Part shown: one piece after another, positions 1 through 64,000 of the stretch
Layout: each line of letters starts with the position of its first letter
Numbering within the stretch: position 1 is the stretch's first letter
From: Rhytidiadelphus loreus
Taxonomy: Eukaryota > Streptophyta > Bryopsida > Hypnales > Hylocomiaceae
Reading direction: 5' to 3'
DNA: 64,000 nt
Assembly (NCBI GenBank): GCA_947034895.1
Contig: OX344762.1
Coordinates: 19,758,760-19,822,759, forward strand
Program-made: the position numbers and the translations under genes
The notes under the pieces: generated by a model
What the model was told of the DNA's origin: nothing
Databases searched by the model: none
Seen by the model: only the letters and a program-made list of their open reading frames with translations

Positions 1-53
1 TTCTTCTTCTTTTTTTCCTTTCAAAAGAAACTGATATGTTTATAATTAATCCA

Positions 54-1021
54 TTAACCCCTCAAGGCCCAGGGTCTTTTTGAATTTAAAAACATCATAG
101 CTTTTGAAGTGCTATCAATCTAAATGTCATGAATTTATAGAGATCTTAACCATACAATCTTTTAGTGCACATGTTGTAGATGGCATGGATCAAAATTGAA
201 GTCATTTGACCATGTAGATTGAAAGATTAGAATGTTTTAGTGTTGAAATAGGATGGTGAAATTTTCCTAAAAACACATTTGGATGTGAAATTTGAATTCT
301 AAACCTTCTCAAATGAAAAACTTTAAACTACAAAGTGCTTGAAAATCAGCATACAAATACATTGGTGAAAGAAAATATCATTCAATTGACTCATTGTGTT
401 TACAAAATGGCTTTGAGATGTCAAGAAAAGTTGCCAAAAATTACATCCAAGGTTGAACCTCCTTCTACTAAAATGCTTCTCAGTCGCTCATTATTTCTTG
501 GATTGATATGAAATTTTATTGACACAAACTAGACAAGCATGTGCAACTTTACCAAAAAGAATGATTGAAAACGGGCATTGTATGAAGAAGAAATAGGCCA
601 CCAAAGTTCACTATAATGAAAAACTAGTAGGGTTTTGAACTTCGAATTGCTCCCAAACATTCAAAACAACCTATATTGATATGAAAAATTTACCACAAGA
701 ACTAGACTTCAAGGGGGACATAATCTGACAAATTTTATTGAAAAAAAACATTGTATGAAAGAGATACAAGCCCCCAAAGTTGCAGCCATCAAGTGCAGTT
801 TTGTGAACTCAAATTGTACTTGTGAACTTCGATTGGATTTCAAGAAACTACTACATCTTGGATTGATCTGAAAATTTTACCACATAAACTAGAAAAGTAT
901 GCGCAACTTTTCCAACAAGTTTTATTGAATTTGGACATTAGATGCAAAAGTTACATTACTTTGAATTGGACTCAAACTATATGAAGCTACTTTTGAGCCC
1001 CTTGAAGTGTTGAGGGGTTAA
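54..1021. repeat. Inverted-repeat-bounded element, TTAACCCCT family, copy 1
   Basis: The stretch opens with TTAACCCCTCAA and closes with its inverse TTGAGGGGTTAA. No long reading frame lies inside. Two further stretches, at 2948-3571 and 3980-4851, have the same kind of ends, and single ends occur near 26005 and 54922. I infer a family of non-autonomous terminal-inverted-repeat elements. I cannot see a clear target-site duplication, so the exact ends are uncertain. Confidence 0.5.
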
Positions 1022-2947
1022 TTCTTGAATCTTATTTTTAATTTTTGCAAATTTTTGCTTGTATCTTTAATTTGTACAACTATTAATAGTTTCTACGTCA
1101 ATTTCATCAAATTGGAGATGAAGTAAGGTCATTTTTTGAATTTTCAAGAATTTATTGGGATTAATGAGAAGGTATTTGAACAAAGCATTGACTTGAAGCA
1201 CTCTCTTCATCATTTTGAATTGGAGGTCAAAGCACTTTGGATAAAATGTGCATGAAGATGCCAATTCTAGGATGAAAAAAAATTCATAAAATCAATTGAA
1301 AAGTAGAAGGAATGGGTGAGAGAGATGGAATTTGTTACGATAGAACACTCAAGGTAGCAAAAGGGCTACAACTTTCTAACCTATCTAGTAGAAAGAAAGA
1401 GATTGTAGTGTAGTTGGTCAATCTACTCATTCTTCCTATTATAGTCCATTCACTCTTGTAGTTGTCTTGAATACTAAAATTTGCCTCAAGATTAAAATAT
1501 TTTTTCTTGGTATGAGAACATTTGTTGGAAGTTTGAGACTTTGACATAAAGACGGTTTGATGTGGCATTGTGAAGCTCAATTAAAATATATTTCATTTTG
1601 CTTTTGTCTTTAATTCCTAATTTTTATTTTCCTCCAATGAATTCTTGAAAGATTAGATATTAGAAAGAAGTTGATTGATAACCTAGAGTTTGAGAGTTAT
1701 GTGATGCAACAAGATTGTATGTCTTTGAGGATTAAACATCAAAAAATTAGTTTTTTTCTAGAACAAACTTTCTAGTCTAGTCCATGATTTTTTTTAAATC
1801 ATAAAATTTGCCCATCTAGTGCATCGGTATACAAAGAGAGGTTGCCCCTATCATGCATTTAGCCACCTATATAGATTCAAGCAACTCATGGAATACATCA
1901 TATCCAAATACCATAGAAATTTCCATAAAATGAGTCTATGATGTGCATATTAATAATTAGTAATTACTATATTTTGTGCCATAGTGCATGCCATCTTTCT
2001 TGATTTTTTTACAATGTAAGTGAAAATTAAAATTGAAAACATGATTGTATTTAGTTTGTTTTGCATGCAATTACAACATTGTAAACCAGCAATGGATGTC
2101 AAGGACAAGGAAGTCAAGAATAACCAAGATAAGAGATCGACAAGGTACATAAAAAAATGTTGAACAAGAAAACCAAAGATTTCTATGGAAAAATAGTTAG
2201 AACATGATATTGACAATAAATACAAGAGGGATAATTATAGCCCTTGAAATCAAGGACAAATATTGAAAAATAGTTGGAACATAGGATTGAGAGGGAATAC
2301 CAAAAAAATATTGAGCAAGAAAACCAAAGGATTGAACAAGCGTATCAACACCATTTGTTTGCCAAATGATGCACTACATTCTTGTATCGAATAAGAAGTA
2401 TAAACAACATACTTACTAATGAATAATATAAGGATTGTTTTTTTTCCATCTATCTATACCTTAAGTTAGGTTGTTTGAATGTTTTCTTTGTTTGATAGAT
2501 TGAGATCATATACACTTAAGTACCATATATTCTTGTCGGATGCTCTCAAAGCTCAATTTATAATTGCCTACATCATTGCAAGGATGATTCAAAAGAGTAT
2601 AATACTAAAGAATGAATGATTTCATTGTAATTGAATTTACTACACAATTCCATGAATTGAATTCAAGAAATTGTCACTTTTGGCAATTGAGTTGGCAATT
2701 CCATTCCAAACCTTTCAACTCCATTCTACATCAAATAATGTCCTACCACATATTACTTCCAAAATGTAAATCTTGCGATGAAATATGCTTTCAAGATCTA
2801 TACTAAAAAACCAATTACCAAATTAATAGAAGAATCCCAAAAAGTTTGTTTGAATGGGTGAAAAGAAACAAGTTTCCATATGCACAAAAACATGTTGGAA
2901 TTCATTCATCATCCCAACCTTGAATGCAATGCCTAGGAGGTGAGCAA
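1022..2947. other. AT-rich intergenic stretch
   Basis: AT-rich sequence with only short chance reading frames. I see no gene, RNA or clear repeat unit here. Confidence 0.5.
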
Positions 2948-3571
2948 TTAACCCCTAAAACCCAAGGCCTTTTTTGAGCTTCTTGGAATTTTTTAATAAG
3001 TATTATAAATATTTTTTAATTGTAATTGTACAAATTCAAACTTTACATGTTAGAGATCACATAGGAAAAGAAAACACAACAATATCACTTATCAATTGAA
3101 AGATTATAATGTCTGATCATGAGGGTGTTAAAACTAAGAAAGTGATTTGAATTCTTTCAACCCTCTTTTCACATGTGAAATCTAAAAGGTTGGTCACCAA
3201 AAAAATATGAGGTTAAAGTGCCTAACATGTATAACCCCAATCAACTTTATAGCTTCTCAAAATGTACTCTACACTTTTTTTAAATGAATTTCTAATATGA
3301 TTTTTAATCCAAAATTTAATGTATTTGAGGCTCATTTCCAAGAGCCCTCAACAATATGAAAAGTCAAGATTGCAATGGACGCCCTTGCACAAAATCTTGA
3401 ATAGAAAAATCATAATCAATCATTTTCAAAATCAGATTTTTGATGTCAAAAGTAGACTTCAAAAAGAATTTTTCAAAAATATAAATTACTAAAAAAAACT
3501 TGGTTAGGTTTTATTTAACTTCAAAGTATTATGAACAACAAAATTTAGTGTCTCAGGCATTTAGGGGTTAA
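2948..3571. repeat. TTAACCCCT-family element, copy 2
   Basis: Bounded by TTAACCCCTAAAA and TTTAGGGGTTAA in inverted orientation. The interior is AT-rich and non-coding. Same family as 54-1021 by its ends only; the interiors are not obviously similar. Confidence 0.5.
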
Positions 3572-3979
3572 ATTGCACCTAAGGAACTTTTGTTGGCAAG
3601 TTTGCACAGCTCACTAAGTTAAGACATAAATAAGTTAAGACATAAATAACTCCCATTGTTTGTTTCTAATGTACTGTGCATGTGGGTTGTGTACAAAGCA
3701 TCAACTCATTTGCAATAATTGGAATTGTTGGGGATTAAAAGCATTTGGTGGGAAAATTGATTAAAAATAATGCACTTTATTGCCCAATCTTGTGACGTTG
3801 TCGTATTGCAAGATTTTATTGCATGTGTTGTAAGTCTCAAATTGCCTTGAAAATTGGTAGACATATGACTAACAAGATTTTCAATATGATAAAATTATAA
3901 ATTCAAAATCCATAGTGGAAAAACATTCATGAAAGGTGGTTAAAGTCATGTTAAGTTCTTCAATAAGCCCCCCCCCCCC

Positions 3980-4851
3980 TTAACCCCTAGAGGACCAAGG
4001 TCTTTTTTTTGCCAAAAACACTCAAAGTTATCATTTTTATAGCAAAAAGTAAAAAAAATTGAATTTTTTTCCCACATCTAACCATAGGATCTTACACCTA
4101 ACTAGTATGAGAATGTGTGGTCAAAATTCCGAATTTTTGGCCACATAGATTGCAAGATATCTACGTTTAAAGTGAAAAAAACAAGTTTTTCAGTATATAT
4201 CAAGACTGGATTTTTTGACTTTAAACATATTTAACTTAAATTTTTTTCACTATAGAGTTTCGAGCTTTAAATCTTTATAGGGGCTAGACTTATGTGAGAG
4301 AAATGTTAAGTAGAAGTAGGTATAAGATAGAAAGAAAATCTAAAATATTAATATCTTTTAGATGGAATTAAAATGCACTAATTCCAATGGTAAGATTGTT
4401 CTAGCAAGAAAACTAAACCATGTGGAACTTTTAATTTAAATTGAAAAAATTGCATTCAAAAATGAATCCTACAAGTTATTTTTTTCAAGAAGATGCTCTA
4501 ATTGCCCAAAAAACAAGATTGTCCATAACTTTCTCATAACAAATCCAAATGGAATGAATCAAAGCTTTCCATGTAGACAAAAATATAATCTATAAAGAAA
4601 AGAGCTCATTTTTCTTTATTTTAATATTGAAGTTTTTTTTTGATGCCCCTTGTCCCTTGTTTTGAGCTTATTTGGATATAACTTTTGTTCCCGGGCACCA
4701 ATTGAAAAAAAAAAATTACATCCCCAGGAAGCTTATCAATTTTTTTATCTTCAAAAACAGTTTCAAAAAATCAAGGAAAAATTTCAGCCTATAGGTACCT
4801 AACCAAAATCCCATTTGTCCCTCGAAGGGACAATGGTCTTTTAGGGGTTAA
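3980..4851. repeat. TTAACCCCT-family element, copy 3
   Basis: Bounded by TTAACCCCTAGAGG, followed by a 'gaccaaggtc' motif, and by an inverse end reading 'caatggtcttttaggggttaa'. The last 40 bases resemble 54890-54933, which appears to be the end of a further copy. Non-coding. Confidence 0.5.
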
Positions 4852-5893
4852 ATAAAACTTTCAATTTGTATGCTATTATTTTCAATGTACATGGTCAAAC
4901 TCTACAAAATTTTTACTCCATTCTCTCACATAAGTCTAGCCCCTAAGTTTTTTGACTATATTTTCACCAAAAACGCTCCAAATCTGCCATCTCTAGTACA
5001 AATGCCAAATTTTAGAAAAGAAACATTTTTAGATACATATAATCATAGGATCTTGTAGTACACTGGTTTGAAAAGATGTGGAAAAAATTTCAGAAATTTT
5101 CACTGTGTGGATTGCAAGATATTAGCAATTGAATTGACAAAAATTATTTTTTTGGCTATACAAAAAATTGGGCAATTGCACTTCATAAGATTATATTTGT
5201 ATGAAAAAATGTCCCAAATGATGGTTACTCTTTGGACTCATTCTTGAAGGCAAGTTGACTACATGCTTGAAGAGATTCAAATCATTCAAAATTGTACAAC
5301 ATATAGGAAAAAAATAGTAAGTAGAAAGAATTAGAGAATGATTCAAAATACTAAATTGTCAAGAATTTAGTTATGGAATTGAAAAATACCAATTTCAATG
5401 GTTGTAATGTTGTAATAATAATCTACAGCCAATTTGTTTTTGTTTTTTTCAAAAATATTGAAAATTGAGTTAAATAAAGACTTCAATGTTTAATTTAGAG
5501 TAGAGATTTTATAACTACCTACAAACTAAAACTCCTTGTAACTTTCATTTCATTAATAAAAATGGAATGATTCAAATCTTTCTACAGATATATAAATCTT
5601 GAATACCGATTTCAAATTTTCTATTTCTTAAAAAAGTGATTTAAAAAAAGAAATGAATTGTTTGCCTTGCTTGTTTGCCTTGCCAAGCAATGTAAACTAC
5701 GTATCATACAATAACTTCTTAACCATGTAGTCAAATGTTATGAAAATTGTTGGGCCTTAAAGATGCTCCTTGGACACATATTGTGTGAAAATTTCAAAGA
5801 AAAAAAATAAAAATTCCATTTGTAGTGAGCTGCCCAAAATCACTATGTTGTCAAAAAATGATGTTTGGTGCTTTAGGAGCTAGTATAAGATCC
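4852..5893. other. AT-rich stretch ending in a repeat end that recurs inverted at 63930-64000
   Basis: No gene is visible. The segment 5812-5880 (containing 'gagctgcccaaaatcactatg' split over the line, then 'ttgtcaaaaaatg' and 'tttggtgctttaggag') is closely matched by the reverse complement of the last 70 bases of the window. This suggests a dispersed repeat end. Confidence 0.45.
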
Positions 5894-6177
5894 CAATAGA
5901 TGAGATTTCGGGGTCCGAGAGGGCCGTTTTAGGGCCGTTCCCAGCGTTGTTCCCTCGGTAGTGAAAGAATGCCGCTGTCAGATTTTATTTAAAAAATAAA
6001 AAAATAAAAAATTTAGTCTTCAAATGCAAAAAAAGAAAGATTAAATTTTTTTTTGTAATGACGTGGCGGTCTCCATGCCACGTCAGACAGTTGCCGCGCT
6101 GCGCTGGGAACGCCATTTCGGCAATTTCAGCACTTGGGAACTCACGGCTCTTTGGAGGAGCTGAATTCCATCTAATG
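5894..6177. mobile_element. MITE-like element, CATTAG inverted-repeat family, copy 1
   Basis: Left end CAATAGATGAGATTTCGGGG; the right end read in reverse is CATTAGATGGAATTCAGC. Inside, 'ccgttcccagcg' near the left is mirrored by 'cgctgggaacg' near the right, so the inverted similarity reaches well inward. The element is GC-richer than its surroundings. Five similar elements occur in the window (22638, 32366, 52598, 53331, 58932). No transposase reading frame is present, so it is non-autonomous. Confidence 0.6.
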
Positions 6178-7379
6178 TATTGTAAACATTTTCAAACAAA
6201 ATTCATTTTGAGTGTTTTTTGAGAAAGAAAAGACTTTGAGGCTTCAAGGATTAAGAGTCATTTGCTAGAAGCTACACTAAATAATGAAACTAAATTGCCC
6301 TTCACTAATTTCTCGACATTTTACACTATATATATGTACTATTATTGTAGAAAGATGCACTAATGCAGGAACCATGTATATTGAATGGGTTGGTGCACTT
6401 GTACATGACCCAAGTTTAGAGAGTTACATGTACCTCCATGTGAATAAGTAGTGAGTCATGAGGTAACTTCTCTATGTAAGGCAACCTAATTGTTAAGACA
6501 ATCCAATTTTACTATTTGGTGTAGGCTTTGTTGAGAGAGAAATAGCACATTGGCAAGCCCTTATTTTTTTCTTAGATTTTAGGTCGACAATTTAGCCCAA
6601 AATTTGGTAAAAATAACTATCACATCCTAAATCTAATGATCAATCAACAAAAAACATGGGATTTTCTACTCTTATTTGCTACCTACTTGCCAAAGCCTAA
6701 CCAACTCCCAAGCATTTTTGCTTGACCTCCAAAATGCTCAGAATTATTCTTCAAGCTTCCTTATGGGAAACTAAATTGTCCTTTATCCCTTTAAACACAT
6801 TGTGGACCCAAGTGGTTCAATGGATGACAAAGAATCCTTCTATGTAAGACAAAAGTGCATATGTTCATCCTTGGAATTTTGTTTGAAAAGGGAGGGTCTT
6901 GCATAGTAGTTTGACCTCCATGCTCATGAGTTTTTCTTTTGTTCTTTTAAAGTAGATGATTCACACTGTATCGAAAAGGATGATTTCCATAGTGACCAAC
7001 CCGTTCTTATAGGGTTAAGAGTTAATGGATGGTTACTGTTCATGGAAAAAAAGCAAAGGCACTTCCAACGCACACTAATTGTAGTCTACCTTAGAGTAAA
7101 CTGGCCACACTAACTTAGTAAGCTTAACCCTTAAACATTGATGCAAATGTTTTGTGTGTGATGGATGAAGGAAAGGTGTTCTTCATCCATTTTTGGGGGT
7201 GAAAGTGGTAATGGAGACATACTCCGTCAAGGAAATTCAGGAATAGGATCATTGAATGCTTTTCTTACTTTTAGGTGTTGCAAATTGTAGGAAAACTTCA
7301 CATAGACAGTGTTAGAGGCCATGCTGCCCTTCCTGCAATTTCCATCAGGGCAGCAGGCAATGAAGGTTTTTGCAAGACG
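6178..7379. other. Intergenic stretch
   Basis: Mixed AT-rich sequence without a supported gene or clear repeat. Confidence 0.4.
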
Positions 7380-7898
7380 TTATAAAATATGGGCACTTTG
7401 CCCCTGCAGTCTACAGCTCCTGAAATGCAGGACGAGTTCTCCAGGAGTTCCGTGATAGCGTCGTCCTTCTGTCTTGTAGGGTTTCAGTAGAAGCGTAGAG
7501 CGCAGAGGAACTCTGTGACACATGGGTTCACTTTTTAATGCTTCTCGTGGTTTCTTAAATTGCATTGTGAAGTTGGGTTTTGATGATCGTGAACCCATTG
7601 TCATCTGTTGTTCCTTGAGCTCAAATTCGGTCTTCCTCTTCTTCAGACTCATCACTTGCATCGGTCTCGGAAGGTGTTCAGTGGCTGACTCGTTGAGTTC
7701 AGTAATTGCAGTGATCTTGATTGGCAGTAGGCTCCATCTTGCTACAAACTTGCGGAATGAGCTCTGATGTAGAACAAAGCTATTGTGTTTACTGTGTCCG
7801 ATGTTCACCATCAGATTCCGCAGCAGATTTGGAAGAAGAGAGTTCTTCGATGTAATGTGATCCCGGACATCGATCTCTACGGTGAGTGTCCTCATCAT
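7380..7898 (-). CDS. Possible hypothetical reading frame, 172 codons
   Basis: An open minus-strand frame of 172 codons lies in a GC-richer segment (7.38-9.4 kb) just upstream of the glycosyltransferase gene. The product would be basic and rich in K, R, S and L. I recognise no domain, signal peptide or membrane segment. A shorter frame overlaps it on the plus strand. It could be part of a spliced transcript or a chance frame in transcribed DNA; chance is at least as likely. Confidence 0.15.
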   Translation of the reverse strand: MMRTLTVEIDVRDHITSKNSLLPNLLRNLMVNIGHSKHNSFVLHQSSFRKFVARWSLLPIKITAITELNESATEHLPRPMQVMSLKKRKTEFELKEQQMTMGSRSSKPNFTMQFKKPREALKSEPMCHRVPLRSTLLLKPYKTEGRRYHGTPGELVLHFRSCRLQGQSAHIL

Positions 7899-9409
7899 TA
7901 TATAGCAGCCCTTCGACGTAGTTCTGTAGCATTTTCCTTACCTCCTTTGCCAGTTTAGATTAGGGTCGTCAATCGTGATAGCATACGCTCGAAATGTGCT
8001 CCTTGGGCTGTGCATGTTCACCTCTTTTTATTCTCTGTATCCCTTCCTTCACTGCTTTGAAAGCAACGTGCTCTTTTCAGGCATGCATTCCAAACTTCTA
8101 TGTTCCAAATAGATGAACATGAGTTTTGTAGTTCTAATCATTCGTACTCTATCCTATGTGCAGTCAATGAAAACTTTAACCTGAGTCTCTGCAGCTCGGA
8201 GTGCTACATGTCTGAGGGATTTGCATTCTTTAGTTCTTTGAGTAAGTGTTAATTAGCAGTAGAGTTTGTTGCAGCCCGAAAGTGAAATGCAGGACGCTAA
8301 GAACATGCAGATTCAGAACGCTGCCTTTGACATGAAATTTTCAAGTATTGCAAGCAAGTTGTGTGCGTGCACATAACTCACTACCATTTCTCGCAAATCA
8401 CATGCACAGTTTGAGAATTAGAGTCTGAAAACGTAGCAAGTAACATCCCCATCGACAATCACGGAACAAAGGACATGAAAAAGCACTAAAACTGTCACTG
8501 TAGCCAGGGAGGTGGTCGTAACTGCCCAACTCCAGGCCGCTACTGCTGCTGCACGCGGAGAAACTACTACCTGAGGACTGCCATTTCGCGGTACTGTTCA
8601 TCGGCGTGAACAGTACGATCAGACACTGAATGTTGTAATGTTCACAGTCCGACTTTTCCCCGCTGTGACCAGTCCCTCGTATAAGAGTTAAATTTCTGCG
8701 CACGACAGTCCACACCAGCCACCAGGATTCTATTCTTTCTGTACTTTAATGCTCAATGCATCAATAGTGATTTCTGGGTTCTTGTTTCTTGTCAGTTGTC
8801 ACTTGCTACTTGTCCGACAGGGGAGCATATATCCATGCATGTTGCTCAGTTAGCAGATCATCGACACACTCTTTCTTAATGTGTGAGTAAAACTTACGAC
8901 ACTCGTCTTCTTCCTTCCTACTTGATTGTTGTTATTTGTCCTAGAGTGTACCACCAACAAGAAGTATCAAAGGTAGCAGTTGGTACCTATGCCCGTGTGA
9001 CATCAAACTACCCCAACATCCCCCTCATTAGACCCAACGTTACTCTACTTCTTGAAATTCCATACTTCGGCCCCTCCTGACAAAATTGTCCTTACATGTC
9101 ACGTACCTGGTCTAAGTTAGCTCTGGCCTTCTCCGAGTGTGTTCGGCTCGTCTCTGGATATCACTGACATGTCACCTCGCGCAAGATTATTTGACTGGTG
9201 TATAACTAAAGATCTGCTCTTCACGATCCTCAATCGTTTAAACTGCAATATAGTAGTCATCTTCTCGGCAGATCTTGAGAGTGCAGGTCGTATTGTAGAC
9301 TCCGCGTTAGACACTGTAGAGCACGCAACATGTCGAAGTCCCCAATACGTACAATCCCTCCTCAGTACCAACGCCACACTTAGTAACGCATTTAAGTTAG
9401 CGCCAGAGA

Positions 9410-11074
9410 GTGCACGGGTCGTTACCCAGCTTCAAACTTGAAGCAGCCAGCCCCAGTGCCACTGCGGCTTCTCGGTTGAAGAAGCTTTGGGACTCTGAGC
9501 GCAGTGGCAAGATTCCATTCGGGAACGCCGTGAAATGGTCCTTCGTGCTCCTCAACATCGTGTGGTTCGCGTTTCTGATGATTTCCATTCTATACTCCAT
9601 TGGAAATAGCAATGGCAACTCCACTACGGCGATGTCGCTCGCCCAGCAAAGCGCCTGGTTGCGGCGATCCAACATTTGCGCGAAGCTGAATGTGCGTGAC
9701 GAGCTATGGGCGGGGGATTTGCGTGAATTTGAAGGCGCCTGGAACCGCCTGTGTTTCGGTGACGCTCGATCCCAGCGCCCGCGCATCGCGGCGTTTGTAA
9801 AGACTTGGCCGATGGATGGGAAGCCCGGCGGGATGGAGCATCACGCGAGCACCCTGTACCATGACTTGGCTCGCCGCGGCCACGAGATTCACGTCTTCAC
9901 CACTCGACCCAATGGGGAGAATATCACTCTTCACAACGAGAACAGTATCCACGTTCACATCGTTCGCTCGCCGAGTGAATCCGAGGTTGGGTACTCAGCC
10001 GAGGAGCTTTACTGGAAGACGTTTCTCGCATTGAACGCTTCCGGATCCCCTTTCGACGTTGTGCACACGGAAAGCTTTTCCCTTTCGCCAAGGAAAGCGA
10101 ACGGAATCTCCCCCACAGTCGCAACATGGCACGGCATTGCGGCGGAATGCATCCACAGCGACATCGCCATGGAGCGCCACCACATCCCCAAGGAGCCGCC
10201 CAGCGAGGAGCTTCAGCGGAACCTCGTCGGACGGCTGAAGAAGATCGTGGACGAGACGAAAACGTTCGAGAACTACGGTCATCACATCGCGATCAGCGAC
10301 TACGTCGCGGACGTGATGCGTACGATCTACGAGTTTCCCGTGGAGCACGTGCATACCATCTTCAACGGCGTCGACGACGCGTTTCACCCGAACTCCAACC
10401 AAGGCGCGGCGTTTCGGCGCAAGTACAACGTTCCCGTGGACGCGACCATGGTGTTCGGCGTCGCGGGACGGCTGGTGAAAGACAAAGGCCACCCGCTGCT
10501 CTTCGACGCGTTCGTGAACATTCTCGAGAGGCACAGCAACGTCTACCTGCTGGTCGCGGGGAGCGGCCCCTGGTTGAGTCGTTACGCGCGCCTGGCGCCA
10601 GGGAAGCCCAACGTGGTCGCCGTGGGTCCGTTACCACCAGATGAGCTTAATGGATTCTACAACTCCCTGGACGTGTTTCTGAACCCGACGTTGCGGTCGC
10701 AGGGACTGGACACGACGCTCATCGAGGCGCTCCAGTGCGGGAAGGCGCTGATGGCGACGCGATTCGCGAGCATCACGTGGAGTGTGATCATCGGGAAGCC
10801 ATTTGGGTTCACGTTTGCGCCGAATGTGGAAGCGATTACGGCGGCGTTGGAAAAAGCCATTGGCGACGGGAGGAAGAAGATGGGCGCGGACGCGGAGACG
10901 CGCGTGGAGTATGCGCGCATGATGTTCAAGGCGGCGACGATGGGCGCGGCGTATGAACGCCTTTTCCTGTGCTTGCGTGACGACGCGTTCTGTGTGTATC
11001 CGTTACCGACTGATCGGTGTCCAGATCGCGAGCCCCCGGTGAAGAATTCTCGTCCCACTGGGACAGTTTGGTAG
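9410..11074 (+). CDS. Family 4 glycosyltransferase, type II membrane protein (plant type)
   Basis: Predicted GT4 (GT-B fold) glycosyltransferase of the plant group 1 type, likely acting in the Golgi or ER on an unknown acceptor. The 554-codon frame has one hydrophobic segment at about residues 43-64 (WSFVLLNIVWFAFLMISILY), as in a type II anchor. It then shows IAAFVKTWPMDGKPGGMEHH (donor-site glycine loop), a central WHGIAAECIHSD, HHIAISD, FNGVDDAFHP, VFGVAGRLVKDKGHPLLFDA, LLVAGSGPW and SQGLDTTLIEALQCGKALMA. In that last motif the first Glu of the usual EX7E pair is Gln; from memory this is normal in the plant clade. The frame opens at GTG and has no ATG before residue 56, although the sequence before it looks coding. 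An upstream exon is therefore likely; a candidate acceptor (ttacccag) ends near 9428. It is far GC-richer than its flanks and carries no intron over 1.6 kb. Confidence 0.88.
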   Translation: MHGSLPSFKLEAASPSATAASRLKKLWDSERSGKIPFGNAVKWSFVLLNIVWFAFLMISILYSIGNSNGNSTTAMSLAQQSAWLRRSNICAKLNVRDELWAGDLREFEGAWNRLCFGDARSQRPRIAAFVKTWPMDGKPGGMEHHASTLYHDLARRGHEIHVFTTRPNGENITLHNENSIHVHIVRSPSESEVGYSAEELYWKTFLALNASGSPFDVVHTESFSLSPRKANGISPTVATWHGIAAECIHSDIAMERHHIPKEPPSEELQRNLVGRLKKIVDETKTFENYGHHIAISDYVADVMRTIYEFPVEHVHTIFNGVDDAFHPNSNQGAAFRRKYNVPVDATMVFGVAGRLVKDKGHPLLFDAFVNILERHSNVYLLVAGSGPWLSRYARLAPGKPNVVAVGPLPPDELNGFYNSLDVFLNPTLRSQGLDTTLIEALQCGKALMATRFASITWSVIIGKPFGFTFAPNVEAITAALEKAIGDGRKKMGADAETRVEYARMMFKAATMGAAYERLFLCLRDDAFCVYPLPTDRCPDREPPVKNSRPTGTVW

Positions 11075-11239
11075 ATTGTACACCAGCACAAGAATTTTGG
11101 AACTACGACACAAGGAATTGGAGAGATTTTGTTGAAGGTGGCGGTACTTGAATGTTCTTGCGCAGGTGAGGTAGTCATTAAGCCGTACGTACGTAGCATT
11201 GAATGAGTACACGTTTTAGTCCAATTTTGAAGACATTCA

Positions 11240-11575
11240 TGTTGCACTTTACTAACAACTAACCATTAACTTCTTTTCTTCAGGATGGCAACTGACATTG
11301 CCACCTGTCAGCATGGTGGCGTTATGAGAGAGATTGGTGAGGAATTTTCCTTCACCTGTTAAAAGTAGAGGACTTTTAATATACGTATGTAGTAGTGTAG
11401 TTATGATTGTGTGCAAGGTAGTTGACGTGAGCGCTAGCGCATCTTTTACAGTTACCTTGTAGCAACTGACTATTAACGTCTTTTGTTTAGGATGGTAGCA
11501 TTGCCATCTGTTTTGAGGATGGTTGCGTAACGAGAGAGAGTGTGTCGAAGAATTCATCGTCACTTGTTGAGGTGG
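11240..11575. repeat. Diverged direct duplication downstream of the glycosyltransferase gene
   Basis: Two copies about 196 bases apart (from about 11240 and 11438) share 'caact(a)ac..attaac', a TTTTCTTCAGGATGG / TTTTGTTTAGGATGG stretch, 'cattgccatctg', 'gagaga' and a 'tcacttgttgaggtgga' type end. Both contain a pyrimidine tract followed by AG, like a splice acceptor. Function unknown; it may lie in the 3' UTR. Confidence 0.5.
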
Positions 11576-11579
11576 AGAA

Positions 11580-12807
11580 AACTGATTGCATCGTTTTTCA
11601 GCATTTTAACTAGTGTATTCTTGGAAGGTTTATTGAGCTGTTTCGGGATCACTTTGGGTCCCAGAGTCAGATCTGTTGTGATCGAACTTTTGTTATTATG
11701 TAAGAATTTCTTATGCAATTTTTAACTGCGAGGTTTTGCAGCGGTATGGATGGGAGAGAAGTCAACCTCGTGATTAATTTCTTATGCAATTATAAGATCA
11801 ATGGTGTAAGCATAACTTGACCATCACCTGACAATCCATCCACCATCTTTCCCTGCAGGTCCCTGTAATTTAAGCGAGGGGGTCAGTTCACCCCGACCAA
11901 ATGGAACCTTGATTCAACAGTTCTACGGTGTCGGGTGGGTCTTGATTCCCTTAATTCCTGGACCATGAGCTCACAGCTAGAACCACTTTTAGCTCAAGTC
12001 GTATGGTATTGTCAGGATGATGCGTTCGGGTTCTGCTCTGAGGAGGTGATGTGTTAGGAGCTGACATCGTAACTTGCATTGCAAAAAGATTTTAGAGCAC
12101 TAGTACAGTGACGATGGACTGTGTGGGCTTTACCAATATGTAGCAACATCCGACAGGCCAAGTACGAAGAAATAGTGAAAACAATAACAGCAGACATGTA
12201 AAAAAGGAAAAACGGCCAAGAGACCAAGAAGGCCAAGACAAGGCAGAGAAATAGTGTCCGTCCCTCCTGCACCTCCTGAAAGAGTTCAAACTTCACTCCG
12301 ACATGAACAAACTGCAGTGGCTGCTGACTGAGTAGTCATTGATTAGAATGGATAATAAGTGGTTTCATACAACTTACTTCCGAAAGGCTTCAAGAAGTGT
12401 AGCCGAACACATTTGAAGTTTATGAGTATTTATTCCCTAATAAAATTAAGTGGTAGTCATCCACCCATATGGTGGATCCCCACTGTAATACCACTCATCT
12501 GCTTTACTGAGAAGCAAAACCTATCCAGTTTTGGAAACTATTTTACTTTGCACATGGTCGCCCCCCTTAAGTCTAAACTCGGAGCACCTTTCTACGATAA
12601 TCGTTCCGTCTCCAGATTTTGTAAATATACCTCTCCACAAGTTCTACATAGAGATGACACTAGTACATAGGAAAGCACACCTTCAAAGTTCCGTTAACAT
12701 CATTCAGATTTTCAATATTAGGTTGCTTGACAAGGAGCCGTTGGAACTTGAAAAGCTTCTCGAGGTCAACCTCGAATCTGGAAGGCCTTGAAATTTTTTG
12801 GATCATG
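11580..12807. other. Intergenic region between convergent genes
   Basis: It lies between the 3' ends of the glycosyltransferase (+) and pirin (-) genes and should contain both 3' UTRs. 'atttcttatgcaatt' occurs twice, near 11706 and 11777. No further gene is supported. Confidence 0.4.
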
Positions 12808-14630
12808 TTAACCCAGAGCCATCTCAATCACAAGGAAATGCGCACCCACATTCTTGTCAGCCTTGAACTGCAGTGGTAGATCTTGAGCAGTTCCCGCTTT
12901 TATCTGCCCCCAAAAACCAAACATAAATACAAGGAGAGGAGGGAGACAATCGCAACCAAGAGTCACTTCCCTTTAGATAATGCAAAGCATGTTGCTGGAA
13001 TCCAATGCCGTCGTCTAGGATTCTGTACAAATAGGGAACCATTCGCGGGGAAACTATTTATAGTGTGAGTATTAGATGGATTGCGCTGAGCGTGAATTTC
13101 ATTTCGTTGAAAAATTAGGACTCTCAAATCATCAACCTCATACATACCTCCATAGCGTCCCGAGTGTCCAGATGCACGGAGTCACTCACAGACAGTTTAC
13201 CCTCAATGCAAACCACATAGGCTTGCCGTCTCTTGGCGAGTACGAAGCCTTGTTCCACACCTGGATCAGCCTCCGAAACATACATGTTGCAGTCTTGGTG
13301 GATGGGGATGACACCCTCGCCAAGATCCTTCTCACTCGCATATCTCTTGAAATCCGTCAAAACATGCTGAATTTTGTTGTGTCGGTCTGCTTTCCTGGCA
13401 ATCCAAGTCGCGGCAATGGTCTCATGAGGATGCACTTTGGGCGGAATAGATATATCTCAACAATCGCACAAAAAGGAAACTGGAAACTGGTACAAGCAAG
13501 AGTCTGGACTCACTGGAAAACGCGTGAACCGTAGTTGGGCTTGAGACCGTGTTTCTCAGGCTTGATCCAAATTTGTAAGAAGCGCAACCTGGACCGAAAC
13601 GTAGGTTATTGTCAAATTCATTCCATGACAAGCGATGGTAGAATGATACTGCGTACGTAATTTGCTTTTTTAACATCAAGAATTACATTAATTAGTACAA
13701 ACCCACCCACTAGAGGTATCCAAGAAAACCTAACTGCGGCAGGGTTTACATTAGAAGCTGGCACGACAATTCGCAAGGTTTAACGCAACTAGATTCTGCA
13801 AAGGACTTCGACTAGTAATTCTTGAACCCATCATCAAATTCAATAATATCAAATTCGTCGTGCAAGGAATCGGTCGCATACAAGTCATCGTTGTTGTTCA
13901 TCTCCGAATGTCGAATTCCTGTTCCAGCACTCATATATTGAACTGAGCCACGGCCCAAGGTCTCGGACGTTCCAATGCTGATTAACAACAGCAAGTTAGT
14001 CCCAATTGGCACACCAAGATCACCTGGAGGATTGAAGAGCGAGCAAAAAAATCTTGAGTGCATGCTTTGTGGCCAGAACTATGTTTTTCACCATATAACC
14101 TAGATGCACATATTCAAAATCCATCGTATTGGGATTTCTCACCTGTCTTTGTGAGTTAGTTTCCCATCCACAATATACGTGAAGATTTCCATGTCACGAT
14201 GGGCATGAGTACCGAATCCTGCCTTCGGCTGTCAACCAAAAAGCATTACAAAAAGTCACCTCATCTCTTGACATTCGCATCCTGGTAATCAGTGTTGAAA
14301 AAAAAGATCTGCATTCTTTACTATACCGGAGCTCTAACGGCCGTGCATACCTTGACGAGATCGTCATTCAAAACTCGCAGCACTCCAAACTCTTCGTTGC
14401 CTGGGTTGTAGTACTCTGCAAAGCTGCACAGACGAAGAACACAATCATCAAAGCAGTCCGCACTAAAACGATCAACTTGAAACGAATCAATAGATACATA
14501 AAATGAAACATACCCCACAAAAATCACATCTCAACCAATAATGGACCCTTACCTAAAATGAAAGCGGCTCTCCAGCCACCACGTCGGAGTGGAAACGTGC
14601 AAGCTCTTCGCTGGAATGTGCCTCATCGTC
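12808..14630 (-). CDS. Pirin family protein (YhaK-like bicupin), seven exons
   Basis: Exons on the minus strand: 14630-14553 (first ATG 14626-14624), 14423-14351, 14228-14143, 13977-13882, 13588-13514, 13394-13148 and 12903-12808 (stop TAA). All introns are GT-AG and the phases close to a 248-residue protein, the usual length of short pirins. Readable in order: [50 protein letters not shown] (cupin motif with the metal-binding His pair and Glu), [18 protein letters not shown] (further metal-binding His), [20 protein letters not shown], then a second cupin with [19 protein letters not shown] and a tail ending in IEM. Pirins are iron-binding cupins, some with quercetinase-like activity or regulatory roles; the substrate here is unknown. 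A transit-peptide exon upstream (14.9-15.2 kb) is possible but I cannot place it. The boundary between exons 4 and 5 is the least certain. Confidence 0.9.
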
Positions 14631-15399
14631 CTGCACAATTCACCGAAGACAATCCCCAGGGTTTGTTAACAATTAAGCACAATTCCAATTCCACCATAGC
14701 CAGTTGCTGCTTGTCAAGAATGGAGAAAGGATCAAAACCGCCATCTTACTGCGAAGGATGCAGGACGACAGAGTAATTCTCCGCAATGTGAGGGACCTTA
14801 TTCTTGGAGAGGTAGAGCATGAGGCAAGGGTACAACACACACAGCACGAGAAGGAGAAAGTAATAAGGACTCTTAATCACGGGGAGTAAGAATGCACACA
14901 TTGTTGATTGAGTTTGCTGAACCCACGCGTCGAATTCACACAAGTATACAGCTGCAAATCGGTGGACTGACTTCCCAAACCCCTGGAGGAAGAAGTGGGT
15001 TCTGATGGGGTTTTAATGAAATTCAGTTGAGAAGAAAGAGAGTTACTGGGAGGTTTTATAGTGGAGAGAGGCGGCACACCATGAGGGGTATCAATCTGGC
15101 AGCCTTGGTCGTGTGCAGTGGGAGTTTCCGGACGACTGGGAATCGAGGAGCGGAGAGACGGGCGTGTCGTATTGTGTGTTCTTTGTTGTGTACTCTTTAC
15201 TGTTTTAGTCTGGTGGCGCGGTGGAGGAGGAAGGTGCAACGCGACTTTCGCAACGGATGGGCTGCCTGACGCAGCGCGAAGTCGAGCATGACGACCGCAG
15301 CGCTAGGAAAGGTCGGCGTCGTGTCACGAGCAATCGAGGTAGGATCCTTGAGGTAGAGCCGAAGTTTGTACCCTAAAACCAATCTAGAAAATATGTAGA

Positions 15400-17519
<2,120 letters not shown>

Positions 17520-18019
17520 GGGAGGTCACTTTGTGAAAAGTAGAAAACCACGTGAGTTAAACTATAGGGTGCATTTTATTCATTGGAGGAAAAATTTATA
17601 AATGATTTGGATCTACTTTAGTATAGGTTTAATTCTTAAAACATCATTATATATAAAATAGGGTATTGAAAAATCTCTTGATTTAAAAAAAAAGATAGAT
17701 ATAAATTAGTGTGAATAAAATCAAAGAAGAGAATAAATTAATTTTATGATGAGTATAATCCTTGGTCCTTCTAATAGAAAAATGAAAAAGAACACATTTT
17801 TTAACCATTTAACGCTTTGGATATTGTAGCTAGATGCATTGGATTTTAGGCACTTCTCTACCAAGATTAATACCAAACAAATAAAATGGATTAAAGCAGA
17901 AATTAACTATACAATTGTATTTTCAATTGGAGTGGAGGTATTTTGTCAAAATTAGAAAATCATTAAATGGTAGAATTGGAAGATCATATTGTGTATTTGA
18001 ATTGGATTAGGCACATTCA

Positions 18020-18640
18020 AAAATGAGATTTTTTAAGATGTGTACCTTTAAAGTTAAATAGAATTTTGGTTAAAATTCAAAAACAGAAGTAAAGAGATTT
18101 ATCAGTTTTTGATATCATCACCTCTCTATTGCAACATTTATATCAAGAATAATACTCACATATAATTATTGTGAAGTTTATGAGTAAGAATGACTTTTGA
18201 GTTAAATAGAATTTTGGTTCAATTTTCAAAAATAAAAGTAAAGTGACAAGTAAAGAGATTAAGCAATGTTGCATTTTTTTATATCAAGAACAAATTCACA
18301 CATAATTATTGTGAAGTTTATGAGTGAGAGTGATGTTTGAGTTAAATAGAATGGTAGTTAATTTTTAAAAATAAAGCTAAAGTGATTTAGCAATGTCCAA
18401 TGTCATTACCTCTCTCTTACCACCTTTCAAATCAAGAGTACATTCACATATCATTATTGTAAAGTTTATGAATGAGAGTGACTTTTGAATTAAATAGAAA
18501 TTTGGTCAAATTTTTAAAAATAAAAGTAAAGAGATTTAGCAATGTTCGATGTATCACTTCTCTATTGCAACCTTTTATATCAAAAATGCACTCTCACACA
18601 TAATTATTGTGAAGTTTATGAGTGAAAGTGACTTAGTCAT
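18020..18640. repeat. Tandem repeat, about 145-bp unit, four copies
   Basis: The phrase 'attattgtgaagtttatgag' recurs near 18164, 18304, 18452 (slightly changed) and 18602, spaced about 140, 148 and 150. Each copy also holds 'gttaaatagaa..ttggt', 'aaaaataaaagtaaag' and 'agatttagcaatg'. AT-rich and non-coding. Confidence 0.8.
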
Positions 18641-21570
18641 ATACAATTTAGGACAAAATTTTATATGTTGAAAATTGAAAAGAGTTGGTACATAGATAAA
18701 GATTAGAACTAGTACATTGCTAGAACATGAACATCCAAACACAATTCAAACAAGCAAATCAAGATAACAAACTTTCAAATTAAAAGTAGTATAGTATAGT
18801 ATAGTATAGTAAGTTAGTTGTATTTGTAAGTATTTATTGTGTTTTCAAATATGTGCATCATTTTTGTGTTTTGTTCACAAGTAATTTGATGGTTAGAGAA
18901 CTCTAAATTGATTTTTTTCTTCTAATAGTTGTATATTATGAATGGCATAATTTAAATTTAAAAACATGAGTTCCAATTCTTCACACATTTTATGTTATTT
19001 TCATTTTGGACACTAGAGTGATCACAATGTGGTTGCTTGACCATGAAAGGGTCAATACAATATATGGATGAGAATACCCCCCCAACACCACCAGAGCCAA
19101 AAAATAGTCAATGGACAATTCAATAGTCTATGCACTTCTTAGCAATTGGATGGTTTTCATTCAAATTTTTCTTCAAGCTTCCTTGAGTGTGTGCACAATA
19201 GATGGTGGTAGAAATTTTCTAATTGAAGTGATATTAAACTTTTTATACAATAAGATGTGTTAAAAAGATGCTTTCTTAATGTATTTTGTTACCTTCCAAC
19301 TCCTTATTTGGGATCTCAAATTTAGCCATAAAAATGGTCTTTTTTGAATTTGAACTCAACTAATGAAATGAAGATTACTAGGTCTAGTTTCTGCTCCAAT
19401 TTGAAATTTTGAAAAAAATCCTAAAACTGATTATTTTATTGCAATGTGAAGTTTATGAACATAACCATAGTTTACTAATTTTCTAATTATAGAATGACAC
19501 GGAAATTTGGTTAACATCATGATGTTCTACATTATAATGTATGCCTATGACAAAAATTTCCCTTAGTCATAATGCATTTTGATTTTTGCATGTACCTAAT
19601 TTGAAATTATGAAATTTGTTACTATGAATCTTAAAACGAGAATTCTCATCACATTATTATCTAATTGACATTTCATATTACACATTGTCAATTGATTTAT
19701 ATATGACGAGATGTAAAAAAAGATTTGATTGTTGACATATTTATTATTAAAAGTTCCTACTCTAATTGCCTTCAAGTTATGTGAAATGTTGTAGAAAGTT
19801 GACAACTTGTTATAAATTGGAGTGTTTATAAATTCATAGTAACAAATTTCATAATTTCGGGGCCTATAAAACGTAAGATAATGACCTTGATACGCCAACA
19901 TCTTCATATTAAATATTTTAGTGAGTGTAAATGTGTAATATGAAATGTCAATTAGATAATAATGTAATGAGAATTCCAACAATAGGAAACAATTGATCAA
20001 AAGTGAAGTCTATAAATAAATGTGAAAAAAAAGAATTTATTAAAAGAGTGAAAATTATATCAAAGATGTGCATTTCAAGGGTCAAACACTATCTTCAAGC
20101 TAGGCTTATATTTTCATGTGCTACGCTTTCATTGGCCAAATCCTCCCAACCTATTGACTTTTTTGTTGAAGCATCCAATCACCTACGGAATTTGGATTTA
20201 AAAAAAACCCCACAATAGCTTATTATGTAAATATAACCACATGCAAAGATGGCCAACTTGATTCTTCAAAGGATCACCTCAAGTGCATCTTCCTCTAAAT
20301 ATTTTTAATAATAGAAAAAACACTTAAAAAACCAAAGTGACCACATTCTGGTTGTTCAGGAAGTTAAGGGTTAAATGGTTAATCAATTATTGTTTGTTTC
20401 ATGTTGCTTTTGAGTTTGATCCTAATTTTTTTATGTACATTGCATGTTTTTACACCAAACATTCATCCTAAAAATTTTCATTGTCAAACAAAACAAAATT
20501 CCTAAAGCTTATAAGTACTATAGCGTGTCAAAAATTAAGCTAGATTTTCATTTATAATTACCTATAGGGTACTTAAAATTAAGCATAAGTAGCTTTTTTC
20601 TATCAAAAGGGTCCCTTAAAATCATAATTACTAGGTAAATAGCCCCCAAACAAATACCTTGTTAACGCACATGGTTACAAAACATAAAGGAAAGTCACTT
20701 CTCCAATATATATATATATATATGCATACATTCATATTTTTACACATACAAATATCTATATCTATATACATATACATATTTGTTTATGTTCAACTAGACC
20801 ACCTTCATGTTGTTGGATTTTTTTAATTATAATATTTTGTAATCCCCACAACGAATTTATTTTTTGAAATGGGATGGTTGGTGTTTTTAAGGCCATAGCA
20901 TGTATTTCAACAATCCATAAAGTGCATTTCAAAAGTCATAGTCATTGGCATACTATTGCATGATGTGACACTTTATGACAAACAAACAAATTTGGCATCA
21001 TGTGAATAGATACAATATTTGAGTGGATAGTCACTCAATGTGCCAAAGTCTCAATCAACAAACTTGAAGCTAAGTACCCTTGTCTAATTTTTATATATTA
21101 TTTTTCTAAATCCAAAGTTTCAAATTTTAGTATCAACTTAGGTTGTCATCAAAACATATGGGATAATTAACACTAAATCAATAGTCATATCTATATTTGT
21201 ATTCATATGTATGCTTGTCCATATTTGTATGAATATAAATATTCCTATGTATCCATATCTATCCATGTATCCATATTTGTATCCACATTTGCATCACACT
21301 TACCTAGATAGATCCTTTATTCTCATTTTATTTCTCCCAATTAGCCCTTAGCTTCTTAGTAGCTTTGTGGATTTTTTTCTCATGGGATAGTCAGTCAAGT
21401 CTGACAAATAAAGAAACACTCTAGATAATTCCAAAGAATACATATTAGTATCGAACCCAATAGTGCTAGTATGTGAGCCTAGAAATGTGAGCCTATTAGC
21501 CTTGAACCTAGGCACATATGTACTCTACAACTATTGGAGATGCCTATTACATACATACTTATAATGTAAA
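18641..21570. other. AT-rich intergenic stretch with short microsatellites
   Basis: Contains an AGTAT pentanucleotide run near 18787-18811 and a short TA run at 20706-20722. No gene is supported. Confidence 0.45.
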
Positions 21571-21830
21571 CACCCTATAATTATAAAAAGTACCTATAAT
21601 ATAGGTGCCTATAACAGAGACACCTATAATATAAACATTCTATAACCATGAAAGGTGATTATAACATGGGTACCTACAATATAGACACCTTTAATGTAGG
21701 TGCCTATAACATAGACACCTATAATATAAATATCCTATAACCATGGAAGGTGTTTATAACATAGACACCTATAATATAAACATCCTATAACTATAAAAGG
21801 TGCCTACAACATAGGAGCCTAGGCTCCTAT
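21571..21830. repeat. Imperfect tandem minisatellite
   Basis: Repeats of 'gacacctataatataaa', 'atcctataaccatg' and 'aaggtg(c)ctataacata' follow each other in a higher-order pattern across about 260 bases. Non-coding. Confidence 0.7.
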
Positions 21831-22637
21831 GCTCACGGGCTTAAGATCTTAGGCTCACATAATAGCAACCATGCCTACAATTGCGAGGATTTTTTTTTTA
21901 AGAAAACAATAAAAACTCATCAAAATGTGCTACTTTTTGTCTTTTGGGTCTATTTGTATAGAAGTGCCTTTAGATTCTAGAAGCTTGAAGTAGACCACTT
22001 TTGCAAGCACTTTACTAGGCTTGCACCTAGCAAAGTGTATTCCATTGATTAATTTTTACACTTATGTATAGGACGAAATACACAATATAAAACTAAAATT
22101 GGACTTAAAGGATATCTCTACGACATTGCCTATTGTGGCATCCTTGATCCACTACCTTTCATTTTTTAAAGTGTTATAAGGTCTCCTATATGATGCCAAT
22201 TTGCTTGGCATTTGTTGACATGATAAACCAATAAGAACCAAACTGATTTGGCATTAGATTTTTAAGAAATAAAAATGGTATTGATTGTTGTTAGTTTGTT
22301 ATATTGAATCTTAGTACAATTTAGACTAGTGTGTCATTGCCACAATATAAATAATAAAATAAAAATATATGTTATTTTTTTATCCTTTAATTCATAAAAA
22401 TTTCAAAATTCAATATGTTTTCCATTCATTTGTAGATTCAAACGCCACAAAACAAAGTTTGTGCACCCATTCTTACAGAGCACTTTCCGACGGTACAAAG
22501 AACGCAATTGGGTGATACATGGTCTAGGAGATCTCATTGCACTAAACCAACAAACCAATAGTGTAACTTAAGGTATGGATGGTTTAGATGAACATCAAAA
22601 TTTGCTAGCGCCCTTGCAATTCAAAATAGATGGGCAT

Positions 22638-22895
22638 CATAAGGGGAGATTTGAGACCTCTAGAAGATTGTTTCGGGGTTATTTCCATTGCTATGAACCA
22701 TTATAGTGCTAGTAGACTATTAAATAATTTTAAATTAAAAAAATTAATTAAAAAAATTATTAATGTATTAATTAAATATTATTATCTAACGCGGGAGTCT
22801 CTTGACCACTTCAAACTACTAATTTGGCATTGTTTCCATGTTCCTTACAATGTGAGAATTCACAGTCTTTTAGAGGCTTCAAATATCCCCTAATG
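22638..22895. mobile_element. MITE-like element, CATTAG inverted-repeat family, copy 2
   Basis: Left end CATAAGGGGAGATTTGAGAC; right end reversed CATTAGGGGATATTTGAAGC, followed inward by an 'aagactgtgaattc' motif that is also found, reversed, in the 58932-59215 copy. An 87-codon frame across it is a chance frame. Confidence 0.65.
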
Positions 22896-23866
22896 CTTCA
22901 TCATGGAGGTGTACAACAAAGAATATTCAACCCCACCCGCTTGTGCAATACTTCCCTTTAGTTTATCACATTTGTCACTGATGTAATCTGGGTCACTTGC
23001 AAAACTTCATGAGCTTTGCCATCCATCACAAATTGTTTTGCAATAGTAGCTAGCACTTGTATTTAGGGCCAAAAAACATTTTGCAATTTCAAAGATAGAG
23101 GGATGGGTAATTGTAAGAAACACTTGCTAATTTGTTGTGTTTGCTACAATACTCTTGATTTTTTTCAAGAATACTTTAAAAAGTAAAAGAACTGAAAAAG
23201 TGGAAAGTCTCAAAAAATAGGGACTTTGGCATTTAAATATTTTTATCTTTGGCCTTTTTAGAAGGCATCTAAAAGTAATTTAGATTTTATTTCAAACATA
23301 AATAATCTATAATTATGAGTATATCCTTTACTTGAGTATATTCAATGGGAGATTCACTATCTATTTAATCGTTTAAAGACATGTCTCTAAAGGTCTGGAC
23401 ATTATTGTTCAATTCAAGTCTAATTCAAATCAATGATTTGGGTTCCAGTTCTAAATTGAATTGGAATTGAAATTTGAATTGGAACTATCATTAGGTTTTC
23501 AAAGCATAATCCAAAAATGAAAAATATCCTTTAAAATTTCTATCAGCAAGAAATTTAAAATTCTTAATATCAATCTAATCAAATTTCACTTCAATTTAAA
23601 TTTAAATATTTTAATTTTAGTTCCAAATTTTAATTTTGATCCTATACAATAAACACAACAAAGTTTGTTGTTTACAATATTAATTATAGCACCATGATTG
23701 TGTTGCAAAGAAGAGATATCGATTTTTCTTAAATTACTTATCTTTTGCAAAAAAAAATATTTCAAGAAGAGACATTGTAAACACAAACATACAAACATAA
23801 CCAAATCATTTTTTAAACTTTTTACTGAAATATGGAATAAAAATATGGAAAAAATGAATTTGTTAC
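22896..23866. other. AT-rich intergenic stretch
   Basis: No gene is supported. The minus-strand frame at 23586-23921 is low-complexity F/K/L/I sequence and is not credible. Confidence 0.4.
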
Positions 23867-24045
23867 CATAGAATGATGATTTTTTTAATTTTAAAATGAT
23901 ACTATAAAAAAAATGCACCATTTGTAACCATAGAGTGATGATTTTTTAATTTTAAAATGATACTATAAAAAAATATGCACCATTTGTAACCATAGAGTGA
24001 TGATTTTTTAATTTTAAAATGATACTATAAAAAAATATGTGACCA
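23867..24045. repeat. Tandem repeat, about 62-bp unit, three copies
   Basis: Three nearly identical units run head to tail, each with 'gatgattttttaattttaaa', 'atgatactataaaaaaa', 'tgcaccatttgtaaccatag'. The near identity points to recent expansion. Confidence 0.9.
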
Positions 24046-24959
24046 TTATGTTCTGCAATATGTAATATAAACCTATACAAAGATTTTCAAAAAAATTGAG
24101 CATATATTTCATTTGATACAAATTGTTTCACTTTTTATTTAGAAGTTCATAGTAATTTCAAAAAAAATTCCCCAAAATGTGAAATTTTACAATCAGTAGA
24201 AGATGTGTAATCACATCTCTCGAAAATAAATACAAAAATCACATTCATAGATACTTGCAAAATGAAGTTTGAAAAAATAATTTTTAAGCACGTCCTAAGT
24301 TTGAGGGTTAAAAGTCTTTACACTTTAGTTGATATAGAAGTTAACAACTATGAATTCATTCTCTTGAACTTTGGAAGTGTTTGTAGACTCATAGTAGGCA
24401 TTGAACTCTATATTTGTCTACATAAAACCCCAAGATCTTGAACCCTATGGTTGCAAAGTGGACTCTCATATTTTTTCGAATTCCAATTCCAATCCAAACT
24501 TTTATGGCCTTTGTTTTGGAAATTAATTGAACCCGAAAGGTTTCATTGTTTCCCTCAAAAAAATTTCAACACCTTCGATTAAAAGATCCCATATTTGCTG
24601 CAAAGTAGACCCTTTCACGGACTCTTCAAATATAAAAAGAGCCCGAAATATGCTTATCTTTTCCTTGTGGACTTTCTTTTGGTATTGACCGGCGTTGCTT
24701 TGTCTTGAAGGAATCAAACGCAGGGGTTCTCTGAGTTATGACCCTCAGTATGCAAAGTTAGAGGGCCTGCAAACAGATCATGCAAGCCTAATGTTTGAGC
24801 ATGTCGAGAAGAACATGATCAAGGAAGAGAACATAAAGCATGGACGAAAGGAGGCGTCAATGCCTCCAAATTTCTTTCTAACAACTCCACAAAAGTTCCA
24901 GCACAAAAATCGGTGGTTCTACAATTGCAGCGATGGCGAGAGTCTGGACAAGCATCCCA

Positions 24960-27900
24960 TTATTCGCCAAATAAATCCTCCTCGTCACTATCACCAAACA
25001 ATGACTTCTTCAGTACTCTAGATCTATTTGCATCTTTCCTGTCCGGAAACGAAAAGGCTGTTTGTTGGGTTGTAGTAGCATCATCTCTTTCTACAAGTCC
25101 CGAGCTACCTTCACCTACTACTTCGGATTCACTTGGAGACTCCATAGACAAATCACCAAAGTCATCAAAGAGACCCTTTCGAACCATACTGCTACTACCA
25201 GAGGTCAAGGGTCCAGTCAGTGGCGAACTTTGGATTTCTCCAATTTTGTTAGCAGCCCCGTTTTCTGGTGTCACTGTCCCTTCTTTGGACAAGAAGTCGC
25301 TCATTTCGTCCAAATCATCGTCATCAAATAGTCCACCTTGAAATGAGATCGGTCCCGATGTTCTTTTTGAAGCTGGTAACCCCTTCTGCAACTTGGAAAT
25401 CGTCTCCACCTTGCTCTTGCCCTTGCTCGCGAACCCTCGGTTGTCCTTGAGGTTTAGCTTCAACGGTGAAGACCTCCTTGCACTAAAAGATTTTTCTGCA
25501 GGTACTGACGCTATACTCTCATCTGGCTTCTGCGGGGCTTCCTTACCTTCCTCCGGGACTTCATTCCTTTGTGACCTCAGTTGGCGAGCTTGAAATGCGG
25601 ATTGTAATCCTTGAAACAGACCATCAGGAAGCGTTGGCATTGGAAGGTCGTCAGGAACTGCAGAAGGCCGATACTCTGCAGCAGGTTGTGGTTTGCTTTC
25701 TTCAGGACGTAGGTTCAGTGAGAGGCTAGGCGCAGTGGTATTATTCTGGGTTTTAGCAGTACTCGTTATGCCTTGAGGAGGAGAGTCACTCCTTGAACTT
25801 ATCCCAGGAGATGGCTCTGGATCATCAGGAAACCCATCCAATGGACTTGGAGTAGAGATAGGTGAGGAAATCGATGGGCTCTGCGGACCCATTGAACCGG
25901 CTACATGCGCAAAGTTATTCCTGCTGAATGCAGGTGACATCTGCAAACAAAATGATCACCAGGTTAAACCACCTCTTCTCTGCTAATCTGCAGAATAACT
26001 CAATTTAACCCCTAAATGCCTAGCATGTCCTATCCATCTTCTTTAGACATTGTAGTTTTCTATTTGGAGGGTTCTGGCATATGCACCTCGTGTTTCTAAA
26101 GTCAAGTTGGCCTTGCATTCGTACAATTAGGAGCTCCACTACATGCTTTCCCAGACATTAAGTAATCCAAATGTTCACGTACGTCTACGTATTCTCATGT
26201 TTAAACATTACTAAGTAAAGAAAAACTCGAGACTTGAAACAAATTATCTAAGAAACTTATTGCAATTTTATCAGGAACCTGCCAACATTTATTTTGAAGG
26301 TCAATCGTATACATAATGTTTAATCATCAGTTTCCAAAACAGTTCAATGCGTACATTCCAGAACATCAAAGTATTGTCCAAAATTGGTAGACATTTTGGG
26401 GATAAACAATTCATTCCTGGAGCGGCAGTAAAAATAAGACAAAGCACTAGATTGAATTGCGGTGGAGAGTCCATACGGGAATTGGAGGAGGTTGCAATAA
26501 CAGTGTCTTTTTCAGTTCCTCTAGGGCCTCGGAAGCTAATTCTTGATTATGATATCGCATGTTGTGCTCCACAGGTGTCTGTCCATGCTTTGTTGATAAG
26601 TCACTATCCAACTTAATCTCTTCTGGACTGGATCTTGTCCTGCCAACAAACTTCACACTGTCCAGTTTAAGCGGAATCTCATGTGCATTACTCCATAAAC
26701 GAAAAAAATACGAGATATGATGGAACGATTCCATCACGGTACAAATTAAAAGACGGTCCACGGAAGGAAATAATACACACTACTCATTGAAACTTTGCAT
26801 TAACCTTCGCAAAGCCACAAAAACTCCCAAGTGCTGTACGCTACAAGTTCATATTTAGAAATCGGGATTACAACGTTCAGTAATGGGAAAAAACCCTCAG
26901 TTTCAAGTTTATAATTACAAAGTCGCTGACGAAAACCTAGACAATATCTAAACAAAGCAAAAGTCAAACAAGGTATGAAACGAACACTAGCTCAAGATTC
27001 CATCGCTAGAGAAGACACCAACAAGAGTAGTATATACCTGGGAGTATTGCTGTCGGTATCGTGTGCAGCAAATGTTAAAGCATTGTCCACGTAGCTATGC
27101 TGCTCATGTGCATTCTCCAGATTTGGAATCATCCCTCCATCTAAGACAAGCCATATCAAAAGAATAATCTTGCATATAAAGCTTCAACTTTCAAGTACGA
27201 AACTTAACAGAGATTAAGATTACGATACGGATATGAGGATCGAGGCTACGTGACATTGTGCGATGCCGGTCACCATGTATAATCACATAACCGTGGCTAG
27301 GGGAAGTCGATCTTACACACGAAGCCAAATTCAATTTCAGAATCTGTACTATATGTGATTGCATTCTTGCAATTCGAATCAAACGAATGATTAAGTTGTA
27401 AGAAGGAATTAAGAGGCTTACTAATTGCTCACAAGGACGACCTACAATGGAATAAAACGATCCTTGTGACCTACGAAACCAAAACAAGGCAACACAAGCC
27501 ATATTTCTCCTAAACACCATTTCAAAATATTGAGCCAAAAGCAACTTCGCGAAAAGCACAATTCGAAGAGGGTATTAGGCGACATACATGGGAATGATGG
27601 ACCACGAAGAGCAGCCTCCAACATCGCTTTAAAATCCAGAGCAGCAGAGACTGCGGGCTCCAAGACACCTCCCTAAATATCAGAGCATGACTGCTGTCAA
27701 CGTATGCTTATGGGAAAACTAAAACAGAAAACTTCAGATTCACCTCTTGCAACTCCTAGTACATTTGGCTCTGAAACTACCTCATGGCCTGATGTCTCGC
27801 TTTCAGTGGCAAACCACTCTCCTTCTAACCAAGTGCGTCCACCCACCATTTCTGCAGCCATTCTAGCTTCGTCTCTATCGGTGTCACTACCACTTTCAAC

Positions 27901-29302
27901 GGGCTCCGAACTTGGGGCCCTTGCATTCACCTCCGGAAATTTGAAATCTGTTAAATTGTTCATAAACTTAATTTAGTTGACATAGAACCAACAAGGAAAA
28001 CAACTACCAGTTCCACATTCTAGTAGGACAAAAGTGACCTCAAGACCGAAGTCTTAGCATAGAATTTGAAGGGCATTCAAAATGAAAAATTTGTAATGCA
28101 CATAAATGCACCCGACTGATACAGATCATTATGCAAGTCATTAGTACCGTAGTTGGCAAAGATAACAATGCGCTTCACGTAATTATTTAGTATTGACCCA
28201 TGCACTAGACATGAAATATAAACTTTGGAATCAACTGAGAAGATTTTACAAAGCACAGCCTGAAGTAGGGCAGAATCATTTTACCTCCAAGACCACAGTG
28301 GGTGTCCCTCGTGAATTCCTCCGTTCCAATGATATGGGGTAGCTTCATCAATGGCTTCGTCTGAAGAGCATAGATTTATCATAATTAAGGTGAGTTCACC
28401 TCCGATATCAACTAATGATTAAACAACGACAGCAGAACAATCACATTCATTTTTAACCTATACAACATTTCCAAGGAGATAACGTGCAAGATGAAAGACA
28501 CCTGATGAGTTCTTGAACTCACATCCGAGGATTGTAGACTGGTCTTCCTGGTACGAAACCCTTCAAACGCATCCCAAGCTGTCAAAACTGCTTCCTTGTA
28601 ACGTGGTATTATCTGAGAGTCATAGCTCTCAACCCGTGACTGCTTGATTGGTTGCTCCGGCTTGTTCACGAAAACCTCATCCACTTCGTCGACACGCTGC
28701 AGAAAGCATTTTGTAGTCACGACCACATCCTCGTTACAAATGGATTGAAGCTGGTCCATGGCCATTGGTACGCCCAAAATAGCAAGCATATCTCAAATCA
28801 AATGAATGCGATCAATTCTAAACTCCCAGTTCACAACAAAGCTACAGCAACTGCACGAGGATACAGCATCGGCTAGGAACTTACATTTTCAATGAATTGA
28901 GTGGCTGATAGAGCTCGTAAACTGTTGGAATTATTCTGTAAAAGCAGCTCGACATTACCAGCTTCTATCCCCAGGCGATGCACTTCTGCGGCGACCTCCT
29001 TTGTGCGCTCCTTCAAACGCTCAGCAAAATCCTCCAGCCACTCTTGTAGCTATAAAACAAAACTTAGAAGATTTAAATAAGAGTAACCCTTACTTACTTA
29101 GAGGATAATTAGAGGATAATCGCAGTGATCTCCAAACTCCTAAAAGATGATCAACCACATCGGCCCGTCTTCCGAGTTCAAGTCAACATAGTAAAAAGGG
29201 GATTCTATAGCAGGAGAGGTTTTGAACCTGGATATCCGAGCGAAGCGACCATCCATCACGCGAGGCGTCAGAGAAAACAGAGCGAAGGGCATCTTTGTCC
29301 AT
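24960..29302 (-). CDS. FAM21/WASHC2-like WASH-complex subunit, nine exons
   Basis: Exons on the minus strand: 29302-29228 (ATG), 29049-28885, 28696-28523, 28360-28285, 27947-27744, 27668-27588, 27140-27038, 26657-26477 and 25940-24960 (TAA). Phases close to about 679 residues. The N-terminal part (from LQEWLEDFAERLKE through EVHRLGIEAGNVELLLQN to ATQFIEN) resembles the FAM21 head that joins the WASH complex. It is followed by LPHIIGTEEF and an acidic linker. The C-terminal 327 residues are disordered, with acidic LF motifs: GGLFDDDDLDEMSDFL, KGLFDDFGDL and a terminal SLFGDSDEEDLFGE. In animals such LF repeats bind retromer and endosomal membranes, and WASH makes branched actin there. The tail is much shorter than in animals. 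The exon 6 acceptor and the exon 8 donor (CCC/GTATGG) are the weakest calls. Confidence 0.82.
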
Positions 29303-30612
29303 CTTGGAGTTCACACAACCATGGACGCAAGTCCCTCCTACAAACAACAACGACGATGACCAGATCTCAAGATTCTCTCTGCGATTGATAAACTCAAGCC
29401 TTGCTCGCATCAGAATCCAGCCGACACCCACGTTCACTCAAGCTTCCAAATGATCCACAAAGAACGAGCAACAGCAGGGACACTTCTGTAGCTTAGGGAA
29501 TCCTAAGTTTCTTAGCACTCGAAAACCCAAGGTCAAGGACATACACCCCATGACCTCTTTAAGCCGTCAGTGCCGTCATGGCCCAAAGTATCGCTTCCAT
29601 ACGTACAGGAATTGAAATAAATCATGTAAGAAGCTCAAGGAAAGTAACAAAATTTATCGATAGAAAGAAGGAATGTTTGTACGATAGAAGCCTGTTTTCG
29701 AAGTTACACCATTGGACTACTGACTTCCACAGTAAAATTTCTCTTTATAGTTTGGATACTCAGGGGTAACTAAATTTTGTAGTAAACCCTAGTGACGACA
29801 CAGGGAACACATGAGCTCAGACACAATCAACTGAATGAATTAACTCTCCTTTCTAAAAGTCATAGTCCTAGGAATTTCGAAGTACACAGGAATAGGTAAA
29901 ATCCTAGACAGTAACCTCATCAAAACAATGGCGCGAAGAAATGGTGTTCTAAATTAAACCCAGAAGTGAAATAAATAGTTCGAAATCAGCAATCCATAAA
30001 TGATAATTCAAGCTGCTTAGAATCCCTCACACAACTCCTTCAGCTTGAAATATCATAAAACGGCTCATCGCAAGTCGTCGGTCCGAGAACAAGAACTTGG
30101 AATCCTCGCCCCTGAACTTGCAGGTAACCGTAAACATACTCCAAAAAAACACTCGCCAGATTCTAGCTCCATCAACAAGAATCAAAGAGATGTAACCCTA
30201 AATCAAAGATTAGAAAAAAGAACGAAATCAGAATACAAACCTTAATAAAGATCTCACAATGCCTTCATCGCATCGCCTCCTAAGATCCTGCACTCGTTAT
30301 TTTCCATTCGTGGCAGGCAATCACACAAATTCAAATAACTCGTACACTCTTTATAATACTCCTGGTCCTTTCAGTATACAACCACAAGTAGGGTACCAAT
30401 CCTTGAATTGAAAAACACGAAGTGCCTTCCGAGTGAAGCTCAGTCCCGGCCAAGCGTCTCAAACGGATCACTGGTGCGAGCAAGTGCGATGAAAAGCCCG
30501 AGCGAAATTTGTACCGACACAAGCAATTACGATTGCGTGAAAGCGGATCTTTTGACAGAACCCTAAAGACGGGATCTGTTCACACTAAGGTCGGTTTGAC
30601 CAACATTACAGG

Positions 30613-30867
30613 GTGATATTACGCCAGTCCTCCGAGTGTTTCACGCCACGGGCAGCGTCCGCCAGCAACGTCCCTGCCCGAGTCTGCTCGCCACCGCCCA
30701 AACCTGACCCCGGCTCCACGCGCGGGCCCGTACTGTTCCTCGCCTTCCTCGTTTTCTCGAGAACTGTTTCCGCCGTTGCTGCGTCGCCTAGCTATGGGCT
30801 GCTCCCCGATTCACCGGATTTGATCTCGTTGGCTGTGTGGGCGTTTCTGCAGATCATGGCCGCGTAA
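30613..30867 (+). CDS. Possible hypothetical frame in a GC-rich segment
   Basis: An 84-codon frame in a GC-rich island (30.60-30.88 kb). It has a Pro/Ser-rich start and a hydrophobic stretch (VLFLAFLVFSRTVSAVAA). A second frame follows at 30886-31110 (acidic) and another overlaps at 30962-31372. I recognise none of them. The island could be a promoter or the first exon of a spliced gene. Confidence 0.2.
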   Translation: MILRQSSECFTPRAASASNVPARVCSPPPKPDPGSTRGPVLFLAFLVFSRTVSAVAASPSYGLLPDSPDLISLAVWAFLQIMAA

Positions 30868-31399
30868 ATGCATTAACACCTTCAGTTGCCGGAGTTACTC
30901 ATACGGGACGCTGTGGACCTTGGCCGGGGAGACGAAATCCATGCTCTAGATCTAGACGTGCATGAGCAGCCAGTGTTTGAGGTTCATTGCGAACCTGAAC
31001 CAACTTCGGAGGATGAGGCTGGAAACACCATCGTACAGCAATGGATGGAGCATCCAGAAGCTCCGTCACGAACGACGCGGGCTGTACACAAACATTCCGG
31101 TCATGGCTGAACACAAACTAAGAGTAGCCAACAAGAGTCACTTTTATCATGCCGCAAGCGCAGATGTCCAGAACTTGGCGCATACACGGGCAACGGAGCT
31201 GCATTGTCATGGATTTCAAAGCCTTGGGAGAATGGCCCATTCCAATGGCCTTCACCATTGTGAGCCGTTCAAGAGAGTCCTCCTTCCTAGGAACTCTTGG
31301 AATAAAGCAATGCTTGAGAAAAAAGTTGCCCATGCCAATTACATGTCCCTTGCCCTCATTTGGCACTACTAAACGCAAGACAATATTATGAGTCTACTA

Positions 31400-32365
31400 A
31401 CCTTGCATCCCTATGACACTTCTTCATGTTATACTTCCATCTTGCCTCAACAATGGGTCAATCTTGTCTGCAATAAACCTCAAAATTCAAAATAAGTTTT
31501 TATAATGAATTGACAAAGCACTACACTTTCAAGCCCCACTTTGGGGGCTTCTGGGACACGTATTGTCATGCTAAACAATACGTACCCTTACAATGGCAGT
31601 GAATCATCATTTCATTGATGATAGCAAACTTATCTATAGTCCATGCTCTCTTGTAACCCACTTGAATAGAATTGAGCAAACACCTGACTTGGTCTATTTT
31701 GACATTGCCTCGTCCCTCACATATGCAGATGGATTGGTAACATGTAAGCATTTTGTTAGTAATTGAAACCAACTATAAGACATTTATTTAGCGCACATAG
31801 TTGGGCAATAGAAAAAAAGATGTTGTTTGTGCCAACATGTTTTTGCATTGGATTGGCACTTCATACCCATGTACAAAATAATCCATATCATATTGGCCCT
31901 CTATAAGTTTGATTGTCCTCATTTACCATTGTAGCATACTAATTTGTTTCAACAACAATGTCTCATAAAATCCAAAAGGGGTCAAAACATCTCTCATAAA
32001 TTGTTGAACATTGGAAAATGATGCCAATGAAAGAATACTAGACCTTGAAGTCCCAATAACTTCTTTTAGAGCAGGGGCATATGTAATGAATTGTTGATTC
32101 TAGTAGAATCTCAATACAAAAACTTGACACTATTTAGATCCCCAATATTTCCCTCCACATATTCTTCCTCTTCCTCACTAAAATTTAATGTGGTGTAATT
32201 CATGTTCAAATCACTATCACTATCATAATGAAAAGTAGGAGCTTCACGTCCTAAATAGTGTTGTGTCCCTTCCACTTTCCTTCACCCCTCATAAAAGGGG
32301 ATGGAACTCTAGCTAAAGACTCAACTCAATTATGGTATGGCCATGCCAAAAGAAAACCTTGAAGA
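31400..32365. other. AT-rich stretch, no supported gene
   Basis: Read on the minus strand, a short acidic stretch near 32150-32230 (DSDSDLNMNYTTLNFSEEEE) looks protein-like, but it is surrounded by stops. It may be a decayed transposon gene; I cannot assign it. Confidence 0.3.
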
Positions 32366-32639
32366 CATTAGGTGAGATTGGGGCCTTCGGAAGACCGCAA
32401 GTTATCACGTAATAATAACCAACGAACTTGACTGCTGCAATGACACTGCAATAGTCCTACGTGGCCAAGAGTCTGCCACCTTATTTCTCAGGGGAAAAAA
32501 TCAATTATTTTTGCATTTTGCATTTTTTTTTTCTTTTTGCATTTTTTTTCTAACAACCAACTATTCCTTCAATGCAGGGGAAACAGTGAAGGGAATAGGC
32601 CTGAAACGGTCTTCCGGAGGCCCCAAATCTCATCTAATG
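32366..32639. mobile_element. MITE-like element, CATTAG inverted-repeat family, copy 3
   Basis: Left end CATTAGGTGAGATTGGGGCC then TTCGGAAGACCG; right end reversed CATTAGATGAGATTTGGGGC then CTCCGGAAGACCG. The inverted repeat is about 33 bases with few mismatches, the cleanest of the family in this window. The interior includes an AT-rich 'ttgcatttt' repeat tract. Confidence 0.75.
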
Positions 32640-34265
32640 AAGCCACTTTGACTTGAAAGGAAGTCACTTTGGTTAGGCGGAGAGCTAAAGGGGAGCAGAG
32701 GAAGCAATTGGAGAGGCTTCCCATTCCCCTCGTCCACAATCCATGTGCCATGCCCAAGTCCATGTTTGTAGCTTCCATTCTTTTTCTGTTGCAATTAGAG
32801 CTAATGCGTCTAATTTTCAATTGCAAATTCTTCCAATCATTGCAAAGCTTGTAGTGTTATAGACCAGGTTGTAGAATTTTGTGGGATTATTGAGCATCTC
32901 AAGCAGCTACCACAATTCCTCTAGATTTTTTGTCTTTATGAGTTGTGTACAGTCCTTCATCAATATTGTCTTTTTTCATCTCCTCACAACTCAATTCTCA
33001 TCCTTAAAGATCTTATTCTTGGCTTTCAAAATACTCCTTTTCAAATTCACCAATGTAGTTTGTGTTTGTAGAATTGAAAGTCTCATAGAGTTGGTGCAAT
33101 ACTAGAGGCATATGAAGAGGCTCTAGATATTCCACAGGACGATGTTGTCCCTTTTTTTTTTTTCAATTTTGACCTCTTCTCCCTCATATTTGGGAGGCTC
33201 CTTGCTCTATTGATATTGTCTTCTTTCTAATGAGAATTGCCTCCTACAATGAAAAAGCTTTAATAATTGCCCTCTAAATTTCAATTTCTTGAATTCTCTT
33301 GCTTTAGTTCCATACATAGTTTTTGTAGCAAGATGAATTTTTATTGGAGAAGGTGTAGATTTTCTATTCATTTCCACCTTCAGACATTGTATACTTTATC
33401 TAAATCTCTATTAACAAGAAGAATTATTTTCCTAAAGAATCAAACAAAATGTCCTTAGTAAATAACATATTTTTTTTCCTTTTATTGTGAATGCACATGG
33501 TAGACAAAGGTCATTGAATCCTTAAAATTTTGGCAATCTATATGGTTTGATACAATACAACTCATGTTTGTTTGTCTTCAAACAACCATTTTCAACAATT
33601 ATGTATAGTGAAGAGGAATAATACATGAAACTAAATTTTTTTGAAGAAGTAAGTAAAGCCACTAAGAACTACATTGTAGAAAATTATAAAGGACATGGAA
33701 AATAAACAACATCAAGCTGTATTCGACTAATTAAATAGTTGAATCTATTGAAAATAGCTTAATCTTTCAAGTTCTTTACCTTTTATTTGTTCAACATTGT
33801 TTTTGAAGTTACCAAGGCCCTTAGATGTCCGTCAATGTGTCAAAGATTGTTTGTGAGACAATATTTAAATTTCAGCAGTTGTATGACTAACCTTTAGATC
33901 CACGTATTCAAATTAATTCACAAGCACAATACAATCATATAGTATATAGAACACTTACATCCAAGTCATACATGGACAAGGTACTTAGTCAATTGATGAA
34001 TGTGATGAAGACATTGGAAAAGAGTGTATACTACATATAAAGTTTGAGGCAATTTTGCATGATTTAATTATTCTTTATGAAAAGGTCTTTGAATTGAAAC
34101 CCTAAATCACTTTCTACTTTCTGCATTTAGATTTGGATTTGATTTTTTTAATTGTATATGTATATCCATACATGTATATAAGCATTGATGGACATGAGTT
34201 GAGCCATAATTTCATGTACATCCAAGCTTGACATCTTTGTGGATCTTGATTGTGATCACCAAGTA
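32640..34265. other. AT-rich intergenic stretch
   Basis: Only short chance frames are present. No gene or clear repeat is seen. Confidence 0.4.
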
Positions 34266-34399
34266 GCAGTGATCCCAGAACTAGTTTTGGGTTTTTAGCC
34301 AAATGTTCATTTTTGGAAGATTTTGAAAAAAATTTACACTGAGGACATGTCAATTTTTTTAGCAATTGAGCAAAATTTAGCCAGTTCTGGGATCACTGC
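34266..34399. repeat. Short inverted repeat with 17-bp perfect arms
   Basis: GCAGTGATCCCAGAACT at 34266-34282 is exactly mirrored at 34383-34399, with weaker pairing continuing outward. The 100-bp spacer is non-coding. It could be a tiny MITE or a hairpin-forming remnant. Confidence 0.6.
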
Positions 34400-35216
34400 C
34401 AAGCAGTGGTTCCATAAGTAATTGTTCTTCATTAGCTAAAAATTAGTATTTATATTTTACTTTTACAAACTTTACATGGATCAAAGAGCTCATACTTATT
34501 TTATTTTTACTTTAAATTTTGTTTTTGTATCTATTGTAGAAGGAGGAATATATCTAGGTATCTAGTTGTAGTGGCCAAAAACCAAGCATCAAGATTTGTT
34601 AGGAGGATGACTAAATACCCATGGACTTGTCAATAGGCCAAAAAAATTCAGCATATAAAAGGGAGTCTAGAAAGCATTGAAGTTTATCAAGGTATAAGGG
34701 CTTATTTGTTAATTTGAGACAAGTTGGGGTCTCATTTTAATACATTCTATATTTAGAATGAAATTAGTATTCAATAAATTGAGACTTTTGAATAAATTAA
34801 GACTTCAAAATGTTAGAATACCTTTTTATATATTTCTATAGTTCTACAAAAAGTAGCTCTAACCAACAATTTACTATTTCATTTCTTAATGTCAACATAC
34901 AATAGAACATGAAGTTATAAATTGAGACATTTCTTTAAATTGAGACTACCTTAAATCTTAAAAACTAATCCCCATACTTCTTACACCAAACTTTTTAAAT
35001 AAAATGCACTGCAACCAAATACAAATTGAAGGCACATGTAACTGTAATATATACAAGAGCAATAATAAGGGAAAAGTATATTCTATTAATAGCAATAAAA
35101 ATGTTACATAGCTGCCACGTCATGACAGAAACAATAAAAAAAAAACTGCAAACACTAAAATGTAAAACCACATTGAACATCACTTCTTAAAAAAAACCCA
35201 GCAATAGACCTACAAA
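34400..35216. other. AT-rich flank of the composite element
   Basis: An 'aaattgagac' motif recurs several times between 34740 and 34950. The left boundary of the large element should lie here or slightly to the right, but I could not find its terminal repeat. Confidence 0.3.
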
Positions 35217-38200
35217 CTATTCCTCGCCTTCCGCGGAAGACACTTCGTTCTCCGAATTAGAGTTAAAGGCCGCCAGGGATGATTTGATGATGTTCATTTG
35301 CATCTTGGGAATTGTAATTTTTGTAATAACTTGAGGTTGATCTTCAGCCCCCCTTCTTCCACGTGGCTTGAAAGCTGTCATGATGTAGTTCGTGTTGGAC
35401 CAGCATGCACTAGTAGAAAACAGTGTCACAGTCAACAAAAGCTAGCTGATCCTTTTGTTAACTGCAACACAATTTTCAAAAAATTGTATTGACTGCAACG
35501 CGAATTTCTGAAAACTGTGTTGCAGTCAACAAAAGGATCAGCTAGCTTTTGTTGACTGTGACACTATTTTCTACTAGTGATGGAGGGATTACACAATCCT
35601 CGTGCCACACATTCCCAGTTTTAGTGTCCCATCCAACATATGTATCCATATTGATGTGACGACTTGAAGCAGGTGTCCAATATTGGATTTGGATTAAATG
35701 AACATGACCGGGATTTGGATTTGGATTTGTAAGAGCCCTGGCAAGCCAAAATGGCTTTGGGTCGTCGTCAGCGGGGCGCACCGCAACAAAATAACCTGCA
35801 AACACATCACGATCAACACGAAATGAAGGACGTGGGCGGTCACGCCTACGTCCAATGAAGGGTGCATCCCGTGCAAACTCTTCACGTATTGTTCCATCCC
35901 TCTGCATTTGGTCTTCCGGTTCAATGGTGATCCTAGAAGCTAGCCAAAATCCATCTTGTAATGTCTCACGCACCTGTAGAGGGGCATCTAGGGCAGATCT
36001 CACACCTCTCCAGTAACTTTTTATGGGGTCAATCTTCCTCCTGAACTCTCCAGATCGGTCGTCGTTTGACATTGCACTCCAGTGTGCAATAAAACCATTC
36101 AAACCCTTTTTGATCTCAGGCAGTGCTTTCATATGTTGTGGAGGTAAAGGTAGCGGACTACCGCTTGGTACTAGGGGGCGCCTGTCTTCACTCTCCGACC
36201 ACAAGCGAATCCCTTTCTTGTGCAGTGGAAGCCAGTCCTTGTCTGTACAAAGATATTTGTACTCCATAATGGGCCAACCACTAGAATCCATGTGGAACTT
36301 GAATTGCTGGCCCGACGAATGACCTTCTAAGAAATCCCCACCTGTTCCCAAATACCCGTGCACAAATCTTTTGAAGTTAGGGACTTCCTCGATGAGATGA
36401 GGAATTACTAGGTGGGATTCACAATCCATGAAGGACTTCATGAGCCTTGGAAATGTCTAGTAGTCATTGGTCTTCAACATGTTGCTCCATCGACCGCACA
36501 AAGCATCAATGTCTTCATGTGTGTATCCAACTATAAGGAAGTTGATGTATATCTCACGGAAAATGCCTTTGAATACAAGTAGAGAGCAGAAAGCAAAAAC
36601 CCGTCGATTCTTATTGTCTCCCGATGCATTGTCCAATTGCAAAGTCAATATAGGCGGGAAGGGCTGAGCGGGGATAGGTTCCTGTGGAGGAACGAGGGAG
36701 TCTAAGCAAATTCCCTGTCCAACTAGCACTGCCTTGGTTAGCATGGATTGGTCACTGTCCTCAGAAAATAAGATTCGTGATGAATTTTTGGACGGTCCCT
36801 TGAGATCACGCAACAATCTGGCAATGAAGCCAATGGTGTGATTGGAGTCTGTTGGGAAAATGTCTAACCCATAGTGCGCATACCGAATGTCACCATGACC
36901 ATGAGCAATCATACCGGTCACAGCAATAGGCATTTTCATGAAAGAATCCGTCACTTTAGTCTTGTGAGAAAAGTGAGGAGAAGCAGTCTTGGAGTGATCC
37001 ATTTTATCATGGATGATGCAGAGCATCCTCTCAGGATACATCACGGAATACTCTCTATTTCCGTAATAGAGTTCCCGATGTGCCTTCTGCCCTGAAAGGT
37101 GTGTGGTCAGAATTCTCTTCCATTTGTCTTGCGCAGTAGATAGAGGAGTACAAGCGCCCTTCAATTGCCTATATGTATTGCACATACCACACCTCGAAAA
37201 AGTATCTCCTCGTGCCTTCGGAGCAAACTCAGGGAAAGACGCACGACGGATGTTACTCAATCCACTAGAAGAAATCGGTGACAAATTAAACGCAGCATTT
37301 GCCTCATTGATTTTTGGTAATTGATCACTCCAACGGAAGGCTGACGGCAATACCATTGCAGGGACTCTTTCCCCAGATGCTAAAGTTCTTGTCTTGTGGG
37401 GCATTGCTTCAACTTCACCTACAATCAACATTCGAAGTGTGGCAGTAGCTTGTACAGTTTGCGTGCGTGGTTTTTTCAACCCCAAATTCCCATGGGCTTT
37501 AGCTTGCATTCCAGATTTGGCCTTCTCTTTGTACCTGTAGAATGTAGCTTTCGAAATCCCACGTATTGTCCACCAAGTAGTGGGACACACTTCAAAGTTC
37601 TTCAAGGTAATCCAATCCTTCCCATCCTGGTCCTTGTGCATTTGTCGATGAACTTCAAGAAGGCACTTCTTGCGATTATACACACCATCGATTACATGTA
37701 GTTGAGAATGTATGGCTTGAATTTCTCGACGCGGAAACGGCTGCAAGCAATTCTTGGGGCAACATGGCTTTGTGGACACTTCAGTGATCGCGCGTGTTGT
37801 GAAAAGCGATTCTTTTTTGGGAGGAACGTCTACCTCTGACCTCGCACGAGAACTTTCATACGATCTAATTCCCACACGACCACGGCAGTTCAAAGCATTG
37901 ACAGCATTGTTATAAATGCTAGTTTGATCGTGGTCGTATAGACTAACACCATTCAAAAACACTCTTTTAATGTGCCAGGAGTGCATGGACCACATCCACC
38001 CCGATGGTACTTCATCCTCGCACAAGGACTCGGCAATCTGAATTGCCACACGGTCGTCACCAAGAGGTTCACCATCCATGTCAATGACGAGGTCCGCGTC
38101 AACGCTTCGACAAATCCCATTCGTGACGTCATCACCAGCATCGTTCCTCAAGGCGACGCACTTCGAGATCCAAGACGGACGAGGAATACCATCGCAAGGT

Positions 38201-38322
38201 GCGACACCATCAGGAAGAACAGGCACCAGAATGGTAAAGTCATCTGGACCATGGATGTCCATTCTACAATACAAAGAAGTTATCCATGTCAGAAGCAAGA
38301 GACAAATGATAAATGAAGTCAT
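35217..38322 (-). pseudogene. DUF7869-type transposase-like gene, interrupted
   Basis: Transposase-like gene of a putative mobile element. The main frame runs 38322-36457, then a TAG (36459-36457), then in the same frame 36454 to about 35580. There a hairpin element (35408-35579) interrupts it; on its far side the frame resumes and stops at 35219-35217. Visible: a Cys cluster (CCPKNCLQPF), an HTH-like GISKATFYRYKEKAKSG, a CGMCNTYRQLKGAC zinc-type cluster, MLCIIHDKMDHSKT (first Asp), GMIAHGHGD, LTLQLDNASGDNKNRRVFAF (second Asp), FLIVGYTHEDIDALCGRW and a basic tail near GRRG. This Asp/Asp/HED layout fits proteins annotated as DUF7869, thought to have an RNase H-like integrase fold; catalytic roles are my inference. 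The hydrophobic first 20 residues end in a likely splice acceptor (ttgtattgtag) before MDIHGPDD, so the true start is probably in an upstream exon. Confidence 0.72.
35408..35579. mobile_element. CACTA-type foldback MITE, 172 bp, with ATG target duplication
   Basis: It starts CACTAGTAGAAAA and ends with the inverse TTTTCTACTAGTG, typical of CACTA (En/Spm) ends. The whole element is a near-perfect palindrome with arms of about 65 bases. It is flanked by ATG at 35405-35407 and 35580-35582, the 3-bp duplication expected for this superfamily. It lies inside the 3' coding part of the DUF7869 gene. It carries no transposase, so it was moved by an enzyme from elsewhere. Confidence 0.92.
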
Positions 38323-38327
38323 ACAAC

Positions 38328-39393
38328 TTATTCTCGACCCGAAGGTAATAATGAATCAACAGAACTGACGGAATTCCGAACTACACAACGAGCATCTCAC
38401 AAAGGATCTCGAGCACACACTATAGATTGACAAGCAATATTCTCATCGATGCAAAGAGAATGTCATGATTACAACAAGGAAATATGAAATATAAATCCAA
38501 CAACGAATAAACCCTCACAGTCAATCTTCTTAAAATCGTCCACATTACCTGACAGACTAAAACCATCCCAACAGGCATATTAATACCAATGAACTCAAGG
38601 TACATTGACATAGTGAACACATAGCCGTCGAGGACCAGTCCATCTACATTTTACCTTCAAGTCGAAGGTAAGTCAAGGATCTAGTAAATTAAAATCAAGA
38701 CAGATACCTTCGACTCGACGAAAAGTCAAGAAACTAGTAAGTGAACATGAGATCACTCACCTACCTTCGACTCGAAGATAACTAGGTCATGGAATGTCTA
38801 CACTACAATTGTTAAACTGTTGGGAACACAAAGTTTCAACAATAATACTAACTGTGTTTGGTAAGGACTGACAACATTACTACTTGTATAGTGTAATTGG
38901 GTCATTCCAACATTATTACAAGTGTCGTACGGAAACAAAATTTAGAACTTTGAATTAAATAAAAGGAACTACACTAATTATCACCCAACAATATGTCAGT
39001 CTTAGTGCAGTTCAGATTCACTAATTACCCTCGACTCGTGGATAAACTGGTGTGTCCCTCAGCAAGTCGGTTGTTTCTTACACCAATTTTTATTTCAAAA
39101 AATTATCAGAATACGACAAATTCAAATGTATTTCTGTCAAGAGAACAGAAATGGGGGCAAATGAACAAGTAACTTCTGTATCTTGATACAATGACCTCAT
39201 GATTGCACCATAAAGTGAGCTAAAAAATATTCTACCTTTGACTCAAAGATAAATCACAATATGAAATGGAAGGCAAGTGATTTGAAATTTAGACAATACT
39301 GAATGATTAATATTTCAAATTAATCCTTATCTTTGACACAAAGGTAAATGTACGCAGTCCTCAGATACCTCTCTATCTTCGACTCGAAGATAA
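38328..39393. repeat. Cluster of eight 21-bp palindromes upstream of the transposase gene
   Basis: Copies at 38328, 38651, 38704, 38761, 39025, 39232, 39327 and 39373 (first base of each 21-mer). The consensus is left arm TTAYCYTCGA, one central C or G, right arm TCGARGRTAA. Copies differ mostly by transitions at the Y and R positions; 38704 and 39025 have damaged right arms. The first copy lies six bases beyond the start of the transposase frame, the rest in its upstream region. See also 43964-44576, 46030-46150, 47527-47783, 48939-49079, 49435-49455 and 51258-51278. Confidence 0.93.
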
Positions 39394-40260
39394 AGTATCC
39401 AACTCTACGGAGTCGCTCAGAATGATTCCCTAAATTTACGCTTTAATTTTCGGAGCATTGGATTTGGATTCTCAGAAAATGACTCTAATTACAATGAAAA
39501 CGGTTTCATGACCAAGATATCGATTGCGTGAACTTCTAACATGCGGTGACCTATCTGACTAGTTTAACATACTCAAATCAAGAAATATGGAATGGAGAGG
39601 GAAAACAGAAGGGACACTCACGCAGAGTCCATCGATATGAAATCAAATGCGGACTCAGAAACTCGTCAGCTCTCCGCAAAATCATAAGCACACACTTGGA
39701 AATGAATGCAAAACTTCCTACTAAAACTAAGAACTATATATTCAAAGCAGGAGCGACATGATACATGTTTGCACGAATTATTCTCAGCACGGCGGACCTC
39801 GTATGTGAGCAACGGAATGGGAACACTGGCAGCAATTGGGAAACAAATTGGAGAAGACTAGGCGGGGAACAAATGAGGCGGCAAAACCTGAAAATTCAAA
39901 TTGAGAGGACCCGTCAGAGAATATGTCAGTCATGAATTCATGGAAAAAGCGATAGTAGATGCCGCACTATTTTCTACTAGAAATGCGCGACTGCGCAATA
40001 GTTCGAGTGAATTAGGCAACGTGAGCTGGAAAGAGAATGTACAAGTCAAACCTGGCTTTTTTTGGAGCAAAATTTGTTGGGCATTCGCTTAATTCTTAGT
40101 GGTAAATGGAATTGCACGTTGGCAGAAAGTTTCTGAATTTGAAGCGATCTTTTTCAGGATTGCGGACAATATATTCTTTTGCATAAAATAGGGTTTCCAC
40201 CAATAAATGTTGAAAAAGAAAGATTCATTGGATCCTCTTGTAATACCTTGCACAGTCAAA
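39394..40260. other. Upstream region of the transposase arm
   Basis: Less AT-rich than neighbouring repeat DNA, with short frames at 39546-39761 and 39901-40092 that I do not recognise. Near 39964-39980 the string CACTATTTTCTACTAG matches the right end of the 35408-35579 hairpin except for its last two bases. An upstream exon of the transposase gene may lie here. Confidence 0.3.
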
Positions 40261-40322
40261 TAGGGTTTAGGGTTTACGGTTTGGTGTTTGGTGTTTGGTG
40301 TTTGGTGTTAGGGGTTAGGGTT
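40261..40322. repeat. Short degenerate telomere-like tract
   Basis: TAGGGTTTAGGGTTTACGG is followed by four TTTGGTG units and then TTAGGGGTTAGGGTTTTTT. Plant telomeres are TTTAGGG, so this is a short variant array within the composite element, between its left (-) and right (+) arms. Confidence 0.7.
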
Positions 40323-41070
40323 TTTTGTGATTAAATTTCTCCAAGTTTTAATTCTAAGACTTATTGAAACTTACAAGACTAAATACCTTATTCCGCCTAC
40401 GCATTCAAAGTGTATTCAATGAACATTGAAAAATAAAAACAATTTTGTTTATTCTCTTCATTGAGACCTAAACCAATATATTATAGAAGGAAAATGTAAA
40501 AGTTGAGGTTTGTTCTGAAATGTAGACCACAAAAATTCGCAAAATGAAGCCTTCTTTTATCTAAAGGTATAATTTTCTTTAAGTTTGTATTTTAAATAAA
40601 TACAACATCTATAACTAACTTTACAAACTTGTACAATAAATTAATTTTTTTTACTCATGAAACTTACTTAAGTGCATGCATGGGATACTTGACAATGATT
40701 TATTAAGTGTTTGAACCTCCCTGTCAACTTTGATTATTAATGAAAGATAAAAATAATTAGTTTAAGCGTACTATTGATCATAGTCAGTGGAAGTGACTAT
40801 GACTATGATTCATACTAGTACCTAATTCAAGGAAAGGTCAATCATGATTTATACATTGCAATGTCATAGGACAATAATGGTGCAACTTGATGCCAATTAA
40901 ACGTCAGACTAATAATGTCTTCCATAGACACAATGAATGATAGACAATCATATTAAAATAGTGGAAAAACAATTCTTATAAATATTTGTTTTGGAAATAA
41001 AAATAGTACAATTGTAATTGTAATGCCCCTAAACCCATTGCGTAAGGCAATATTGATAATCATTCATTCA
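40323..41070. other. AT-rich spacer
   Basis: No gene is visible. No copy of the 21-bp palindrome occurs between 39394 and 43963. Confidence 0.4.
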
Positions 41071-41310
41071 GACAATAGTAAGGCTTAAACAACAAAAATC
41101 ATGTCCAACAATTTTCTAAACCCCAAATCATTAATGCCATGGAAGTTGCGTGAAAAAAAAAATAGAAATAAATTAATAGTTACGATTTAGACAATAGTAT
41201 TAAGGCCTACAAAACAAAAACCATGCCATACAATTTCCTAAACCCCAAATCATTAATGCTATGGAATTTGCGTAGGACACAATCAACGGAAATAAATTAA
41301 TAGTTACGTG
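41071..41310. repeat. Direct tandem duplication, about 120-bp unit
   Basis: 'gacaatagta', 'tctaaaccccaaatcatt', 'aatgc(c/t)atggaa.ttgcgt' and 'aaataaattaatagttacg' occur in the same order twice, starting near 41071 and 41190. Confidence 0.8.
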
Positions 41311-41394
41311 CAAGTTGCAAATGTGTAGGAGGTGTAGGATGCATGGCCGTCTCAAATAAACTTAAAGCACTACTAATTTTTTTTCTTTGAGATT

Positions 41395-41990
41395 TTGCAT
41401 ACTGTGGATTGGAAAAGATGTTGTGCAAGTTGCAATTATTCCTAAACTAATTCACATAAATATGCAATTCATGATCATTTTAATGACCTTGTACTTGAAA
41501 CTAAAAAATAAGGCAAGAATCAGCCCTTGTTAATACGATGTACTTCAATAACCAAAAAAATATAAAGTCATGAACTTCATTTAAAAAAAAATGAGAAACA
41601 TGTAAGTTGTGCAAGTTCCAATTATTCCTAAACTCACGAATTCAAAAAAATATATAATTGGTGGTCACTTTGAATGGCTTACTCCGTGAAATGGAAAATT
41701 GGTGCATGAACCTTGCCCTGTACTTTAATGTCCAACGAGTTGTAATCTCATGAAATTGACGTAAAGAAAAATTGGAAACACGTTGTGCAAGTTCCAATTA
41801 TTCCTAAACTCACGAATTCAAAAAAATATATAATTGGTGGTCACTTTAAATAACCTTCTCCTCTAAACTATAAATTAGGACTATAATATTGGAAACCATT
41901 TACTTTAAATAATGTTCCAAAATATATAAAGTCATGAAATTCGTAAAACTTGCAAACGAGTAGGAGGTGTAGGATCCGTGGCCTTCCGAA
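41395..41990. repeat. Tandem repeat, about 180-bp unit, three copies
   Basis: 'ttgtgcaagtt(c/g)caatta' starts near 41421, 41607 and 41783, each time followed by 'ttcctaaact' and a shared tail ('aaaaaaatatataattggtg' in the last two). A 'gtaggaggtgtaggat' motif flanks the block near 41325 and 41959. Non-coding. Confidence 0.8.
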
Positions 41991-42413
41991 TTAAATTCAA
42001 AGTAACCACTGTCTACTAACTTTTTTGCTAGACGTGTTACATGAGGTGGACCTTTTGTAAGGTTTTAGGGGAGAAATAAGAATGTCTGTGTTTTTAATCA
42101 TTTTTAAAAGTTAGGAGTTGAGGTTTATTAGCATGTAGAATTTTGATTCTAGTTTAGTATGTATAATTAGGACAAAAATGTATGTATTCATCTTCGAAAT
42201 CAGGGATGGAAGGATGAATCTTCTACAATTTTTTGCTTCCAATGAATTTTCTTGATTTTTATAACTAGATGTCGTCACACGGTTTCAAAAAGAGTTTAGG
42301 GTTTCTATGGTGGCCAATCTAATGTTGAAAAATTAATATTAAGAACCCAAATCTGAATAACTTGTTTACAAACTTGCATCACTAATAATTCTGCATTTTT
42401 GAGTAACTTGGAT
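41991..42413. other. AT-rich spacer
   Basis: No gene or clear repeat is seen. Confidence 0.4.
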
Positions 42414-42765
42414 TTTTAACCTACATTATCTCCAAACTTGTATCATGAACTTGCATCCGAACCTGCATTGCGACCATCCATTCATAATCTGCATTCCGAA
42501 CTTCCATATTGAACTTCTATTTTGAACTTGCATCCCAAAGCAACATTTAGAAATAGTATCGAATTTAGAATTTGCATTCGTAACTTTGCATCCAAACTTG
42601 TTTTCCGAGCCTGATCCGGAACCTACATTCCAAACTTGCATTGGTGGTTCGGCAACGCACACCTGTGTCCCGAACCTAGAACCCGAACAAATGTCCCGAA
42701 CGTGTATCCAACCCCGAACCTCCGATCCCGAACCACATTTGGCGACTCGGCGAAGGTTTGGGGGT
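42414..42765. repeat. Degenerate short tandem repeat, 'aacttgcatcc' type
   Basis: Variants of 'gaacttgcatcc', 'gaacctgcattc' and 'cccgaacct' follow each other for about 350 bases and become GC-richer to the right. The repeats give the minus-strand reading frame its recurring FGMQ/FGCK/FGT pattern, so I do not call that frame a gene. Confidence 0.6.
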
Positions 42766-43560
42766 TCATCACCCTCCGCGACTCGCGGAAGCAATTCTCC
42801 CCGCTGTCCTGCACGTCGTCCCGAGTCCGGTGTTCTTCCCGCCGCTTGCATTTCTCCCCGCTGTTCCTCCCATCGCTCCCGTCGTTGCTTCGCGCATGCT
42901 GTCCCCGCGTGGTAATCCCCAAGCTGTCCGTCGGTAAGTGAACACAATGTTTTCTTGTGCATCGTGATCTTCCGTGTGCAGTTGTTTCGGGGTTGGGTTG
43001 GGTATGGGATGAGTTCGGGTGTTGTGCAAGGTGTCTGATTTGAGTGTTTTTGGCGGTGTTTTTGAGTTGCATTGCAGGAAGTTCTACTTGTCGAAGGCGC
43101 AGTTTGTTGAGGATTTAATGGCAATGATTGTGTGGTGGGTTCAAGTAATCCTGGGAGTTTTATCTTGAGTGTTCATTTGTATTTTGTGTGCATCTTCATC
43201 TGCGGTGTTTTGGAGTGTTCTTCTCAAGAGCATAATTCTCGGCAGACCTTCATAAATTCTCGGCAGACCACCACACACGTTAGGAAGCTTGCAATTTGTG
43301 ATTATCGGAAGCTGAAGAGCTCCGTGTTTTATTCTGTGAATTTTTGCGGCCGTTCAGTTCTTCATCTGGATTCTTCCTCAGTTTGAGGTTCTCGCAAGTC
43401 AGGTCGCCTCAGCTTAGACGAGGTTCGCAGAAGAATTTCCAGTGTTGGTGGAGGTAGACGGCGTTCTCGTGCTGCTCCAGGAAGTCCAGGTTTGTTTGTT
43501 TTCTTTCTCTTTTCCTTACCTCGTTTCCACATGTGCTTACTATGCCAAGCCAAAGCACTT
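42766..43560. other. CpG-rich segment, possible exons or promoter
   Basis: A GC- and CpG-rich block with possible splice signals: GTAAGT after 'tccgtcg' at about 42934, and 'gcattgcag' ending near 43078 before a TTCTACTTGTCGAAGG stretch. Two copies of 'ttctcggcagacc' lie at 43237-43270. Overlapping frames on both strands show no domain. It may be the promoter or 5' exons of the right arm of the composite element. Confidence 0.3.
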
Positions 43561-43963
43561 ATTGTTCATTTCTTCAGTACATTGTAGTTACATTCTAGTT
43601 TAGGGATTAGGGTACAATGAGACAGGGAGGTACTTGTTTGTAGAGGTGCTTGTGAAAATCAGCAACTCAATTTACTTATGCAGTCTGTTTATTCCTGTTT
43701 TCAGCTATGTTCATGTCTCTGGCTTAGGGTTTACAAGTGTATTGTTGGTGTATTTCACGCATTGCCAATTCATGTTTAAGGTTGAGCTGAATGTCTGCAA
43801 CCAAACAGACCTACAAGAATCCAATTGCACTATACATACATTTAGGTTCAGGGTATGCATTATTGTAGGTTCAGGGTTTAAGAGCTAGGGTTTACGCAGG
43901 AGACATTGAAGTTTTAAGTGAAGATCACATAATTGAAAACACAATGCTCGGAATGAATGTAAA
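43561..43963. other. Spacer upstream of the right arm
   Basis: Contains several TTTAGG/AGGGTTT-like motifs (43713-43900) resembling plant telo-boxes. No gene is supported. Confidence 0.3.
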
Positions 43964-44576
43964 TTATCCTTGACTCGAAGGTAAATTAGAGTCGAGGATA
44001 ATCATTTCATGGTGTATGATATGTATGATATGCCAATTCAACAGTCCAGTCTTCAAATCGATTACCCTCGAGTCGAAGATAAAAGACAGGCAATATAAAA
44101 CCCAGCAACAGACCTAGAATATCACAATAATTTTAACATTACCTTGCTCACCATCGGGTTTACGGCATTAAATAGAAGTAGAAATGCTCTTCTAAAATAG
44201 AAAATATTGAATGCAACAATTTTTAACATATAATATCATGCAATCAAGTTACCTTCAAGACGAAGATAACATGATAAAAACAAAAAATACAGAGGAAATG
44301 CCTCCACTATTAGTCGGTCAATAAATTCAAGTACTAAATTTTAATTAATGGGGAATGACAATTAAAATGCTAAACACCATAAATATATTTTGAGGTCATG
44401 AAATTCGTGAACACAAATGTAATAAACACGACATTAAAACATTACAATGATTGAGCAATTTATCTTCGCCTCGAAGATAATTCTGAAGTATCTAGTTACA
44501 TACCATATTGCCGCCGCCATTAGTAAGTGCTCCAAACATTCTATGCACAACTAAATTACCCTCGACTCGAAGATAA
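43964..44576. repeat. Cluster of five 21-bp palindromes plus one half-site before the NGQHS gene
   Basis: Copies start at 43964, 44062, 44249, 44460 and 44556. A right half-site (attagagtcgaggataa) directly follows the first, ending near 44001. The last copy ends 43 bases before the ATG of the large gene. Arms follow the consensus given for 38328-39393. Confidence 0.93.
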
Positions 44577-46029
44577 CTAACAGTGGCCCCTAATTCTGTA
44601 GACTTGACAACGCAACAATATGGTGGAAGGAGCAGATTATAACTACTCCAACACGCAGGCATTCATGGAACCATTTATAAATCCGCTTGGAGATGAGCCC
44701 TTCATTGAAGAAATGCCAGAGACATTTGGAGACCTTTGGCAGTTCAAGGAGCATGTAACCGCGTGGTCATTTGGCTTGAACCGGTTTCAAGACTTCGTCC
44801 ATCCACGGTACCGTGTCCAAAATCAGTTGGATTTCTTCCCATGGCATCTTCAAGAGAAGGTCACGAACATTGAATCCGCTCGCGAGAACTTCGTCGTCAT
44901 CGTGCTGCAGGAGGTACGCGAAGATGGCATAGACGGGGAGCACATTCACTCAATCGTAATGGATGTGAACGCAGGGAGGTTGAAGTTTGACATGGAGGAG
45001 TTGGAGTCATTTCTCCAAATTACAAAGTTAGACTACCTCATCAACACATTTAGAACTGCCAAATACATACCATGGACTGATGGAACCGCCAAAGTAAACT
45101 GCCGCCGGCTTCTCAACATTTGGAAATCCATGGACAAGCATGCTCAACAATATGTGAAGTCACGACCGCCTATAGGTAAAAAAATGAAAAAGAAGCAGAG
45201 GCCATCTCTTGAGGGGCAGCCTAGTGGGTTAGCTCCCCTATTGTCAGGCAGCACAGCCACCGGTCAGGGACAAGTTCGGTCAGAGCTGCGCAAACGTGCA
45301 GCGACTCAATCCGTTGACGCAACTGGAGCTGCCACAGTAACCGCTGCTGGAAGCTCAGGATCAGCTCTGACGAATGTTGCGTAGCCAAAGGAACCCATGA
45401 GTCCCAAGGATGACGCTGATAAGTTTGGCCGCATTCAGCGAGACTTATGGGCTATGCACAGAGGTTGCTACATTCTGGGTCAAGATCCGAAAGTCGTCGA
45501 TATAAAGCAGTGCATCCTAGCGAGAGACGACTATGTCATTCGTGGTATGGAGGACCGGATTTTAGAATCCGTGAAGCGCAACCTCATTGCGTTGGGCCAC
45601 ATTCGGGAGCGTCAACGATTGTGTCTGACTCAAGTGGACAAACGCAACAATCTCCTGAAGGAGCTGCCCAAGAAATGGGAGGAGATAAAGGATGGGAAGT
45701 TCATGATCATCAATGGTCAGCATAGTGTGCAAGCTTCTAAGGATTTGCAAAAAGAAAAGTGTTGTGAGCAACGTCGAGTTGAACTCAAGACTTGGGAAGC
45801 GTACATTGTGTGGACCCTTGATTCATCGAAATTGGTGAATATATCGGAGTTCTACAATTCGACAAATCACCTAGACCACGCCCAACCAACATGAAGGAGC
45901 CAAATCATAAGCTCCCGCAACGTCTGGATCAATTGCCTCCGACCGACTCTCTTTGCCAAAGAGCCGGTAAAGCGAAGAAATGCATCCGTTCTTAGCGAAG
46001 GGCAATGGAAGATATGTTTTCCTGCCCAT

Positions 46030-46150
46030 TTACCCTCGACTCGAAGGTAAATTTCTCAGTTCTACGAGCACTTCTATTGATTCATTCGTTTACTAGTTCG
46101 GCTTTCTATGAAATTGCGAATGAGTTGCATTATCTTCGAGTCGAAGATAA
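46030..46150. repeat. Two 21-bp palindromes inside intron 1 of the NGQHS gene
   Basis: Copies at 46030-46050 and 46130-46150, 79 bases apart, between the decayed donor at 46012 and the acceptor ending at 46194. The first contains TCGAAGGTAA, which looks like a 5' splice site (AAG/GTAA). Confidence 0.93.
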
Positions 46151-47526
46151 TTGCAGAAGTACTCTAAGCTCACAGACTGCCTTTTTTGCTGCAGAGTTTC
46201 ACTAATGCAGTGGTTAAACGATTCCAAAATATTAATCCCAAGAAGGAAGGCAAGAATGTAAAACATGCCGGAGATCTCAAGAGCGAGATCAAGATTATCA
46301 CCCTTCGTGATGATATTTGGAGGCTCTGGAAGGAGTTCCTCACCAAGTACCCCGAGGGCTATCTTGTCGAGCCTGTCACCCGGCATCTCTTTCGGGACTT
46401 GGATGACTTCAGTCGGAAGTCATTCTTCTTGAAGAGAGAGTTCTTCAAGCATTTGGGTCACTTCATGGACTGCAATCTCGAGACTTTTGCAAAGCACCTC
46501 CTCAATCTAACCGAAGATCGAAGGCTGAAGCACCCGAAGGTATCCGTCGGCAAGACAAAATATCTTGTCCCGGATAACCAAACAACGCAAGACTGGGTAG
46601 AGCGAAGAAAAAAGAAGAAAATCATCCATGAGGAGTTCATGACAATAAAACCCAATCTGAAACTGCGTGATGAAAACAACGACACAGACTTGACTGTCTG
46701 GAGGTCGTGGAAGAAGAGGCACAACTTCTCGTCGTCAATGTGGGACTTCCTCCTATCCTACCCAAAGCCGTCATACTTCAGTAAACGGCTTACAAACGAC
46801 GCTAAGTTGAAGTGGGCCAAGGATCTTGGCGAAAAGTTTGCAAACGAGGCAACGATGTTTGAGAGGTTTATGAAGTTCAAATATCGCCTCGAAAAACAAA
46901 CTGGCGGATTTGAGTTCAGGGGCTTGGACGCGAAGTCCAGAGCGCTAGTCACCACTGGAATGTACAATTACATTAGTCGGCGGCTTCGCCTCGCCATACT
47001 GGACGTCAGATACATGAGCAGGCCCGCCGTCCCTGATAACACGTCGAATTTGGATCCGTTCCTAGAGTACGTGGCTGGCAGTCTGGAGCCCCAAGTGATA
47101 GAGGCAAGTGTCTGGCTCTGGATTCTCGGCGGAGAAGAGGACTTCAACGCCGCATACAAGTTCGTGACGGTCGATATGCCGGACTTCGACATCGTGAAGT
47201 CCGTTTATATTGCATCCTGCGCGGAGCGATTGGACAGTGTGTCCAATCGGTTTAAAACCGCTCCTGACGTGCGTATGCTCTTCCTCTTTAAGAGAGGTGA
47301 TAGGCATGCCAACCGAGTGCGCGACAGAGTGAAGGCGGAATACCGTCCTGCCGAAATCCTATATTACCAGGAAAGTAGGTATAACAACGAGGCAAAGTGG
47401 AGGATATATGCCTACAAACTCCGAATGGAGTTCTACATCGAGATGCTCTAGTGCTTTGCAATTCCTGAGGAAAATGTCTTGGGTATTTTTGCTGGAGCAA
47501 AGATTGCGTTGGCGGCGAAGGTGCGT

Positions 47527-47783
47527 TTATCTTCGACTCGAAGATACTGAGTGACACCTTCTGATGCTAATCTCATTTAATTATTCTCATCTAAAGGCAA
47601 TCCTTTATCTTCATCTCGACCGTAATAGCTCTCATGAATCCTGCACCCTAAACTTCGTGTGTTGTTGTCTACTGGACTTGACTCTCCTGAGTTTCCCGAT
47701 AACTTGTATGAAAATGCTAATTGCGGTATTGCAGATCTTGTGCAATTTTGTAGGTCCGTAGTTTATCTTCATCTCGAAGATAA
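47527..47783. repeat. Three 21-bp palindromes inside intron 2 of the NGQHS gene
   Basis: Copies at 47527-47547, 47605-47625 and 47763-47783. The first begins only six bases after the donor (AAG/GTGCGT); the third ends 40 bases before the acceptor (ttttcag at 47823). The middle copy is the most diverged. Confidence 0.92.
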
Positions 47784-48938
47784 ATTCTGCAATCTAACAT
47801 TTGCGTGTTTACATGGTTTTCAGATGTTCGGGTCATACTATTATGGCCTGGTCGATACCGACATGGGTACGGTGCATCGTGCTATGACCAAATCAGCTGA
47901 GTACTTGGATTTGAATGATTTCCTGCATTCAAATTCACCGTACTCGGTCAAGTACTTGAGGCCTCTATACATCGAAGCGCCTGTACTCACATCTATTTCT
48001 CCACCCTCGGAAGAGGACCTTTAGTCTCCCATTATCAGTAGTGATGAGACTAATAGTGCAGCTGAGGAGGGGCGGAATGGAAGTGGTGACGAGGGGGATA
48101 AGTTAGGGAGTGGGCATGGCGGCGACTCACCTAGTTCAGAACCAACTGACTTATCCAGAGATTCGATGCCTCCGGTGGATGCTAGGGACGCGGGAAGAAA
48201 TGACGAGTCACCCCCTCAAGAACATAGGGTCTCTGACGTTGGCATCGGAGGCCTAGACGAGTATGGCACCAACGCCGATGCCATAGTGCGATGGGAAGCT
48301 CAACCTCGATTGGATGGTGAATTGCCCAACCGTGTGGTCGAAGATATCGAGATGGATACGGAGTTCCAAGAGCAGCAACGCCTGGAGCATTTGCGAGAGA
48401 GCCGCAAGTTGGAGAAGAAGTTTGCTTCGAAGACCTCTATAGGCGCCGAGGGTCAGAGTCGTCAGGGTCGCGAGGGTGCAAGAAAGTTGAAGTCGAAGGT
48501 CGAGCGTGTCGTGGAAAATCTCAACGATATCGACTTAGACACGCTCCCGCACTCGTCGGATTTCGATGACAGTGACAACGACGACGCAAACATTCCCAAA
48601 GTCCCTCCAACTCCCATCCCCGGAAAGATTCAGACCGGCTGGTGGCAGGCGATGGTGGAGAGGAAGGCAGCGAAGAGGATGGCAGTCCAAGAAGAGTTGA
48701 ACAAAAAGGACAAGCAGATAGCAGATGCTCTCCTCGCCAGCAAGGAATCAGAGGCCAAGAGCCAGGCCACAACGGAACAGCTAGAGGTCCTGGAAAAACA
48801 AATGCACGACTTCTTTGCATTTAAGGTATCCCAAACAGCTCCAGTTCCGAGCCTGCCACCCTCAAAGACTGCCAATATCCCCCCTCCCTCCACACCGGGT
48901 CTATCGTAGCAGGCCCGTGAACTGGTCTCCGGGATCAT

Positions 48939-49079
48939 GGATCCTCGACTCGAGGGTACTCCATCCGAGAATCCTCCACCTGCAAAGGCAGGTGATGGAC
49001 TCGATCCTGGGAATCGTCTTGTTCCCTCTCCGACATCAGCTGGTCAAGTTCCTGGGATTTATCCTTGAGTCGAGGATAA
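48939..49079. repeat. Two 21-bp palindromes inside coding exon 3
   Basis: Copies at 48939-48959 and 49059-49079. Both are read in the same codon register (CCT CGA CTC GAG and CCT TGA GTC GAG), within a Pro/Ser-rich stretch. In the second, TGA stands where the consensus gives CGA, so this stop is best explained by C-to-T change at a CpG. Confidence 0.9.
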
Positions 49080-49434
49080 ATCTGAAGTGGGACCTTCTGT
49101 GCCCCTAGATGAAAGGGTTGGTGATGCTTCCATGGATGCTGCATAGTGCACACCGTCCAAGCCGGAGATTGAAGACACGACTCCTGCTGGTATTGCCGAC
49201 CAGGAACAAGTCGACTATGGCGACTACGACGACTTCCTGCAGGACAATACTATCAACAGGGGGGACGAAATTCCTTCTGAAGCACCATCGCAGGATGGAA
49301 GAGATCAGCAGCCTGACGGCTCGGTGGAGGTATGCTCCCCTGATTTCATTATACTTTCTTAACCTCTGTACATTATCAGTGCATAGAGGTCACCTCTTCT
49401 TTGTCGATCCCGTAGTCTCCGCATTCTGATCTGA

Positions 49435-49455
49435 TTATCTTCGACTCGAGGGTAA
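49435..49455. repeat. 21-bp palindrome inside intron 3 of the NGQHS gene
   Basis: A copy with only small arm differences, between the donor at 49330 (GTATGC) and the acceptor ending at 49518. Confidence 0.92.
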
Positions 49456-49662
49456 AATTAACGGATGTGGGTGAGTCGCTCTTCTTGTCACTTATACTCT
49501 ATGCATTTTGCTTGACAGGACGGTCCTCTTTGATTGTTTGGCGTTGAAATCCTGATGAAGTCGTTTTCGCAATGCCCCGTGTAGACTAGTGTAGCATAGC
49601 AATCACTTGTGATGTTTTCCGGCCTCAAATGTGGGTGGCATCGTTGAAATGTATCTCTCTAA

Positions 49663-49684
49663 TATTTGTAAATAAATATGTATG
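49663..49684 (+). terminator. Putative 3' processing signal of the NGQHS gene
   Basis: ATTTGTAAATAAATATGTAT combines a TGTAA upstream element and an AATAAA signal as in plant 3' ends. The identical 20-mer recurs after the neighbouring gene at 50813. It is 130 bases after the final stop. Confidence 0.6.
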
Positions 49685-49745
49685 CGATTCAGTTTCCATA
49701 CGCGTCAATCTAATTGCATTTTCCTGACAATGTTATGTTGCTCAG

Positions 49746-50731
49746 CCAATCATTCCTAGAAGTTTGCACCGCCCGATGGCAATGAAAGCTTTTCCTAAGG
49801 GGAGCAAACAGTCGATTAGTGGATTTCAATGTTCCTTCCCATTGTCTGGCTCACCTGATTCTGCATTCAAACAGGTAACTCCATTTCTATGTTGTCTTGA
49901 TTTAATCAGGTAGGATTTGAGGGAATCGGAGAACTCGTGCCGCGGAATGTCTCGCCCGTAGTGCCTGACCGGAGGAAGTGGTTGAATATAGTGTTCGACC
50001 TAAATGGAATCTTGTGCCATTGCGAGCCCAGATCATACTCTAAAAGATTTAAGCAGTATAGTGTCGAACAAAATAATCTCTGTCACTTGAACCCCACCCT
50101 CGTAAGACCCAAGGCGGTATTCACCAGGCAAAATCTGTGCGACTTCCTACATGAGGTCTCGGAGATCACGGCGAGGGTCGTTGTCTGGTCGTCCATGAAG
50201 CACTCCACTACGGAGATGGTAGTGGAGCACCTATTCAAGGGGATCAGGGCCCCCTTCAAAGTTCTGGGTCAGGACCATTGCAGAAAGATTGAGACCATCT
50301 GGGGGACTTTCTTCCACTTCGATAAGAAGCCGGTCTTCCTGAAGGTCCTGGCCGAGCAGGTATTCACGATGGTGGGTGGGGATGACGCCTTCACCAAAGA
50401 CAACACCCTTCTCATCGACGACTCTCCCGAAAAGAGTGTCTGCAATGAGAAGGGGAATGCCATATTCCTTCGCTCCTAGCGTCATAGTCATCGGCTGGAC
50501 AACTTCCTCATGGGGGAACTTCTGCCGTGGCTCGGGCGTCTGGAAATGGAGTGTGAACCCGGTCGCCTGCGGGAGTATGTGCAGGTCAACCGGTTAGGGG
50601 AAAGGCCGTTGGCCTATGTATCCGAGTATGTCCAAGGCATTGTCTCGGCAATGAGAGATTCCGCACAGAATCTTGGCTCGCGTTTCGAAACTTCTTGGGT
50701 TCGATGTAGTTATAGAGCCCGATGGACATAG
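49746..50731 (+). pseudogene. FCP1/NLI-type HAD domain protein of the composite element
   Basis: Predicted HAD-fold protein related to CTD phosphatases. Exons 49746-49874 (ATG 49776) and 49910-50731 join in frame over an unusually short 35-base intron. Motifs: LNIVFDLNGILCHC (motif I, nucleophile Asp; the usual second Asp is Asn), VVWSSMKHSTTE (motif II) and TLLIDDSPEKSVCN (motif III, DD), then FLMGELLPWL. An in-frame TAG at 50477-50479 splits it, and the coding pattern continues to TAG at 50729, then TAG at 50741 and TAA at 50756. DLNG in place of DLD/DLDE is, from memory, common in one plant subfamily. It suggests reduced catalysis or a binding role. It is followed by the same 3' signal as the upstream gene. 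The job in the element is unknown; a link to RNA polymerase II or to nuclear envelope control is only an inference from the family. Confidence 0.7.
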
Positions 50732-50812
50732 GCCTTAGACTAGTCTTCTGCCCCGTAATCCGAACACTGCACATTTTGTAATTTGTGATTGTATATTCTG
50801 TACATTTGTATC

Positions 50813-50834
50813 ATTTGTAAATAAATATGTATCC
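50813..50834 (+). terminator. Putative 3' processing signal of the HAD gene
   Basis: The same ATTTGTAAATAAATATGTAT as at 49663, 82 bases after the first possible final stop. Confidence 0.6.
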
Positions 50835-50959
50835 AGTTCGGAATTTACATTAAAAAGTTGCGCGTTTCTGCCGTCTTGGATTTGAGTTCATGTCGTTTGG
50901 ATTGGGCCTTTTGGGGGGAGAATGTATAGGAAACTTGTGTAATTTCTATTGTCTTGCAG

Positions 50960-51883
50960 GTGGGAGCTCAGAATGTCAGAGACTCGCCCAAGAGGCTGAG
51001 GATGACAAGGAGCCTCCTCTCTGGATTGGAAAAGTCGCTCTCGATGTCGTCCGAATCGGAATCGGAATCCAAATCTCATGGAGGGACGTTCATGCCGTCA
51101 GTGTTCTCTGGCCCTTTCATGATGCGCACGGTCGAGGACGCTACTTCTGCAGCCATTGACTTCTCAAAGGGGGACGTGGAGGACGGCGCCGTGGACAGCC
51201 CTCCCAGTCGAGGACCGGGGAGGACCCCCGTTTGTTCCCCGTCCCCGTTGAAGCGCGCATCCTCGAATCGAGGATGCTCGTTCTCCCCAACACCGCAGAA
51301 TGAGGCGGGGATGAGTCGGAAACTCCATCTTCCCGTTCACGGGGGCACTCAAGATCCTCCACTTGACGATCCTATTTTCCCAGAGCTCGACCACCCAAGT
51401 GTCTCCGTCACAACCACGAAGATGACGTCATTCCTGGGAGGGTATACAAAGAGTGACGAAGTGGGTCTTCCAAAGGCGGCTCATTTGCCTCGCCTCAAGG
51501 GTATTCGGCCAAGCCCTTCACTATCTGGAGGAGGTAGGCGGTCACCCTCAACCGACTCCCTATTCCGCCAAAGGATTATAAGAGACCAAAGGTGATCTCT
51601 GGACACCAAATCAACTAGATCTGGACTCCCGTACATAAGCAATGTGAAGTCAATGCTCCCAAGGCTGTGTCCTCATGGGTCAAAATCTTTGTCCACTTCA
51701 GAGGTTCCACGAAGCACCCTCAAGTTGAAGCGAAAGGAGTGCGACTCTCAAAGTGTGGGCTTCTCCGATGCGATGGACGGTGGAAGTGGGCCCCATTATC
51801 ACTCTCGACGCAAGGATATATTTAGAGGGTTGGCAAAGCTGAAAGCGTTAGAGGCAGCTAAGAGCAATTGTACAAGCAAATAG
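50960..51883 (+). pseudogene. Ser/Pro-rich basic protein of the composite element (exon)
   Basis: A coding exon opens after a good acceptor (ttgtcttgcag, ending 50959) and runs 212 codons to TGA (51593-51595). It then continues in the same frame to TAG at 51881-51883, about 307 codons in all. The product is disordered and rich in Ser, Pro, Arg and Lys, with KRLRM and LKLKRKE basic clusters that could serve as nuclear signals. No domain is recognised. A 21-bp palindrome lies in frame at 51258. The TGA follows AGG, so an ancestral CGA (CpG) is plausible. It could be a separate gene, with a first exon near ATG 50890, or a 3' exon of the HAD gene. 'ctataaataacatggtaaat' near 51941 may be its 3' end signal. 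Confidence 0.55.
51258..51278. repeat. 21-bp palindrome inside the Ser/Pro-rich exon
   Basis: A perfectly symmetric variant (gcatcctcga, centre a, tcgaggatgc) with altered outer bases. It is read in frame as part of an SSNRGC stretch. It is the rightmost copy found. Confidence 0.85.
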
Positions 51884-52597
51884 CGATTCTTTGGGATGCT
51901 GTAATATTTTTGGAAGCCACAGGCTTCAAAGTGTCCTTTACTATAAATAACATGGTAAATAAAAAATACAAAACGAAGACTAACGATAGTTGAGAGCTTG
52001 CATGAATAGTGAGCGTCTAATTTTGTAGTTCATTTAGATTCATATGACAGTCAGATTTACTTTGTCCATTGGATGAAGCTACTTAGTGTTACAGTTAACA
52101 TTAGTGAATGTAAATTCATCCGCATTTTCATCTTCTACTCAATTCTTCACACTGAACATGTGAATGTTTTACATCATGTCCATCCTTGTAATTGTGCATT
52201 GTTTCTTTTCCGGGGGGGGCAAGTATGTCAAGGAATTACAAGTATTTTCTATCACACTAGAGGTTGATTTCACACTTGGTAAGAACACGCTACCACGGCA
52301 TTAGGTTTAGGCAGGTCACGACCATCACCCGCCCTATTGTAAAAATGTCTTTAATTACTAATTTCTATTTTCTATCGAGTTTGACAAGTATTACTACATT
52401 AGAACTTCACACCTTTATTTTCAAAGTCTCAAAATTGTCAAATTGTCTCAAATTAATGAATAAGGCCTTGTATTGGGATTTATTGTCTAATTCTCTCAAG
52501 TTGCAAGCAAAAGAGATTGTTAAAAGAAAAAACAATCATCGTGAATCTATTGATTCAAGTTTAAAATGTGTATAAGATTACTATCACAGAACAAGGC
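51884..52597. other. Right flank of the composite element
   Basis: AT-rich sequence starting just after the last element gene. The right boundary of the element should lie here; no terminal repeat matching the left flank was found by eye. Confidence 0.3.
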
Positions 52598-52894
52598 ATC
52601 ACTAAAGATGTCTCTAGGCATGCCAAGTATAAAGATTTATATTAATATGTTTGGGCATTTTCTTTTTTTGAAGGGCTGCAAGTTCCTTGTAGTTCCTAAA
52701 TTGTAGGAACGCAGCCACGGTAGCTTGTTGACATGATCAAGAGACTTTCAGGTCAGTAAATAATAATAAAAATTAAAAATTAATTAATTTTTATTTAAAA
52801 ATTGAATGATTTTTTTTCAAACAGCAGTGGCTCATTGCCAACAATGGGAACCAACTTGAAATGGCCCTTCAAAAGGGTTGAAACCCATCTAATA
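52598..52894. mobile_element. MITE-like element, CATTAG family, diverged copy 4
   Basis: The right end reversed reads TATTAGATGGGTTTCAACCC, then a 'gttcccattgttgg' motif like the one near the left end of the 58932 copy. The left end (CATCACTAAAGATG) is poorly preserved, so the start is tentative. Confidence 0.4.
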
Positions 52895-52994
52895 GGATTC
52901 CCTTTCGATCTCACCAAGTGTGATGTCAAAGCTACTGTGTTAGCTCAATGAGTGCCTATTCTCCCACTTGACTTAGATTCTGCTCTTTTCATTT

Positions 52995-53240
52995 ATGGTC
53001 AATTTTGTTAAAATGACGGTATTCCACATGCCATTTTAATGGAATATCTTCTAGAAATGGAGAATAAGTGTGCCACAATAGGGTTATACATGTGCCAATT
53101 TTATGCCTAGCACATTCAAATCACTCCTAGTTCACGCATTTCCACTCCCCTCGGACAATCTTTCCATTGTTTTCATTCTTTCAATGGTTTCATTTTGTGC
53201 CATTTTAATGGAATACCGCCATTTTAACAAAATTGACCAT
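52995..53240. repeat. Inverted repeat with about 31-bp arms
   Basis: The arm at 52995-53025 is mirrored at 53210-53240 with one mismatch (contains 'ggtcaattttgttaaaat'). In addition 'ccattttaatggaata' occurs in direct orientation at 53031 and 53199. It probably arose by inverted duplication. Confidence 0.75.
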
Positions 53241-53330
53241 ATTTGCATTTCAATGTTTGTACGCTACAAAATACAATTTTTTTTGTCACAATGCACTAAA
53301 AAACATTGTTTTGATCAATTTTTAAAATGT

Positions 53331-53576
53331 CATTAGAAGATTTTTGAGGCCTTTAGAAGACTATGAGTTCTTAGATTGTGGAGAACGTAGGAACAACACC
53401 AAATCAATACTCTGACATGGCTAGTCCACATCAAATTATAATATTTTATAAAAATTAAAATGATTTTTTATATAATTAATTTTTTATTATTTAATAATTT
53501 GATATTGTTGCAATGGTTTACAATAAGGGGAACAACCCTGAAACAATGTTTTTGAGGCCTCAAGTCTCCTCTAATG
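53331..53576. mobile_element. MITE-like element, CATTAG inverted-repeat family, copy 5
   Basis: Left end CATTAGAAGATTTTTGAGGC; right end reversed CATTAGAGGAGACTTGAGGC, followed by the 'tgtttcagggttgttcccc' motif shared with the 58932 copy. Non-coding, 246 bp. Confidence 0.7.
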
Positions 53577-55632
53577 TCATAATAGTTGTACATTAAACTT
53601 GACATGGATGACAATTGGGAGGGGGGGGGAAGGACCACTTAGGCTATATAGTACTTCAAAAATGAAATTCAAAAAAAATCTTCAAGAGCTCAAATTAGGA
53701 ACTTTACATCCAAAAAGTGCTTTGTCATAGTGCATACTAAATTTAGAAATTCCATTGAAAACTATTGAAATAATTTTTAATTTTATTAACGTGTGTTTTT
53801 ATAATTGAAAGAATTGTGTTTTTCAAGTTCATATTATTTAGAAGTTTTAGAAGTTTTATATTCAACTTTGAAGTTCAAAATCTTAGATTAGGTTTAAGGG
53901 TTTAGAAAAGCATATTTTTACTTTTTGTTTTTTTCAATGTTTATTTTATACAAATTATAAGGGCAAATTTGTCTTCAATTTTTTGTTGAAGGTCATGGAT
54001 TATTTGTGGAAAATGGGGTGCACATGCTAGTGCAATTTTTAGTGCAAATATCAAAGCTTCAATGCAAACCAGTGCAAATCAAGCATTTTATTCGCACTTC
54101 AAGTGCATGATGGAACTTTGTGTGCCGTAGTTTGCAATTACCTACTTTTGAATATACCTTAGACTATGTGCATTCTACTTAATAGGCAAGATTTTATTGA
54201 CCTTGTTTATGGAAACTACCATACATATCCACCTTCATAAGATTTTTGCATAAAAAGATGGAATAGGTAGGCTAGGCACAAGGTAAACAATTTATCCTAA
54301 CATATTGTATAATATTGTATAGATGCCGGAAGGTTGTGGATGTGAATCTTGTGACAAATAAAGCTAATGGGAAGTCGAAAGGCTTTGCAAGCTTAGCATA
54401 TCAAGAACAACAAAGCACTTTGATGGCAATGGGTAAATAATATTTTGGAGCTTTGTGAGAGATTTCTATTTTTCTTTATTTCTTTGCTCACTTTCTCAGA
54501 CAATTTCTATATATCTATGAAAAGTTGTTTAATTTTCTTAAGAACATCCTTGTTGGATGAATGGAGGTGATAAATTGCAGATGATCTAAATGGAACTTGA
54601 GTTGTAGGCCACACCATGAAAATGAACCAAATATGTGATTATATGATAAAGATTAAATAAGATAAGGAAGAAAAACAATGGAAGTGAGAAGAAGAGTATT
54701 AGCTATACTTTTAATAAGTTAGGAAAATCCTACTAGGAAATTAATTAGCTTTGAGTTTAATAATTTGAGTGACAATGTAAGTAAGATTAGCATAACAATT
54801 ATATGCACACAAAGCTCTCTAATTTTTGCATCTCCAAAAAAAGTTTCAAAAAATCACAACAAATATTCATGATGTAAGAGCCTCCCTGAAATCCATTTTG
54901 TCTCCAAGGGGACAATGGGACTTTAGGGGTTAATTAGAGGAGTTGAGAGTAATAATATTCAATACTTCAATGTCCAAATTCTTCTTTGAGCTTTTGTATA
55001 ATTAAACTTTTATCTTTGTACAAATATGTTATTTGAATTTCACCAAATTGGTCATTAGAAAGGTTGAATTTATTTTGAAAGAACATCACATTGAAGCACT
55101 CTATTCATCATCTGTAAGATGGACTTCAAGACACCAAGATTGGAATCTAAAATAACATAGATTTTCAATTAATGTGGGTCTCTTATTTGTTTTCAAATAA
55201 TGTGGATGTCTAAAGTAGCTTGAATTCTAAGAAGTGTTACTGTCCAAAGTAGCTTAAATGATGTTGGGTTTGTAATTAAAGCAACCTAAGCTAATAAAGG
55301 TGTTTGTAAATTGCTCCCAATAATGAAGCCCAAACAATGTAGAGTTAGAAGAGAAGTGTGGATCATATAAGAAGAGAGTCTTTTATTTGTTTGTTCATTC
55401 CTCTGTTTAATTGATTCCTAATGAAATATGAGGCTGAGTCCCATGCTATACATATAAAAACAATAACAAGCAGTCAATTTAATTCCCTTCGCATTCTAAC
55501 TCCCACTCTAACTCCCTTCGTAAATATGGTTTATTGCATAGATGCAATTTTAACAACTTTCAGAACCTGTGTCTGACATGGACTAAGACAGTGGACTAAT
55601 ACCACAAAATAATGTAATTGCAAGCATCCTAC
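53577..55632. other. AT-rich intergenic stretch with a TTAACCCCT-family end
   Basis: No gene is supported. A 'gggacttta' then GGGGTTAA end lies at 54915-54933 and is similar to the right end of the 3980-4851 element; its partner end is not clear. Confidence 0.4.
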
Positions 55633-57003
55633 CTAACTCTGAGATCCTTTACTGCTCGTAATCTGCTTCTTTATATGTTCTGCAAGCTTAGGGAGACTTT
55701 TCATCTGCTCCCGGATTGAACTTTCCATACAAATCTCCATCTCCTTCATCTTAGAGTCATCCTCGTCAACAGATCCGCCTGAAAGTTCTACTCTGTCCCG
55801 ACACACCATCATACTCCTCTGCATTCGTTCCTGCACAAGAACAATCATCACTTTGTTCTATTAGAAATTATACAAGGATAATGCTTTGATTACTTATAAC
55901 TTTGCAAAAGACAAACAGATGTTGTATTTCTAATGCCGGTGCTGGTGGTTGGTACATCGTTCCAGGGAGCTTACCACTAACCACCAACCAATCTAAGGTC
56001 ACTTCAGATTGCACAGTTCAAAAGATAACCTATACCTTGGTTGATGGAAAAGTCATCTTTTCTTTGTGTTACGTTGTTTAGTTCAATGACAACGTTACAC
56101 TAATGCAAGTAACAAGAATGAGCATGATGAGGTGGCACTTACATGGCTCCTATGTGGGATGTTTAGAATATTTGAGACAACAAGGGTTGAGATACATTGC
56201 ACACTTGTTACCTCAAATGTATCATACGGTATCAAAAAATGCAATAAATTATTTTAAGCTTGTTATCTCACTCCTAGTTGTATGTGATGTTGGATAGAAA
56301 GTTAAGCTTGTTATCTCAAACCTGTTGCTTCGACTTGTGCAATCTGAGGTGCCCTAACAATCTACAACGCGAAGTAGGCAATATAACAAGCGTGACAATT
56401 CTGTAAGAGAATCAATTCATGAGCGACTCGATTATCTGATACACTGTAACTTCTTATGCCGTTTTCCATCTCCATTGAAGAATCTATGAAGTTTACACAC
56501 CAAAAAATGTTAATACTTGCCTGAAATCTATTGAGCTCATTCTGAAGGATGGTGCCAGCACGCTCGACAGGAACACTACATCTCTGGACACATCTCTGGA
56601 TATCATTCTTATCTTTGCTGAAACATTCATAGCCACACTTGTAGTACTCTTTCTGCAAAGCAGACACAAAAGAAACACTCAGCCACAGCTTCAACAACAA
56701 GCCAAATTTGAGGAACACAACCCTAACGTAGAAACGCCTTATTCATAACAGGTAAGTTTGCATAGCCGTTGGAATCGTATAATCAATTACATCAACAAAC
56801 GTACCAGCTTCACGGTTATCGTTCGTATAACAAAGCACTGAAACCTGCGGACGTAGACTCACAGAAAACGATCAAAAAATTATTCAGATGAAGGAGTGTA
56901 AAGATACCTGGAGTGTAATGTTGACGTAATCTTGCACACCTTCGAGATTCTCATTGACAGCATGATTGACCTCTTGCGAGAGTTTGTGTATTGCGTCTGT
57001 CAT
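55633..57003 (-). CDS. FAM136A-like mitochondrial twin-CX3C protein, three exons
   Basis: Exons on the minus strand: 57003-56908 (ATG), 56652-56521 and 55830-55633 (TAG), all phase 0, giving 141 residues, close to the animal FAM136A length. The first exon encodes an amphipathic Ala/Asn/Val start. The second has the intact twin motif CGYEC ... CVQRC. The third should carry a second pair, but here the first Cys of one half and the last Cys of the other are Ser (RSMMVCRDR ... EICMESSIRE). The family is a small soluble protein of the mitochondrial intermembrane space that supports its proteostasis; twin CX3C proteins are imported by the disulfide relay. Intron 2 has a GC donor (CAG/GCAAGT), a known minor class. 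A TTTAGGGTTT promoter motif lies upstream at 57338. Confidence 0.9.
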
Positions 57004-57337
57004 CGTTTACTCTTTTGGTCGTCCGCCAACCCTCTAAAATGTGCGAGTGCAAGATTCTACACATGATGCAACCGCAAAAAAATCAACCAATGCAGAACTC
57101 CGATGTCAAGCTTTAAAACCAATGCACAACTGAGATGAACCAAATCTATAGGGCTATCGCAGGAACATCTTCTCTTTTCAACAGTAGCAACTCCAAAATG
57201 GAAATGAAAAAATGAAAAAAAAAGAGAAGAATAGATTTTCATACCTGCAATCTGCTTATCAATCTATGAGCTCGAGCCCGAAACCGCTATCTCGCGCTGA
57301 AATTGTGAAAAAGCGTTGTGGACATTGAACACTTTCG

Positions 57338-57350
57338 GGGTTTAGGGTTT
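57338..57350. promoter_or_regulatory. Telo-box-like motif upstream of the FAM136A-like gene
   Basis: GGGTTTAGGGTTT (AAACCCTAAA on the gene strand), about 335 bases upstream of the ATG. Telo-boxes are common in plant promoters of ribosomal and other growth-related genes. Confidence 0.5.
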
Positions 57351-57539
57351 AAGCTTTGGCCGAACCGCAGCTCCACGGGAAATACAGTAACGACGGTGTA
57401 CTCATGAAAGATGGATGAAGAATTGAAAGTCGGACCAATTTCTGTGCGGAGGGATCTTGTTCGCGTGAAGAGAACAGCGTAGGGAGCGTCCCACGACGGC
57501 AAGCTGAACTCAAGATAGGAAACAAGATAGAAAATCACA

Positions 57540-58931
57540 TTAGTTTTATGGGAATATAATTTTTATTTTAATTGGTGCTTAGGAACAAAAGTTACACCAT
57601 CCTATGTACAAAATGGAACTCATCACGTAGCAAAAATATCCACAAAATTTGAAATAAGAATTTTATTTCAAATTTTATTTTCTTATATAATTATTATATT
57701 TTTGTCTATATAGAATGCTTTGATTCATTCTATTTGGATTAATGATGTGAAACTTTCTTCAATGTAACAATTTTTTAAAGAATGAAAATCAAACCCATTT
57801 GTTGTTTTGCAAATTTTTTCCCTAGACTTTCAATTCAAATTTTTAACATAAAAAATAATTTATTTGATATTAGTAGTACAAAAATTTTAAGCTAAGAAGT
57901 ATCAAGGTCATTATCTAATCACACAAGGTGCAAAAACCTAGGTTTTCTTCACTTTAATCACATACATTTTGCAATCTATGTGGTCAATTTTTCTAAAATT
58001 TCTTCCATACATTTTTATACTAGTCAAATAGTACAAGATCCTAAAACTAAATACACAAAAATAAAATAAAATAATTTTTTGCTTATTAGAATAGAAATGA
58101 TAGCTTTGAGTGCTTTTTTTGCAAAATAGGCCTTAAGACTCTAGGTATTAAATGTAATAGTTTTGATTTCAATTTTGACTCTTAAGTTTAGAAATAATAG
58201 ATACACTCTATACAATCCAATTGGATAAAAGAAAGTTAAAAAAGTGAAGGCTTATGATAGGTCGGGTGGGTTGAGATTTTTCACAATAGCAAAAATCATT
58301 GAAACACATGTGTAGATTGATGCCTCCAAAACTAAGCATTAGGAAAAATCTGAGGTTAGCACTGGGCTCTAATTTTAGGTGGTAGCAATGCAATTACAAA
58401 AAAAAAGTGGTTAATTTTTATTTTATTTTATTTTATTTTTCAAAGCCAACATGGCATTATTAGTGCCACATTAGCGCCACATAAGATTGGTGTTTTTAAA
58501 TTCAATTTAATTTTTGCAAATTAAAAAATATTATTTTATTTTCCTATATTTGCACCGCCGCCAAAATTGAAACAGTTTTGTAACAATCTTGTGAAAGCTT
58601 TAGATTTTTTGTAATCTTTACACATGATTAAATAGAGTCTAATATGAATGTAATTGTCGACCATAGTTGCCTCAACATTTAGCTAATAGTAACGAGAATT
58701 AGTCTTCAGTGCAACAATATCCAATTCCTACTTTTAGTTCTATCACCTTAGAAATGAAATAAAAAATTATTTTAGTGATTTCCATCTTTATTTTCTTGTA
58801 GTCTCTTTCTTGTGCTAGTATACTCACCATTCAAAACACATTCCCATCTATATGCTCTTCAAGGGAAAAAACTAACAAAAATCAATTGAAGTCAAATAGT
58901 TAGGCTTTTTGTTGAGAGATGGAAGTAAAAG
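57540..58931. other. AT-rich intergenic stretch
   Basis: Contains a TTTTA pentanucleotide run near 58411-58440. No gene is supported. Confidence 0.4.
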
Positions 58932-59215
58932 CATTAGGGGAGATTTTAGATCCCTGGGAGACTGTTTCAGGGTTGTTCCCACTATTGGAAACCAATCTAG
59001 TACAATCAGAATATAATAATATTAAATTAATAATTAATAATTAATAATTAATTAACAATAATTAATTGATAAAAAACATACTTAAAAATATATCAATTAA
59101 TAATATCTGATGTAGCAATCACCTGACTACGTCAGGTGGCTTCTGTGCAGCGTTCCCGGACTTCCCAGTGTTCAAGAATTCACAGTCTCCTAAAACGCTA
59201 AAATCTCTTCTAATG
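58932..59215. mobile_element. MITE-like element, CATTAG inverted-repeat family, copy 6
   Basis: Left end CATTAGGGGAGATTTTAGAT; right end reversed CATTAGAAGAGATTTTAGCG. A 'taattaataattaatta' tract lies in the middle. 284 bp, no coding sequence. It is one of the two clearest copies. Confidence 0.75.
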
Positions 59216-59500
59216 GTATGTATTCCTTTCCAACAAGATTGGTCTCTGAAAAATAACCTTTACTTTAAAAAGAGAGAAGTGACTCCAATCATTTTTATAG
59301 GCTAGTGTAAATTGAGAGCTTCTTCATCTTTGATTCTACTACAGTTTTCAAAAGAATTGAAGAGTAGCACCAAGACTATGTACCCTTGTTAGACTCTATG
59401 GAGTGAACATATATAAAACACAATGATGTAAAGTGATGAGTTCAAGAAGGTGCTTTTGAGAGGGATTTGGATAGATAGATTTAAGAGATGTTGAAATTAG

Positions 59501-59650
59501 CACTAGTAGAAAATCTGAAATTTTTGTTGTTTTGGTCACGTTGATCTAGACAAAATCTAACAGAAATTTGTTAAAAACAACAGATTTCTATTAGATTTTG
59601 TCCAGATCAAAGCGACCAAAACAACAAAAATTTCAGATTTTCTACTAGTG
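59501..59650. mobile_element. CACTA-type foldback MITE, 150 bp, with TAG target duplication
   Basis: It starts CACTAGTAGAAAATCTG and ends with its inverse. It is flanked by TAG at 59498-59500 and 59651-59653. The whole element folds into one hairpin with arms of about 72 bases and about five mismatches, mostly transitions. The ends match those of the 35408-35579 element but the arm sequence differs. Confidence 0.93.
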
Positions 59651-60486
59651 TAGTAGGGAGAGGTTGGTTGGTTTTAAGCTTTCTTTTTATAGAAAAGTGA
59701 ATATGTGGAGTATTTGATAGCAATGTTATTGATGTTCTATAGTGTTTTTTTTATGTCAATTATTGGAATGTAGAATTGTTCTTTTAGGTGTGCTATGGAT
59801 GGTGCATACGTAATTGATCATGTCTGTGATAGTTGAGAGCATAATGAATGGTAGCATGTAACAACTATAAGTGGCAATGTCTTGCAAAAATAGTTGATAT
59901 ATGGACGATGTATGTTGGTGACATATGGTGTTTATGCAAAGTATGTACAAGCTTAATTTAGTTGTATAAGAACAATTGGAAGTGTTTATACATAAACATG
60001 GAAATAACCATGGAAGTATAGTTAGTTTTAATTGGTTATCATTGTTGTTTGTGGGATGAAGTATTGTGAGTTTGTATTAGATAGGAGTAGTTTTTGAATG
60101 TTAAAAATGGTTTTGTTGTGCCGTTGAATATGGAGGGCTTTTGTATGGCTCAATAACCCATAGTAGTACATGTAGTCATCTATATATTTGGTTTAAGTTG
60201 TAGAACGGGTATAAAATCTTATAATATTTGAACATTATAATATTAAAAACACCATGTCATTTGAGTCTCAAATTTTGATAAAAATATTATCCTTCTACTA
60301 ATTAGTATATAAGGATTATGGTTTAATAGTACATTAACATATGTGATCAATGTTATTGATCTGGTAACACCTAGAAGATTTTTGCATATTCTGGATACAA
60401 TCATATCTGAAAAGTCTTCACACATACTCTGTTGGTTGCCAATACTAGCAAGATGGCACCAAGGAAATGAGATTTGAGTGAACATG

Positions 60487-61549
60487 AGGAGTTGAATTTA
60501 AAAGTTTACACCTTTCTCATACATATGGGTTGGGTTACAAAAAGATTGCTTCCAAATTAGGACTTTCAAAGTTACAAGTGAGAGATATTGTAAAGAGAAG
60601 CAATGAGCGGGGAAGGGGGAAATGTCAAGAATGCGTTAAGAATGCTCCACACTCTAGACGCCCTACAAAACTGACAAAATCAAAGAGGGAGAGGGTTTTA
60701 GAAGTAGCCGATGAGAATTCAAGATTGAATCTTTGAGAGATCACGAATACCACAAATGTTAGGCTCAGTTGTTCTAGTGTTGACAAAATCTTGAGTGAGG
60801 CTAGTTTCCGTCTCAAGATTCCAAGGAAGAAGCCATTTTGGACACTTAGATAGAAGCAAAAGCACAAGGAGTTTGCACAAAGGCAATGCTAATAGGATCC
60901 TCAACAACGGGGACGAGTGGTATTCATCGACGAAGTGACCATTGAGTATAATCCTTCCCGAGTTGGGAAGAAAGTGTGTGTGTGACTTGGCAAGGAGTTG
61001 TGTGAGAAGAATTTGAAGCCCAATTTCAAGTTAGAAAGGACTAAAGTTGGGGTTTTTGCATGCATAGCATGGGATTAATTTTGATGAAGAAGATAATAGA
61101 GATAGAATACAAAAGTCCTCGTGATAGATTGGGCATCAATGCTTTGCAATATGCAAGTGAGATTCATAAACCTCATAATTATTATTCCTTTTATTCAGGG
61201 TCTATGCGATAACCCTAATCATATTTACCTTACAGCACATGGAGAAACTTGGCATTATGATCCTCAAAACAAGAAACTTCAAGAGGAATGTGACTATGTC
61301 CAATTTTCTTGGCCATCCAACTCATCAGATTTCAATCCAATTGAAAATTTGTGGTTGCTTCTCAAACAACAACTTAGAAAATGTTTCTTAGAGAATAAGC
61401 ATCATCCACATAGTACTCAAGAGTTTTTTGTTGTTACAAAGAAAAAATGGGAAGAAATTGATCAAGGCACTATTGACGACTTCATAGATTCAATGCCTTG
61501 TAAGATTCAATCTATAATCGATGTTGATGGAGGTTATACTAAGTGGTAG
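60487..61549 (+). pseudogene. Decayed Tc1/mariner-like transposase
   Basis: Remnant of a Tc1-type transposase. The N-terminal helix-turn-helix region (GYKKIASKLGLSKLQVRDIV) with a following KSKRERVLE stretch is readable at 60530-60736. A middle part with VVFIDEVTIEYNP (first catalytic Asp region) lies near 60920. The C-terminal part at 61121-61549 has the typical WPSNSSDFNPIENLWLLLKQ block, containing the last catalytic Asp. Several stops (near 60735, 60850, 60890, 60985 and 61075) separate the parts, and the second catalytic region is not recognisable. No inverted repeats could be assigned with confidence. Confidence 0.8.
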
Positions 61550-62510
61550 TAAATTTTAGAATTTCCTCCATGTTGCAAGCGAGTGTTATTAATAAGCGTT
61601 GGTTGTCTCATTTGAGATTGTAAGAGGTGCAAGATAGAACACTTCATGTTGAGCTTAGGGTGAAAAGACTATTCAAACGCTATTGTACGTAGTGACAAAT
61701 TGTCAATTTCAAAGAAAATCACATGTGATTTTCAAAAGAGGTACATGTGGCATTATATCATTGGTTGTTAAGCTTTTATAAAATTTCTAAAAGAAGTACA
61801 CACATAATTTTTCTATTGGTTGTAAAACTTTTGTGCAAACTCATTGTATGTAATGAATTCACAAATTCAACATGGAGATCCCACCCCAACTACCCATATT
61901 TGTATTTTGGGGGAACCTACGTAACTTGCAAACCATATGGGATATATCTATATTTCTTGCTTGTAAATACATATGTATTCCATATTTGTATTCTATGAAT
62001 GTATCCGTATCTACATCTTGTATTATGTAGTCTGAAACTGTGTTTGTATCTTATAACCATATTCATATTTTGTATCTGTATTTTGTCTCCAAATTTGTAT
62101 GGCTAGGATTGCATGTTTTACAAGCATCTATGTGGTTTGTTTTTTTCAAAAGATCAATGGCATTTTAGAGAGGGGGTTCTTGAACTTAGATCAACAGCTC
62201 TTGATTTTTTCAAAGGAGGGGGGGGGGGAATTGAAATACAAACATCATGTTTTTATCTTCTAGGTACATAGTGATTGATGTGTTTTCTACATCTATCAAT
62301 CATAGAGTATTCAAACAAGTTTTCATCCAAATTTCATGTAGTGAATTTAGTACAATGGTATTTAAATTGTAATGATGATTTTAAAGAAATGAAGACTTGA
62401 ATTGCTACAAGATTAAAATACTATATGTTGGTTACTTTTGTACATAATTAATTCCACATGAACAATGTCTAAAAGTTTGAGAAAATCCATAATAAATGTA
62501 GAATTTTGGA
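61550..62510. other. AT-rich stretch
   Basis: Contains a weak 'tttgtat/ttcatat' repetition between 61890 and 62100 and a G run at 62218-62228. No gene is supported. Confidence 0.4.
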
Positions 62511-62760
62511 CGTAAGTTTGTTGAGTTCCCAGTTTGCAATTTCTTATGACATGTGCTGCCTATTTCTTGTTTCTCTTTCCAAAAGGAATGAAGTAAGTTT
62601 GTTAAGTTCCTAGTTTGCAATCTATTGTGACATGTTTTTCTTCTTTTTTCTTTTACTTTTCCAAAAGAGAAAAGTTCATTTGTTGAATTCCGAGTTTGCA
62701 ATCTATTGTACATAGCATGTCTTTTTTTTTTCTCTTTTTCTTTTTCAAAAGAATGAAGTA
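62511..62760. repeat. Tandem repeat, about 80-bp unit, three copies
   Basis: 'gtaagtttgttgagttcc.agtttgcaat' type units start near 62512, 62593 and 62672, each followed by a T/C-rich tract and 'ccaaaag'. A fourth partial start lies near 62755. Confidence 0.8.
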
Positions 62761-62957
62761 AATTTGTAGAGGTCTAAATTTTCTATCCAAGGTTGCAATC
62801 AAAATTTTATTTACTAATTGTATAAATTTTTTGTCTCATCACCAATAAGTGGGGTCACTTGGTATAGTTTGCCTTGTGCAGACACCAACTACCCACCAAA
62901 TATTATATAAATATGTAAATATGTCATTTTTTGATTTGCATCTAGGGGCTCTCTTCA

Positions 62958-63950
62958 ATGCCAAAAGGTTCCAAGCAACAACAAGAAAGTGATCATAAAA
63001 AGTTAAATTTAAATGGAACAAGCTCATTCTTTTTCAAAACAATCCCGATCATCAATTTTTTTCCCTTAAAAATCTAGCAAAGTTTAGCAAGTAGGAGATC
63101 AAGATGACAAGTGTTCAATCTTCCCCTTAGCCTTGTTAGGTCCTAATGAACAAGAAGGGAGTGATCATAAAAATTTAAATCTAAATGAAACAAGCTCATT
63201 CCTTTTTAAAACAATCCTGATCACCAATTTTTTCCCTTAAAATCTAGCAAAGTTTAGCAAGTAGGAGATCAAGATGACAAGTGCTCAATCCTCTTCTTTG
63301 CCTTCTTAGGTTCTAAGCAACAAGAAGGGAGTGATTTACCAAACAACCATTAAATCAAGACAAAAGAATTGGATTCCTTCAGGAAGTCTCACAGAAAGAC
63401 AATGATCAACTAATCAACAATTTGGTGTAACTAAGCTCATTCCTTACAAAAATAATCCCTATCAATCAAATATTTTCTTGTAAAATCTTAACAAGTTTGA
63501 TACCAATACATTAGGATAGAAGTGCAAGTACCTCCCCCACATAGACCTTGAGAAGATCCACAATGCAGCTAAACTCTTTCTACACATAATGATTCCTATC
63601 AATCAATTTTTTAATCTAAAATCTTAACAAGTCTATTGACCTACAAATCAAGAAGGAAGTACTAGTACCCTTCCATCAACCCCAAGATGACCCATGATGC
63701 TACAAAACAGTGATTAATCAAAATAAAATTTAGTGTGACAAAGATCATTAGATACAAAATAATCCTAATCAACAAATTTCTTTTTCTAAATTCTAAAGAA
63801 CTCTAACAACAGCACATCAAGAGGAAATTACTGGTATCCTTCCATTGACCTTCAAAAGACCTACTCTTCTATAGGATAGTGATCAATCAAAATGAAATTC
63901 AATTTGACGAAGCTCTTTCCATATAGAATTAATCCTTAAAGGACCAAACT
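62958..63950. repeat. Satellite-like array, about 155-172-bp unit, six or so copies
   Basis: Two closely similar units start near 62991 and 63163 (shared 'aatctagcaaagtttagcaa' and 'gtaggagatcaagatgacaa'), with a third start near 63331. Increasingly diverged units with 'caa..aa.ctcattcc', 'aatcc.atcaatcaa.tttt' and 'aaatcttaacaag' continue to about 63950. Non-coding. The unit length is in the range common for plant satellites, but the array is short. Confidence 0.75.
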
Positions 63951-64000
63951 GTGTTTTTTGACAACATAGCAATTTGGGGCAGTTCACTATGAATGGAATT
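63930..64000 (-). repeat. Inverted copy of the repeat end at 5812-5880, cut by the window edge
   Basis: Read in reverse, it contains 'agtgaactgccccaaattgc', 'tatgttgtcaaaaaac' and 'tttggtcctttaaggatt', closely matching 5812-5880. It probably marks another dispersed element beginning here. Confidence 0.6.

Follow-up and report, generated by a model that had tools for sequence, protein, structure and literature searches.

On balance, we favor the interpretation that the 21-bp palindromes dispersed through a DNA transposon in the window (the whole 64-kb stretch of DNA that was analysed) are candidate binding sites for a protein encoded by the element itself, likeliest its NGQHS protein, and that they carry a family-specific address and regulate the element. 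The support for this interpretation was computed and consists of the sites, their positions, their conservation, their family specificity, their linkage to the NGQHS gene, and the predicted folds of its product.

To place the ends of the element, we compared it with two other copies, one at C1:55.3 Mb and one at C4:21.3 Mb; the end of NGQHS exon 1 was taken from an intact-looking copy of 18.07 kb on C1 (copy B). The features are:

34692-34695: left target-site duplication, GTAT
34696-52469: DNA transposon housing all window palindromes, 17,774 bp, ends from comparison with other copies
34696-34722, plus strand: left terminal inverted repeat, ~27 bp
36457-38322, minus strand: DUF7869 gene, putative transposase, N-terminal 621 aa (PF25273, E 4.6e-29)
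44620-46011, plus strand: NGQHS gene exon 1, N-terminal beta domain and ParB-CTPase-like domain, exon end inferred from copy B
46195-47520, plus strand: NGQHS gene exon 2, DNA-methyltransferase-like fold, splice sites inferred by eye, end approximate
52443-52469, minus strand: right terminal inverted repeat, ~27 bp
52470-52473: right target-site duplication, GTAT

All three compared copies have a 4-bp target-site duplication (GTAT in the window, TAGT and ATTT in the two others). The DUF7869 and NGQHS genes are divergently transcribed. In the window copy, the DUF7869 frame is shortened, compared with 987 aa in several other copies, and NGQHS exon 1 is broken by stops. Copy B carries a 987-codon DUF7869 frame; its opposite strand bears a multi-exon NGQHS gene (splice sites inferred by eye), the exons of which also hold another large frame along with additional ones. 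Among the matches listed, the named DUF7869 relatives belong to two mosses, Physcomitrium patens and Ceratodon purpureus, so the host is probably a moss as well. Excerpts of PMC10741241 give a 4-bp target-site duplication as a stated feature of the Sola superfamily and report Sola elements in moss. Going by the duplication, the element size, and the moss report, membership in the Sola superfamily is a good guess.

Scanning the window with the pattern TTAYCYTCGANTCGARGRTAA (M1) revealed 5 exact sites; allowing up to 1, 2, 3, or 4 mismatches raises this number to 13, 16, 20, and 23, respectively. All 23 fall in 38328-51277, within the element, and at ≤4 mismatches none occur in the rest of the 64-kb window. 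The sites, which have no strand, are:

38328-38348: palindrome, 2 mismatches, directly 5′ of the DUF7869 start
38651-38671: palindrome, 1 mismatch
38704-38724: palindrome, 3 mismatches
38761-38781: palindrome, 1 mismatch
39025-39045: palindrome, 1 mismatch
39232-39252: palindrome, 3 mismatches
39327-39347: palindrome, 3 mismatches
39373-39393: palindrome, 1 mismatch
43964-43984: palindrome, 1 mismatch, overlapped by a second site, 4 mismatches, at 43981-44001
44062-44082: palindrome, exact
44249-44269: palindrome, 2 mismatches
44460-44480: palindrome, 1 mismatch
44556-44576: palindrome, exact, directly 5′ of the NGQHS gene
46030-46050: palindrome, exact, near the 5′ end of inferred intron 1
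46130-46150: palindrome, exact, inferred intron 1
47527-47547: palindrome, 1 mismatch, inferred intron 2 start (compared with copy B)
47605-47625: palindrome, 4 mismatches
47763-47783: palindrome, 2 mismatches
48939-48959: palindrome, 3 mismatches
49059-49079: palindrome, 1 mismatch
49435-49455: palindrome, exact
51257-51277: palindrome, 4 mismatches, symmetry perfect, outer bases differ

Across 200 Markov simulations of the element, sites at ≤3 mismatches averaged 0.005 per run and never exceeded 1. Copy B has 22 sites at this threshold. Thus, window and simulations agree that the palindrome family described in the first-pass annotation is real, although its count of at least 22 is reached only at ≤4 mismatches. 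Its statement that all copies share both arms was too strong, as the full consensus fits only 5 of the window sites.

The host genome (407,041,205 bases) contains 805 exact copies of M1 and 0 copies of the reversed control pattern. The earlier claim that the palindromes are confined to the element therefore holds within the window but not beyond it. Of the 50 M1 sites among the matches listed, 22 are >15 kb from any listed element gene. Palindromes adjoin the DUF7869 gene in 30 of the 30 loci examined (the window's included; 1.5-kb flanks; ≤3 mismatches), with all 238 sites on the 5′ side and none either within the matched coding sequence or 3′ of it. The remaining copy B sites are upstream of the NGQHS gene or in its introns (splice sites inferred), except that one, at position 14690 of copy B, is inside an open frame of unsettled exon status. 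The arrangement known from VANC, family-specific motifs in the noncoding regions of the element, is present, with this one copy B site in an open frame. Arrays with periods of ~40 and ~44 bp occur in two loci (L001 and L002), and within the viral collection the M1 pattern was found in one stretch.

The motif is specific to the element family. In a more distant DUF7869 family, the upstream regions of two copies had no M1 at ≤5 mismatches, and the recurrent motif there is TTYAGCTCGANTCGAGCTRAA (M2) or near forms of it. The genome holds 155 exact copies of M2 and 0 of its reversed control. For a third type, the pattern TTCAGGTNGNNNCNACCTGAA (M3) was predicted from a single palindrome in 1 kb of upstream sequence and afterwards found at sister copies; it has 232 exact genome copies, with 0 for its reversed control. 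The common frame is roughly TT-nnnn-TCG-NNN-CGA-nnnn-AA. It is exact in M1 and M2, and both TCG and CGA are present in 30 of the 50 M3 sites among the matches listed. M2 and M3 are one base apart per half-site, and M1 is further apart. Only 5 copies exist of a fourth code that fits this frame, TTATCG.

Placement of the three motifs by gene copy rests on 50 listed places per motif, and on this basis M2 occurs in 6 and M3 in 5 of 17 distant-type DUF7869 copies (C1 and C2, listed range), within 18 kb 5′ of the gene. Among the matches listed, none of the 17 has both motifs and 6 have neither, M2 or M3 occurs at 0 of 22 M1-type copies, and no site lies within the gene or ≤18 kb on its 3′ side. Two M1 sites were found within 18 kb at 1 of 5 checkable distant-type copies; as they adjoin an M1-type NGQHS match, by position they belong to a neighboring M1 element. 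Throughout the M1-type loci (187,739 bases, ≤2 mismatches), there were 265 M1 sites and 0 M2 or M3 sites.

The palindromes are also conserved, and their positions are retained between subfamilies. In the subfamily alignments, 249 of 272 palindrome columns (91.5%) were identical versus 4956 of 6517 flanking columns (76.0%), in a comparison with ten targets given and printed matches from two, L036 and L038, from which gapped columns were excluded (one copy B site is missing in L036, and two are fused into one in L038). For 18 close copies the contrast was weaker, with a pairwise difference of 0.098 for palindromes versus 0.171, and 21.5% of 1129 control windows were as conserved as the palindrome mean.

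An NGQHS gene accompanies all three motif types, judging from one M2 and one M3 element, each read in part. For the M2 element at C1:17.48 Mb, we predicted the position of the NGQHS gene from palindrome spacing and confirmed it in 900 bases there: a frame of 268 residues includes INGQHSVEAS, shares 32-37% identity with the copy B protein, and is followed by an M2 palindrome. The M3 element also encodes an NGQHS relative, which shares 57% identity with the M2 protein across 167 residues. These identities, set beside the motif differences, fit co-divergence of motif and NGQHS protein. As locus L037, whose protein is 35-53% identical, retains M1, the two have not diverged in strict step. Gene predictions from other genomes often extend past the exon. 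In 12 of 37 NGQHS relatives and 8 of 48 exon-2 relatives, the extension reads as a translated palindrome (LSS-RR, YPR-ED, or YRR-DD); the same two M1 patterns had 0 matches in the 120 DUF7869 relatives listed. These patterns were composed after the tails had been seen and were read from protein, in which third codon positions are invisible.

The NGQHS protein is matched by neither Pfam nor NCBIfam. In its predicted structure, a ParB-CTPase fold precedes a DNA-methyltransferase fold of the beta-class amino-methyltransferase type. The catalytic (D/N/S)PP(Y/W/F) motif (DPPY) occurs in 0 of 29 relatives searched over their whole sequences, and 27 of the 29 have DxR at the inferred catalytic place; the methyltransferase-like domain, as modeled, is thus degenerate and lacks DPPY. 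All 24 aligned relatives have NGQHS where ParB has its GxxR-type motif, and the arginine is absent there. We take this position to be the ParB P-motif from the strand-loop-helix arrangement and the GxxR motif, rather than from residue alignment. Since the P-motif arginine is required for nucleotide binding, according to part of PMC12704722, a CTP-driven clamp is doubtful. No ParB helix-turn-helix was identified in the model, whose residues 431-453 and 479-490 have pLDDT values under 50 and lie where the exon stops.

Could the palindromes instead be hairpins, of RNA or extruded DNA, or a mobile hairpin unit? Their symmetry is near-perfect, some orthologous sites are approximately reverse complements of one another, and the arms covary in part. 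Over 452 sites, concordance exceeded expectation at positions 6/16 (308 versus 231) and 2/20 (427 versus 411), bearing out at these pairs the mirrored variation noted earlier, but was at chance at 4/18 (247; expected 243). With 212 distinct sequences, pairs 1/21, 2/20, and 6/16 were above expectation, and 4/18 was marginal (129 concordant versus 119 expected; 81 of 2000 permutations reach 129). Because a mixture of subfamilies can produce covariation, this test does not by itself separate a hairpin from a dimer site. Beyond the 4/18 pair, the hairpin reading is opposed by sense-strand wobble versus clash, which leans one way on one side of the element (69:31) and the other way on the other side (4:12), and by site alignments, which reveal substitutions in place and not 21-bp insertions with duplications. 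A strict hairpin is disfavored, and we regard hairpins of any of these kinds as very improbable.

The other readings differ in which protein would bind the sites, or in what it would do there. In En/Spm, subterminal motifs are bound by the transposase, and the palindromes may similarly be internal sites of the DUF7869 transposase that aid synapsis or autoregulation. Their position next to the gene in every locus examined and the coincidence of motif with transposase family agree with this, but the palindromes avoid the element ends (first site 3.6 kb and last site 1.2 kb from a terminus at ≤4 mismatches), and by eye there is no half-site in the ~100 bases at each end; we consider this role rather unlikely. 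Self-marking, with the palindromes or TCGA as sites of adenine or cytosine methylation by the ParB-methyltransferase, would suit the predicted amino-methyltransferase fold and, in excerpts of PMC12477816, is proposed for a 1104-aa ParB-like and methyltransferase protein of Ectocarpus Sola1. It is made unlikely by the replacement of the catalytic motif described above, and by TCGA being missing from 42 of the 50 M3 sites among the matches listed. A host transcription or silencing factor would account for promoter-like sites 5′ of genes, but three families in one genome have three different arms, which a family-encoded reader fits better than a single host reader; a host factor is quite unlikely. 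Centromere-like and end-like sites, both raised in the first-pass annotation, fit worse than binding sites for the element's own protein; overall, that annotation's interpretation is partly supported.

Under the own-protein reading that we favor, the ~20 sites per element would be read by an element-encoded protein. This is most likely the NGQHS protein, whose gene is divergently transcribed and which would bind as a dimer to two half-sites TTnnnnTCG. In these, the four variable bases would be the family-specific address through which each family recognizes its own copies. The protein may coat the 5′ flanks and introns, or load onto them, and thereby control the activity of the whole element, with self-regulation or escape from host silencing (as with VANC) or long-range control (as with KorB) as the effect. 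We infer binding, dimerization, and the effect on the element; loss of DPPY argues for binding without modification. Several observations weigh against this reading: NGQHS in the place of the GxxR-type motif, the negative results for a ParB helix-turn-helix and for Pfam and NCBIfam matches, the 6 of 17 distant-type copies with neither M2 nor M3 among the matches listed, the M1 sites far from listed element genes, the M3 sites without both TCG and CGA, the retention of M1 at L037, the control windows that equal the palindromes in conservation among close copies, and the arm covariation at 6/16 and 2/20, which exceeds the prediction for two independent half-sites. More tentatively, and with somewhat less than even confidence, we propose a transposon-borne ParB-parS-like system, in which a ParB fold joined to a catalytically dead methyltransferase would read a 4-base family address in a fixed 21-bp palindromic frame, so that diverged families mark only their own copies.

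These results bear on the open question of how transposons recognize their own copies and avoid the regulators of other families in the same genome, for which VANC and the VANDAL elements are, to our knowledge, the main worked example. One genome here contains three families whose three addresses share a frame, and the candidate reader linked to them has a prokaryotic fold. The self-binding proposed for ParB-methyltransferase accessory proteins thereby gains a concrete target sequence and can be tested by one binding assay.

VANDALs are Mutator-type elements, and the Mutator-type target-site duplication is 9 bp. Our element differs in its 4-bp duplication and in a candidate reader with ParB and methyltransferase folds. 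The resemblance lies in the motifs: as described in parts of PMC5735166 and PMC10398659, the VANC motifs of Arabidopsis VANDALs are short repeats in introns and upstream regions that differ among families, often form tandem arrays, and have an element-encoded reader. The VANC21 motif has 9 bases in one orientation, unlike the 21-bp palindrome here (PMC5735166, PMC10398659, in part). ParB/parS and KorB/OB of bacterial plasmids likewise have palindromes dispersed over a replicon and a reader with a ParB-CTPase fold (excerpts of PMC11790492 and PMC12704722). KorB, a ParB-fold protein, controls genes at a distance from dispersed palindromes (PMC11790492, in part), 12 of them on RK2 according to a title in that paper's reference list. 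Unlike ParB and KorB, the candidate reader here has NGQHS in place of the GxxR-type motif in the 24 aligned relatives, and the element is a chromosomal eukaryotic transposon. Sola1-1_Ec32 of Ectocarpus is likewise a giant DNA transposon with an opposite-strand accessory gene for ParB-like and methyltransferase domains, whose product is suggested to bind, and to modify, the element that encodes it (PMC12477816, in part). The passage concerned reports no binding sites, and "palindrom" is absent from the main text of PMC12477816. Our element differs in having candidate sites and in the loss of DPPY from its methyltransferase-like domain.

When L036 and L038, two loci of other subfamilies, were aligned with copy B, an intact-looking copy of the element, some orthologous palindromes proved to be nearly reverse complements of one another. 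At these sites, it is the centre base and the outer Y/R positions that are flipped. From sequence comparison, the pattern looks as if the palindromes had been inverted in place or had undergone conversion from another site.

Copies of the element also appear to differ in an internal repeat. Since positions 41185-41877 of the window have multiple matches in copy B, offset by ~176 bp, the number of repeats in this stretch seems to vary from copy to copy. Towards its 3′ end, the DUF7869 gene, which encodes the putative transposase on the minus strand, carries a ~176-bp insertion with inverted ends (ACTAGTAGAAAA...) at 35406-35581. This insertion, which was absent from both of the other element copies compared (2/2), looks like a small MITE.

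Outside the element, an open frame of 557 aa (9401-11074), with a G+C content far above that of the surrounding DNA, looks glycosyltransferase-like, as judged by eye only. A second frame, at 61106-61549, looks, again by eye only, like the end of a transposase of the Tc1/mariner type (FNPIENLW). Within the element, the frame at 49901-50479 matches PF03031 (E = 2.4e-8), an NLI-interacting-factor-like (CTD-phosphatase) domain, and may be either cargo or one of the element's own genes. One relative of the NGQHS protein, the divergently transcribed ParB-CTPase-like/methyltransferase-like product, is labeled as coming from an uncultured Synechococcales cyanobacterium (P0146); this cyanobacterial label likely reflects plant or alga contamination.
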